64,000 bases of DNA from Psococerastis gibbosa (taxonomy: Eukaryota; Arthropoda; Insecta; Psocodea; Psocidae). This document shows, one piece after another, positions 1 through 64,000 of the stretch. Below the pieces are notes generated by a model. It saw nothing but the letters and a program-made list of their open reading frames with translations. It had not been told where the DNA came from and did not search any database. A program made the translations under genes and the position numbers. The stretch is from NCBI GenBank assembly GCA_963971405.1, contig OZ020491.1, forward strand, positions 21,632,855 through 21,696,854, in the 5' to 3' direction. The first letter of the stretch is position 1. The number at the start of each line of letters is the position of its first letter.

Positions 1-740
1 GTTCCAAGTGTCTAGTGGCGTAAATAACACCCCCGCGTCCTTGCAACCCCCGCGGTACGAAGTGGGGCGCGGCATTACTGGGGGCGCACTTCGGCTCCCA
101 AAAATAATAAAACAAATTAGAACTCAACGTACCGGTACTTAAAAAAAATATTCAATTTCAATTTGTTATCCATGTTGACTATAATACCACTATGACTATA
201 ATAATAATAATAATAATAGTGTAATTCCCAAAATAAATTCAGTTACATAAATTTAGACAATACATTTTTCTTCTTTGGGTCCCTTGCCATTGTGCAGCCA
301 TTTTGCACGTGGAGGCAAGGTGCCGATAACAATATAAGAACTAAAAATTTAAAGTGGTAATATGTATAAGTACAGACCCAGTTGGTATACAGATGGTATG
401 AGGTATGTTGAGAGGCATGTTACTAGAAGTTCCAATGTGCTGGGTCTTTTTGTAGTATTGCATGTTTCACCTTATTTTGAAATATTTTGCGTGTAGGTGC
501 GCCACGAAGTTCTAGAGAAAGTTTATTGTATTCAAGTGGCCCTATATATAAAAACGTTTTTTTTTTTTTTTAAATTCCGTTTTGGGCGTAGGTGGCACAA
601 ACGACTCTACACGTCTATAATATATATATAACTCATAGAGTCATAGAAATGATGAAATAATTGGACAAGGTAGAGCACATTGAAGGTCTTTGGGGGGGGG
701 GGAGGGGGGAGGTGCAGCAGAAGTTATTTACGCCACTTGG
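1..740. mobile_element. Possible hAT-like nonautonomous element
   Basis: AGTGGCGTAAATAAC at 14-28 and GTTATTTACGCCACT at 723-737 are exact inverted repeats 700 bases apart; the interior is AT-rich with a poly-G run near 693 and no coding content. The flanks share only AAGTG, so the target duplication is weak. Confidence 0.5.
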
Positions 741-2719
741 TAAGTGGCTATTCCCATTCCAGTGTTTCTCCTGCTAAAATAATTATAGGCGTTAAGGCCC
801 TGGTCCGGAAAGTCGTCATTATGCCATTTTTCAAATTTGTATTTCAGTGGACCCATTTTAGATTTTAGAAAATAGGAATGAATGAATAACGACTTTTATT
901 GCTATACAATACAATTTGGCGAACAAGACTATAAAGTCTTTTTTTCATGTGAAACCATAGGTAATAGCAGTATACATAGCAATACAATATAACTTATGCG
1001 GTATGGAATATAAAACGTAAGGGGGAAAAAGAAGATAATAAAGGAGGGCGTATGAGGGAAAACGGGGGGGGGGGGTTGTTTATATATTTCATATATGAAA
1101 GATTTTCGAATGTGACTTTATATTTAGTATATCGAGCGGCGAAATTAGACAAGACTATACCAAACAAAACTTGTCCTATATTAGTCTGGCCTTTAAAGAA
1201 GACAATTTTACGATTATATATTGAGGGAGGTCAAGTCGTTTGAAGAGCTTTAGAAGACAGTGGCGGAGCGTGGGATAATTGCGAGTATATGCTACAAATA
1301 TTTAAGTTAAAAAAGAAAGAAAACACGCATCATTTTATATAGGCCTAACATGGTCTATCTTCTTAAATAGTAAAAAAATTTGAAAACAATAAAGAAATAG
1401 CATGAATTCTAACGTGACGAAATTCTTAATTTACTTAGACTGCGTTGACAATATCATGCTCATACAATCTTTTTTACTCGCGGCTTCCTATAGATTTCAA
1501 CGAAGCTTTTAATACATTCTAAGGATTTGTTGAGTGTAATGCGGCATTGCTCGCCTTACATGCACGCTCCTCCACTTCTAGAAGAGACTGTTATAGTATT
1601 TAACTTTAGCCTATGTCAGAATTTGAATCAAGACACAAAAAGGCATTGGCGTAAATTCCCAAAATTTCTGGGGGGGGGGACTTTAGGACCCCAAGACTTT
1701 GATCTTCTACAAGAAATTTTTCTCGGAGGGGGCCGGAAGGTTTTGGCTAAAATTGGAGCCTATACTCATTCAAATTCCACGTATAAGTATCCTATGCACA
1801 TGTCATACCCTGCAGGAAAAAAAAAAAAAAAATAAAAAAAAATAAGCCCATAATAGTGTGATGGTTTTACGCATTTTGCAAACAGTACACAGCTTAGATT
1901 TTAAGAATTTTGAGCAATATTTTTTTTTTTTGTGAAATTTGGTCAATTTGTTGATTTTTTTTTTCAAGACGTCTTTAATGAAAAATAGGCCTAAGCATAC
2001 CAAGGATTTCCCTTTCGTTATTGTGGATAGTTTGCCTTTGGCTTCCATAACGTCGTTGTCACCAGAAATCCTGCGGGGGGCTACGGGTGGCCCTGGGGGG
2101 AGGGCTAAGCCTCCCCCCCCTCAGGGCCCTCATATATACGCCAATGCAAAAAGGCTGTAGAAATGATAAATAAATTCGAGGGCCAATATTATAATGTTTT
2201 AAGAACTTCTTAGCCTACCTACATACTTGAGGGAATGTTGAAGTGGCTCCGCACGGGGCGATACGACTGGTCGTTTACTGGTGTCGGTCCTGTTCTGTAC
2301 AATTTTGAATGCAGTCGACGGGCCCCCATTCACTTTCGGTTTCTTTTCATTGGATTCCATGAAAAAATGGTCCCATTTCGAGGCTTTTTGTGCCAGTCTA
2401 CTATTCCGTGTGCTGCCGCCGTCCCTGCAACGAACAAGTGGAAACAGGGGCGGATTTAGCATCTTGGCGCTATATGTACCGGTATGTATTAAGATTTCAA
2501 AATATTTAAACAAAGGAAGATCGAGCCAATTTGACGAAATCAATATTAAATATATATATAGATTTAATTAATTAATTCCTCCTTCCAGCAGCCTGATCAT
2601 GGCGATTTTGTATTATTGTCATACGGGGGAATAATTGTTAATACCGTAGTAGTAACGTGTCACGTGACGGCGTTAAAATATGCGCGGGAAATTCAAATTA
2701 ATAAATTATTAGATATCAG
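740..2719. other. Intergenic stretch, no gene seen
   Basis: AT-rich, with poly-G runs near 1064 and 1670. 880-960 shares its GGCGAACAAGACTATAAAGT tail with 46660-46710, suggesting 3' ends of one retroelement family. Confidence 0.5.
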
Positions 2720-3066
2720 GACATGTAGCGTAGTGGTACGGACTCTGACTTTCACCCGAAAGGTTGTTGGTTCGGGTCTCACACTGGCTACATTTTCTGG
2801 CCATGCTTCGGAGGACATGTAAAGCAGGCGGTCCTAGTTGAGTGTAAGAGAGGGCTTTATAGCCCTAACTCCGCCAGGTTGGCTTAGGCGGGGTTTCCAC
2901 ATACGTCAATAGTTAAAAGTAAATGTGGTTTTGACGTGGTAGCAGACATTTTTAGTATGTTTTTAATGTCTGCTACCACGTCAAAACCACATTTACTATT
3001 GACTATTGACGTATGTGGAAACCCCGCCTTAGTAATAGAAACAATAAAAAGTCCTTATTTATTTAT
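2720..3066 (+). mobile_element. SINE-A (tRNA-headed), split by a MITE
   Basis: Head with A-box GTAGCGTAGTGG and B-box GGTTCGGGTCTC, body with GGACATGTAAAGCAGGCGGT, then GGGCTTTATAGCCCTAACTC and an A/T-rich tail. The MITE at 2887-3028 interrupts TTGGCTTAG. Confidence 0.85.
2887..3028. mobile_element. Short Tourist-like MITE inside a SINE, TSD TTA
   Basis: A 142-bp near-perfect hairpin with ends GGCGGGGTTTCCACATACG and its complement, flanked by TTA at 2884-2886 and 3029-3031. It interrupts the 3' end of a SINE-A copy. Confidence 0.88.
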
Positions 3067-5374
3067 TTATTTTATTTAATACAAGAGAAAGGTTGTATTG
3101 TTTAATAACTGAAGGAAATACTTATGAACATTAAAATATACAGGTACAATTTTGAAATATAATAAGAATTTTAATTCATGTGTCAACATCTAAGGGAGAA
3201 AAAATTGAAAACTCAACAAAAATATTAATTTATCAATTTGAGTTTCCCGCAAATTTTGGACTCATTTGTTTAAAAGACTTGAATATATTAGACTATATGT
3301 ATTATAATAATCCCAAATCGCCACGATCGGGCTGCAGAACATACAAACAATGGAAAGTAATCAAATTAGAAACGTAAATAAACGCTAAAAAAATTACATG
3401 TTTTGCTTTGAAGCCTACTGCTGTATATTGTAAAAGCAAGATGGTCAAAATTGTAATTACAGCTTCTTCCTCCGCACTACCTGTGTTTAGGCCTTATGAA
3501 AACGTTAGGCAATTACAAATTTACTTACGCCATAATATTTTTATTGATTTTGCTTCCAAAATTGGGCTAAATGTGAGGAATAGACATATTCAATACAGAT
3601 TTAAATGTTGTTGTTAATTTAATCCAAAAATAAACAGTCAATATTTTGATGTTTGCTGCTTCGAAGGTACGTGCTTCTCCAAACCATGCGGCTGCCGCCT
3701 GCCGAACAAGAATTTTTTTTTTTTGGGGGGAGGGAGTTGTGGGTCAATATAGGAAAAACGTAAGTAGTATCAATTAAAGCAGAGCGTAATAAATCATAAC
3801 TTTCAATATATTAACAATATTTTTTTTTTGGGGGGGGGGGGGGGCAACTATCCGTCCATGATGGGCTACACAGGCAGGTCAATTTTAATAATTTTACAAA
3901 AGACTATAAAACAGAATTGCCCCTCATCGCGAAAACTAACAATTTGTAGTGTAGGCCTACTTTTCTCCGTAAGTTAAGAACGGGGATGTGCTGCATCAAT
4001 GACGGTATATCTCGGGACGTTCTTTTCTGTTTTGGGTTTACTCAATTTTGGGGGATTTTACCACCCCCCCCCCCCGCGGCAAAAAAAGCTATTTTTTTTT
4101 TATTAATTTAAGGGCGCGAGGCCACGCTTGTGGCATATGCGCCAAGACTCTAAAGCTAAAAATTATTTCACAACAACGGCTTAACCTATTTTTTTTTTTT
4201 AATATTCACAAAGGCCTATATTATGGTATCATAATATATTGTGTAGTCGTTATCTGTGCGGTTAAAAGTTAGAATCTAGGTCACTTTTCCCTTGATATAT
4301 AGTTTGGTTTAGGGAAAAATACAAAAAAAAATTTCTAAAAAATCATAATTTGGTGGTTTTACTTTTATAAGCCAACAACTGCCTTATTCTCTCGGTCTCT
4401 TCAAATATATAGTATGGGGTGGAGTACCTTATTATGTATAACACCTTCTTCCACTATAAAATCTAGGTGGTTTTGAAAATACGACTTAACGCCCTCTTCC
4501 GCCGGGCCCTCCAATTAATTGGTAAGTTTCACTTCTATCATATCATAAGCATACACACCTTCTTTTAGTTCAAATTAGTTATAACTGCATAATCACAAAT
4601 GTGCAGTTAACCAAAATTTATAATAATTTTACTACTGGCACTATTTTCCTTCAATATTATGCATATCAGTGAAATTGAGGTCAGAGAGAAAGCGAAATGT
4701 ATGTGGTAGCCTTCCAACTTATATATACGGTACTGTATATAGTAATAGCTTAATTAGAATTGAACAAAATAGTTAATTATGGCTGGTGTTTAAACTCATG
4801 ACGTCACAGTTGGGCAACGAGCTATAACAAAAAATATCATTCGACTGTACATAATCATGGTTTTCGCATTTTTCCTTCCGCTATATTATTATATGTATCG
4901 TATATATATATATATATCGTAAATGACGTAGTGTAACGCATTATGCATCCACGGTTTGCCGCAGTCAGTGATTTTACCAATCAAAAAAGGAAACATAACG
5001 GCATTCGAATTCACATCTTTCGCTTTCAATTTAAGATAAAAACACCGGCAAAGTTACTTAAGGTTATTATAGCCTATATTGTGGCCATGTTTTTTTTTAG
5101 AGCTCAACGAATCTTGAATGAGTTGTTGTAGGCTACTTAATGAGTCTAAAAGGTTTCCCAACGAGCCTGGATTTTCAGTACAGGAACTGCATTAGAAACT
5201 TTTTACCTCTATGTTGATTAACTGATGATAGGAAGCAGGAAGCACCATTGGTTATAAGACATGTAAGCTCATCCTAACGACCAAGGTGAGTGAGTTTAGG
5301 AACAGACTATGTACTTGTATTTAGCCTGGGGTTGAGTTCTATATAGGAGAGATGGGACATTCAATGAAGACTCG
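3067..5374. other. Intergenic stretch, no gene seen
   Basis: AT-rich with homopolymers (poly-G near 3830, poly-C near 4064) and a TA microsatellite near 4900. Only short chance frames. Confidence 0.45.
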
Positions 5375-5495
5375 GGACCTCCTGCTTTACATGTCCTCTG
5401 AAGCATGGTCTGAAAATGTAGCAAGTGCGTGGTACTCGAACCATTAATCTTTCTGGTGAAATTCAGAGTGTATACCACTACACTATATATTCTGC
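5375..5495 (-). mobile_element. SINE-A partial copy
   Basis: The minus strand carries the degenerate head (GTAGTGGTATACACTCTGAA) and the CATGCTTCAGAGGACATGTAA body. Confidence 0.65.
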
Positions 5496-5594
5496 ATTTG
5501 TGATGCCAGCCACATATATACTGTGTATCAAAATGTGGAGAGGCGTTTCATCTATTTAGGTCCTCCTTCCAATTAATGATAGCTCTGACGTGTA

Positions 5595-5785
5595 GCTCTG
5601 CCATTGTAGAGCAAATAGTGGTACGGACTTTCCCCCCAAGGTCGTTTCCCACAGTTACTGCATTTTCTATGGCCTTAAGAAGACAGGCTACGAACAAAAT
5701 TAGCATTTAGAGGGCTTTATAGCCCTAACTCCGCTTGTTTGGCTGAGCAATAGAGCAATAAAGTCTTTACTAATAATAATGATCT
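5595..5785 (+). mobile_element. SINE-A degenerate copy
   Basis: A diverged head (AATAGTGGTACGGACTTT) and the conserved AGGGCTTTATAGCCCTAACT tail. Confidence 0.7.
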
Positions 5786-5860
5786 ACAATCGATATTTCC
5801 TGAGAAATTTGAGTTTGTGCAACTAAAAGGTTTTTCTCCACATTGCTAACCCTGGGCATT

Positions 5861-6252
5861 AAGAGTGTAAGCCCGTAGGAAAGTGGCAGCCCAAAATTTA
5901 ATTATTTTTATTTTTTATTTAATTAACTAAGCATGTTATTAAAGATTTGGCTCTTCAAAGTTGTAGAAGACTACTTCATGCATCATATAATAAGGAATTT
6001 TTCGTTTTTGAAATTGTAGTTTTTTTATAAAATCGATTATACTTGAAAAGTTATTGTTTATAAAATATTTGCACGTTTATGAAAAAACTACAATTTCGAA
6101 AATTAAAAATATCTTATAATATGATGCATGAAGTAGTCTTATACAACTTTGATGAGCCAAATCTTTAATAACATGCTTAGTTAATTAAATAAGAAATAAA
6201 AAGTATTAAATTTCGGTCTGCCAATTTCCTACGGGCTGTACCGTACACTCTT
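5861..6252. mobile_element. Foldback element (TAGGAAAGTGGCAG family)
   Basis: Long inverted arms: AGAGTGTAAGCCCGTAGGA and ACTAAGCATGTTATTAAAGA on the left, complements on the right. A right-half copy lies at 53715-53812. Confidence 0.78.
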
Positions 6253-6431
6253 GAAAACAATTTTTCATCAGATAAATTGTTCCAATAATTACATGGATTC
6301 CGTGAAATCCGGTTGCTATAAAGAATGATGAACCATAAATCGAGTCTGCAATTGGAGTTTACTGCTACAAAAAAAAAACGCGATATTAGCAACCCTGGAC
6401 CAACCCAGCATATACAGTACATATGTTTATG

Positions 6432-6976
6432 GGATCCGCGAGCATGTGCAACTATACTAGGTTTGGATAATTACAAGAATTTTTTACCAGGCAAATTGCT
6501 CACAAACGGTACTTTCCGGGTGAGAACGGGATATTGGCAACCCTGGGACAACCGCATCTTTTTTATTGGTACCGTATAACAAATTAAATATAAGCTGTTC
6601 CTCCGGATCCGAGCATGTGCAACTATTATAGGTTTTCTCTTCTCTAAAAATAACAAGCTATTTTTCACCAGGCAAACTGCTCACAAACGGTACTTTCCGG
6701 GTGAGAACGGGATATTGGCAACCCTGGGACAACCGCATCTTTTTTATTCGTACCGTATAACAAATTATATATAAGCTGTTCCTCCGGATCCGAGCATGTG
6801 CAACTATTATAGGTTTTCTCTTCTCTAAAAATAACAAGCTATTTTTCACCAGGCAAACTGCTCACAAACGGTACTTTCCGGGTGAGAACGGGATATTGGC
6901 AACTCTGGGACAACCGCATCTTTTTTATTGGTACCGTATAACAAATTAAATATAAGCTGTTCCTCCGGATCCGAGC
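6432..6976 (+). repeat. 181-bp tandem repeat, about three units
   Basis: Units marked by ACCAGGCAAA at 6486, 6668 and 6849 (period 181) and by GGATCCGAGCATG; each contains TTTCCGGGTGAGAACGGGAT. Ends 114 bases before the JHBP start codon. Confidence 0.9.
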
Positions 6977-7033
6977 AAGGCCGCCCTGTAGTTCCCGCTG
7001 AGACCATGATCTTGAAAGCCTTATGGACCGTTT

Positions 7034-7089
7034 TCTATAAGAGACTTAACTCTTCCGCCGCGCTCTCATAAACTAGTTTGTCACCCGCA
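7034..7089 (+). promoter_or_regulatory. Possible core promoter of the JHBP-like gene
   Basis: TCTATAA at 7034-7040 lies about 50 bases before the start codon, just downstream of the 181-bp tandem repeat. It is a TATA-like sequence only; no start-site evidence exists, and the true promoter could be in an upstream untranslated exon. Confidence 0.3.
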
Positions 7090-7183
7090 ATGGAGTGCGA
7101 AATCCGAAAAATGTGCCTAAAAGTACTCATAGCGGGAGTTGTGGTGGTGCTCACCTTATCGAATGTAGCTGATTCTAAGTTAA
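7090..7183 (+). CDS. JHBP-like gene exon 1 (signal peptide)
   Basis: Start codon at 7090. The encoded MECEIRKMCLKVLIAGVVVV is followed by more hydrophobic residues and a small-residue cleavage region (SNVADS). The donor GTGAGT is at 7184 and the exon ends in phase 1. A second Met eight codons in could also serve as the start; the first gives the longer n-region. Confidence 0.85.
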
Positions 7184-10100
7184 GTGAGTATACCTACATA
7201 AATTTTATGGAGTAGGCCTAGTAGTCAGTGTCGGGTTTAACTATGAAAAGGGCTCCCTCAACAAGCCGAAAAATGAAAAAGTCGATTTAAAAAAAAACAA
7301 AAAACTAAGGCAAATAAATAATCTTGTCGAAATATTTGGCGCGGGAAATTGGAGCGTGCCGTGGCATTAATGATTAGGCGCCCATTCCATTGACAGGCTA
7401 GGGCTATTTCCAAAAACGGTGACGTGGTAGCAGACATTGGAAGACTTAGGTAGCGTTTCCACCGACCTCGCATTGCAGATTGCAAATGACATTGACGGAA
7501 ATTAGAATTTTTCTTTTTATAGAAATCTATTAAAATGTTTGTACTTAACATATCCCATGACGCCATTTTTTAATTTTAGTTTGTTTGTGATTTTACTGTA
7601 TGATCATTGATCAATTTTAACTATGGCATAGAGGAAAATAAACATTTCCGTCAATTCTGCAATGCGAGGTCGGTGGAAACGCCACCTAAGTCTTGAATGT
7701 CTGCTACCACGTCACCGTTTTTGGAAATAGCCCTAGCCGGTCAATGGAATGGGCACCTTATCGAATGTAGCTGATTCCAAGTTAAGTGAGTATACCTACA
7801 TAAATTTTATGGAGTCGGCCTAGTAGTCAGTGCCGGGTTTAACTATACGGGGGCCGGGAGGGCCCCCACAAGAAAAGGGCTCCCACAACAAGCCGAAAAA
7901 TACATAAGTCGATTTAAAAAAAAACAACTAAAGCAAATAAATAATCTCGAAATATTTGGTGGGAAATTGGAGCGTGCCGTGGCATTAATGATTAATCGCC
8001 TTACTCTATTCTGTTCTATTTTGCATCCTGTGTCTCTATTTTATAAATGATAGTGGAATATTCGTGTAAAGGTTTTTCTGCCCACAAGGCCAAACCCGGC
8101 ACTGCTATAGTAGTATCTTTTGGCATAGTCCCAGACCACACGACACAAAAATATATATTTATATATATATATATATATTTTAGATAGGTAGGCCTAGCTA
8201 TAATAATACAAGTTGTTGAGGTTTTTATATATGAGAACTGAGAAGTCGAACGGAAGACTAATACCAGATTCCCACAAGCCATCTTGGAGCCGATTCGACA
8301 GTTGGGCTGGTTATCATTCCTTGTAAAGTATTGAATGTAATATGATTTAAGTATTTTAGCGTATTTAAAGTTAATATTAATTTTGCCATTTTATGTATAC
8401 TTCTCTTGTTGGAAAAAATTATAATAAATATATATATTTGATTTGATTTGATTCTCCTCTATGGGAGCGAAAGCTGGACACCTACAACAAGCTACGTGAG
8501 GGGGGGGGGGGTCATGGCCCCGTGACCCCCCCTACATAAGTAAATTCCTAAGGTAGTAAAAAAATTTAATTGAATAAAACTCAACTTTGCAACCAACAAA
8601 TTACCTTTTAAACTTGCATACAACTTCTGACCCCCCCCCTAAATTTTTCCATTGGATCCGCTCTTGAGCATATAAGCATCTTGTTGGGGTCTCCTTCTCC
8701 CTCAGCTGAATTAAAATTACGCAGGTACCGTAACCAGGCTCTAATTAGTAAATTAATATTTTTTCAGGTGATTACACGACAATATGCAAAGCAAAAGATC
8801 CAGAATTAGAGAAATGTTTAATCAGTTCCGGCCAAAAACTTTTCCTAGCAATGGAAAAAGGTGGGTTAGTCAAATTTAACTCTTCTTCTATACCATCTAT
8901 ACATATACAAGCCTACCTGTTCACCAGTAACCACCAGTATTCATTATTCAAACACCGTACCGTACAAGGAGTGGTAACAGCTGGGGTGATATTTCAACCA
9001 GCAGGCTGATCATAGCGATTATAATACCGGGGTTTAAATAATACCCTGGTATTAAATATCTAAACAAGATAATTTTATAATGGAAAGTGCTATTCAAAAT
9101 TCCTGCAGCAGCCTGATCATGGCGATTATAATACCGGTATTTATTTAATCCCCTGGTATTAAAATTGTAAACAAGATATTATTTTGTTAATGGAAAGTGC
9201 TATTCATTATTTGTTCGTTTAAATTTTAATACCAGGGGATTCAATAAATACCGGTATTACACGTATAATCGCCATGACCAGGCTGCAGCAGTAATATAAT
9301 AATAGCGTAATAAAGTGGATACCAAACTATAACTTATTCCCCGGGTTAAAATGTAAACAAAATACTTTTAGAATGCGAAGTGCTATTTTAAAATTAGTTT
9401 ATTTGCACATTTAACGCCTGGAATAAAACGTTAACTTGGTGATGCTGTCTTGTACTTCGGTTTCTGTACGGCTAGTTGAGGGTCGATTCAGGCTCGTAAC
9501 CAGGATTTTATTCCGGGGGGGGGCTGCTGTCCTATTGTATTGTAGTGAAATTTCACACGTCTGGAATGTTCAATTATATATCGTGTAAAGCCAATAAATT
9601 TGGACAGCCCCCCCCCCCCCAGTGGTTGCAGGCCTGGATGGTTCCGTTTCATTATTTCAATGAGGGGCCCAAAAATTACTCCAAAGTTGCTTTAATAACT
9701 GGCCTCCGAATACACATAGCCTATTAATACATTATTTATTTACTAGGTATTCCGGAGTTTGACATCAAACCCGTTGATCCAATGGCAGTTCCTCAACTGA
9801 GCATCCAACGGACAGAAATAGGAATGTCTTTAGTTTTATCCAACTCCACGCATCGAGGTTTGGCACAAGCCAAGATTTACCGCGCAAAGTAAGTTAAAAA
9901 AAAACGGCCGAATAAAACTAATCATGTCTCTATTATGTCTGATGTAAGAAGTAAGTAAGTAAGTAAATAGTATATTACAGTTTTTCTTGTACAGTTTACA
10001 ATGTCTACCCCAGTACTAAGTACTCAAAGAGACTTGTATCACTGGGGTAATTTCAAGAATACACTAAATTTTAAAGGCTTATTAGAGAACAATTACAATT

Positions 10101-13100
10101 ACTTACGGTCAAAATAGAAATATAAAAAACGATCAATATTATAATTAAGGCTCTGATTGAGCCGTAGTCAATGTAAATGTACATTTTAGAATATAAAATT
10201 AAATATTTACAGATGCTGGTCCAGTATAAAATATTTAAGAAATGTTAGTTTAAAAATACAAAATGGAGTTGAACAATTTAAGAATACTATATATAAATTA
10301 ACAAATTAAAATAACAGCAACAGTAAGTACATATAGGTTAAAATACCATTTAACATAATAAAATAACAGCAACAGTAAGTACGGTACATATAGGTTAAAA
10401 TACTATTTAAACATCTTAGCAGTGCAAATATAGCCTAATATAATTATTGGAATAGTAGCATTTTTAATGTTAAGTCATCACAGCCCGCTACGTATTCTTT
10501 CATTAATTTATAGTATTGCTTGTTTGGATTTCTTATAGATTTGAGGCCAGTTGGTAACGCATTAAATAATTTGCAAGCTATAAAATTTGGAGCATGCTCG
10601 TAAATAGTTTTCAATGCAGGTTGAGTATATATGTTATGCGATAGACGATGTCTTGTATTTATATGGTGTCTTTGCATTGAACTAACAATCAATTCGCCAT
10701 CAGCGAATGAACTATTAGGGGAATTTATTAGGTAATGTAAAAATAATTTTTAACCTTTAGGTCTAGATATCTTAAAATCTTATGGGTTCATGACTTATAT
10801 ACGAGTAATAATGCAATCATTTTAATGTAAATAAATCGCTTTTAGTTAAGCTATTTTCTATTATAATCCAGCTTCACTTTCCAGTAAAACTACTTTGTTT
10901 CGACTTGTCTCTAGATTTTGGCAAACTTCACAGATTCCAACTTTTCAGGAAGTTTGCAGCTATAGGAATAGGAAAATATATTTTCCTTTGGATCACACAA
11001 GTCGTTTAGCTATACCTATTTGAGGGAGGAACCACCAAGACACGGCCGTAGTCAGAATTGGGGGGGGGGGATCCATCTGAAGTCACCAAAGGTGAGATAG
11101 CCTCAATATATTTAAAACTCCATTCCATTTAGTGTACGCTGCAATTATTTCGTGGGGGAGGGGGGCGTCGCGAATTTTTTTAAAGAAGAAAACTACGCAC
11201 TCGAAACTGAATTTTAGTACATGATCGTGTGATTGTGCGGTCGCGAATTCGGTGGCAAGGTGGTAGAGTGCTTGTACTTGTGCGAGTATCATCACACCTT
11301 GCGGTCGGAGACGTGTCGCAACTCGACACAAGTACCTATTAGGTGACTTAGTGAGGTGATTGAAGAGGTTAATTGGATACATTCAATAACTTGTTTGTAA
11401 AACCCCCTCCCCCGATAATCTTTCCATACTACGTGGGAACCACCCTAAAAGATGAAGAACTGCTAAGGCTGGTAAAATTGTTTCTTCCTTGTGACTTTTC
11501 GTAACGACTTTTATCTCCGTTGCAGGGCCGATCCTATCAAGCGCACCATGGAGTTCCATCTAACTTTACCCTCATATTCCATCATCGGTCACTACAGTGT
11601 CAACGGCAAGGTCATGCTGCTGCCTATCAAAGGAGACGGACAAAGCAACATCACTCTATGTGAGCACAACTTCTGTTTTTATATATAGTCAAAAGGCAGG
11701 ACTTATATTTTACTCAAAAGCATCGATCATATCATCTCGACGGAAAGGTCATGCTGTTGCCTATTAAAGGCGACGGACAAAGCAACATCACTCTATGTGA
11801 GCACAACTTCTGTTTTTATATGTAGTCAAAAGGCAGGACTTATATTTTACTCAAAAGCATCGATCATATAACCTCGACGGAAAGGTCATGCTGTTGCCTA
11901 TTAAAGGCGACGGACAAAGCAACATCACTCTATGTGAGCACAACTTCTGTTTTTATATGTAGTCAAAAGGCAGGACTTATATTTTACTCAAAAGCATCGA
12001 TCATATAACCTCGACGGAAAGGTCATGCTGTTGCCTATTAAAGGCGACGGACAAAGCAACATCACTCTATGTGAGCACAACTTCTGTTTTTATATGTAGT
12101 CAAAAGGCAGGACTTATATTTTACTCAAAAGCATCGATCATATAACCTCGACGGAAAGGTCATGCTGTTGCCTATTAAAGGCGACGGACAAAGCAACATC
12201 ACTCTATGTGAGCACAACTTCTGTTTTTATATGTAGTCAAAAGGCAGGACTTATATTTTACTCAAAAGCATCGATCATATAACCTCGACGGAAAGGTCCT
12301 GCTGTAGCCTATTAAAGGCGACGGAGAAAGCAACATCACTCTATTTGAGCACAACTTCTGTTTTTATATATAGTCAAAAGGCAGGACGTATATTTTACTC
12401 AAAAGGATCGATCATATAACCTCGACGGAAAGGTCTCGATATCAATGGGTAGGGAACAGCTATATCACTGCTCTGTATTGTATATGCTAACGTAAGCGAT
12501 ACAATATTGTTGTTACGTAATATAGGACACATGGACTGCAGGGGCGAAGTAATGAACTAGTTTTGCATAGAAATCCAAAATTCCGGATGTAGACGTACAT
12601 TTACCAAAAGAAAGAACACACTATAGTTCTGATTTTTGAATATTAGGACATAATCTGATTGGTTGAACGGAAGTACATTCTTTAACGGAAGAGGTCCATT
12701 TAAAAATTCCTTAAGTGGATAAATAATAATGGAAGGCTTCACACATTTATTCTGAGCTATTTATGTATATTCCGCACTTTTTAAAATTTCAAAATGAAGC
12801 TGTGACTTTGGTGGCTACGTACTATACCCGAGCACAGTAGGATGACATTTGGAACACTGTGTTATTCAAAAACTTGCAACAGTGGAACACCGAGCTTATT
12901 CGGTTTTGACTAGTGTCAAAAATGTCATTCTGTCGTTGTCGGGTCCTAGTTCCTATGGTCCAAAACAGGTAGCAAACATTTTTAGTATGTCTTTAATGTC
13001 TGCTAAAACGTCAATACCACATTTATCATTGACCATTGACGTATGTGGAAACCCCGCCTAAGTTACAAAAATATTTTCTCATGCAGACACACAAAACAGA

Positions 13101-15529
13101 TACACAGTATTTAAAAAATAGTCTTGTTTGTTGCGGGTAATAATTAAACACCAATTTTCAAATTATAGAAATGATAATTTACACTATATACATGGGTTAA
13201 TAAAATTGTAGGAGAAATTCGCCCATATGGAAAATAAAAGAAATTTCTTTCTTTCTTACTTATACACTAGAATATACCCAGGCCCGATTTGCCCCCAGCC
13301 AGGCTCCATTGGGGGCCCACCGACAATAGAAATAAAAGTTAAGGGCAAACCGGAGTCGCCGATATTCCATTTTCTGTTCAAACTTCAGTTTCTCATTAAA
13401 TATGGAATCGCAGAACAATGAAAAAATGCTGAATGGAAAGAAGAATTTTTTCTCCTAATTTTGATGTATAGTATGTGGCCTTACCTAACCCCAATTCGCC
13501 ACAGTTGATGAACTCCTTCAGCTTGAACTCCTGAGTGACCGTTATTTTTTGCGTATCAAGTTCACTAACTATAGCCAATCGGTATTGATGATTGCAACAT
13601 ACTATATATCAAAATTAGGAGAAAAGATTATTAATTCCATTCAGCATTTTTTCATTGTTCTGCGTTGCATATTTCATGAGAAATCAAAGTTTGCACAGAA
13701 ATGGAATATTGGCAACACCGGTTTGCCCTTAAATGATATTAATTTTCCGGTAGATGACCTTGATGTAACATGGAAACTATATGGGGAACAAGACGTTCGT
13801 GGAGGAGTCGACTACATGAAACTAAAAAGCCTGGAAGCCAAGATTCAGCCGAAACTCATGAAGGTCCACTTCGAAAATCTCTTCAGTGGAAACAAACTTC
13901 TTGGTATGTTCAACAAACTCAGTTAAAAGTTAAAAGATTCCTTTTCCCGCGCAAAATAGCCTACCGGCATAACATTACTTTGGAACAATCGAAGGGGCAA
14001 TGCCTTATGAGTGTTAACAACAAATATCTCACGAAATAGCAATCGTGGAGCTTTCAAAAATATCAGATCATTTCTGATTCAGAACAAACAGAAGACCTAA
14101 CCAGATCTGTCTTTACTTATGGGGGGCTCTAGAGTTCTATATAGGAGTGGTGGGGCAATCACTTCCCCCAAAAATATATTTTAAATTTCTCAGGCCAGCA
14201 CCAGTTCCAGGTAGCCTCAGGATTAAGATAAGATAAGTCTATATTGCACCTATTTTCAATACAATAGCGTATATAATAAATAATAAATGTTAATTAATTA
14301 ATTAATTAAAAAAAAAACATTTTGCGCTCTCAAATAGTAATAGTTTCTTTATTGCACTAGGCTCCCCTAGCGGAGTTAGGGCCTTCGGGCCCTTTCTTAC
14401 ACTCAACTAGGGGGCTAGTTAATTAGTGTTACAAAGCTATAAATACAAAAACAATTGCAAATACCCAAAAAATTATAAAACTCGTTCACACATTCATTCA
14501 CACATGGAGAGCGAAACCATGTCAGATCTTGGCGAATCTAGTGTATTAGCCTAATTAGATGCACCCGATAGCGAACTTTGAAAATTGGACGAGAGGGAGA
14601 TTCTTTTATGTGGGTGGGGAGAGAGTTCCATAGGAGAACTGACGAGACGAGGAAGGAGGCATGAAAGGTTTGGGTTAAATGAGTAGGTATAACGAGAAGA
14701 TCGTCCCTTCGAGTATTGTAGTGACGGTTTGACAGAGGCTGAAAACAAGGACCGAAAGTATGAAGGAGCAAAGCCATTGAGGAGATAAATGCCCCATCTC
14801 TCTTAAATAAAACGCTAGTTCTGAGGAGGCTGCCTCTTCATTCAAATCAAATATATATTTATTCCAATTTTGCAACAATACAAAGTATACATAAAATGAT
14901 AAATTGTACCACTAAAATTAAATTAAGCTATATTACATTAAAATTTTTACGAGGAATTAACCAGCCCAACTGTGTTTCCACGTGCTAGGGCCGGTGCAGT
15001 GTTTCAATTTAATTCAGATTTGTTATGAAATTCAATGTAATGAGCTTTTTGAGATTATTATTCCCCATTTCACCATAATAATCGATATATCTCCATATAC
15101 GAGTACCTAGGTAGTGTAGAGGTAAGGATACTATCTTTCACCAGAAAAGCTGTTGGTTCGAGTCTCACACTTGCTACATTTTCTAGCCATGATTCAGAGA
15201 CCATGCAAAGCAAGCGGTCCCATGCCTTCCTAGTTGACTCTAAGAGAGGGGCATTTTGCAGGTTTGTTAAGTAATGAACAAAACTGTCTAACATAAATTT
15301 AAACCCTTGCTGGCCGTGCATGCGTTAATTTTAATTAACTTTGATGAGACTTTTATTTTATGCTTTTTTTATAGGAGATACGATGAACAACCTTTTAAAT
15401 GACCAGTGGAAAGAAGTTTTCCGGAAAATTCAACCCCCGCTTGAGAAGTCTTATTCAAAACTCATGCTGAAATTCGCTACAAAAATATTTTCTAAAACAC
15501 CTTACAATGAGATTTTTTCTGATAACTAA
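7090..15529 (+). CDS. Takeout/JHBP-family secreted lipid-binding protein (6 exons)
   Basis: Spliced gene; coding exons 7090-7183, 8768-8860, 9747-9888, 11526-11659, 13754-13913 (true donor at 13904, so exon ends 13903) and 15375-15529. All junctions are GT-AG, the phases agree, and the total is about 255 residues, the usual takeout length. Seen: a hydrophobic N-terminal signal peptide (about residues 9-29), two N-terminal cysteines in TICKAKDPELEKC, the family patterns PEFDIKPVDPM, NGKVMLLPIKGDG, NITLYDLDVTWKLYG and VHFENLFSGNKLLGDTMN, and the typical C-terminal end KIFSKTPYNEIF. Family knowledge: such proteins form an elongated hydrophobic tube that binds lipids or hormones and are secreted; several take part in feeding, circadian or mating physiology. 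The ligand here is unknown. Odd: part of exon 1 and part of exon 4 are duplicated inside the gene. Confidence 0.93.
7155..7376 (+). repeat. Duplicated segment copy 1 (exon 1 end, donor, intron start)
   Basis: Runs from TTATCGAATGTAGC in exon 1 to GATTA in the intron. It is repeated at 7758-7996 with small differences, and the two copies are separated only by a composite MITE. Confidence 0.88.
7377..7757. mobile_element. Composite Tourist-like MITE, TSD TTA
   Basis: Long terminal inverted repeats (GGCGCCCATTCCATTGAC... and its complement GGAATGGGCACC), flanked by TTA at 7374-7376 and 7758-7760. A second MITE (7449-7686, ends GGTAGCGTTTCC / GGAAACGCCACC) sits in its centre. The TWA target and GC-rich ends fit the PIF/Harbinger (Tourist) group. 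Confidence 0.85.
7758..7996 (+). repeat. Duplicated segment copy 2
   Basis: Copy of the end of exon 1 with its splice donor (TTAAGTGAGTATACC) and following intron. It has about 30 extra bases near 7847-7875. A second usable-looking donor is therefore present in intron 1. Confidence 0.88.
8768..8860 (+). CDS. JHBP-like gene exon 2
   Basis: Acceptor TTTTCAG before 8768 and donor GTGGGT at 8861. It encodes DYTTICKAKDPELEKC and the following helix, including the two cysteines that form the conserved N-terminal disulfide in this family. Phase 1 at both ends. Confidence 0.9.
8990..9291. mobile_element. MITEs of the CTGCAGCCTGATC family (partial plus full)
   Basis: Full element 9104-9290 with ends CAGCAGCCTGATCATGGCGA / GCCATGACCAGGCTGCAGC; a left-half copy abuts it from 8996. 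A more diverged copy may extend to 9430. Confidence 0.78.
9747..9888 (+). CDS. JHBP-like gene exon 3
   Basis: Acceptor TTTACTAG and donor GTAAGT (9889). It encodes the IPEFDIKPVDPM region, the hallmark start of the first beta sheet in takeout proteins, and the following VLSNSTHRGLAQAKIYRA. Phase 1 in, phase 2 out. Confidence 0.9.
10444..10700 (-). pseudogene. Non-LTR retrotransposon 3' coding stub
   Basis: Minus-strand frame with RHHINTRHRLSHNIYTQPAL and NFIACKLFNALPTGLKSIRN, the conserved C-terminal tail of LINE polymerases (Asn-Thr-Arg ... hydrophobic-Phe/Tyr-Asn-x-Leu-Pro). The 3' UTR probably runs to about 9960. Confidence 0.65.
11225..11392 (-). repeat. Family-E repeat
   Basis: GTGGCAAGGTGGTAGAGTGC, TCGGAGACGTGTCGCAACTC and GGATACATTCAATAACTTG. 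The A/B-box-like spacing hints at a tRNA origin. Confidence 0.6.
11526..11659 (+). CDS. JHBP-like gene exon 4
   Basis: Acceptor TTGCAG and donor GTGAGC at 11660. It encodes ADPIKRTMEFHLTLPSYSII and HYSVNGKVMLLPIKGDGQSN. Its last 49 bases, the donor and 88 bases of intron are the first unit of a 137-bp tandem array running downstream. Splicing at any later donor would run into a stop codon (TAG at 11686), so the first donor is the functional choice. Confidence 0.9.
11611..12432 (+). repeat. 137-bp tandem array made of exon 4 end plus splice donor plus intron
   Basis: Six units start at 11611, 11748, 11885, 12022, 12159 and 12296. Each has 49 bases matching the end of exon 4, the donor GTGAGC, and 88 intron bases. 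Units 2-5 are almost identical to each other. Unit 6 has lost its donor (GT to TT) and gained a TAG. Confidence 0.95.
12965..13061. mobile_element. Partial Tourist-like MITE (right half)
   Basis: Matches the central hairpin and right end of the 2887-3028 element (GTAGCAAACATTTTTAGTAT to GGAAACCCCGCC); the left end is missing. Confidence 0.75.
13338..13733. mobile_element. Foldback element in JHBP intron 4 with captured exon-like fragment
   Basis: Left arm (AAGGGCAAACCGGAGTCGCC... to CCTAATTTTGATGTATAGTA) matches the complement of the right arm ending GGTTTGCCCTT. The centre is not palindromic and reads as a minus-strand exon (13485-13568). Confidence 0.7.
13485..13568 (-). pseudogene. Exon-like fragment carried in the foldback element
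   Basis: On the minus strand an 84-base open segment lies between TTGGCTATAG and GTAAGG, encoding SELDTQKITVTQEFKLKEF then INCGELGL. It has coding-like composition, unlike its AT-rich arms. The parent gene was not recognised. Confidence 0.4.
13754..13903 (+). CDS. JHBP-like gene exon 5
   Basis: The acceptor CCGGTAG joins the T left from exon 4 to give Tyr-Asp-Leu-Asp, matching the family pattern after NITL. It encodes VTWKLYGEQDVRGGVDYMKL through VHFENLFSGNKLLG. Donor GTATGT at 13904. The open frame visible upstream of 13754 is intron read-through inside a foldback repeat. Confidence 0.9.
14336..14412 (-). repeat. SINE-A tail fragment
   Basis: The minus-strand tail with the GAGTTAGGGC...GCCC hairpin only. 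Confidence 0.65.
14538..14830 (-). pseudogene. Non-LTR retrotransposon 3' coding stub
   Basis: Minus-strand RHYNTRRDDLLVIPTHLTQT and LLWNSLPTHIKES are the LINE C-terminal pattern (YNxR ... LWNSLP). In JHBP intron 5. Confidence 0.68.
15103..15262 (+). mobile_element. SINE-A 5' part
   Basis: Head GTAGTGTAGAGGTAAGGATA, B-box GGTTCGAGTCTC, body up to the AGTTGACTCTAAGAGAGGGG motif, in JHBP intron 5. Confidence 0.75.
15375..15529 (+). CDS. JHBP-like gene exon 6 (C-terminus)
   Basis: The acceptor TTTTTTATAG restores Gly-Asp-Thr-Met-Asn. It encodes the C-terminal helix (LLNDQWKEVFRKIQPPLEKS) and the family end KTPYNEIFSDN, followed by the stop codon TAA at 15527. Confidence 0.92.
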
Positions 15530-15593
15530 TCCCTTGTAATTTGGTCTAATTTATTAATTTATTTGTTGTTAATGTTGTTGTTAGTGTCTTTTA

Positions 15594-15599
15594 AATAAA
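15594..15599 (+). terminator. Polyadenylation signal of the JHBP-like gene
   Basis: A canonical AATAAA lies 65 bases past the stop codon, at the end of a T-rich stretch. It is the first AATAAA after the CDS. Confidence 0.6.
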
Positions 15600-15853
15600 A
15601 AATAATAATTACAAATATTAGTTTAATCCATTTTAGTCAGAACCTTACTTTCACGCGAGAAGCTACGAGCTCGTATGCATCAGCGGACTTTTTTCTAGCT
15701 CTTTGCCGCTTTTTGCAAACAACTCTCAAATTGTAGAAAACATTTAGTTCATACTCCATAGGCCTAAATTAGTCCTATTCCTCTGTTCCTGGATTGTTAT
15801 CCTTGCCTGTAACTGTATATTGTAGTATATAATAATATATATTTGTAATATAG

Positions 15854-16077
15854 TGAACCAGTAGAATCCGGGCTGATGGGCCGTGGTCGATATGAAAGTG
15901 AACTTCCAAACGTTTCGTCAACATCTGCGGTCGACATCTTAGCGAGAGCTACGGAGCCACCGATGTGCAACCTTCGAAGTCTACGCAGCGCCACTGAAGA
16001 TGTCGACCGCAGATGTTGGCGGAACGTTTGGAAGTTCATTTTCATATCGCCCATCAGTCCGAATTTTACTGGTTCAT
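15854..16077. mobile_element. Foldback element
   Basis: TGAACCAGTAGAATCCGGGC to the complementary right end; inner arms carry AACATCTGCGGTCGACATCT. The left end sequence recurs near 16540 (CAGTAGAATCCGGGATGA). Confidence 0.75.
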
Positions 16078-17939
16078 CATACTCCGGCCGTGAAAGCTTT
16101 TGCAGTTACATTATACTAGTATCGTACTGGGATAAAGCAGCATAAAAAAGAACTGTTTTCAAAAAAATTCTTAGTTGTCATGCTGACGGCAAATTAGACA
16201 GCAATAAATTTCAAGAACCACATTTAGAAGAGAAATGCCAGCTGCAGTTAAAATGTCTCGACAATTAAATGTTTCGGCGACAGACTGACTAGCCCATTTT
16301 CTTCAACAAAAATGTATTGTTTGTTCAGTTCATTCAACGACATTATTAAGTTTTTCCCATTATTTTATTCTTTTTTAGTATAAATTCTACCATTTTCGAA
16401 TCATTGACTAAACCGACGTAGGCGCCACCAGCTTTAGGAATAGGTGTGGCAAGAACATACCGTACTCGCAGGTTATGGCCACGCGCACATAAATAGGCTA
16501 TATATTTACAAAGGCTTTCACGGCCTCAGTTGCATGATGAATCAGTAGAATCCGGGATGAATTACTAAAGTTGGGGGGGGGGGGGGCAACTACCCCCCTG
16601 TATCCGTCCATGGGTCCAAAAACTTTAATGAGTCTTAACCTCGGACACAAAAATGTAAAGTATAGCTCTCAATTCTGTGCAATTAAACTTTGTACAAAAA
16701 ACGAGTACCGGTAGCTTGAATTCGCTCTTAACTTATTTGTTCATGCTCCATACAAAACTGTATAGGTTCCGACCCTGGCGACCAGATCTGTTCTCTAATT
16801 ATGACCTTGGGACAGGAGTCAACTTCCTACCTCCGGACTGAACACACGTCAGTAAGTACATTGCGGCACATATTCCTTTTTACGATCAAATAGCTCCCTA
16901 AACGGTTATTTCCGTTTCTACTCTCGTGTATATTACTAAATCATGCAATAAGGGTCTATTTAACAGTTTAACTAGTAATTTTACAATATCAATAATTAAT
17001 GCAGCCTATACGGCATATTTTTAAAATATTTCTGTAGCCGACACTGGGATAGAGCATTAAAATTTTTTGTCCATCTTCTTACTGAATAAAAAATTGCTAG
17101 ACGCAATAAAATCGACAGATGCAGCCAGCATGGCAATAGTTTTAGCTGCCCCTTTGGTTATCTTCTTAAATTTTTTGGCGGGAAAAAACTTTAGGTATAT
17201 AGGTATAGGAAGTGATGAAAAATTGTGGTTTTAGACATTTCATTTATTTATATATTTTTATTTCAATATCTTTTTTTCAATTACAAATGACAGTTACAGT
17301 TGATGAGCAACAGTACAACACTGAACCATTTCGTAACACGCTTCTTTCAAATATCGTTTGGTACCACACAGGAAAAAGTTGTAATATACAAGTCAAAAGT
17401 CATTTCCTCGTGGAAAATTCTATATACGATTGCTAAACTATATAGACTACTCAACAGACTTATTAATTGATTAATTAACATACGATTTTAGGATAGCCCT
17501 TAAACATCCTTGTTGAGGAACTACCCTCAGGCAGTTACACCTTAGCGAGACCCAAAGCCAGTGTCGGATTTACCACTATGCAACTGAGGCAAGTGTCTAA
17601 ATGTACGCGCGTGAAGTGTCCGCGTCCGCGCGCACATTAAATATTTTTTGTGTGCATTTTATGTAAAAAAAATATATACAGTATATTATTATTTTAACAT
17701 TTTACCTAGTTAAGGATATGAAAGTATACATCCGATAGTTATTAATGTCCGCGGCAAGGGCAGTGCCAATATCCGCACAAAGCCAAATCCGCCCCTGCCC
17801 AAAACCCGAGATTACCACGGAAACCGAGAAAAGATATTTTTAGATAAGATAGTAGAGACTGGAGACGAACTGGGTTACCGGTACAATGAATCCATATGAC
17901 TACAGAGCCGACGTGTGAATATCCAAAGGTTTGGACAGC
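16078..17939. other. Region between JHBP and FGGY genes, no gene seen
   Basis: A poly-G run near 16576 and the duplicated segment at 17036-17124; otherwise low-complexity AT-rich DNA. Confidence 0.45.
17036..17124 (+). repeat. Copy of the segment before FGGY exon 1
   Basis: GTCCATCTTCTTACTGAATA ... CGACAGATGCAG matches 18886-18978 at most positions. Confidence 0.75.
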
Positions 17940-18111
17940 TGCAGCCTGATCGAGGCGATTATAATACTGGGGTTAAATAAATACCCTAGGATTATAACTG
18001 TAAACAAACAAATTTTGAATAGCACTTTCCATTATAAAATTATCTTGTTTACATTTTTATTACCAGGGGATTAAATAAATACCGGTATTATAATCGCCTC
18101 GATCAGGCTGC
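17940..18111. mobile_element. MITE of the CTGCAGCCTGATC family
   Basis: GCAGCCTGATCGAGGCGATT and its complement bound a 170-base hairpin with TAAATAAATACC...CCAGGGGATTAAATAAA. Confidence 0.8.
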
Positions 18112-18329
18112 AGGAGCTATGAATCCTGGCGTCACGCCGTGCAACGAATATTATCTGTGAAGTTTGACTTGGTAAAAATAAAACATTTTTGGGCTTCTGT
18201 TTCTGAATAGCTTAAATTACGCGGGATCCTTTTAAGAGCAATTCGGACAACCCCATCCCTACTAGTTTTTGGTGGTACCAAGTTGAAATTTACAAGAAAT
18301 ATTCATTGTCGAGCATTAAATCAAGTCAA

Positions 18330-18530
18330 GACATGTAGCGTAGTGGTACGGACTCTGACTTTCACCCGAAAGGTTGTTGGTTCGAGTCCCACACTGGCTA
18401 CATTTGCTTCGGAGGGCATGTAAAGTTGGCGGTCCCGGGCCTTCCTAGTAGAGTGTAAGATAGGGCTTTATAGCCCTAACTCCGCTAGGTGGCTTAGCAA
18501 TATAAACAACAAAAATTCCTTATTTAAATC
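18330..18530 (+). mobile_element. SINE-A, near full length
   Basis: Best intact copy: ACATGTAGCGTAGTGGTACG, GGTTGTTGGTTCGAGTCCCA, the GGGCTTTATAGCCCTAACTC hairpin and tail AATATAAACAACAAAAATTC. The tRNA-like A and B boxes are RNA polymerase III promoters. Confidence 0.88.
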
Positions 18531-18584
18531 GTTCGATAATGGCCCATTTAACATTTTCACGGGTAGTTTTACAATAAATAAATA

Positions 18585-18665
18585 AATAATGACTTTATTT
18601 TTGGCTGAAACCACCCTAGTGGAGTTAGGGCCATAAAGCACTCTCTTACACTCAACTAGAGGTCA
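18585..18665 (-). repeat. SINE-A tail fragment
   Basis: Tail hairpin GGAGTTAGGGCCATAAAGC on the minus strand, 55 bases after a + strand copy. Confidence 0.65.
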
Positions 18666-18885
18666 GAAATAAACTCAGTAAGATTACAATTTACGGTACA
18701 TTTCTCTCCAATTACTATTAGGTACCTTAAAACTAAATAAGGACTCACTCACTCACACACACAAGCATGGGGTGGTTCGAATAAATCCTAGCCTACGATA
18801 TTATATTTGAAATAACTACAATACCTATAGTATATTCAATACAGTCAGTGCCGTACATTATAAAAAGATTGTTGAGTCTTAGCAG

Positions 18886-18978
18886 GAGCCGACCCTGGGA
18901 TGTAGCATTACATTTTTTGTCCATCTTCTTACTCAGTGACAAATTGCTAGACGCATGCTACAAGCTCGACAGATGCAG
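18886..18978 (+). repeat. Segment just upstream of FGGY exon 1, duplicated at 17036
   Basis: GTCCATCTTCTTACTCAGTG ... TCGACAGATGCAG; ends 33 bases before the start codon. Confidence 0.75.
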
Positions 18979-19011
18979 TCTTTACCACCGATTTCCTCAT
19001 TCTATTTCAGA

Positions 19012-19188
19012 ATGGATTACTTCCTGGGCGTAGATGTAGGCACGGGCAGTGTAAGAGCCGCGCTTGTCCAAAAAGACGGGAAAGTGGTAGCGTCTGAGGC
19101 GCACCCCATAGCAACATGGAATGAGCGCACGGACTACTTCGAACAAAGTTCAGACGATATTTGGAATGCTATTTGTAAAGTTGTCAAG
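19012..19188 (+). CDS. FGGY: FGGY exon 1
   Basis: ATG at 19012, two bases after a good acceptor (TCTATTTCAG), which suggests an upstream 5' UTR exon. It encodes the [17 protein letters not shown] motif. Donor GTATAC at 19189, phase 0. A TAG trinucleotide repeat starts 13 bases into the intron. Confidence 0.88.
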
Positions 19189-19203
19189 GTATACAGATGA
19201 ACT

Positions 19204-19259
<56 letters not shown>

Positions 19260-22200
19260 TTCGTCGGGTTAATAACGACTTAGGCCTCATTTGGGCCCAT
19301 AGAGCGTTTGGTTTAGGTGGCGGTATATACTATTGTTTATTTGCACTAATGTAAGATTTTGAGTGTTTCTACTTTGTAACGATTGGCTGCACCACGTGCT
19401 AGTAGTAGTATGGCTGGACACAGTCCCAGGCCACGAACAGTTCACTTAGTGTGTAGTAGTAATGTTCGTCGGGTTAATAATGACTTAGGCCTCATATTTG
19501 GGCCCATTGAGCGATCAAGTAAAAGAAGACGCAGGAGCAATATCATATCAAGAACTGAAGAGGAAGATCGAGGACCGAGTAAACTGGAGGACGATATGCA
19601 GGGAGTTGCTGCCAACCAATCGCTAAGATTGTAACCTTAAGAAGAAGAAGAAAAGCGATCCCGACTTGACTGTCCTATGCCAGCCCATAGGACAGTGGAC
19701 CTTCTGAATATAGTGGATTCCGAACCACTTGGGAAACACAGTGAAGTCACACGATTAGTTCGGAGGTGACCAGACCATGTTTCCCTACCGGCACTGTGCA
19801 CACTACCAAGTTATCTGCAGCTTTGAACCTGCTCTGGTCCGCTGGATTCAACTTGGTATGGCGGCCGGTCAGATGAACTTATAGTAACGTACAGTATAAT
19901 AAAGATACCCAGTTATGCATATACAATAGATACTATACGTGTTAGAGAAGTAAATACGCTCTTTCAAGTGAAAATACAGAATGCGTACCTACTAAACTAA
20001 AAAGAGGTGCACCAGTCAAAAAGGATCTCCTATAATAGTCCAGTACTAGACCGTATTGTAGTACAGTAGGCGTGCGACACACTATAGTTGACCCTCCGAA
20101 CTATTGTACGATGCTTAATTAGTATGGCTCCATTACTGAAAAGCAACATAGTGATGTCATTGACTGCATACTGTACCGAACTGAAATGATAAAGTAAAGT
20201 AAATTCGTGTCGGGGTGGTACTACCCGTGGTACAGGAGTTTTCAGGTTGCATCAACAGCCTCCTGTTTAACCTATCGACAGTCAGGGAAGACTGCCGGGA
20301 CCGCCGGCTTTACATGCCCTCCAAAGCATGGTAGTCAGAAGATAAATAATTGTACCACTAAAAAATTTTGACATTCGGGTGGGACTCGAACCAGTCACCT
20401 TCTGGATGATAGTCCGAGTCGTTACCTCTACGCCATTCTGACTACTGAACTGATACCTAATAATTAATCAATTATTGATGTCTTCTATTGCATGTAGTGC
20501 AACTATGCACCGGCTAGTATAGGCTGTGGGTTGAAAAATAATTAAGATATAATTTAAGATTTAATTTAAGAATTTAGGCTACAATAATATAATATTTTAA
20601 GGCAACATTAGAATAATAAATTTACATATTATATTATATTATACATTCTATTATTTATTCGACAGAAGGAATATTTGTATTATTTTATGTTTATTTTGAG
20701 CATACAGTATATACGATTTGAATCTGTATTTTGGTATATTATATAGGCTATTACATGTTCCAATTTTTCTTCGACCCATATTTAATGGATCAAATATTGG
20801 AACAATAATAGTGTTTAATCAGGGGGATTATATTAAGACTTATATTTTAGTTTGTATTGTATTTTGTTAAAGAATAAACTCGACGACTCATAGCCTATAT
20901 TGGTTTCAGCGTGTATCTCAATCAGTGACCCCAGATGAAGTCAAGGGCATCGGTTTTGATGCTACTTGTTCGCTTGTGGCCATTGACTCCAAAAATAAGC
21001 CTCTTACTATAAGCCCATCTGGTAAGTTAAATTTTAGATTCAAAGAACTAAGTAAAGCCATAAAATTTGGAAATGGAAAACCAAGAGGTCTGGAATAGCC
21101 TCCAGTGTAGGGGGTTCGAATTTTACACAAAATAGTAGGTTTTTAGCCATTTTAGCTGTGAAGTCAATTGGAGCGAGAAATAACACAGTTAAAATTAGAA
21201 TTGTTATCCTAAAGGAGCGTTACCATGACGTCAAGATAAAAAATATGAAAAAAGTACATTTGAGTAATGTAACAAAAAAATTCCTCGAAATAAATTATGG
21301 AGCACTCTTATAGTTTAGGAAGTTGCTCGTCGAATAAAACATTTGAAGTGAAGAATATCGGACATAAAGTATTCTATAACGTTATAGGAAGCATATTAGA
21401 ATTTGCTCTAAATAATGGTCTTAAATTCCAGGGCTATTTTTATTATTAAAAAAGGTTAAATCGCATACAAATAATTTAATGAATGTATCCGAATAACCTC
21501 TTCAATGGCCTCACTAAGTCACCTAATAGGTACTTGTGTCGAGTTGCGAGTTGCAAGCACGCTACCACCTTGCCACCGAAGTCGCTTACTAGTCGCTCGT
21601 ATAATTGAAAGTGTGAAAACAAATTTTAGGCAGAGATGAAAGAAATATCATCTTGTGGATGGACCACCGAGCCGCAGAGCAAGCCAAAATAATCAACAGT
21701 ACAAACCACCGCGTGCTGCGATACGTGGGAGGAGCCATATCCCTGGAAATGCAAACGCCCAAACTGATGTGGCTGCGCGAAAATCTGCCGTCCACCTGGT
21801 CCAGGGCTAAATATTTTTTTGACCTCCCCGATTATCTCACTTGGAGAGCAACTGGTGATGAAACTCGGTGGGTATACTGTACAACAATGTAGGTTGCAGC
21901 AATAAGAATATAAAGCTCTGCCTTTATAATGAAGTTAGCCAAAACAACATGAATTTTTGTTTACGCCGTTATTTAAATGCAATTTTAGACGCGGAAGTCC
22001 ATCGAGTATGCGAGTAGTATGGTCGCAAATTGCGGAACCGACTTAGAGTTCTGTATTGGAGAGATGGGACATTCCAACGCGCCAATACTTTTTTGCACCT
22101 ACTTTTTTTTACGTAGCACCTTTTTACAATGGCTGGTCATATAGGAGGTGTGGCGAGGGGCCCCAGAAATTCAAAAAAATATAATTGGTCGAAAGCGAAT

Positions 22201-25200
22201 GCCTATACTCACCTACATAAACCTACCGACATGCATTTCGTCCTTCAAGTACTAGTACTTCAAAACGCACAATTTTGTTGAAATCTGGAAATCAAACTTT
22301 TCGACGACCATCACAAAGCTTTCATTTATATATTGAAAGAAAAGGGCAAAAAAATAAATCGCTTTCTACTCTAATCCCTCAAAAATTTCAAAATACATCA
22401 CTGACCCCTGATCAGAGTTGTTCCTGAATGAAACGTGATATCGCATGAAGCAGCCATAGGTATACATATATATTCTATGTAAAAGCCAGTCCCCGCTCAG
22501 ACACCTCACCCCGCACTGGCACCTCAAACATACCATAAACACGTCTCAATTCCAGGCTTCTTTTCCACTAGGCCTCATGCAACCTTTCGAAACAATGTCA
22601 TGTTTTGTTGCAATCTTTTTTTTTCGATTTTTTTGATTCGAGCTTGCGGTAGATTTATCATTTAACTCCAAAGCTAACAAAGCATACATATTTTCAACTT
22701 AATTAACGACTGAATTAGTAGCAGGTATCTACCTAGACAGGTACAGCTCAACAATGGCAATACGAATGGTTTCTTTACTATTTCCAGATCATTATGTTCT
22801 GTTGTGTGTAAATGGACATATGTCGCCGGACCTGATCATCATGAAGGCTGGGATAGATCTTACTTTGAGTTAACGAATTTGGAGGAGCTTTTGGATAACG
22901 ATGCCGCGAAAATAGGTAAATACATAAATAATTATTACAATATTGAATACAATTTATATAATTTAGGGGGGGGGGGGGTTAGCGGACAGATTCAGTGGAT
23001 TATAACATTAAAAAACATTATTTATTTCTAATTCCCACTGTAAACCCATTTTTATCTAGTGTAAGTTCATTTCATTTGGGGGGGGGGGGGGGTCGAGACC
23101 TCCTGACCCCCCTAAAATCCGCCCTTTATTGTTTACAGCCTGCAAATGAGCTATTGAATGTGCAAGACGTTATCGCTACTAAATAGTATAGGCTAACCAT
23201 TAAAATTTATTTACACAAAAGGTTCCCCTTGAAATGTTGAAGCCAATTTGCCCCCCCCCCCTGGGCGTATGACCTTGTGGATGCAACTGGGGTCGTTGTT
23301 ATAACAACCCGAATTAGTAAAACCCAAATAATCGTTAAGAAATTAACTTTGTCTAAGAAACCCACTTGTGTTACTATAAAACCCTGAGCGCTTTCGGCAA
23401 GAACTGCCATCTACAGAGGGAAACCCACTAGAACAGTTACACCTTATCTGCGATTTGAGACTTGCTCAACTCGAGGAGAAGATGCAAATGTGACTAGGGA
23501 GAGGAAACCTTGGTTTATATAGGACTGGGAGCGGGAGGAGGAGGGGGTGGGAGGGGGCGTGGCTGGTTACCTATTCCTAACCTACTAGCTAGATCTATTA
23601 GAGGGGATGATTGTGTGAATGATTGTCGTTTGTTAATTTTTCCTTATTGTGTAAAGCTCATTTGATTTCAACATTTTCAAAAAATTTAAAGTGTAACTTT
23701 TCTTTATTTTGTGTAGGGCTGTCCAATTGTGAGGATTGAATGTGTGTTAAGGGGTTTCCCGAATGAAAATTTACAATTAAAATTTTACAATTAAAAAAAC
23801 AAACAACATTTTAATAAACAAAAAAGTTTTTGTTATTTTATGTTTATTAAAATGAAATACCACGAAGTCACGAGTAATCTAATTATTTATGTTAAAACAG
23901 CTAGTCTTGCTGAACAACTCAAAATCTATAGGAAACTTAAAGAAAAATTCGCCATTGCTTCACTTAACCTCAAATTTAACCAAGATTGCAAAAGACTTAG
24001 AATCACTCCTAAATACATCCAAATTAAAACAGCAACCTTTTCCACACAATCCAATAAAGCACTTAGAATCACTCAGAAAGTCTGGCTAGCAGAAGAAATC
24101 AAAAAATGGTTCAAAATCAGAGACAGCATAAGCCTTTACCTTAAAGTTTTACATTCAGAATTATCTTTCAAACTTCACTTTTTTGAATGGACCACCTTCC
24201 AAGATCAAATATACACAAAAATTGGTGGCATCACTTACAAAAAACGCACAACACTAAATAAAAAAATAAAAGAACAGAGTCAAAACCAAAATAACAAATC
24301 CAATTGAATACATCACACGAAACATCAGATGCGCGAGACGCACGTGAGTTCCCGGTCTAACCCCCTTCATCGATCGATGCAGACTGGAGTAGGCAAGGCC
24401 TCACGCCTTCAGCGCAGACACTCACTACACTACCCATCACAACACATAAATTCTATCCTCGTACCGTCAACTTATCTAACACGATTTTCAACACAAAAGA
24501 AGTGGAACTTCTCAACAAGGGCCTCAAGTATTTCCCCGATATAGGTCTAAACAAAAACACGTTAACCAACTTAATGTCAGACACTGAATTTAGCCTAAAA
24601 AACCACAATAATGAAAAACACATACCAGCAGATATTCTGAAAAACGTCAAACTTACACACAAAAACGATAACACTAAATCTATAAAAAAGAAACTAGCCC
24701 AAGATAACCTTACACTCACCAAGGCGGATAAAGGAAATTCTATTGTCATTTTACCTACCCAAGATTATGTTTCTAAAGTCTTAGACCTCATTTCTGACGA
24801 ATCCACATTCGTAAAACTTAAAGTAGACCCCACAAACTAATTCCAAAAAGCAACAAAAAAAGCCATTAAACAAAGTTCTAATACGATACCTCAAGATATA
24901 GCCTATAAATTTACCAACATGAACCCCGTAGCTCCTTCATTTTTTGGTCTGGTTAAACTTCATAAACCCAATCAACCTATCCGCCCAGTAGTTTCGTATA
25001 ACAGTGCCCCAGCCAGCAAAGTAGCTAGTTTTCTCAACAAACACATTCGCGAGCTATCAAACTTCACACCCCGCCACAGCGTCAAAAACTCATTCGAGTT
25101 GGTTTCCCGCCTTAAGCACCTTTCCTTATCCAACAATGCCAAACTCGTCTCTTTCGATGTCAAAAATCTGTTTACTATTATTCCCGTACCCGAAGTACGT

Positions 25201-28200
25201 AAATTAGTTGCCCAGTCACTTTATCACAATAATACATCGAACAGCCTTATTTCAGAGACCCTCCTTCTGTTAGACACATGCACTCATCAAAACTATTTCC
25301 GTTTCGAATCCGACTACTACCAACAAAAAATAGGCCTACCTATGGGTTCTTCCCTTTCTCCCCTTCTTGCTGAAATTTCTAAGGATAACTTCGAACACAA
25401 ACTTCTGCTCAATAAAAATCCCCTAGTTAAATGTATATCTTTCCGGACAAGGTATGTGGATGATATCTTCTGCATTTGGACAGGAAGTAACAGACAACTA
25501 GACAATTTCATAAGTTCTATCAACACAATTTACCCAAAAATCCAATTTACCATGGAAGCAGAAGAAAACAACTCCCTGAACTTTTTAGACCTCACCATCA
25601 CCAAAAATAATAGTACCCTAGACTTCAGCATTCCATGGTATGATTTTTCGACTCCTTAACATCCCCATGAATGAAACCAACTATAGGCCCTATATATAGT
25701 AATGAATTAAATACAATAAAACAAATTGCCCAAAATAACAATTTCAATCTCAATCTAATAGACAGAATCCTACGACATCACAAAATCAAACACAACCTCA
25801 AACTAATTTACCCCCCAGAGAGCTTAAACCCGGAAACCAATAAATCATATTTCAGGATACAATACATAGAAAAAATCACGGAAAAAAATAAGTAACCTCA
25901 TTTCTTCTACAACAGTCAAAACACCAGCCCCGTACAACCGCAACAATTTAGCCAATAAACTCATGAACTGCAAAACCAAACCAGAAAAGGAAAAAGGCAA
26001 TTGAGTTTATCGTCTAAATTGTAACGAAATTTACATAGGCCAAACAGGCAGAAGCTTTAAAACTAGGGTCAGAGAACATATAACAGGTATAGGAGACACC
26101 AACACCAACAGCACATTCGCGAAACACCTTAACTCGGAAAATCACACATTCAATCCTCACAATTGGACAGCCCTACACAAAATAAAGAAAAGTTACACTT
26201 TAATTTTTTTTGAAAATGTTGAAATCAAATGAGCTTTACACAATAAGGAAAAATTAACAAACGACAATCATTCACACAATCATCCCCTCTAATAGATCTA
26301 GCTAGTAGGTTAGGAATAGGTAACCAGCCACGCCCCCTCCCACCCCCTCCTCCTCCCGCTCCCAGTCCTATATAAACCAAGGTTTCCTCTCCCTAGTCAC
26401 ATTTGCATCTTCTCCTCGAGTTGAGCAAGTCTCAAATCGCAGATAAGGTGTAACTGTGCTAGTGCGGGTTTCCCTCTGTCGATGCGGCAGTTCTTGCCGA
26501 AAGCGCTCAGGGTTTTATACTAACACAAGTGGGTTTCTTAGACAAAGTTAATTTCTTAACGATTATTTGGGTTTTACTAATTCGGGTTGTTATAACAAGT
26601 TTTTCTAAAACTCTAAGTTTTTGTTATTTTTTGTTTATTAAAATGAAATACCACGAAGTCACGAGTAATCTAATTATTTATGTCTAAATTGTTGTTAACT
26701 TTTCCAGGGAGCCGTGTGAGTTGTCCTGGGGCTCCATGCGGAGCAGGGCTTCTTCCAGAGGCCGCAGCCCAGTTAGGCCTACACCCTGGTACGCCAGTGG
26801 GGGCCTCAATTATAGATGCCCATGCCGGGGGCCTCGGACTTCTGGGTTGTTCTGCTCCAGGAATTTCAACCGATTTCGATACACGTTTAGGTAGGTACCG
26901 CATAGACTCGTATCTGGATGTACTTGGTTTAGCTATGCTTCCACCTGTTACACTCCGCCAATAGTAAGCTTGTCACAGCTTGTCCATTATGGCTTGTAGC
27001 CGGCGAAGGACGTATGTCAATTTGTCAATGGCCCGAAACTCATATGGAAACAATATAATTTCCGAAATCCGTGGGGTCACCATAGCTATAGGTAGGCCTA
27101 GGTTAATAAAAGAGTCCTTCACGACATTATTAGGTACCGCATAATGGACAACCAGCGTATAAAAATACAACAAAAGCAATGTGGCAAAATGCTTTTCTCT
27201 GATTGAGTTGTTAATTCCCAAATATAGAGCCTATGATTAACTTATGGAGAGAGGCATATCGTATCAACTTTTGGCTATTTTATTTCATACATTTTACGAT
27301 AAAATAGCAGTTTGATTTGTTGACCATTTGAATTAAAATATAATGGAGTAAGCTTTCAAATTTTTAACTGTCATTAGACTATTAGCCTATCATTTGGGTG
27401 TATATAACCATTAAAGTTTATTAAAAGAATAATTACTTGTTTAAATGGATTTGCACGTCGATAAGTATCCATTATTGTATCGCAGGTTTGATTTGCGGGA
27501 CTTCAACATGCCATATGGCAGTGGCAAACAAACCTCACCTGGTCCCGGGAGTTTGGGGCCCCTACTATAGCGCCCAAGTGCCGGAGATGTGGCTAAGTGA
27601 GGGAGGACAGAGCGCCACTGGGAAACTTATTGATTTCGTCGTTGACACTCACCCGGCTGTAGCTGGTGTCAGGGCAAATTTGGACAAAGACGTGTAAGTA
27701 CCTGTATGTAAGGCCGTAACCAGAGGGGGGGGGGTCGAGGGGGTCCGGACCCATCCCGAAATATTTGCAGTGTACACTAGATAGAATGGAGTTTTAAATA
27801 TAATGAGGTTACGTCATCTCCTATGACGTCAGAAGGACCCCTCCCGAAAAAAATTCTTGCTATGGCCTTGCCTATATCAGGAAAATTAAAAGTATACATG
27901 TACCACTGTCAGGGCAGTTTAGATGAGACATGTACAAGATGGAAAATAATAGCGAAGCGTATTCAGCAGGGTTTAGGACTTAGGGTGCCTGAGAAAAGAA
28001 TATCTACAGCCAGCGATGGAGGATGAAGTGGCAAAAGTGGAGCTGAAGAGGGCGTGCCAGGGGAGTGGAGGCATCGATGCCACAAGTTGCTGTCAACCAG
28101 CCGCACTCGGCTGTAACTTGAAGAAGAAGAAGAAGAGGTGGTCAAATGCTAAATGCATTGATGTTTTGCGGAATCGTGGCCACTCGGCTCTCCCCATAAC

Positions 28201-31200
28201 GGACCTCTTTCGTACAGGAAAATGCTGGCGCTCACCCAATCAGAACCAAACGCGCCTACGCCCTAAGCAATTATAAAATTGGGATTTGACGTCATTTCTC
28301 TATGGATCTCTATATAAAAGAGAGCAGATCCACCAAAGGCTAAGAATTTTGGCTAATTTTTTTTCCTACTTGTCTCATTTTTAGACACCTCCATCAGCAT
28401 CTTAACGAAATTCTATCTACATTATCTGAACGGCGGAATCTTAAATACGTAGCGATGCTCACAGAAAAACTCCATATTTGGCCTGATTTCCATGGCAACC
28501 GCTCTCCAGTAGCAGATCCTTCTCTTCTGGGCATGGTAGGCTATCATCTAAACATAATTAATAGCCATGCAGAAAACTGTTACAAAGTGACAAAATGAAA
28601 TAGGGTATGTAGGTACCTAGATCAGAAGCCTGATAACGAGGATACCGGGGTTAAATAAATACCCTAGGATTATAACTGTAAACAAACAAATTTTGAATAG
28701 CACTTTCCAATTTAAAATTATCTTGTTTACATTTTTACTACCAGGGGATTAAATAAATACCGGTATTATAATCGCCTCGATCAGGCTGCAGGGTACGGAC
28801 TCTGATACTTGGTAGGCAGTCCTACGAGCGCATTCACGTAGTAGACCACGTGCGCTCTAAGAAGTCAGGACAAGACAAGTAGAGTAGTGGCACAGACTCC
28901 CACTTTCACCCGAAAGGTTGTTGTTTCGAAAAACATTCGGGCCATGCCTTTGAGGGCATGTAAAACAGACGGTGCCTATATCCTAGTTGAGTGTAAGCGA
29001 GTGCTTTATAGCCCTAACTCCACTAGGTTGGCTTCGTAATAGAACAAAAAGTAATTGTTTATTTATTTAATTAGGCTACGGTTCATTTTTATTTCAGATT
29101 TCTGGATTATCTCTCTCATCGGACGAGGATGACCTTGCTGTAAAATATTTAGCCACAATACAAGCGCTTGCGGTAAGCCCACTCGCATAAAGACTAGCAA
29201 TTGGGTAGGAAAGTTTACGATTTGTGGTAGCCTACTGTAGGTTAACCAGAAGCAATTTTAAACCGCATTTTTAAATTGTTTTGCATTCCATATGAATTGG
29301 TATAGGCTACTTAGAGTGCATACCACTGGATCTTTTGATTATCTATTCAGCTGCAATGGCATAAAGGTATAACACTGAAGAACTACGGCACAGGAGGGAA
29401 TGACCCAGCTCTACTATGCGGCACGGTGTCAGATGGCCTCCTACCAGCCAAGGACGGGCGTTGACTGAAGAAGAAGAAGAAGACCTTTTGACCCATGGTG
29501 TCCTCTATTGGGCTCAGTATGCACATGCGACTTGAACGCCGGCGATTTGATGAGAAATTTGTCATTGAAGCAAATGCTTTGGTTCAAGAACCAAAAAGCA
29601 AGTCAACTTCAGCGTTCAGCAGATTACTGTCGCTGAATTGTCACTGGCCTCTTGCAGATGCACATGCACGGATTTCTCCTCGACACGCTGCGGCCTAGAA
29701 GCCACCAGACTTGTTTTCAAAAATACTAGATTGTTTTCAGCTCTAACCAATCAATGCGGCTAGGTCACGCCTCCTTCCCATGCCATCTGGCACGGATCGG
29801 TGTCCGAGAGTCTCCTCTCTGTGAGTGTGTGGATCAAGAGGGTACTCCGGACCACATCACTTTTGAGTGCCCCCTCTACAGCCGGGAGAGGACAGAGCTT
29901 ATTAGCAGGTTGCAGGACCAGGGGAAGTTTCCGCCATTCACATATATGGATGTGCTCCAGGACTTGGACAGAGAGGTGTTGACGGAGGTGGTCAGCTTCC
30001 TGGAGAGTATCGGACAAAAGTGGTAGGACGTTGGGCAAGCTGTTTCAGACGGGCCCTGGGCAACCTCGTTGTCCAGTGAGCTCCCGATAGCAGTCTTTTG
30101 TCAAATGGATTTGGTAATGGCTGAATACCCTTAAGCCAAAAAAAAAAAAAAAAATCAGATCAGGCTGTACGACGGCAAATTACCAAATTAGCGGTACCTA
30201 CTTATTTTACTTATTTTTAACAATTGTTTGTGTTCATATTATTTTGGTATAAGACCAGCGTTTAACAATAACTGCAGCCTTCCCAAAATTTGAAACCCCG
30301 AGCCGCTGGTTGCAACCAATCGCCAACCCATTTGCTCCAATGGCACCTGCCGCTTAGTGACGTTGATAATCTTACTTATCTTCTGTAATAATCATTTTTA
30401 ACAGTGCTGTTAAAATTGATTCAATCGAATTGTTTTTCAGTATGGAACTCGTCACATTTTGGAGGCCCTACGAACCAGTGGTCACGACAAGCTTCAGTCC
30501 ATTCTTCTGTGTGGAGGTCTAAGCAAGAACCCAGTCTTCGTCCAAACCCATGCCGATGTTCTGGGTCTGCCAGTTCTTCTGCCTAGTGAGCCGGAGAGTG
30601 TCCTCCTGGGCGCCGCAATGCTCGGCGCTGTAGCTGCCGAAACATTCCCCACTGTAGAGGCTGCTGTGCAAGCCATGGGCGGCCCAGCGGAGGTGATTAA
30701 GCCTGTACCAGAGGTTGTAAGGTAGGTTTCTTATAAGTTCACGACCAATCCAATCGAGACACTTCATAATGAGGTTCTGTAGGGACAGTCTTGGTCACTA
30801 GGTTCGCTGACGACAAACCGATATCCATATAATTCAAAATGGCCGCCGTTTGCATGCGAAAACTAAGCTCTTAGCATCTAATTAATTCTTTTAATATTTT
30901 GTATAATATTTTTACTATGCCTGGACCTTATTTCGCTGCATATAATTTAATATATATATATATATGTATATATGCTCAATGATTTATAGAAAAATGTCAC
31001 TTTAAAATAATACGTAATTAAAAATCATTTTAAAATAGTATTGAGGCTTATAGAAAAATCAACGCTTTGATATCATGGCAACTGGTGCTGCCATCTACAA
31101 AATGACGTCACAAATGAACCTCATTGGTAAATAATGGATCGCGGTTAAGCGGTTATTCCACTATTATAACTTAATTTATAAAATATATGTTAAGTATCTG

Positions 31201-32092
31201 CACATAATAGTCTCCTTGAAACAAATATCTCATCAATTTTTGATGCACAAATGACGGAATATTGGCAAGTGGAATAGCCGCCTAATGAACAATGGAGTTT
31301 CCACTTGGCGAAAGGCAATTTTTTGGCTTGCTTTGCAGCATCAGAATGGCGGGGTATCCTATGTACTGTAGTACACGCTGTATCCTACAAGCATAAGCCG
31401 ATAGACCTAGTAGGCTATGTTGCATAGTACAGTACAGGGAGCAGAATTGTAAATAAATAAACTAATTAAGTTCATACATACAATAATGGTACCGTACATA
31501 CACTAAGCCGGCTATTCCACTTGTCAATATTCCGTCATTTGTGCATCAATAATTGACGAGATTTTTGTTTTAAGTTACTCTATAACATTGCCCATTTTAA
31601 CTTTCGCATGTTAAAATTGATCAATGATCATAGCGTAAAATCACGCTTTGCAAACATTAACAAACCAAAATTAAACAATGGCGTCGTCTGGAGATGATAA
31701 ATAATTTAAATTAATTTCTTGGAACGAATCAATAAGTTTGTGATTTAAATCATAAAATTTCTTGTAGATTATAAAATTACAAGACAGACGGCGGACAAAC
31801 TTACAGAATTGGAAAAAATTGATACCTAACAAAAATGGTCAATTATTGAAAACAAGTGGAATGTGGTGTAAAAATATAAATGCAACATTGATGATATTTT
31901 CGTCAATGATATTATTACAATTGGAGAAAAACTGACAAGTGGAATAATAGCCTAAAGTAAACTATAGCATATAGCATATTTTTTGGTGACATTTTACCAA
32001 TTTTTTGCAGATATCATGAGAAGAAATACAAAGTGTTTTTGAGGATGGTGGAGAATCAAAGAGACTACGATAAAATAATGGAGGAGAAATGA
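19012..32092 (+). CDS. FGGY: FGGY-family carbohydrate kinase (D-ribulokinase type), 10 exons
   Basis: Spliced gene; exons 19012-19188, 20910-21021, 21630-21867, 22788-22915, 26708-26890, 27486-27693, 28385-28535, 29098-29172, 30441-30721 and 32011-32092. Phases agree across all nine introns, giving about 544 residues, close to animal FGGY (about 550). Seen in order: the N-terminal phosphate-binding motif [39 protein letters not shown]; the actin-fold substrate segment [34 protein letters not shown]; the catalytic region [16 protein letters not shown] with its Asp; [16 protein letters not shown]; and the C-terminal nucleotide-binding signature [15 protein letters not shown] plus [13 protein letters not shown]. 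Family knowledge: FGGY kinases transfer the ATP gamma-phosphate to a sugar, and the yeast and mammalian members of this branch act on D-ribulose. No catalytic residue looks lost. Intron 4 holds a Penelope-like element. Confidence 0.95.
19204..19257 (+). repeat. (TAG)n microsatellite
   Basis: About 18 TAG units just inside FGGY intron 1. The following 50 bases (GTTCGTCGGGTTAATAACGA...) recur at 19463. Confidence 0.9.
19655..19870 (-). mobile_element. Family-D copy in FGGY intron 1
   Basis: Minus-strand match: CATACCAAGTTGAATCCAGC, TGTGCACAGTGCCGGTAGGG and TTCGGAATCCACTATATTCA. Confidence 0.68.
20196..20446 (-). mobile_element. SINE-B (tRNA-headed), full-length copy
   Basis: On the minus strand: GTAGTCAGAATGGCGTAGAG, B-box GGTTCGAGTCCC, then a body with CATGCTTTGGAGGGCATGTA and CCTGTACCACGGGTAGTACC. 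In FGGY intron 1. Confidence 0.85.
20910..21021 (+). CDS. FGGY: FGGY exon 2
   Basis: Acceptor TGGTTTCAG and donor GTAAGT at 21022. It encodes [20 protein letters not shown], a strongly conserved FGGY segment of the N-terminal actin-like domain. Phase 0 in, 1 out. Confidence 0.9.
21478..21595 (+). repeat. Family-E repeat
   Basis: ATGAATGTATCCGAATAACC ... GGTACTTGTGTCGAGTTGC ... GCTACCACCTTGCCACCGAA, just before FGGY exon 3. Confidence 0.6.
21630..21867 (+). CDS. FGGY: FGGY exon 3
   Basis: Acceptor AATTTTAG and donor GTGGGT. It encodes [14 protein letters not shown] (the conserved Asp-His-Arg of the sugar site), [19 protein letters not shown] and [18 protein letters not shown]. Phase 1 in, 2 out. 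Confidence 0.92.
22788..22915 (+). CDS. FGGY: FGGY exon 4
   Basis: Acceptor CTATTTCCAG and donor GTAAAT. It encodes [12 protein letters not shown] and the acidic [20 protein letters not shown] segment. It is followed by the 3.8 kb intron that contains the Penelope-like element. Confidence 0.9.
23296..23746 (-). repeat. Inverted terminal repeat of the Penelope-like element (left)
   Basis: About 450 bases that are the near-perfect reverse complement of 26140-26598, with a few substitutions and small indels (for example around 23410-23431). Confidence 0.92.
24502..25660 (+). pseudogene. Penelope-like reverse transcriptase, interrupted
   Basis: One frame covers most of this span with a TAA at 24838. 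Recognisable RT blocks: [10 protein letters not shown] with PIRPVVS, motif [28 protein letters not shown], and the catalytic RYVDDIF at 25450-25470. NFLDLTI follows. Penelope-type RTs resemble telomerase RT. Another frame (25671-25895) continues the RT-to-nuclease linker, and the N-terminal part is in yet another frame (23840-24307). Confidence 0.9.
26008..26232 (+). pseudogene. GIY-YIG endonuclease domain of the Penelope-like element
   Basis: A frame preceded by a stop reads [20 protein letters not shown], then RVREHI and [12 protein letters not shown]. The paired Tyr (VYR... and IYIGQTGR), the Arg and the later His/Asn pattern are the GIY-YIG signature found only in Penelope-like retroelements among animal retroelements. 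The reading overlaps the start of the 3' terminal repeat. Confidence 0.85.
26140..26598 (+). repeat. 3' terminal repeat of the Penelope-like element (right)
   Basis: Partner of the inverted left copy. It contains a G/C-skewed tract, a TATATAA-like box (near 26370) and the hammerhead-like motif at 26458-26504. Confidence 0.9.
26458..26504 (+). ncRNA. Hammerhead-ribozyme-like motif, degenerate
   Basis: GCTA, then an AGTG...GGG/CCC..CT hairpin, then CTGTCGA, a GGCA/TGCC stem and GAAAGC. The order matches a type-I hammerhead (stem III GC-U / A-GC, stem I, core, stem II, GAAA). The core reads CUGUNGA instead of CUGANGA, and extra bases precede stem II, so it is probably inactive. Penelope-like elements are known to carry hammerheads in their terminal repeats. 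The inverted partner is at 23390-23431 on the minus strand. Confidence 0.45.
26708..26890 (+). CDS. FGGY: FGGY exon 5 (catalytic region)
   Basis: Acceptor CTTTTCCAG and donor GTAGGT. It encodes [20 protein letters not shown] and [14 protein letters not shown]; the Asp of IDAHAG is the expected catalytic base. The acceptor lies only 24 bases from the end of Penelope-derived sequence. Confidence 0.92.
26975..27240 (-). repeat. Dispersed repeat in FGGY intron 5
   Basis: TGTCCATTATGGCTTGTAGC and GAAATCCGTGGGGTC resemble 48227-48350; orientation and family unknown. Confidence 0.4.
27486..27693 (+). CDS. FGGY: FGGY exon 6
   Basis: Acceptor TATCGCAG and donor GTAAGT. It encodes [40 protein letters not shown] and [16 protein letters not shown], the start of the C-terminal ATP-binding domain. 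Phase 1 in, 2 out. Confidence 0.92.
28385..28535 (+). CDS. FGGY: FGGY exon 7
   Basis: Acceptor CATTTTTAG and donor GTAGGC. It encodes [16 protein letters not shown] and then [20 protein letters not shown], a conserved block of this kinase branch. Phase 2 in, 0 out. Confidence 0.92.
28626..28791. mobile_element. MITE of the CTGCAGCCTGATC family in FGGY intron 7
   Basis: Very close to 17940-18111; right end CGCCTCGATCAGGCTGCAG, left end partly lost. Confidence 0.78.
28871..29058 (+). mobile_element. SINE-A copy in FGGY intron 7
   Basis: Head GTAGAGTAGTGGCACAGACT, damaged B-box (TGTTTCGAAAA), body and tail; it ends about 40 bases before exon 8. Confidence 0.78.
29098..29172 (+). CDS. FGGY: FGGY exon 8
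   Basis: A 75-base exon with acceptor TTATTTCAG and donor GTAAGC. It encodes [20 protein letters not shown] followed by IQALA. A SINE-A copy ends about 40 bases upstream of it. Confidence 0.88.
29700..30154 (+). pseudogene. Non-LTR retrotransposon 3' end with poly-A
   Basis: Reads [20 protein letters not shown], then [20 protein letters not shown] (Cys-x-Cys ... His ... Cys knuckle near the end of LINE polymerases) and stops at 30026; a 16-base A tract ends the element near 30153. In FGGY intron 8. Confidence 0.72.
30441..30721 (+). CDS. FGGY: FGGY exon 9 (C-terminal signature)
   Basis: Acceptor GTTTTTCAG and donor GTAGGT. It encodes [14 protein letters not shown], the glycine-rich ATP-site motif [15 protein letters not shown], and [20 protein letters not shown]. 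Phase 0 in, 2 out. Confidence 0.94.
30768..31125. mobile_element. Family-Y element in FGGY intron 9
   Basis: AATGAGGTTC / GAACCTCATT inverted ends. The interior, with an AT-rich centre, matches 58436-58538 and 59394-59639. Confidence 0.72.
31149..31282. mobile_element. Tourist-like MITE, TSD TAA
   Basis: Ends GCGGTTATTCCACT and AAGTGGAATAGCCGCC, flanked by TAA (31146-31148, 31283-31285), in FGGY intron 9. Confidence 0.72.
31507..31952. mobile_element. Tourist-like MITE, TSD TAA
   Basis: Ends GCCGGCTATTCCACTTGTC and ACAAGTGGAATAATAGCC, flanked by TAA. Its left 60 bases are the reverse complement of the right part of the 31149-31282 element, so they are related. Confidence 0.72.
32011..32092 (+). 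CDS. FGGY: FGGY exon 10 (C-terminus)
   Basis: Acceptor TTTTTTGCAG. It encodes [20 protein letters not shown] and a short lysine/glutamate tail, with stop codon TGA at 32090. YHEKKYKVF is typical of the family's end. Confidence 0.9.
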
Positions 32093-32296
32093 GCAACAAT
32101 CGGATATATGATCTATTGACCCCAAAAGTCTGAAAATCCCATTAATATAGGCTAGATTTATTGTTTTTTTTTTAATTTACAATTTTTATTAAAAGTAATA
32201 TAGTTAGATCCATAATGAAAACGGAAAGCTTAGATACCTATAGGTAACTGAAATGAAGTAGGCTAGATACAGTGTGTTGATACAGTTATTCATATA

Positions 32297-32304
32297 CAAA
32301 ATAA
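32297..32304 (+). terminator. Possible polyadenylation signal of FGGY
   Basis: AAAATAAA lies about 205 bases after the stop codon. It is the first good AATAAA on the + strand after the gene; transcript ends were not available. Confidence 0.4.
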
Positions 32305-32499
32305 AATTTTATATTGTTTGGTTTATGTATTCTTAAATTGTTTTTTCAAAATCCTACAATATTACCATACTGCACCAAACTATTGACGATGTCGCCTTAT
32401 AAAACGCACAACATTCTACGAACTGAACTGAACTGTTGTGGATCCTACAATAATATAGGTACTTATTTTGTATTCAAAATAAATAGGAACCGGATAGGA

Positions 32500-32591
32500 T
32501 AAAGTAAATTCGTGTCGGGGTGGTACTACCCGTGGTACAGCGGTTTTCAGGTTGCATCAACAGCCTCCTGTTTAACCTATCGACAGTACTA
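32500..32591 (-). repeat. SINE-B tail fragment, inverted to the next copy
   Basis: The last 85 bases of SINE-B only, opposite in orientation to 32680-32930. Confidence 0.75.
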
Positions 32592-32679
32592 CAGTACTAC
32601 ACCGGATAGGATCAAAACTCCAGGCACTAGACTGTACATGGAATATTATAGTACCTACTTATTATTATTTTATTGTATA

Positions 32680-32930
32680 GTAGTCAGAATGGCGTAGAGG
32701 TAACGACTCGGACTATCATCCAGAAGGTGACTGGTTCGAGTCCCACCCGAATGCCAAAATTTTCTAGTGGTACAATTATTTATCTTCTGACTACCATGCT
32801 TCGGAGGGCATGTAAAGCCGGCGGTCCCGGCAGTCTTCCCTGACTGTCGATAGGTTAAACAGGAGGCTGTTGATGCAACCTGAAAACTCCTGTACCACGG
32901 GTAGTACCACCCCGACACGAATTTACTTTT
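32680..32930 (+). mobile_element. SINE-B, full-length copy
   Basis: Same 250-base unit as 20196-20446, on the + strand: A-box TGGCGTAGAGG, B-box GGTTCGAGTCCCACCC and tail AATTTACTTTTATTTTATTG. Confidence 0.87.
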
Positions 32931-33106
32931 ATTTTATTGAAGAAAAAAAAATAGAGCATACAGTACTTTCACACCCTAAAATCCCCACCTATTGCACACT
33001 CGTCGATCCAATCGAAAGTGTAATAGGTACCTAAATTCAGATTCAAATAGTATCCAAAATATTTTTTATTATTTTGTAGAATAATAATATGGTATATAAT
33101 TACTAA

Positions 33107-33386
33107 GGCACTATATACCCGGGTATTGTCATCCGCCATGTTGTATCCCAAATTTCCTATATGGTAAGTATTTTAAGAAAAGTAAAATATTGAAAAAACG
33201 AATATATACGTTTTAGTATTTTCTTATGAACTACTTTCCTAATTGGTAGAACGTTTTTTAAATAATAATAAATAAACAACGGTAAATTTCTAAAAATAAA
33301 TAGGTAAACACCCAATGCTTGGCTTATACACCAGACTCATAATGGATACAACATGGCGGATGACAATACCTGTCTAATATAGAGCC
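33107..33386. mobile_element. Foldback MITE with CTAA flanks
   Basis: GGCACTATATACCCGGGTAT and GTCATCCGCCATGTTGTATC, with complements at the right (TGGATACAACATGGCGGATG, ATATAGAGCC); CTAA on both sides. Confidence 0.7.
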
Positions 33387-33533
33387 CTAATAATTACTAC
33401 TAGTAATATAATCCTGCAATATAATGAATAAAGCATTGCCTTTATGCAACTAAGTAACCTCACACACTTGTTCGGTTAGATAGTTGTGCTAACCTGTCTA
33501 ACATTACGAATCATGTCAATAACAGCATATAAG

Positions 33534-33653
33534 TAGAGGATATAGATCAAGTTTTATTGTCGGGGCTTGTGGTCCAGCGGTTAAGACGACGCCCCGGTTA
33601 GGCGTAGATCGTAGGTTCGAATCCCGCCAAGTCCAATTTTTCTATATCCTCTA
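33534..33653. repeat. 13-bp perfect inverted repeat around the tRNA-like sequence
   Basis: TAGAGGATATAGA at 33534-33546 and TCTATATCCTCTA at 33641-33653 are exact reverse complements on either side of the cloverleaf. Confidence 0.75.
33563..33635 (+). tRNA. tRNA-like sequence (possible tRNA pseudogene)
   Basis: It folds as a cloverleaf: acceptor GGGCTTG/CAAGTCC (one G-U pair), D-stem GTC/GAC with TGGTCCAGCGGTTAAGAC, perfect anticodon stem ACGCC/GGCGT, loop CCGGTTA, and T-arm GTAGG-TTCGAAT-CCCGC with one mismatch. The loop would read anticodon GGT (Thr), but position 33 is C where T is nearly universal, so function is doubtful. It is flanked by a perfect 13-bp inverted repeat. Confidence 0.5.
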
Positions 33654-33659
33654 ATTTCG

Positions 33660-34434
33660 GCTCCAAATATTTCCTCGATCGAATAAATATTGGAGTGTGT
33701 AATCAAGGCTAATATAGTAAGACAATAGTTATCGTACGGTATTTGCAATTTAATTTTTTAATTTGGCAGCTGCAAGAAATTAACTCACGTTTGTAAAAAT
33801 AATTAAGTTAGTCTAGGGTTCAACCGCCTATAAAATTAAATAAATACAAATAGCCTAGGCTAGTTTCCCACTGTGGCTGTTATCGTTGCTTTTATACACA
33901 TCACATAAAAACTTAGTGTATTGGGCAATTATCACTCACTTGAAACGCAACAAGCCATGTTAATAGCCTTCAAACAAGATTGCTAAAGAAAAAAAACTGT
34001 TTACAAAAAAACACATTACTGTTCCTATATAAACTATAAAAACACTAGCCCCCCCCCCTTTTTTTTTGCTTGGGGGAAACCAGCTCCAAATCGTCAATAG
34101 ACATTGGACATGCCTAATATTAATTGAGGTTGAAACTTATTGACTTCAAACTCTATAAGTCAACCAGTTTTACCACTGATACGAGTACAAACTAATATAT
34201 GACACATAAATATTAAAAAATATCTTCAGTCAAAACATGTGGATAGGCTTAGAATCCATCAGGGCGGACAATTAGCTGGTTGATAGCTGCCTCCTGCTGT
34301 AAAATCCGTTGGAGTCATAAGCCTGCACAAATTTCCATACTCAGATTGCGAGCCTTGGCGCGACTGGCGGCCACCCTCGTAACTATTGTGCTGGCGGCCT
34401 GAAAAAAAAAATCCATTAGTCCATGAGACGCTCG
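33660..34434. other. Non-coding stretch
   Basis: AT-rich, a poly-C/poly-T tract near 34060; no frame or repeat recognised. Confidence 0.4.
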
Positions 34435-34437
34435 TAA

Positions 34438-34821
34438 GGCGCCCATTCCACCGACCGGCTAGGGCTATTTACAAAAACAGTGACGTGGTAGCAGACATTC
34501 AAGACTTAGGCGGGGTTTCCATCGACCTCGCATTGCAGAATTGACGGAAATGTTTATTTTCCTCTATGCCATAGTTAAAATTGATCAATGACCATACAGT
34601 AAAATCACAAACAAACAAACTAAAATTAAAAAATGGCGTCATGGGATATGTTAATTACAAACATTTCAATAGATTTCCATAAAAAGAAAAACAAACATTT
34701 CCGTCAATGTCATTTGCATTCAGCAATGCGAGGTCGGTGGAAACGCCACCTAAGTCTTGAATGTCTGCTACCACGTCACCGTTTTTGTAAATAGCCCTAG
34801 CCGGTCGGCGGAATGGGCGCC
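34438..34821. mobile_element. Composite Tourist-like MITE, second copy, TSD TAA
   Basis: Same nested structure as 7377-7757: outer ends GGCGCCCATTCCACC / GGAATGGGCGCC, inner element 34509-34750, flanked by TAA at 34435-34437 and 34822-34824. Confidence 0.87.
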
Positions 34822-35056
34822 TAAGTACCAATGCTCTACATGTGCTGACCGTAAGAAAAAGTTTAACGGCCCTTATAGAAATCTCATGATCGAAATCACG
34901 CCAATGTAATAATAATATTCTGTATAGTAGTAAACTTAAAGAATATTTAGAAATTTGACAACAGTAATTTCTCTTGTTACTCAAAACATGCCTTTTTGGT
35001 AAAATATTAAGTCCAATATACTCACTGATAACTAAAAGTGCCGCAGTATAATGTTA

Positions 35057-35257
35057 TAGTCCACGCAAAATGAGAAAAGTATGGACATGGAATGTTTTGA
35101 TCCTGTACAACACTGTAAAAATATTCTTTGCACAATTTTTGTTATGCCTTGTATCCAATGCAACAAGGTAACACAAAATGGTGCAAAGAATATTTTTACA
35201 GTGTTGCACAGGATCTAAACATTCCATGTCCATACTTTTCTCATTTTGCGTGGACTA
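35057..35257. mobile_element. mariner-like foldback MITE, TA target
   Basis: About 75-base terminal inverted repeats TAGTCCACGCAAAATGAGAA with complement at the right, flanked by TA. No coding content. Confidence 0.72.
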
Positions 35258-35426
35258 TACGAACTTACCGAAAATAAACTAAAAATACATACCTCTTCTA
35301 GCTGATGAAAATAATAGGTCCCAAAATAGTGGACTGCCTTCACTTGTGCTAATGCTAAGAGCAATAATAAGCAGTGATAAGCAAACCAACGTCTTTGTGG
35401 AATACTGTAACAAAGGGTAACATTTG

Positions 35427-36370
35427 TAGACACCTACAGACTCCTGTAGGCTACTTGAAAAATTTTGAAAACCTATTTTAATGCATAGTAAAATTTATTC
35501 TTCTTCCCGTTCTACAGCCCTTGATGAGCTTTTGCTCGTCAAAACTCTCCCCGGTCATCTCGGTTAAATCTTCAGCAAAAGTCAAAAATATTCGAAGAGG
35601 CGCCCCAAGGATAAAGGAAGGAAGGACTCCTGTAGGTTAATTGAAAAATTTTAAAAACCTATATTAATGCATCCTTACTTTAGCGGCGCCTTATCCCTCC
35701 TACGGGGCGGCGGCACGGATCTTAATCTCCCAGGTGTTTCGGTTTTGGGTATCATCCGGCGAGAGACCGAGGGTCCTTAGGTCCTCCCTCACTTTCGTTC
35801 CAAGGGACATCCTCGGTCATCCTATAGGGCCCTCCACCGTGTAGTCCCTCACACGTTGTAGCAGGTGTCCATCTTCTCTCCTTAGCGTATGGCCCCACCA
35901 TGCCAGTCTTCGTTCCCTGACTTTGCTGGTGATCGGTGCTACTTGCATCTCCGCCCGGATGTCCTCGTTTCTCCTCCTGTCTGTCAATTTGTAACCCAGA
36001 CAGTACCGCAACATTCGCATCTCAGCCACATGCAGCAGTTGCTCTTCGTCCCTCCGCAATGGCAAGCACTCCGCTCCGCCTAGTGAAATTTATTCTTCTT
36101 CCCGTTCTACAGCCCTTGATGAGCTTTTGCTCGACAACAACTTTCCACCGATCATCTCGGTTAAGCCTTCAGCAAAAGTCAAACATATTCGAAGAGGTGC
36201 CCCCAGGATAAATGGAAGGGCTCCTGTAGGCTACTTGAAACATTTTGAAAAACTATTGTATTTTAATGCATAGTAAAATCTATTCTTCTCCCTGTCCTAC
36301 AGCTCTTGATAAGCTTTTGCTCGACAACAACTCTCCTCCGATCCTCTCGGTTATACATGACGCTTCCCCA
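35427..36370 (+). repeat. Three diverged copies of a 170-base segment around the LINE stub
   Basis: TTCTTCTTCCCGTTCTACAG (35499 and 36091) and TTCTTCTCCCTGTCCTACAG (36284), each followed by GCTTTTGCTCG. Confidence 0.72.
35680..36080 (-). pseudogene. Non-LTR retrotransposon C-terminal stub
   Basis: Minus-strand frame: EMRMLRYCLGYKLTDRRRNE, VRERRLAWWGHTLRREDGH; the RMLRW ... RRLxWxGHxxRR pattern is common at the end of LINE polymerases. A stop falls after EGPIG. Confidence 0.65.
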
Positions 36371-37129
36371 TCTCCACCAAACTTTTTTTTTTAAAGTCGT
36401 TCTTCCAGCGGCTCGTCGACGTCCATATGCAGTCGTCTTCCCATCATGCTTGCGTTGTACGAAACATTCTGCACGGTATCTGACATTCGTTCAACTACCT
36501 ACTTTCAATCAATCTACCTACAAACTTATTATAAAACCTAAAAAAAAAAAAAAATGAAAAGTGGCTCACCATTTTGTTCTAATGGAAGGACGGAAGTTGT
36601 CTGATAAGTGCGGTGAACTGTTTTCACTACTTGACTGGAGATGTTCCAAACAAGCAAAGAAATGGAGCAGCGGTGCAGTGAACGTATCCGTTTTCGATAA
36701 TTCACACCCACAGACCACGCTTATCTGTCAAAGGAGAGGTCAAATTTAGCAAAACTCTTATAGTCTAAAACAGGGGTTCCGAAACTGTGGTCCACAGACA
36801 TATATCAGTGGTGCACGGACCAAAGTAAGAAATAAGAGAATAAATCAGCTAAGGTATTGGAAATTGGAAGTAAAATACAGTAAGTCCTGGAACTGAACTA
36901 CTATATAATATGCAATCCGTCCGATACCAGTCCTAAACATTTAATCAAATATTAGCATGTGATTGTAGGCACAAATCATAAAAATATCATAAAATAATGT
37001 AATGGTCTACTGACAAAAAAGGTTGGGAACCCTTGGTCTAAAAGGAGGGCTCAACTAAGAAATTATGCTCGAGCACTCCTCGAGATCCCATATCCCGCAA
37101 GTATGAATTTATATTTCTGCGCATTTTAT

Positions 37130-37990
37130 TAGGGAGATTCATCTACCTATTGAGACGGCGACCAATGTTCGACTCACGGAAACAATTTTCACAACTTTTC
37201 ATTTCATGACCTTCTAAGGCGACTATTCCACCGGCGGATTTACTTCATTTGTGATTATGTCATTGACGTTTGTTTTGATTTCAGGAGACTATTATGTAGA
37301 TACTTAACTGATCTATTATAAATTAATGGTTAATATGGTAGCAGACGGGCTCTACCATATTACAACTTAATTTATAATAGATAAGTTAAGTATCTACATA
37401 ATAGTCTCCTTAAAACAAAACAAACGTCAATGACATAATCACAAATGAAGTAAATCCTCCGGTGGAATTGCCGCCTACAGTTAGTCTAAAACCACCCACT
37501 GTTCGAAATGTTACATTTATATATATTGTATGTACAGTATATATGCAAGATATGTATATTGATTTTAGGAAACACTGTAGGTAACCTCTGTAGACATTAT
37601 CCCATTTTGATGAAAACTTGGCACAAAAATTGATCGCACAAATTTCTTCATTGAGTTCGTTAACCAGCAAGATCCGCTACTTTGTTCCAAGATGGCGGCC
37701 GATTAAAACCTTATGCAATTCATATCTCAGTTAATATGGGTCGTAGAGGAATGAAATAAAATGTGACTGAAAGCCCGGATAATTATCTACGATAATGGTA
37801 ATCAACACTTTTTATGACAAATCAAAGATTTCAAGTCAAAGTCAAAATAATGTGATACTAAAGTAGAATTTCACAGTCGTTATTGTTGTTCGAAATTTGG
37901 AACACAAGAGTGTTTTGTGTGTTGGTGTTGTGGTCGGGAAAAGAATGTAGTCAATAGAGAGCATAATTTTTGGATATTATATTGATATAT
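37130..37990 (+). mobile_element. Family-Z element containing a MITE
   Basis: TTAGGGAGATTCATC start, ATTTCATGACC, then (after the MITE at 37218-37475) AAAACCACCC and GGATCTAACT-like core. Matches 52991-53593. Confidence 0.68.
37218..37475. mobile_element. Tourist-like MITE inserted in a family-Z element
   Basis: Ends GGCGACTATTCCACCGGCGG and its complement, with a long internal hairpin sharing the 31149 element's TTAAGTATCT core. TAA lies on the left and TAC (mutated) on the right. The surrounding family-Z sequence is continuous without it. Confidence 0.82.
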
Positions 37991-38014
37991 TTTTTTTAAC
38001 GGTTACCAACAATT

Positions 38015-38162
38015 AATGAATGTATTCAATAAACCTCTTCAATTACCTCAATATGTAACGCAATAGGTACTTGTGTTCAGTTACGACACGTCTCCGATCG
38101 CAAGGTTTGTAGAGACTCGCAGAAGTTCAAGCACGCTACCACCTTGCCACCGAAGCCGCATG
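38015..38162 (+). repeat. Family-E repeat
   Basis: AATGAATGTATTCAATAAAC ... GCTACCACCTTGCCACCGAA. Confidence 0.6.
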
Positions 38163-38639
38163 TATGGAATCTTCCTACATCTGATCGGCCAGAGCCAAAA
38201 GGGATATTTTAACTCTTGAATTAGATCATGTTCATAAAAAATAATAATTCCTTTCAACTTGAAGGTTGCTAAATATAAAATTCCAATCAATTTTTTAATC
38301 CGAAATTAATAAAAACGGTAAAACATAATCATCTATTGTAATTTAATATTGCTAATTGTATTGATAACCTTTCACTTGAATAACAAAAAGCAAGTGATCA
38401 TTATAGGCAAGGTAGTGAACTCAATACCTAATTACAATGATTCATCATTGCAGGGGGCGTCAACCTTGCGCACGTGCATTTTCACGTGTCAGAGTCATCC
38501 AGTTGTCAATTCAAGTGGCAGCAGAGGCCACGTGTCTAAATTATTATTTAGTTGATTGCAATCAGAGCTTGCGTAGGCACGTTCTTTTACTAATTTAATT
38601 CATTTAGAAAATATAAATTCATGGGCTACATCTAACTCT

Positions 38640-39900
38640 ACATCCATCTGACGTAACTGAAGGTGAGGTAATCTCAAAACTATTTAAAACTCCTTAAAAC
38701 TCCAATCTACCTAGTACGCTGCAAACATTTCTGGCTAGCCTTCAAAAAATAATTTTTTTCACAAAACCAAATCTTTTTTTTGGGAATGCAAACTGTTCGG
38801 TTTTAGTACTTTAAGACTTTATTTAACACCTAAAACATACCTGAAGGTAGAATTCATCGATAGAAAGGTTCCGCAGAAATATTTGATGATACATGAAAAT
38901 TGAGTTATTTTTATTTTTATATCTCCAGCAGCAAACAATCAAGGGGCAAGTGACCCACCGCGTTTTGTTAACATTAACAACGACTACAATATATGTGAAT
39001 TTAAAAGAAATCGTTGGAGCCATTTTTGAGAAATAATTGTTTTAGACGTTTTTTTGGAATTTTTGCGAATAACACCCCCAAAATCGAATTAGCCCAAAAT
39101 AAAAGAACCGGTCCGAGTTTACTTGAAAATGCTTTCCAATTTATCAATTAGTAGATAGAGAAAATAAGTAATTTCATGGAAAATAATTTTCATATGGTTT
39201 AATTTCGGATATCTCGGGGGGGGGGGGGGGGTGTCCACCTGACGTCAGTGGAGTTGAGGTAACCTCAATAAAATTTAAAAATCTTGAAAACTCCATTCTA
39301 TTTAGTGTACGCTGTAACCATTTGGGAAGGGGGGGGGGGTCCGGAACCCAAGGACCCCCTTTGGCAATCGCCTAGGATATCACCTATCCCAAAGCACTGA
39401 ATTAATCGATGGCATTGCATATTCTAGACCGGTCAGACCAACACATTACCACACACCAATAATGGCAGGGCACGAAATGCATTTGAGCGTGATTTTTCTA
39501 TCATTTTTTCAAAAAACATTTTTTTGCCCTAAACCAATTCTTTTTGGGAAAGCAACTTGTCCGGTTTCGTTACTCTTTTCAACACCTAAAACATGCCTGA
39601 AGGTAGAAATCATCGATAGTAAGGTTTCGCAGAAAAATGATTTTTTAGTCATTTTTCATGAAAATTGAGTTATTTTTATTTTTTTACCCCCCGAAGCAAA
39701 CTATCAAGGGGCAAGCGACCACCCGCATTTTATTAACATTAATAACGACTACAATATATGTAAATTTAAAAGAAATCGATGGAGCCGTTTTGGATAAATA
39801 ATTTTTTTATACGTTTTTTTAGAGTTTTTTGAGAATAAAACCCCCCTAAATTGAGTTGGCCCAAAATAAAAAAAAATTCCTTTCGGCTATGGCCGATCAG
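38640..39900 (-). mobile_element. Two family-X copies in a row, minus strand
   Basis: 38640-39180 and 39230-39900 read as X on the minus strand, including the AGGCATGTTTTAGGTGTT and CGATTTCTTTTAAATT blocks. Poly-G runs at about 39217 and 39330. Confidence 0.62.
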
Positions 39901-40830
39901 GTGTAGGGAGATTCCGCAGACCCTGCTTTTCCTCTACGCTACCCAGAGGCGTAAAGTTTTAGAATGATGGCGGGGGCAAAACTAAGTAGACCTTATGACG
40001 TCATCAGGCAGGATTGAAGAAAAAATTGATAATATAATAGAAAAATTGTAGAGTTTACGCATTTTTTAATAGTTGTAAAGTATAGCTGTAGATTTTGCAA
40101 AGCTAAAAAATGAATGCTTATATTCATATTGCTGCAAAGGGGACTATGAAGTAAGAACCACGTCTTACAATGCTCGAAGCGGGGGGGGGGGGGGAAGCCA
40201 AAAGGAGCTGGGGGGGGGGGGCAAGTTGGACTGTGCCTCCCCCCCCCCGCTCAACTTTACGCCCCTGACGCTATATGTAATAGAAAATAAAAAAAACTTC
40301 ATTATTTTCCCGATCACAACATCAACACATAAAACACTCTTTTGTTCCAAACTATGACGACTATGAACTTTTACTTATTAAATTATTTTGACTTTGACTG
40401 GACGTCATCTTGAAATCGTTAATTTGTCGTAAAAGGTGTAGATTACCATTATCGTAGATAATAATACGATCTTTCAGTCAGATTTTAATTCATTCCTCTG
40501 CGACCAATATTGACTGAGATATGAATTATATAAGTTTTTTCGGATCTAGCTGGTTAACGAACTCGATCAATGCATTTGTATGATCAATTTTTGTGCCAAG
40601 TTTCATCCAAATCGGATAATATTTACGGAAGTTAGAGTGTTTCCTAAAATCGATATACATATATATATATATACATACATATATATATATACATATATAT
40701 ATAACATTTTGGACGGAGGGTGGTTTTAGGCTCAGGGGGTCATGAAATGAAAAGTTGAGAAGAAATTTTCCGAAAGTCGAACATTGGTCGCCATCTCAAT
40801 GGGTAGATGAATCTCCCTAAAATGGTCCCG
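39895..40830 (-). mobile_element. Family-Z element, minus strand, containing a hAT-like insertion
   Basis: Reverse complement of the Z core (GGTTAACGAACTCGATCAAT) and end TAGATGAATCTCCCTAAAA; hAT-like element at 39944-40267. Confidence 0.66.
39944..40267. mobile_element. hAT-like element (CAGAGGCGTAAAG ends)
   Basis: Starts CAGAGGCGTAAAGTTTTAG and ends CAACTTTACGCCCCTG; poly-G tracts near the right end. It lies inside a family-Z copy. A sister copy is at 47572-47850. Confidence 0.65.
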
Positions 40831-40934
40831 AGGTATGATTTTTACAAACCAACATGCCGAATTCCATAAAAATCCACTGTGTAGTTTGCCCACAAATCGA
40901 CGAACAGACACACCGACAGACCGACAGACAGACA

Positions 40935-41045
40935 GACATTTCGTAAAAAACACTTATTTGGGTTGCTGGGACCTCAAAACGTATAAATCCGTTGAAATCT
41001 CGGAATCGAAAATTTTGACCATCACAAAGCTTTCCTTATACTACG
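40935..41045 (-). repeat. Family-X end fragment
   Basis: The complement of CTTTGTGATGG and ATTTCAACGGATTTATACG, next to the CAGACAGACAGA tract. Confidence 0.6.
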
Positions 41046-42460
41046 TATAAATAAGAAAACAAAAATCGTGTCAGTGTAGCGTTATCAACGTCAAACCCTC
41101 CCCAAAGTCATTGAACAATTAATCCTATTAAATTAGGCTATACATACTTGTTGAAGAAGATCTAAGAATGAAAATAGTCGAATCGAGCGCACACTATAGG
41201 TAGAGAAACCAACAGTACCGACGTGAAATTCAAATAGAGACTAAACCCATTTTTCCATGCCCATTAATGCATAAATATCCCTCTACCCACAAATTAATAA
41301 TAAGTCTAGACAGCAGTGCACAATTTCCTTGTGTTACTCAGATTCAATGCTAAGCTTATAGGAATTAATTAAAGCTTTATTTTCAATTGGTCCATTCACA
41401 TGTATGCGTCAGAGCTTTCGATGGTCAGAGACTGCAAAATTAGAATGAAACATAGGAATTAGCGGCTAATGCGTCATTATGGAGGTGTGCCTATATAGAC
41501 TCGAGAAATATCAATTATTTTTCGCACAGGGAAACGTCAAAAAGTGGGTATCAAAGCCAAGAAGCCAGCCCAACACTGACTTAGGAATGCGTGTAATTTG
41601 TCTTGAGATATTTTTTGTACGCTTCCTATTCAAGGGCGTCCACAGCATTCTTTCTAGAGACTCATTATAATGAGAGTTAACTTTGTAAAATATCACATAA
41701 AAGCATAAAAATATCGTTATGACCGGTTTCGACAGATTGTCATTCTCAAGTGAGCAGATAATACTTAAAATAAAAACAAGTAATTGCAAGTTATAAAAAT
41801 TAAGTCACGTTATAAATATAAATAAAAATACATTACATATACGATCCTGCTGCTGCCAAGTCCAACAAAGGAGAATAGCTGATAAACGTTATATATCATT
41901 TAATAGGGGCTTATTCCTATTAACAGCTTCTTTTATTTCAATGGTTTCCAGATTATCCAGCAATTTTCCTTTGTTGGCTATGTGTAATATTTTAAAATCC
42001 TTAAAGTTAGGCCAACATGAATGTCTAGAGATTCAATGCGTTTTGAAAGCAGTAGGTCTAGTCTACCTTTTACGAGTTAAGACTGACCAAAACTACTCAA
42101 AACAGATTTTTTAAAAACTATAGGTTCTAGTTAGTTTTACATGCATTTTTTAACAGCAATATTTTTCAACACCATAAACGAAGACACATTCATAAAACTC
42201 CAAACAGGGTGGTCGGGGGGAAATATTTCGAATAAAGGCGCGAAATAGACCTACCTTGCTAAGACGTTATGATTTTAATTGATTTAATTAAGTTACAGGA
42301 CTGCGGGACTAGACTGACGTTTTAACTGCTGGACAGGATTCGGAAAGGGATGAGCGATGAAAAACGCAGGACTTGGCACAGGAACAGAGTTCATTCACGT
42401 TCCGCCAAGCTGTCCCGCGTGCATCCTTTACTTTTTTTTAATAAAAATATTATTGGCATG
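41046..42460. other. Non-coding stretch with possible retroelement debris
   Basis: GACCGGTTTCGACAGATTGT at 41719 resembles a motif often seen near the 3' end of arthropod retroelements; a related inverse (CGAAACCGGCC) is at 60269. Nothing else is clear. Confidence 0.3.
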
Positions 42461-42461
42461 C

Positions 42462-43330
42462 AAACAATTCAATTAATGTTTCCGCGAATAATTTCGTCAG
42501 CCGTATCTGTAGGTAATACCTGTGTTGAGTTACGACAGGTTTCCGATCGCATGGTGTTTAGAGACTCGCACAAGTACGAACAAGCTACCATCAGTGGCGT
42601 AGCCAAGGGGGGGGGGAGTCCGGACCCCCCCAAAATTTACAAAACAGAAAAAGTTTCTTTAAAAAAAAACTCCCCGGGAAGACCCCGGTCCCCCTGTTTC
42701 CAGTTTTGTTAATAATGTTATCGTCTGAAAATTCAGTTTTTTTTTGCCGACAAACTATTTCAGGCCTATTTTTTCAAAAACCTTCCCCGGGGGAGACCTT
42801 GTTATCTGTAATATTCTTCATATGTAAAATATGAGCATAACTGCTTTCAAAGTGCGTAAATTCCACTATTTCGGGCCTATTATTTTTCGAAATAATTCCC
42901 TCGGGGGAGACCCCCGGGCCCCCCTTTCTTGAAGTAGGTCTACTACTCTTCGGCTGTAAAACCTAAACGTTATTAGAATAGGTTACAAGACGTATATACA
43001 TCAAAATGTGTAAAACTCCACAATTTCAGGCCTGTTTTTTTCGTCTTCAAAAATACCTTCCACGGGGGGGACCCCCGGGCCCCCTTCAGGCCCCCGACAC
43101 TTCGGGTGGGGAAATTGAGATCATGCCCCTAATTAAAAGATGTGTAAGTCCATGAGGGGAGCGCCAAATGAAACACCACCTCATTTGAAAACCTATCGCA
43201 ATTCGTAAACGGGCAAACTTCATGTATTCATGTTGCATGAACACTGGACCCCCCCAAAAAAAAAAAAAAATTCTGGCTACGCCACTGGCTACCACTATCA
43301 CATCGAAGTTCAGTGCAATAAAATCGATTG
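42462..43330 (+). repeat. Family-E repeat split by the hAT-like element
   Basis: TACCTGTGTTGAGTTACGAC ... GCTACCA, then the hAT-like element, then TACCACTATCACATCGAAGT. Confidence 0.58.
42592..43287. mobile_element. hAT-like nonautonomous element with 8-bp target duplication
   Basis: Ends CAGTGGCGTAGCCA and TGGCTACGCCACTG are exact inverted repeats; flanks are GCTACCAT (42584-42591) and GCTACCAC (43288-43295). The interior repeats a 130-base unit with GGGGGAGACCCCCGGGCCCC patterns and has no transposase. It is inserted in a family-E repeat. Confidence 0.82.
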
Positions 43331-43948
43331 CATTTTATGCTCTACCTTTCCGGCTCTTCTAAAACACGTTTTTGACCATTGCGACCACGGGCTACCTAAT
43401 TAAATAGTCTTAGTCCATCCCGAACATCCTTGGCATTGGCCTTCATGCCAAACACGCATGATGAGTCATTTTAAGTCACACAACCGCACTTTATGCCATA
43501 TATATATATATATATATATACAATATATCCTGCAAGTACAGGTACTGTAGGTTAGGGCATAGGCTCAGTCTTTGTCTACACACATAAACGGCCACGGGTA
43601 AATAATTCTTAATACAGAGATTTTCAAATATTTTGTAAACGAAGGAAATCTGGGTATTTTCGACTAAATTAATTAATTTCTCGTGTCACAGCCACAACAA
43701 AGATGGTACGAAATACTCATTAAAAACACAAGGTTTTCAGTTAAATACACGTCTATCACTCTTTTTAAGTATAGTACAGTGGTAGCAAACTAAGTTAACC
43801 TGGTCTTACAGTCCCCAACGACCCCAAATGACGTCCCTATCTTATAGCCTTATAAATTAGAATAAAAAGGCGTTTAGGCCAACTGAGGCCAGCATTACGA
43901 ATCATAGTGAGATTCTCCAAAGTGACTTCGTGGAACTTTATCATACTT

Positions 43949-44080
43949 AAAATTGTAGATGAATGAGACGCAACTGATCCACAATAAAATATATTAATAT
44001 ATATCGTATTATACATTTATAAATTATATATTAATATATTTTATTGTGGATCAGTTGCGTTTCATTCTTTCTACAATTTT
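43949..44080. mobile_element. Near-perfect palindrome MITE
   Basis: AAAATTGTAGATGAATGAGA...CAACTGATCCACAATAAAAT and its reverse complement with an AT-rich centre. Confidence 0.72.
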
Positions 44081-44324
44081 AATTTCTAATTAATAAAAAC
44101 AACAGGGGACCAAAGAATTGCGGGGTAGCTTTTGAGATCAAAGTAAACTGTCGTCAAAATGCAAGAGGTGAAGGCTTTGCAATATATAGTCTACTGTGAT
44201 GGCGGAGTTAGCTATTTCACTTCAGTGTTTTAGCGGAATTAAAAATATTGTAACGCTAGGCCAAACTATAGGATATGTACAGCGTGGTGGCACAATTAAA
44301 ATAAGTAAAAAATAAATAAAGATT

Positions 44325-44515
44325 GACTTTTGTTTCAATACTAAGCCAACCTATCGGAGTTGAAATAGAAAGCCATCTCTTACACTCAACCAGGAAGACC
44401 TGGGGCCACCTTCTTTACATGTCCTCCGAAGCATGGCTGGAAAATGTAATAAGTGTGGGACTCGAACCAACAACCTTTCGGGTGAAAGTCGGAGTCACTG
44501 CCACTATTTCCTGAT
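44325..44515 (-). mobile_element. SINE-A copy, minus strand
   Basis: Reads on the minus strand: tRNA-like head GTGGCAGTGACTCCGACTTT, GGTTCGAGTCCC, body and tail. Confidence 0.78.
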
Positions 44516-44519
44516 ATAA

Positions 44520-44740
44520 TGACTTTTTGTTCTAGTTACCTACAGGAACCTAGTACCTTGTAGGTACTTAGCTAACCTAACGGAGTTACGGCTATAAAGC
44601 CCCCTCTTACACTCAATTAAGAAGGCCCGGGATCGCCTGCTTTACATGCCCTCCGAAGCATGGCCAGAAAATGTAGTATGTGTGGGACTCGAACCAACAG
44701 CCTTCCGGGGGAAAGCCAGAGTCGGTATCACTAGCCTACA
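44520..44740 (-). mobile_element. SINE-A copy, minus strand, tandem to the previous one
   Basis: GGTTCGAGTCCCACAC on the minus strand, GGGCATGTAAAGCAGGCGAT body, with about 30 extra bases in the tail. Confidence 0.78.
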
Positions 44741-44744
44741 TTTC

Positions 44745-44840
44745 CATGAACTCTTATCGGATTCGAACCCAGCGCTCAGTGAACAGTTGCAGAATTGCAG
44801 TGACATTGGCCGCTAAGCCACGAAAACCGATCTCTTCGGT
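44745..44840 (-). mobile_element. SINE-C head (third tRNA-derived sequence)
   Basis: On the minus strand: CGTGGCTTAGCGGCCAATGT (A-box) and GCTGGGTTCGAATCCGAT (B-box) about 50 bases apart; unlike SINE-A or B. It directly abuts a SINE-A copy. Confidence 0.55.
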
Positions 44841-47571
44841 TTCTCGCAATGCTCAGGTACGACATAAGCACCGATAAGTAAGGTACTCACGTGTTTCGTG
44901 CCTAGTTTGCGTCTCGCCGCACCAAAGCACTATGATTATGACACTCAGCTTAACATTGTCATCGGCTTAAATCCCCCACCACCTAAGAGCAATAAAAGGT
45001 CCTGTACGCAAGCTCCACATACATGGTTGGAGCCTTTTTACATGGACTAGATAATATTGTGTGGTTGGGGAAAAGCTCAGTGAAATAAATTTAATTCAAC
45101 ATGTTGAAGTATGGGGGAATAAAAAATTATGAATAAGTAGTACCCTTTTTACATGGACTAGATAATATTGTGTTATTGGGGCCAAGCTCAGTGAAATAAA
45201 TTAAATTCAACATGTTGAAGTATGGCAGAATAAATGATAGTGAAAATAGTGTACAGCGCGTAGCTTTATGGGGGGGGGGGGGAGGGAATCACTGGACTAT
45301 ACATTTCAGGCATTAATTAGTTTTATTTAATAAATCGCTCGGCTTTTAATTAATCTATAAAAAATCGGTGGAAGAAACAATTTAAATTTTCCATGTGAAA
45401 ACCCCCGTGAAAAATTCTTCTTCTTCTTTGAGACCGAACAACTGAAATTAGAGAGATGCATAAAAATAAAAATAAAACGGAATACCCATCTGAAATTAAA
45501 TTATGCACCAATTTACTAATATCTGCACTAAGTTCAATAGTAATTTTATAACTGAATATTCATGACAATTTACGCCAGGACAAATTTTCAGCTTAATCTG
45601 GAAACCACCTGCTTTGCTTATGGCGAGAACCACTCTCAACTGCGGAATCGCTGATTGCCAGAGCTCTGGATATCCATCTTTCTAGCCTGATGGTGACACT
45701 CCATCGGCAACCTTGAGATTCCATATTCCTCCCTCCTCACAGTTCAACGCTCATAAATGGCATACTAAACGGTTCACTGAACTCAAAAATTCCTGCTGGA
45801 CTAACAGAGAACCAGAGGAGTCATTAGCTGCAGCCGTCAATCACGCAGGATGGTCATATTTTGATAAGCAGTGCTGAGTTGTTTGGGCGTCTGTCGTCAG
45901 CTGCGAACTGCAAGAGAAGCGTACCAGACCCCCTGCTGACAGCTGCAACGACCTACACTTATCATTTTTCATTTATATCTTTTGACTGCAGGAATCAGGG
46001 GGAGTTGATTTAAAAAATGATGGGTGGGAGTGGACCCGTACAGGCTCTTCTATTTTTCTATTAGCATAGTAACCAAATGGCGTGGTAAGCATAATTTCTT
46101 TAAAAAAAAAAAAAAATCCCTTTAAGCCATAACCTTGCTTGGGAAAGCAACCTCTTCGGCTGAAGAACATAAGGCTAAAGCCGGCAAGCCACTAGTGGGA
46201 TGAGGAGCAAGGCGACATAAGAAAAACGTTTTTGGTCGAGGAAGAATCACAGCTCAGCAAAAGCTATATTTTATTGTATTTTGTATTTTATATCATATAA
46301 ATAAATAATAAATAATAACTTGTATTTTTCTTCAAGTGTACAAATTACAATATAGCCTAATTACATTTGGAAGGGAAGCCCATAGGACAAGTCCCATGCT
46401 GGGCCCCCCTTTTACAAAAGATGAAGTAAAATAAAATAAATGTACATCGTATGTTACGCTTAAATCGTAATTTATGTAGGCTATGTTAATAGTATTCTAT
46501 GAATTTTCACCTCGTTATGAATTTTATATCTACTGTCTGTACAACTATACTATATCACTCTTATGCTCTAGTTAATGTTTTTTTCCTCTTATTTTTGACT
46601 TGGCACCCATACCGCTTTGTATGAAATGAAATGAAATGAAAATGCGACTTTATTGTAAACAAAACAAAAGGCGAACAATAAGACTATAAAGTCTTGTTTT
46701 CATGCTAACCTTGTATTTGAAAATTATTCTTACATTTGATACTGTAATTATTTATTTCTACTACAAACACTCCGGGCTGCGTCACGAGGACCTACTAACA
46801 CCAATTTTGTGATTAAATATCATATGAGTCTGAGATTCGGTAGCCGATGCGCCCAAAGCATTAGCTTTTGCTATCAAAGGCCGAACCCTAGTAGTTAAGA
46901 TACATATCACCAAAGGCGACGAAGTCCGAACAATTTGAAAAATAACATTTTACTTTCTGCTTGATGAGACACATAAATACACGGAAGAGAATAAGGTATT
47001 GCTGCGTATGTCGGTAGTCTGAGGTAAGTATCGTTCTTCATGCGCTATGAGCCTTGAATGTAGAGGCAGCACCCGTAGACCATTAATTAGATGATGCGCG
47101 TAATTTGTACTCAACGATGTTAATTGGAATAGATTTACGATGCCCATGTTAAGCTTACGAAGAAACCTAAGACTACTACCGGAGTCTATTGTTCCCCAGA
47201 GTCCCTCAATACATCTTTCTTTTGGTTCTTCAGTGTACGCTTACCTCCAAGCTGAGATATGGATGTAGAATTCTTTAGGAAGGGTGTCTCCATCACGATG
47301 GCTGGACAGGTTATTGGTCTTTTCATTATTAAGACAGGTCTGTCTGATACTTAACACTGTGCCGGCCGCAGTGTCCAATAGACACTTTTTTGAATTTCAA
47401 AACTCTGTTGCATGAGCTACTATTCACTTATCGGTTTGGCTTTTCATGACTTTTCCTAACTATGTGCATATTTTAAAGTAATACGATAATTAATACTGAA
47501 CGGTACCGCTATCTTCCAATGCAAGGCGGTGCCGCGAAGTATTCCTTGCCATCAAACGATGTTTCCATAGC
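44841..47571. other. Non-coding stretch
   Basis: A 60-base segment is tandemly repeated at about 45034 and 45150 (TTTTTACATGGACTAGATAA); poly-G near 45268; the ATGAAATGAAATGAAA tract at 46620 lies near a retroelement-like tail. 45600-45960 has higher GC but no recognised protein. Confidence 0.4.
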
Positions 47572-47850
47572 AGAGGCGAAAAGTTTTAGAGTGATGGCGG
47601 GGGCAAAAAAAGTAGACCTTATGACGTCATCAGGCAGGATTTAAGGAGAAATTGAAAATACAAGAGAAAAATAGTAGGGTTTTACGCATTTTAATAGTTG
47701 TAAAGTATAGCTGTAGATTTTACGCAAAGGGGACCATGACGTATGAACCACGTCCTACAATGCTCGAGGCTGGGGGGGGCTTTGCCCCCCCAAAAGGAGC
47801 TGAGGGGGGGGCAAGTTGGACCGTGCCCCCCCCCAACTTTACGCCCCTGG
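47572..47850. mobile_element. hAT-like element, second copy
   Basis: CAGAGGCGAAAAGTTTTAGA to CCAACTTTACGCCCCTGG; shares TGGCGGGGGCAAAA and ATGACGTCATCAGGCAGGAT with the 39944 copy. Confidence 0.65.
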
Positions 47851-49671
47851 CCTCCTTAGCTGAAAGTGTGTTTTGCTATATTATTCCCGCTCTCCCGCCC
47901 CCTTTTCCCGGCACATTGCGGCTAACAACCCATTCTGGCCATATGCATGCATTGCAGGTTTGACAGTCAAGGCTACGCGGCTGTCTTGACATTAAACTTC
48001 GCGCGGTACGACAAGTCGACCGGTCAATTCCTCCTTGGATTGTTTTTCCGCATTTGCAGCAGTCTCTACCTATTATTACCAAGCATTTTCCTCATGAAAC
48101 ATATTTTTTCCTCCCAATTTGTAGTCTACGTAAACATCCGCATCATCAAAAAGTATATTTTTTTTGTTGTTGTCCATTCTCATCCTTCGTGACGCTTTTT
48201 GTAAATGATAAGGTTATCTAATCGTGTCCATTATCGCTTGTAGCTGGTGTAGGTTGACATCGAGAAAGTGAACCTGTTTGCCAACAACGGTAAGAAAAGC
48301 CTTGGGGAAACAATAACAATAATGTCAGAAAATCCATGGGGTCGTAGGAAGGAAAGCTGAAAGTACCACCATACACCAATGCCAGTGCCGTGCAGTATTC
48401 TATACTTAAACTTTCCAAGCGATGATAAAGTACCTAAACTAGAACCGAATCTGAAATGACCGATGAACAGACAAGACCTGCGAGTGGATTCCAGCATTTG
48501 AGAGAAGAATAGAGAAGCAGCTGCAATGGTTGGCAAAGGTTGGATGAGAGTAGAAACCCCCGGAGGTTGACGGAGACAAGGCCACAAGGTAGAAGACCCA
48601 TCAGCAGACCGAGAACAACCCTCGAGGCTCGAAGAAAGAATTGAACAACTCGACGGTGCAAAAGGAAAAACAATAGCCGAGCTCAAAGCATTAGCGTCTG
48701 TACAAGAAACGGGTCCGGGCGCACGCGTCACTAAGAGGGAAGAGGAAGAAGAAGAAGACTTTTCAAGTGATGATGGGAAGTGTTGTTGAGTATGAAACAT
48801 ACACCAATTCAATTGTAATACATGAATTAGCACAATGTATTGAAATCATTTTAAAATAATAATTCAAAAAGATATAACTTGAGTAGGATGCATGACGCCA
48901 TCACAAATCTAATGTACCATATTGTAGGTTTATTCCCGCGTAACCCGCCTTTCTCTGACTGCAGCCACGCGGAGTGGCGGGAAATTCAAAGACTAATTCT
49001 CAACAGGAGGTACCCTTAATGGTTTTATGGAATTGCGGAATTAGTCTGTCAGCATCAACACATGGCCCATATATTAGGTTGGCGTAGTGTAGATATCCAA
49101 TCTCGTAGATTAACCGAGGGTGTCGGTGGCTTTGTCCTGTCCAATCCATCAGCTGTTTGGTGGTCGTGTGAGAAATGGAGTTTCAAAATAAACACCATCT
49201 GCATGCAGCTGTGATTTCGCGGCGCTGATCTTCTTCTCGGCCTATCAAACACTCGCCTTTACATACTTACTCAGGTAAGTCACTTCTGTTTTCTGTCTTT
49301 ACCTTCATTTTTTATCCTCTTTTTATAAATGTTACTTAATACATTTAATTAATATATGAACTGTTGTATTTTTTTATGAATGCGTACGACTGTATATTAA
49401 TTGAGTTGCCTATTAGCAAAAGCAATCCTCTCCATTTTTTTCAGTTTTGAGATATTCGCGCCATTTTTTTTATTTTTCAATACTCTATCCGATGAATCAG
49501 ATATTGAGACGCAAAAGCAATTCTAATACTGTTAAAATTAACTTTAAAAACTGTAATGTTATACCTCATGGCGTTGCGGCACAGCAGTTTTTTGCGGTTT
49601 CTGAAAAATCGACCTGGGTGGACAGGATTGCTTTTGCTAATAGGCAACTCAATTTATGGTTTGATTTGTTA
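47851..49671. other. Non-coding stretch, possible retroelement 3' end
   Basis: 48220-48765 resembles the repeat at 26975 and ends in a GAA repeat; the + strand at 48570-48790 has a short charged frame (EERIEQLDGAKGKTIAELKA) of unknown origin. The long minus-strand frame over it is Ser-rich and unconvincing. Confidence 0.35.
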
Positions 49672-50100
49672 TTGTTTTCCTTTTTATACGTATTATAAGG
49701 AAAGCTTTGTGATCGTTAAAGTTTTCGATTCCGATCGGCCTACACGTTTTATGGTCCCAGGAACCCAAAAAAGTGGTTTTCACGAAATGTCTGCCTGTTT
49801 GTCGGTCTGTATGTGCATCGATTTGCGGGCAAACCACTCGGTGGATTTTGATGAACTTTGGCTATTAGGTTCACAAAATCATAATATCATAGCCCGGGAC
49901 AACTTATTTATTTATTTTGGGCAAACAAACTTTATTCTCGAAAAACTCCCAAAAACGGCTAAAAAATGTATTTCTCTAAAACGGCTCCACAGATTTCTTT
50001 TAGATTCACATACAGTAGATTGCAGCCGTTATGAATGTTACCAAAACGCCATGGGTCGCTTGCCCCTTGATAGTTTGCTCTTGGGAGTAAAAAAATAAAA
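49672..50100 (+). mobile_element. Family-X repeat copy
   Basis: Shares TACGTATTATAAGGAAAGCT, CCCAGGAACCCAAAAAAGTG and CATGGGTCGCTTGCCCCTTG with other X copies. Its 180-codon open frame is not conserved between copies. Confidence 0.65.
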
Positions 50101-50201
50101 ATGAATCAAATAAAAAAAAAATAAAAAAAAAATCTTTCCTATACAAAGATTTAGTTTTGTGCAAAGAATTATGGAAAATTCACATATTCATACATTATGA
50201 A

Positions 50202-51860
50202 GGGTGTTCCAGACCACACGGACACCCCCTAAATCTTGGTTATTATGAGAAATTTTCAAATGCAGTAAAAAAATCGACGATGACAAAGTGGGGGTCGAAC
50301 TACCTTATGGTGGAATCAAATGCTTTCTCGGGGGGTCCAAAAGGGGGGTTTCAGGGGGGTCATATGCGTACCTCGGAATTTTCAAATGCAAAGGTGTGTC
50401 GCGTCGCATATCAAATTATAGCCCTTTTGATTTGATTACATTGATATATGATTATTATAACAATTATGTACCTAGCTTGAAAGGTTCAGGCACAATTAAT
50501 TCTAACAAGTCAAAAAATGTATTATTTTAATAATGTTCTTTTAGAATAGTTTCTCACTTTCTGTGCTTTACTTACATAAAACAATTTTGTATACAGTGAA
50601 TTTATTTTCGCCAAACACCTTCTGGTACAGGTACAATCACCACAAATTACAATTTTATTCCGTTTCTGACCACCCCCTATATCTCGGTTACTCTGAGGAA
50701 TTTTGAAAAGTGGTAAAAAGTACGATAACAAAGTCAAGGTCGAACTACCTCATGGTGGAATCAAATATTTTTTGGGAAGTCCGAAAGGGGGGTTTCGGGG
50801 GGTCACAGAGGTTACCTCAGAATTTTCAAATGCAATGGTATGTCGTGTCGCACATCAAACGAAAGCCCTTTTAAAGAGCTTTCATATGATGTGTAACACG
50901 GCATACTTTCTTATTGAAATTTTTACCGCATTTCAAAATTCCTAAAAATAACGGATTTGTAGGGGGTGTCCTGGTGGTTTAAAACACCAACAAATTTGTA
51001 ATTGTTGCATAAAATAAAAGCTCTTCAAACTGGCTTCCATTTGATGTGCGACACGACATACCTTTGCATTTGAAAATTCCGAGATACTACCTACGACCCC
51101 CACGAAATCCCCCTTTAGGACCCCCGAAAAAACATCTGATTCCACCATAAGGTAGTTCGACCCCTACTTTGTTTTTGAAATTTTTACCGCATTTTAAAAT
51201 TCCTAAAAATAACGGATTTGTAAGGGGTGCCCGGTTGGTTTGGAACACCAACAATTTTGTAATTGTTACATAAAATGACTTTCGGACTCCCCGAAAAAAT
51301 ATTTGATTCCACCATAAGTTAGTTCGACCTTGACTTTGTTATCGTACTTTTTACCGCTTTTCAAAATTCCTCAGAGTAACTGAGATATAGGGGGTGGTCT
51401 GAAACGGAATAAAATTGTAATTTGTGGTGATTGTCCCTGTACCTGAAGGTATTTGGTAAAAATAAATTCACTGTTTTCAAAATGTTTTATGTAAAGCACG
51501 GAAAGTGAGAATCTATTCTAAAAGAACATTATTGAAATAATAATTTTTTTGACATGTTAGAATTAATTGTGCCTGAACCTTTCAAGCTAGGTACATAATT
51601 GTTACATCAAATTAAAGCCCTTTTCAACGGCTTTCATTTGATGTGCAACAAGACACATCTTTGCATTCGAAAATTCCGAGATGCCGCATATGACCCCCCT
51701 GAAACCCCCTTTCGGACCCCCCGAGAAAACATTTGATTCCACCATAAGGTAGTTCGACCCCTACCTACTTTGTTATCTATTATTTTAGTGCATTTGAAAA
51801 TTCCTCGTAATAACCGAGATGTAAGGGGTGTCCGGGTGGTCTGGAAGTCTGGAACACCCT
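50202..51860. mobile_element. 1.66 kb palindromic foldback element
   Basis: Begins GGGTGTTCCAGACCACACGG and ends CTGGAACACCCT. Arms of about 590 bases (50202-50790, 51281-51860) are reverse complements; the centre contains further copies of the same modules (GGTGGAATCAAAT...CCAAAGG). A right fragment recurs at 53820-53895. No intact protein seen. Confidence 0.82.
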
Positions 51861-52990
51861 GTATGTACAAGTACATACATATATACAATGCGTACCCTAC
51901 CGTTATTACTGTGTTGTAGGCCAGTTCTATAATGGGCCATCCTATCGATCAGTTCAGAGCTTTGAGATAGGGCATGGCGAGGCATCCGAAATGTTACTAT
52001 AGGATAATTATTTAGTTTGGAATGGCTCGGGCCATACCAATAAAAAAGTTAGCATGGCTAAGCTATACTAATAATTTGAAGAATAATTATCTACCTACCT
52101 AATTTTTAATAATTTCTTATTTGATTTATTTATCCTCAATTATAAGTTCGGAAATATATTTTTATTTATTTAAGAAAGAAAATATAGTTTCAAATTAAAT
52201 TTGGCGCGCGGAGAAAATAATAATATAAATTATGCGCTGTAATTTTTTAGGACTTCCTAAACGTCTGCAAATGCCCCCACGGATCACGATTGGGGTTACC
52301 GATTAAAAGCAATGTATTTCCGCAATGTATGCCATTGGGCTATTGTTCATCTTCTACTCGTATATTGTAATACCGATTGGCCACAGTTATGTAAATCATC
52401 CGTGCACTTGCCACAATTGAGGCAATTGGCCATAGTGAGTAGTGACGGCCACATACTCACGCATGGACTGAACATACAGTAGAATTGAATCGCAATTTAG
52501 AATAACGTAGGTCCCAATTAACAATTGGATAGGTGTGATGAATGATGATCATGCATTCATGCACCAATTGTCTGGGACCGCCAAAAATTTAGAGGACTTC
52601 CGCCACTTACCCTGCAACGAGTAATGAACAATATGGGCTACCTTGCGAGATATCCCATAACTCGTGTCCGGCTTGACCAATAGAGTTGAAAATGTAAAAA
52701 TAGTAACCTTTAGCAGTAGGTGTAAAATTCTTAATTACAGTCACATTTCAGGGTACCTTCACCATGGAAATAAATAAAATGGACAAAAAATAAAACCAGT
52801 GTAACCATTATTATTTAAATTCAGTTTGAAAACAAATACTAGGCTTACTGCGAATTCTAGAGGAACCATTCCAAACTATCAAAAATCTGGCTTATTATGT
52901 TCATATCGGTGTTCGTGTTCATACCGGTGTATTATAGCCAACCTTCATTACGGCTATTCAGCTTTGTTAATTCCTGCAAGTTCGTATTTT
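51861..52990. other. Non-coding stretch
   Basis: Moderate GC around 52240-52640, no recognised protein or repeat. Confidence 0.4.
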
Positions 52991-53593
52991 TAGGGAGATT
53001 CATCTTCCTATTGAGATGGCGACCAATGTTCGACTTTCGGAAAATTTCTTCATAACTTTTCATTTCATGACCCCCTGAGCCTAAAACCTCCGTTCAAAAT
53101 GTTATATACTAGTATATGTATATAAATGTACTGTATATCGATTTTAGGAAACACTCTAAGTTCCGTAGATATTATATAATTTTGATGTAACTTGGCAAAA
53201 AAATTGATCATACAAATGTCTTGATCGAGTTCGTTAACCAGTTAGATCCACTATTTAGTTACAAGATAGTGGCCGATTGAAACCTCATATAATTCATATC
53301 TCAGTTAATATTGGTCGCAGAGGAATGAATTAAAACTTGACTGAAAGCCCGTATTAATATCTAAGAAAATGGTGATCTACACAATTGACGAAAAATCAAC
53401 GATTTCAAGATGACGTCCAGTCAATGTGAAAATAATTTGATAAATAACGGTTCATAGTCGTCATTGTTGGGAACACAAGAGTGTTTTCTGTGTTGATGTT
53501 GTGGTTGGGAAAATAATGAAGTATTTTTTATTTTGTATTACATACATAGCGTAGGCAGCGCAGAGGAAAATCAGGGTCTGCGGAATCTCCCTA
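52991..53593 (+). mobile_element. Family-Z element, uninterrupted copy
   Basis: TAGGGAGATTC at 52991 and GAATCTCCCTA at 53583-53593 are terminal inverted repeats; about 600 bases, no complete ORF. Confidence 0.7.
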
Positions 53594-53599
53594 CGAGCC

Positions 53600-53706
53600 G
53601 AAAGAGATTTTTCATTCGTATTTGATAAAATTTCGCCATCGGTTAGTATACCTGAGACAGCAACATCTTCATCCACTTGAATAAAGTCAGAAAACCTCAC
53701 ACCACT
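53600..53706 (-). pseudogene. Possible transposase fragment
   Basis: On the minus strand, GVRFSDFIQVDEDVAVSGIL followed by TDGEILSNTNEKSL resembles the acidic tail found in pogo/Tigger-type and similar transposases (hydrophobic-Asp-x-Asp, then G-x-L-T-D-x-E-I). Short; might be an insert in family Z. Confidence 0.3.
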
Positions 53707-54418
53707 GATACCTTATTATATGATGAGCCAAATATTTCATAACATGCTTAGTTAATTAAATAAAAAATAAAAAGTATGAAATTTCGGGCTGCCACTTTCC
53801 TACACTCTAAAGTCCACAAAAATATAGGTTGGTAGGACTTTGTCATTGAATTTTTCACCGCATTTCAAAATTTCTCATTCGTCTAGCACAACCTGTATAA
53901 TGATAATTAAAACTAAGTATCAATCTTTTAGCTAAAATAAAGCAACAAATTTCAGTGGATAACGTATAAAATCTGAAGTTAAAGCAGTAATACGTAATAG
54001 CCATTGCAAAACCTTCCGATGAGCTTTTTAGTGACTTGTTTATACGGAATCTGTTAACGGTTATTATTTAATTCATAATTCGTTCTTTGATCTCAACGAT
54101 ATAATCGTTCCCATATCTTTCGTTTAGTCTTTTAGTATCTTTATATATGTTTCACTCAAACGTTATTTAACCATCCCGCAGTTCATCCATTGACTCGTCC
54201 TAGTAAGCTTGCCTTTCGGTATAATATATATGTATATAAAATTATATATGTAATATATACTGTATACTATCAGTGAATCATTAATAAATGTATGTACCTG
54301 CTGTATCTATTTTTGCAGGTACCTTCTACACTGAAAGCTACCTACATTTCTGTACGATTATGTTAGTGAGTGGGTAAGTTAAATCCTTTTTTTAAATTGT
54401 ATAATTGTAGGAGAAAGT
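53707..54418. other. Non-coding stretch with foldback fragments
   Basis: 53715-53812 matches the right half of the 5861-6252 foldback; 53820-53895 matches the 50202 palindrome; TA-rich near 54220. Confidence 0.5.
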
Positions 54419-55213
54419 CGGGTAAAGTGAGACAATTAGGCAAAGTGAGACAAGCCTTAAATTTCTAGGCTACTGGCGGGAAATCCTCAAATGACACATA
54501 GTAGGCGATATTGGCCAAGGTACACTACACAAACAAATATGGAGCCATTTGGTACAAATTTGATAGTGTACGATTTTTTCTTTTCTTTTTACGGGTAGGA
54601 TTGCAATATTTCATGTTCACTAACGTAAGCATAGCCTTCCAAATTTTATAGTTATATTTTGTCAATCATTTTTATTTAGTTTATTGGCTACTTTTACACA
54701 AATAACAGCAATACTACAACAACTGTTTATATCTGGTCCGTGTTAGGGCAGATTGAAATCAAGAGCGCAGGTAGGGGTAAATTGTGACATTATATGCCAT
54801 ATGCGAAACATCACGTGTCTCACTTTACCTGTCACTTACCTTACGGTTTTCGTAAGTTGTCTTACCCCTTCCCTGTTTTATGTCCCGGAGCTGCCCGTAT
54901 GCTTCAATTAATTATTAACTACAAACATTTGAGTGTTTCTTTAACTTTTAACTCAGCAAACTTCGTTCGTATGGAATTAATTGTTCTGTCTCGTTTTGCC
55001 TTACCCTAATGTCCCGCTTTGCCTGACCTGGTAAGGTAGAGTGAGACAAGTGTCAACTTTGGCCAGAAGTGCTTATGTGCTGAAACCGTATAAATGAAGA
55101 AGCCTTCATATCGTGTACAGCTGATCAATCACACTATCAGTTGTCATGTTGGCTTTGATGGCCGAGAAATAAAATCACAAAAATTAAGTGGCTCACTTTA
55201 CCTGAGTTTACTG
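54419..55213. mobile_element. Possible DNA element with GGTAAAGTGAGAC ends
   Basis: GGGTAAAGTGAGACAATTAG at the left and GGCTCACTTTACCTGAG at the right, with internal repeats of the same motif (AAGGTAGAGTGAGACAAG). No coding function seen. Confidence 0.5.
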
Positions 55214-55395
55214 TGTTCACCAAGTGGTTCGGAATCCACTATAATCAGGAGGCTCACCCTATCAGTCCACTCCCCTTCTCCCCGAGGTGAAGGAGTCTGC
55301 CCTTAGGGTGCCTCAAGTTAATAAACAGACTCGCTCCCCCCACCAGGCTGACAGGGTTGCTTAATGCAGAAATGCTGAAAGCAGGCGTTGGAAAA
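55205..55395 (+). mobile_element. Family-D 3' part
   Basis: From CCAAGTGGTTCGGAATCCAC to AAATGCTGAAAGCAGGCGTT. An opposite-facing fragment lies at 55480-55590. Confidence 0.62.
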
Positions 55396-55479
55396 AAATT
55401 GTAATATTATTAATTAATAGAGGCTTCTTCAGGACTCAAATAAATTTTATATTAATAAAATGTTTTTATTTCTTTAGTT

Positions 55480-55590
55480 TATTGTTCAGCAATGCCTGAT
55501 TTCAGCATTTTTGTTTTTATGCAACCCAAGCTGGCGGGGGAATGAGTCTGTTTATTAACTTGAGGCACTCTAAGACCTAAGGCAGACTAA
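55480..55590 (-). repeat. Family-D 3' fragment, inverted
   Basis: Complement of the AAGTTAATAAACAGACTC...GCTGAAATCAGGC end. Confidence 0.58.
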
Positions 55591-56566
55591 ACCGAAGGTG
55601 CGATAAAGATGATGAACGTCAAGTCTGAAGGAGGCCACCATACATAAGTTCTACATAGGAAGGATAGGGCATTCGCTTCCCGCCAAAAACGTATCTTTGA
55701 ATTTCTGGGGTCACTTGCCACGTCTCGTATGACAATCCATTTGAAAAGCAGCGGACCTAATGGCGATTGGTTTTACTCATAGAAATATTATATTAACTGG
55801 AACGGCGTCAGATATAACATCCCTTATGGGGCCCCCGTTAGTCAGAAGCCTACTTTCAGAGATAAGTACCAATGTAAAAAATAGCGAAGTCTTAAACATG
55901 CAGCATAGCAGAACGGATACCTGGACTTCAAAACTCTGTACTTAGCTTGTACAGGCTATTAACCCAGCGAAATTGCGTACTTATCTTGTGTAGGCCACAC
56001 TAGCCGCCAAATCGATAACGGTCTGGTTTTCCGGGATGGTTTTACCTTATTCCTGGGGGTTAAGTATGTAAACAATTTAGTAGTAAGAACTTTCCATTCT
56101 AAAATTAACCTGTTTACATTTTTAATCCCAGGTTAAGATTAAAATTAATCGCACTACTCAAAAAGTACTTCTAATGCCCCAGTCCTACCTCGCCTATATG
56201 GAACTCTTACTTTATCAACGACGGGACCCGAAGTGCTGAAGCGCTAATTGCTCGATGACTATGGTGCCCCTACCTCTAATGGCTATTAATTAATGCAGAA
56301 GGCAATGTAACTAAAGTCCAACTAACCGTTTGTTATATAATAATACACCATTGTCATTAACCTTTACCTACACTTTCTTCTTCAAACATTCAGAGCTTCG
56401 TTCAATTGATACGTCTTCTTTCAACCAATCAGAACACGCCATGTAGCCAGGACAAGATTTGTTGTTGCTTCGATGTATGTCGTGCTTCTGACGTGGGAGG
56501 TGCTACCAGATATTGAAAAGAATATTCTTGGTAGGAGCGAATATCACATCTCTCACCACCAGCATA
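55591..56566. other. Non-coding stretch
   Basis: 55645-55710 resembles 14120-14180 and 22050-22165 (TTCTATATAGGA / CCCCAGAAATTCAA), a small dispersed repeat; 56020-56150 is a very diverged CTGCAG-family MITE. Confidence 0.4.
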
Positions 56567-56662
56567 AGACATGTAGAGTAGTGGTAAAGACTTCAACATT
56601 TACCCGAAAGGTTGTTGGTTCGAATCCCACACTTACTACATTTTCTAGACATGCAGTGGCGG
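56567..56662 (+). mobile_element. SINE-A head fragment
   Basis: GACATGTAGAGTAGTGGTAA and GGTTCGAATCCCACAC, cut off at the body. Confidence 0.72.
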
Positions 56663-57234
56663 CGCTAGAAATGTTAAGGTGGGGGGCATGACTTCTATCT
56701 GGGGGAGGGGGGGGGGGGGCAATGAAAAAACAAAACATTTTTTATAGGGAGTAGCATTGGCATAAATTCCCAAAATTTCTGGGGGGGGGGGGGCTGTAGA
56801 ACCCCAAGACTTAGATTCATTACTCATTCACTTCTGAATAAGTCTGCCTAGCAAATTACCGTATATGACTTTATTATTATTTAATTTTTTTTTAATGTGT
56901 ATGAATACATTATATAACTTACACTAAACTATTCAAGTTCAATAAAACAAAAAAAATTAAAAAGTAAACTATTTTTCGAAATTTTAAAAATAAAAATAAA
57001 ATAGTTTTTAATCTCCTGAAATTTTTGACAAGTTCTAACACGCTCAGCGACCTATAATCATCTCATTCTCTGTAATGGATGACGGCCAAATTGCTGAATC
57101 TGTTCTGAATGGTGGTACCAGGTGCAGAGGAAGGTGGGCCCGGAGATTTCCCCTGGAGAAAAAAAATGATAAAAGGGCCCAAATTTGAGAGAGTTTGCGC
57201 ATGTTATACCCTACAGAGATTGGAGAAGGGGGGG
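56663..57234. other. Upstream of KChIP coding exon 1
   Basis: Two poly-G runs (56708, 56780) and AT-rich DNA. An untranslated KChIP exon might lie here or further upstream but cannot be recognised. Confidence 0.4.
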
Positions 57235-57335
57235 CATGTAAAGCCTTCCCAGTTGACCGTAAGAGAGGGCTTTAAAGCCCAAACTCCGCTAGGTTGGCTT
57301 GGCAATAAAACGAATAGTCAATATTTATTTATTTC
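57235..57335 (+). repeat. SINE-A tail fragment upstream of KChIP exon 1
   Basis: CATGTAAAGCC, AAGAGAGGGCTTTAAAGCCC, TCCGCTAGGTTGGCTTGGCA and tail. Confidence 0.72.
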
Positions 57336-57425
57336 TATTTTTATAACTGTAGTTGTCAGAATTCGCACTAAAAGTAAGATATATATATATAATATTACCT
57401 ACTTTTTTTAATTATTAGGATTGCC

Positions 57426-57573
57426 ATGGAGACAGCTGCAGCCTCAGAAAATGCTGCTTCAGCTGGAAATTTACTTGCACCACCACCACCCACTCTTAGA
57501 AGAAAGCCCTCAATCGCTGCTAAGGTCAGCAAAAAATTCAGCGATGTGAAGAAATCACTGAAGAATAAGCAAG
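57426..57573 (+). CDS. KChIP-like exon 1 (variable N-terminus)
   Basis: ATG at 57426 in a good context (GCCATGG), seven bases after an acceptor-like TTATTAG, which implies an untranslated or alternative upstream exon not visible here. The N-terminus is alanine-rich, then PPPPTLRRKPS and a lysine-rich stretch. Donor GTAAAA at 57574, phase 1. Confidence 0.8.
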
Positions 57574-60500
57574 GTAAAAATTCCAATGCCTTCACTCCTA
57601 CAGCGACTTCGGTGGCGTGCTTGTATTGTAATTGTGCGAGTCCCTTCACACCTCTTTATACCCGGGGACGTTTCGTAACTCAACGTACAGTAAATACCTA
57701 TTAGGTTTATTTGGAGAGGCGATTGAAGGGGTTAATCGGATACATTCATTAAATTGTTTGTACGCGATTAGCCTATTATGAAGCCGGCCGCCTTACCAGG
57801 TTGAATCCAGCGGACCAGAGCAGCAGGTTCAAAGACGCAGATAACTTGGTAGTGTGCACAGTGCCGGTAGGGAAACATGGTAGGACTTGTCCTGGTCACC
57901 TCCGAACTAATCGTGTGACTTCACTGTGTTTCCCAAGTGGTTCGGAATCCACTATAATCAGGAGGTCTCCTGTCCTATGGGCCGACACCGTGGCCAGGGA
58001 CTGTGTCCAACCATACTACTACTACTAGCCTATTATGAAGTCACACTTTGGATTTCATTCTTTCAGCTGCTTTTCTACTTGACCTAGACATGGGCCTGGA
58101 AGAGGAAGAACCTCAATGCCGATACCTACCCGCCAGGCTGGACACTTTATGCACTGAAACGGGGCTAAGTAGAGAGCAGATGAAAGCCCTCTACCGGGGC
58201 TTTAAGGAAGCTTGTCCCAATGGTGCCATCTCTGAGCCCATTTTCCGAGATATTTACTGCCAGATGTTTCCGATGGGAGGTACAATAATATGCTAAATTA
58301 AAATTGTATTTATCAGCCTTTACGCTGTTCATAGAGCCATCGGGAACCGGGAGCAATTATTCACAGATAGTGACAGACAATAGAGGCAAAAGTCTTCAAA
58401 TGAACAAAATCAAATACCTGAGCTCATGAAATATCAATGAGGTTCATTTGTGACGTCATTTTGTAGATGGCAGCACCAGTTGCACTGATATCAAAGCGTT
58501 GATTTTTCCATAAGCCTCAATACTATTTTAAAATTATTGCTTTCCAATTTATACGTAGTATAAGGAAAGCTTTGTGATGGTCCAAATTTTCGATTCCGAG
58601 ATTTCAACGGATTTACAAGTTTTGAGGTCCCAGGAACCCAAAAAAGTGGTTTTTACGAAATGTCTGTCTGTCGCTCTGTCTCTATGTCTGTCTGTCTGTG
58701 CGTCGATTTCCGGGCAAACTACTCGGTCGATTTTGATGAAATTCGGCGTGTAGGTTCACAAAAATCATACCTCGGGACCATTTTTTTATATTTTGGGCTG
58801 ACTTAATTGGGGGGGGGGGTTTTATTCTCAAAAAACTCCAAAAAACGTCTAAAAAAATTATTTCTCAAAAACGGCTGCAACGATTTCTTCTAAATTCACA
58901 TATATTGTAGTCGTTATTAATGTTAACGAAATGCGGGGGGTCGCTTGCCCCTTGATAGGTTGCTTCTGGGGTTAAAAAAATAAAAATAACTAAATTTTAA
59001 TGAAAAATGACTAAAAGATATTTTTTCTGTGGAACCTTTCTATCGATGATTTCTACCTTCAGGTATGTTTTAGGTGTTCAATAGGGTAACAGAAACGGAC
59101 AGGTTGCAGTCCCAAAAAAATATTTGCTTCTGTGCAAAAAATTATTATTTGAGAAATTGTGGAAAATTCCCGCTCCAATGCACTACGTGCCATGTGTCAT
59201 TGTTACCACTATTACAATGTATTGGTATGTTCGTTGCAGAATATGCAATTGAGTTTTAAGGGGTTTTTAATATATTGATGGATCTGAAATTTAACCATAG
59301 GGAAATTATTTACTATGAAATTACAAATTATGTCTATCTACTAATTTATAAATTGGAAAGCATGTTCGAGTAAACTCGGACCGGTTCTTTTATTTATGTA
59401 TTATTTTAAAGTGATATTTTTCTATAAATCATGGAGAATATATATATATATATATTAAATTATATGCCGCGAAATAAGGTCCAAACATAGTAAAAACATT
59501 ATAAAAAATATTAAAAGGATTAATTAGATGCTAAGAGCTTAGTTTTCACATGCAAACGGCGGTCATTTTGAATAATATGGATATCGGTTTGTCGTCAGCG
59601 AACCTAGTGACCAACAGTGTCCCTATACAGAACCTCATTGTACAGCTGTCATAAATATCACAATATTGGGCACTACCCCCACTCTCAAAGTTTTGACCAA
59701 GCACAATATAAAATACTTACTTCTTACTTCAGCCAACGACCGTACGTGGCTTTCGGCCATCTGACGCCGTGCCGCCCAGTATAAAGTTCCTTCAGATGTA
59801 AAATACAATATAAAATCAGCTTTTTGACAAAAATAATACAAACAAGTTCTTTTTTAAACTTCAACCCCCCCCCCCCTCAAAAAATATAGATCCACCTATG
59901 AATGCGCCGTTATAAGCCGATAAATAATACTTTATCATATACTGTATAATATAGGGTACATTATGCACTAAATACTCCTCAGGATAGGCGTTCTATTTTT
60001 AATGTTTTCTTAATCAACTTTACCTACTACTACTACTACTATTACTACTACTACTACATATAATTTTTATTACTAAGAATCATAGTCAAGCCAAAATAGA
60101 AGGCCATTATTATCAGTTAAATTCGTCCTTATGAGAGTATCATTGGAGACTTCGTGGAACTTGGGGAACAGGATAGGGAGGAATAATTTAATTATTACAT
60201 GATCTAAAGTAAATAAATTATTAATATTACCTGTTTCTGATGCCGGATATCTGATGATGGATTGTATCCGAAACCGGCCATAGCCTATTAATATTTTATT
60301 TTGCGTAAGTACAAGTACGATACTCCTCTCTAAGAAGTGTAATTTGAATTGTAGATGGAAATGGCTACGCTCACTACATATTCAAAGCTCTTGACAAAGG
60401 GAAAACAGGCACGCTTACATTTACGGAATTGGTAAGGGGTCTCACGAGCTTGGTGAAAGGGACACTACATGAAAGACTACATTGGGTTTTCCGGTAGGTA

Positions 60501-63500
60501 CGTCTAAAAGTCTTCTAAAGGTACTGCTCCCGAAATAAACTATCCTATACAGGCACCAACTTGGAAGATGACCGTTTCACAAGACACTAGGACTTTCCGC
60601 ATAAGATGGGGTTTCCACCGACCTCTCATTACAGAATGAAAATGACATTGACGTGGTAGCGGACATTCAAGACTTATTAATGATATCTGCTACCACGTCA
60701 ATGTCATTTGCATTCTCCAATGAGAGGTCGGTGGAAACCCAGCCTAAGGGATTTGATGCTTATTTCCGAATCGAGTGGAAACGTTATCTGTACCTATGCA
60801 ACTTCAAATTTCAATGGAAATATCGATGGTACAATCAATCAATCAATCAATCAATATAATACACACAATAATATACATTTGTGATACAAAAATACCGTGG
60901 ACCCAGTAGGCCGTGGCTATCAACTCTTTCTGGAAACGCAGTCTCGGCGAAACTAATCCTTATTAGACAAGGGGTAAAACGCTGTTCAAGAAAAAATTTC
61001 ACTGGAAGGAAAAACGAATAGTATGAGCACAGAGAAAGACTACAGTAAATAATTAATGTTTGATTTCAGGCTGTATGACATTGATCATGATGGAGAAATT
61101 AGTAGAGAAGAAATGTCAGCAGTAATTGGGGCCATTCACGATTTAGTGGGACCGTCCGATAGCTTATCAGAAAGACACACCGACCTTGTATTCCAAGTAA
61201 TTACTGTATTATACGAATTATATATACATCGAGTAGGTTGGCTATAGGACATAAGGCTTCCTCTGTGGACTATGTCTGCTTTATGCTTACGCCTCGCCAA
61301 CGAGAAGAGGGCATTTTGCGTTTTCGCTTATTGTATTTATTGTTTTGCTTTTATTGCTCTCCAATGTATACGTAGTATAAGGAAAGCTTTGTGATGTTTA
61401 AAAAATTTCGATTCCGAGATTTCAACGGATTTACATGTTTTGAGGTCCCAGGAACCAAAAAAAGGGGTTTCTACGAAATGTCTGTCTGTCGCTCTGTCTG
61501 TTCATCGATTTTCGGGCAAACTACACGGTCGATTATGATTAAATTTATAGTTGTTGTTGTTTCTAACGCCTGCTTTCAGCATTTCTGCTTTAAGCAACCC
61601 TGTCAGCCTGGCAGGTGGAGTGAGTCTGTTTGTTAACTTGGGGCACCCTAAGGGCAGACTCTTTCACCTCGGGGAAAGGGGAGTTCACTAACAGGGTGGA
61701 CCTCCTGATTATAGTGGATTCCGAACCACTTGGGGAATATGGTAAAGTCACACGATTAAATCGGAGGTGACCAGGACTCGACTTATACTGCCTAAGCGCG
61801 TTATCATGTCCCACCAGGTTCCCCTGCCAACGCTGTGCACACTACCAAGTTTGCCGCAGTTTGAAACATGCTCTGCTCTAATGGAATTAACATAGTAAGG
61901 CCGTTGGCGATTATTACATTTATAGTAGCATGTAGGTTCACAAAAATCATACCTCGGGACCATTTTTTTTGCGTTCCAATATATACGTAGTATTGTATAA
62001 GGATAGCTTTGTGATGGACAAAATTATCGATTCCGAGATTTCAACGGATTTACACGTATTGAGGTCCCAGGAACCCAAAAAAGTGGCCTTTACGAAATGT
62101 CTGTCTGTCGTTCTGTCTGTCGCTCTGTCTGTTCATCGATTTCCGGGGAAACTATTCGGCCGATTTTGATGAAATTTTGCATGCACGTTTACAAAAATCA
62201 TACCTAGGAATCGTTTTTTTTATTTGGGGCTAACTCAATTTGGGGGGGTTTTATTCTCAAAAAACTCCAAAAAAAAACGTCTAAAAAAATTATTTCTCAG
62301 AAACGGCTCCAACGATTTCTTTTAAATTCACATATATTGGAGTCGTTATTAATGTTAATAAAATGCGGGGGGGGGGGTCACTTCCCCCTTGATAGTTTGC
62401 TCATGGGAGTAAAAAAATCAAAATAACTAAATTTTAATGAAAAATGACTAAAAATTAATTATTCTGCGAAGCCTTTCTGTCGATGATTTCTACTTTCAGG
62501 CACGTTTTAGGTGTTAAATTGAGTAACGAAATCAGACAGGTTGCTTTCCCAAAAAACTATTTGGTTGTGTGCAAAAAAATGTTTTTTGAAAAAATTATTG
62601 AAAATTCACGCATTGCGTGCCCTGCCATTATTACTGTGTGGAAATGTGTTGGTCTGACCTATCTAAAATTTACCTCACCTCTAGTGACGTCAGGTGGACA
62701 CCCTCCCCACCTCCCCCTGACATATCCGAAATTTAACCTAAGGAAAATTATATACCATGAAATTACTCATTTTCTTCAGGTAACAGGCTGACTGAAAAAA
62801 ATCCAATTATTTTCTCAATTACAGTACCTAATAAAAAAAGGAAATTAAATCGATCTTCTAATATCTCTTTTTCAGAAACTGGACTTAAACAGTGATGGTG
62901 TAATTACAATGGATGAATTTATGGAATGCTGCTACAATGTAAGCATACAAATGATGAACAAACAGTTTTCAAGTATTTTAGGCGCACTAACTTATAAAAT
63001 TATTTTAAGGTACATTTTTAGAGTGATATGTTATGTTATGTTAAGAGTGCAAGATATACCAGTGTAAAACAGCATGCTTAAAAGTGTAACTGTAAAATAA
63101 GCACAAATCAGCAATAAGTAGAGATGGGTTTGTAGCCTTTGCCATAGGCTACATATTGTAGTACCCTATGGCACGACAGTATATCTCTACAATAAAAACG
63201 TCTTGGCACTCAATTTCGCTGATATTTGTGGAGAAAAGTCACGGTTTAGGTGCAGAAGCGCAGCCTTTCTGCCCTCTATGCAACTGCTGGGAAGAAAGGT
63301 ACCCTGCCAATGGCGGAGGTTCACCATACCATGTATTGCATTGGGCTGCAAGAAATCTGATGGTGGAAGCCTAGTGCTATGGCGTGATTAAAAATATTTT
63401 CTACAGCATTTTCAAAAAGCAGCTCGGTACACAATTTAATAAATTTTCGAGTTACGGGCTAATTATAAGAATATTTGGAAAGACTCAAAATTCAGCATCT

Positions 63501-63622
63501 GTTTTAAAATTGAATTAGGCTACACAATTTTCATTTTTTCAACCGACAGTCGTGACAAAAAATTTTCTTTTCAGGACGAAAAGATGTGTAGAAATTTTGC
63601 TCTCTTCGACGGAAGCTGGTGA
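57426..63622 (+). CDS. KChIP-like neuronal calcium sensor (EF-hand), 6 coding exons
   Basis: Exons 57426-57573, 58067-58279, 60355-60493, 61070-61196, 62876-62938 and 63575-63622; phases agree, about 245 residues. Seen: a variable, basic and proline-rich N-terminus (PPPPTLRRKPSIAAKVSKKF); CRYLPARLDTLCTETGLSRE with a degenerate first EF-hand (CPNGAISEP); YAHYIFKALDKGKTGTLTFT (EF2); RLYDIDHDGEISREEM (EF3, full Asp-x-Asp-x-Asp/Gly-x-Ile pattern); KLDLNSDGVITMDEFMECC (EF4); and the end DEKMCRNFALFDGSW. This order, the dead first EF-hand and the C-terminus match Kv-channel-interacting proteins rather than frequenins, which start with a myristoylated MGK. Family knowledge: KChIPs bind the N-terminus of Kv4 (Shal) channels and tune A-type potassium current. 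There is no Gly at position 2, so no N-myristoylation is expected. Other promoters and first exons are common in the family. Confidence 0.94.
57595..57772 (-). repeat. Family-E repeat in KChIP intron 1
   Basis: ACAGCGACTTCGGTGGCGTG and GGATACATTCATTAAATTG. Confidence 0.6.
57784..58028 (+). mobile_element. Family-D element in KChIP intron 1
   Basis: GCCGCCTTACCAGGTTGAAT start, AACTTGGTAGTGTGCACAGT, and GGTTCGGAATCCACTATAAT. Confidence 0.68.
58067..58279 (+). CDS. KChIP-like exon 2 (first EF-hand, degenerate)
   Basis: Acceptor TTCTTTCAG and donor GTACAA. It encodes LEEEEPQCRYLPARLDTL, then EQMKALYRGFKEACPNGAIS and the segment ending YCQMFPMG. The Cys-Pro in the EF1 loop abolishes calcium binding in this family. 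Confidence 0.93.
58436..59639. mobile_element. Family-Y element split by a family-X element
   Basis: Y sequence (AATGAGGTTCATTTGTGACG... and ...ACAGAACCTCATT) is interrupted at 58539-59393 by an X copy. In KChIP intron 2. Confidence 0.75.
58539..59393 (+). mobile_element. Family-X repeat copy
   Basis: GCTTTCCAATTTATACGTAG at the left and a matching 15-bp inverted TATAAATTGGAAAGC at 59347-59361; core CTGTCTGTCTG microsatellite, GATTTTGATGAAATT and CAACGATTTCTTCTAAATTC. No complete protein. Confidence 0.7.
60355..60493 (+). CDS. KChIP-like exon 3 (EF2)
   Basis: Acceptor GAATTGTAG and donor GTAGGT at 60494. It encodes GYAHYIFKALDKGKTGTLTF and LTSLVKGTLHERLHWVF. An internal GTAAGG at 60432 looks like a donor but would remove the conserved KGTLHERL helix and shift the frame. 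Confidence 0.92.
60605..60744. mobile_element. Short Tourist-like MITE, TSD TAA
   Basis: Ends GGGGTTTCCACCGACCTC and complement, with central hairpin GACGTGGTAGCGGACATTCA, flanked by TAA (60602-60604, 60745-60747), in KChIP intron 3. Confidence 0.82.
61070..61196 (+). CDS. KChIP-like exon 4 (EF3)
   Basis: Acceptor TTGATTTCAG and donor GTAATT. It encodes LYDIDHDGEISREEMSAVIG and HDLVGPSDSLSERHTDLVFQ. The EF3 loop has all expected acidic ligands. Confidence 0.94.
61361..62800 (+). mobile_element. Two family-X copies, the first split by a family-D element
   Basis: First copy 61361-61550 plus 61926-61965, second from 61970. Both carry ACGTAGTATAAGGAAAGCTT-like starts and the CTGTCTGT core. In KChIP intron 4. 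Confidence 0.68.
61551..61917 (-). mobile_element. Family-D element with 8-bp target duplication
   Basis: Flanked by ATTTATAG (61543-61550 and 61918-61925). On the minus strand it carries CCAAGTGGTTCGGAATCCAC, TATAATCAGGAGG and ends in an AAC repeat, as expected of a non-autonomous retroelement. Confidence 0.75.
62876..62938 (+). CDS. KChIP-like exon 5 (EF4)
   Basis: Acceptor CTTTTTCAG and donor GTAAGC. This 21-codon exon encodes KLDLNSDGVITMDEFMECC plus YN, a complete EF4 loop. Phase 0 on both sides. Confidence 0.93.
63575..63622 (+). CDS. KChIP-like exon 6 (C-terminus)
   Basis: Acceptor TTCTTTTCAG. It encodes DEKMCRNFALFDGSW, then TGA. KChIPs usually end in a similar short helix (residues like IMRSLQLF). 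No canonical AATAAA is seen between the stop and the window end. Confidence 0.9.
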   Translation, partial: DEKMCRNFALFDGSW

Positions 63623-64000
63623 AGGTGCGGAAAGTGGAATAATCACGTTTTACTTCCTTCTTTAATTCAACTTGAATGATAGTCTAGTCAATTAGCCATC
63701 TCTGTACATGTAGTAAATTAAATACAATGGTAATCCGATATGGCTGTCACTCTATGCAATTATTTATTTAGGCAAATCTTCACTAATAATGTATAATGCA
63801 TGAATGCGGAACATGTTGTAACAATTTTTTCATGTTTTCTTAGCTTGAATTTGACTGTAGTGGTTTAGACTGCGTGATTTGTAGTTCAGTGTGGTGTGAG
63901 GTTGCCTTCACGTAAAAAATCATCTAAAGTCTACTCTGTGGTTTTCCAACTACCATCAATGAATCAATCAATCAATGACTGCCGTGTATTTCCCCTTGTA
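63623..64000. other. KChIP 3' UTR and window end
   Basis: No coding frame and no canonical AATAAA; an AATC repeat lies near the end (also seen at 60836-60856). Confidence 0.4.

Follow-up and report, generated by a model that had tools for sequence, protein, structure and literature searches.

The window analysed here, a stretch of 64,000 nucleotides from the insect Psococerastis gibbosa (contig C19, 21632855–21696854, plus strand), carries a takeout/JHBP gene whose fourth exon runs into a tandem repeat (Table 1). Exons 2–6 join into an open takeout/JHBP protein frame without interruption, and the JHBP domain spans the whole mature protein. The joined protein matches the Pfam JHBP profile (PF06585) with an E value of 3e-68 and 230 bits over profile positions 18–238 of 239, and its best phmmer match among solved structures is takeout-like protein 1 (3e8t, 1.2e-20). 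Candidate exon 1 was taken as the most hydrophobic ATG exon of fitting phase upstream of exon 2; an in-frame ATG further upstream, at 7090, ties with its start, and the codon split between candidate exon 1 and exon 2 would read AGT. From the exon borders of the gene model, introns 3 and 4 measure 1637 and 2094 nt. The intron that follows exon 4 is shared across the family, with a donor GT at the same codon and in phase 1 in 18/18 paralog exon-4 regions examined. These 18 regions, used for both the profile and the donor comparison, remain from 20 that were fetched, L081 and L082 having been left out as not exon-4 matches. Genome-wide, PF06585 gives 96 exon-sized matches, four of them in the array gene and most of the others on contigs C14 and C15.

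Table 1 Features of the takeout/JHBP gene and of the 137-bp array (window coordinates)
Feature	Position	Strand	Basis or remark
Candidate exon 1, signal peptide MCLKVLIAGVVVVLTLSNVADSKL, phase 1 donor GTGAGT	7111..7183	+	predicted from sequence
takeout exon 2	8768..8860	+	gene model; JHBP PF06585 match of joined protein
takeout exon 3	9747..9888	+	gene model; JHBP match
takeout exon 4, 134 nt, entry phase 2, exit phase 1	11526..11659	+	3′ 57–59 bases form the exon part of unit 1
Six full repeat units in register	11601..12422	+	units 2–5 identical; TRF and unit alignment
First donor, GTGAGC	11660..11665	+	codon position and phase as in the paralog exon-4 donors
TAG stop in the frame of exon 4, reached by transcripts passing the first donor	11686..11688	+	frame reading
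Donor copies 2–5, GT at 11797, 11934, 12071, 12208	11797..12213	+	unit alignment
Sixth donor copy, destroyed: TTGAGC (TT for GT)	12345..12350	+	CTGTAG also in exon part of unit 6
Terminal partial copy, 13 bases, CGACGGAAAGGTC	12423..12435	+	unit alignment, near-repeat comparison
takeout exon 5	13754..13903	+	gene model; JHBP match
takeout exon 6 with stop codon	15375..15530	+	gene model; JHBP match

The array is a real tandem repeat. TRF, run on the window, resolves a 137-bp period with 6.1 copies and 97% matches at 11603–12435, in agreement with a preliminary description of this DNA in which the last part of exon 4, its GTGAGC donor and adjoining intron bases formed a 137-bp array. The takeout/JHBP identity of the gene, the exon border, the donors and the stop codon were likewise correctly placed there. 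The six repeats that it counted are present as full units, to which we add the partial copy at the array end; its division of the unit into 49 exon and 88 intron bases is replaced by 57–59 exon bases (11601/11603 to 11659) and 78–80 intron bases. The junction of exon 4 and intron 4 therefore lies inside the repeat unit, and head-to-tail units cross it, as in a minisatellite placed on an exon–intron border. When the unit was searched in the 409-Mb assembly (68 contigs), 6/6 matches fell inside the array; very common words were skipped in this search and only the best candidates were scored.

Units 2–5 show no difference over all 137 bases. Unit 1 departs from unit 2 at eight columns (11602, 11607, 11620, 11628, 11634, 11685, 11733 and 11735), and unit 6 carries seven differences, six of them private, which include the change of its donor from GT to TT and the new TAG in its exon part. 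At column 11685, units 1 and 6 carry A and units 2–5 carry G. Because both edge units share the A, the G probably arose later, among the inner units.

GTGAGC donors are intact in five of the six units, and the unit alignment places them where the preliminary description had them. The 25 bases on either side of the donor (11635–11684 in unit 1) are common to units 1–5, so that donors 1–5 can be told apart solely by position or by more distant sequence. Donors 2–5 would lengthen exon 4 from 134 to 271, 408, 545 and 682 nt, respectively. The truncation proposed earlier for read-through past the first donor holds for each of them: use of any one places the TAG in the message and shortens the partial open reading frame from 224 to 132 residues.

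Donor strength was scored with a matrix of 21 donors, comprising the 18 paralog exon-4 donors and three other donors of the array gene. The array donor (TAT/GTGAGC) scores 2.78, compared with leave-one-out scores of 3.40–12.20 for the 21 reference donors, and a smaller matrix that uses 14 of the 18 paralog donors (without L069, L078, L079 and L080) gives 2.33 against 4.27–11.88 for 17 donors. Since the 21-donor set is small, only the direction of this result is safe: the array donor is weak for the takeout family. Ten of the 105 GTs in 11527–13754 outscore it, the highest at 12984 (9.98) and 13470 (9.08). A donor this weak leaves room for other sites to compete and speaks against the first donor being used exclusively; leaky use of later donors, followed by decay of the message, is possible. 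U1 duplex energies, a crude measure in which shifted pairing was allowed, were set aside in favour of the matrix. Folding gives unpaired probabilities of 0.0004–0.0009 at the five intact donors against a median of 0.018. An RNA structure that hides the donors was nevertheless rejected: when shuffling was applied to the flanks of the first donor, 57/200 shuffles were at least as closed. Rfam families gave no matches at the gathering threshold in 5000–20000.

We regard it as probable that the array is a neutral minisatellite lying across the boundary between exon 4 and intron 4 of a takeout gene in working order. The gene has an open and complete frame along the JHBP profile, and the assembly-wide matches to the unit all lie in the array. 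From this architecture, splicing would use the first donor and the other copies would leave with the intron. The first donor is expected to win because introns 3 and 4 are both long and because it yields the shortest exon; among near-equal donors, the upstream one has the advantage where the introns on both sides are long (PMC9225289). Messages made from later donors contain the stop and would be removed by nonsense-mediated decay (NMD), which would make the array tolerable. There is no sign of selection for the later donors, since units 2–5 are identical throughout and unit 6 has both lost its GT and gained a TAG; the pattern that we had set as the mark of a decoy, preserved donors in otherwise drifting units, is not seen. 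The preliminary description had left a splicing switch, a decoy array and neutral expansion side by side. The last of these is favoured by identity over whole units, by the differing edge units and by the lost last donor, and neither a switch nor a decoy gained positive support from tests on the array sequence.

The edges of the unit suggest how the array may have arisen. Exonic TCAACGGCAAGGTC (11600–11613) and intronic TCGACGGAAAGGTC, the latter about 78 bases into intron 4, form a near-repeat with 12/14 matches. It is the terminal partial copy, taken with its preceding T, that gives this match to exonic TCAACGGCAAGGTC, and the copy stops where the 14-mer match between exon and intron stops; a near-repeat as good occurs in 8/60 shuffled introns. 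A tandem duplication that joined TCAACGGCAAGGTC of exon 4 and TCGACGGAAAGGTC of intron 4 would have doubled the intervening 137 bases. Unequal exchange may then have multiplied the unit to six copies and made the inner ones alike, whereas the units at the two ends, being least often replaced, would have kept their differences. Identical inner units with diverged edges are the usual trace of unequal exchange in tandem repeats. With mutation rates of 6e-9 to 1e-9 per site and year, the upper 95% bound on the age of the inner-unit spread is approximately 0.9–5.5 million years if the four inner units have been unchanged since.

The coding part of the unit complicates this origin. Over the 57 coding bases 11602–11658, exon 4 and the array copies show five differences, four of them silent (binomial P 0.012; codon 11599 (V/L) was left out, as it lies left of the TRF array), which is as expected if protein selection acts on the first copy only. 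The silent divergence, four of approximately 13 sites, exceeds the intron divergence of 3/77 (Fisher P 0.0075), an excess not expected from one recent duplication. Should the intronic 14-mer be the source of the two left-edge differences, the coding differences that are left would be silent in 3/3 cases and the excess would be smaller. All five coding differences lie within 11602–11634 and are followed by 50 identical bases, the chance of at least five of eight differences in the first 34 columns being 0.022.

An alternative that would account for this pattern is that the founder was an older, diverged duplicate of exon 4 rather than a fresh exon-plus-intron piece, that it was amplified later, and that the array was partly converted onto the last 25 bases and donor of the real exon. 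The units read YNLDGKVMLLPIKGDGQSNITL in frame, where the first junction has YHL, and in units 3–6 the codons left of the 14-mer, Y-N-L, fit the profile of 18 paralog exons better than 998/1000 shuffles (2/1000 as good). The silent excess and the switch from diverged to identical sequence at 11634/11635 point the same way. Against this, the rest of the open frame of the unit (QDLYFTQKHRS) fits the paralog profile no better than shuffles do (726/1000 as good), and the anchored DNA extension depends on scoring, with 6–53/300 shuffles as good. Nor does a close paralog present itself as the source of the unit, identity being at most 43% among the listed matches outside the gene. As the tests were picked after the sequence was seen and partly overlap, we keep an older founder as a rival on origin, one that we consider a serious but doubtful candidate and that is compatible with neutrality today. 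Homology between the intron part of the unit and the 5′ half of exon 4 was tried separately and rejected, its local alignment being at chance (563/2000 shuffles).

On function, the main competitor of neutrality is a contest for U1 between the first donor and its four extra copies, in which the leaks go to NMD and the number of units sets takeout output. The identical 25-base flanks of units 1–5, the weak donor and the stop that follows use of each of donors 2–5 are all consistent with it. Identity spans whole units, however, and the donor of unit 6 is lost; the first donor should be the one preferred under exon definition (PMC9225289), and folding does not set that donor apart, given the shuffles described above. 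Such a function is therefore unlikely, and its stronger form, in which five weak donors compete, NMD removes the leaks and a unit number that varies between individuals tunes the takeout level, is less likely still.

We think it very unlikely that the extra copies serve as downstream U1 sites aiding recognition of the first donor. That donor is weak, and in human PAH exon definition can be strengthened by U1 bound downstream of a natural donor (PMC5933811), but the PAH site lies approximately 17–20 nt downstream whereas the next array copy is 137 nt away. An artefactual unit number has slightly less to recommend it: four identical units (548 bp) would be open to miscount in a short-read assembly, but six contigs of 34.8–53.6 Mb suggest a long-read or scaffolded one, units 1 and 6 are distinct, and the whole array is shorter than 1 kb. 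Least probable of all is that the units act as alternative in-frame exons, with the TAG-ending tract as acceptors (11688, 11825 and so on) and 108-nt exons of 36 codons, phase 1 to 1; the 108-nt frames are open behind the pyrimidine-rich tract FKRQDLYFTQKHRSYNLDGKVMLLPIKGDGQSNITL, but such a frame is unremarkable because 2/6 AGs examined in one unit already give stop-free frames divisible by three, the gap between donor and acceptor within a unit is only 29 nt, the novel 5′ residues are not JHBP-like, and only the 3′ part is recognisably homologous to exon 4, unlike a cassette or mutually exclusive exon. As regards a new intron spliced between copies, the proto-site AAAG/GTCATG recurs in register, but no pyrimidine tract was read before its AG.

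Repeats of this class do not look rare in this genome, although the base rate is rough because the sample consists of takeout loci. Takeout loci on other contigs, 152,541 unique bases in all, contain one TRF array of period at least 40. It lies downstream of a paralogous takeout exon 4 (L068 795–2289; C15:5507687–5509181), comprises 163 bp × 9.2 with 97% matches, and is also resolved as 325 bp × 4.6. The window itself has four TRF rows of period at least 40, of which two reach 2.5 copies or more: the 137-bp array and a second minisatellite at 6479–6977, upstream of candidate exon 1 (181 bp × 2.8, 97% matches). Given tens of thousands of splice donors per genome, some should be hit by chance.

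Intron 4 has recently changed at both ends, with the array at one and a MITE-like fold-back element at the other (13331–13740; arms 13409–13514/13559–13664 and 13331–13372/13699–13740). Among the 40 of 1102 candidate copies of this element that were scored, the full-length ones elsewhere are 93–96% identical to 13400–13750, and most stop near 13732, which leaves some 20 bases to the acceptor of exon 5. Further along the window, and named by eye from translations, are FGGY-type carbohydrate kinase exons (18940–30725), retroelement frames with a reverse transcriptase and a GIY-YIG-like end, Penelope-like in appearance (23795–26232), and EF-hand exons resembling neuronal calcium sensor/Kv channel-interacting protein (57393–63067). 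A perfect TAG trinucleotide run of 18.3 copies (TRF) occupies 19204–19258, just after the probable first kinase exon frame.

The array belongs to a known kind, tandem repeats at exon–intron borders. Human segmental-duplication genes with internal tandem repeats (De Grassi & Ciccarelli 2009, PMC2812944) are described as sharing with it a recent minisatellite expansion over an exon–intron border that is able to alter splicing. The human repeats average 30-bp units × 4 and have RNA-supported novel introns or alternative forms, whereas the insect array has a 137-bp unit, sits on the donor side and is described here from sequence. Similarly, a potato RdRp gene (PMC4974935) carries a tandem duplication over a splice junction with signals copied from the parental junction; there the duplication is on the acceptor side, has two copies and gives an RNA-seq-supported new intron, while the array is on the donor side, has six copies and is expected to give no new intron. 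Intron gain in Drosophila by tandem duplication of proto-splice sites (PMC2891723) resembles the array in the duplication and in the premature stops, which that study reports in 18/18 sequences of inferred duplication introns together with a proposed role for NMD. In Drosophila, exonic duplication produces a new intron, whereas the array copies fall in an existing one. Sheltering of weakly spliced new introns by NMD has also been proposed in Drosophila (PMC2809761). The study of near-equal 5′ splice sites cited above is alike in that position decides between donors of near-equal strength, and differs in being a database study of alternative sites with plasmid tests, where the array offers five identical natural donors. 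Searches of open-licence papers, most of them judged by title and abstract start, brought up neither a donor-side array in which five donors are intact nor a donor array in a takeout gene; PMC11215311 names takeout for behaviour and in its references.

As a repeat, then, the array is ordinary, and its value lies in offering a clean experiment of nature on how position governs the choice of donor. With five donors that share identical 25-base flanks and differ in position, the junction reads of one insect would gauge the position rule of exon definition, and the same reads would gauge the extent to which NMD protects arrays of this sort. Whether the exon part in a message comes from unit 1 or from a later unit could be told from the silent differences that separate unit 1 from units 2–5 (11607, 11620, 11628 and 11634).
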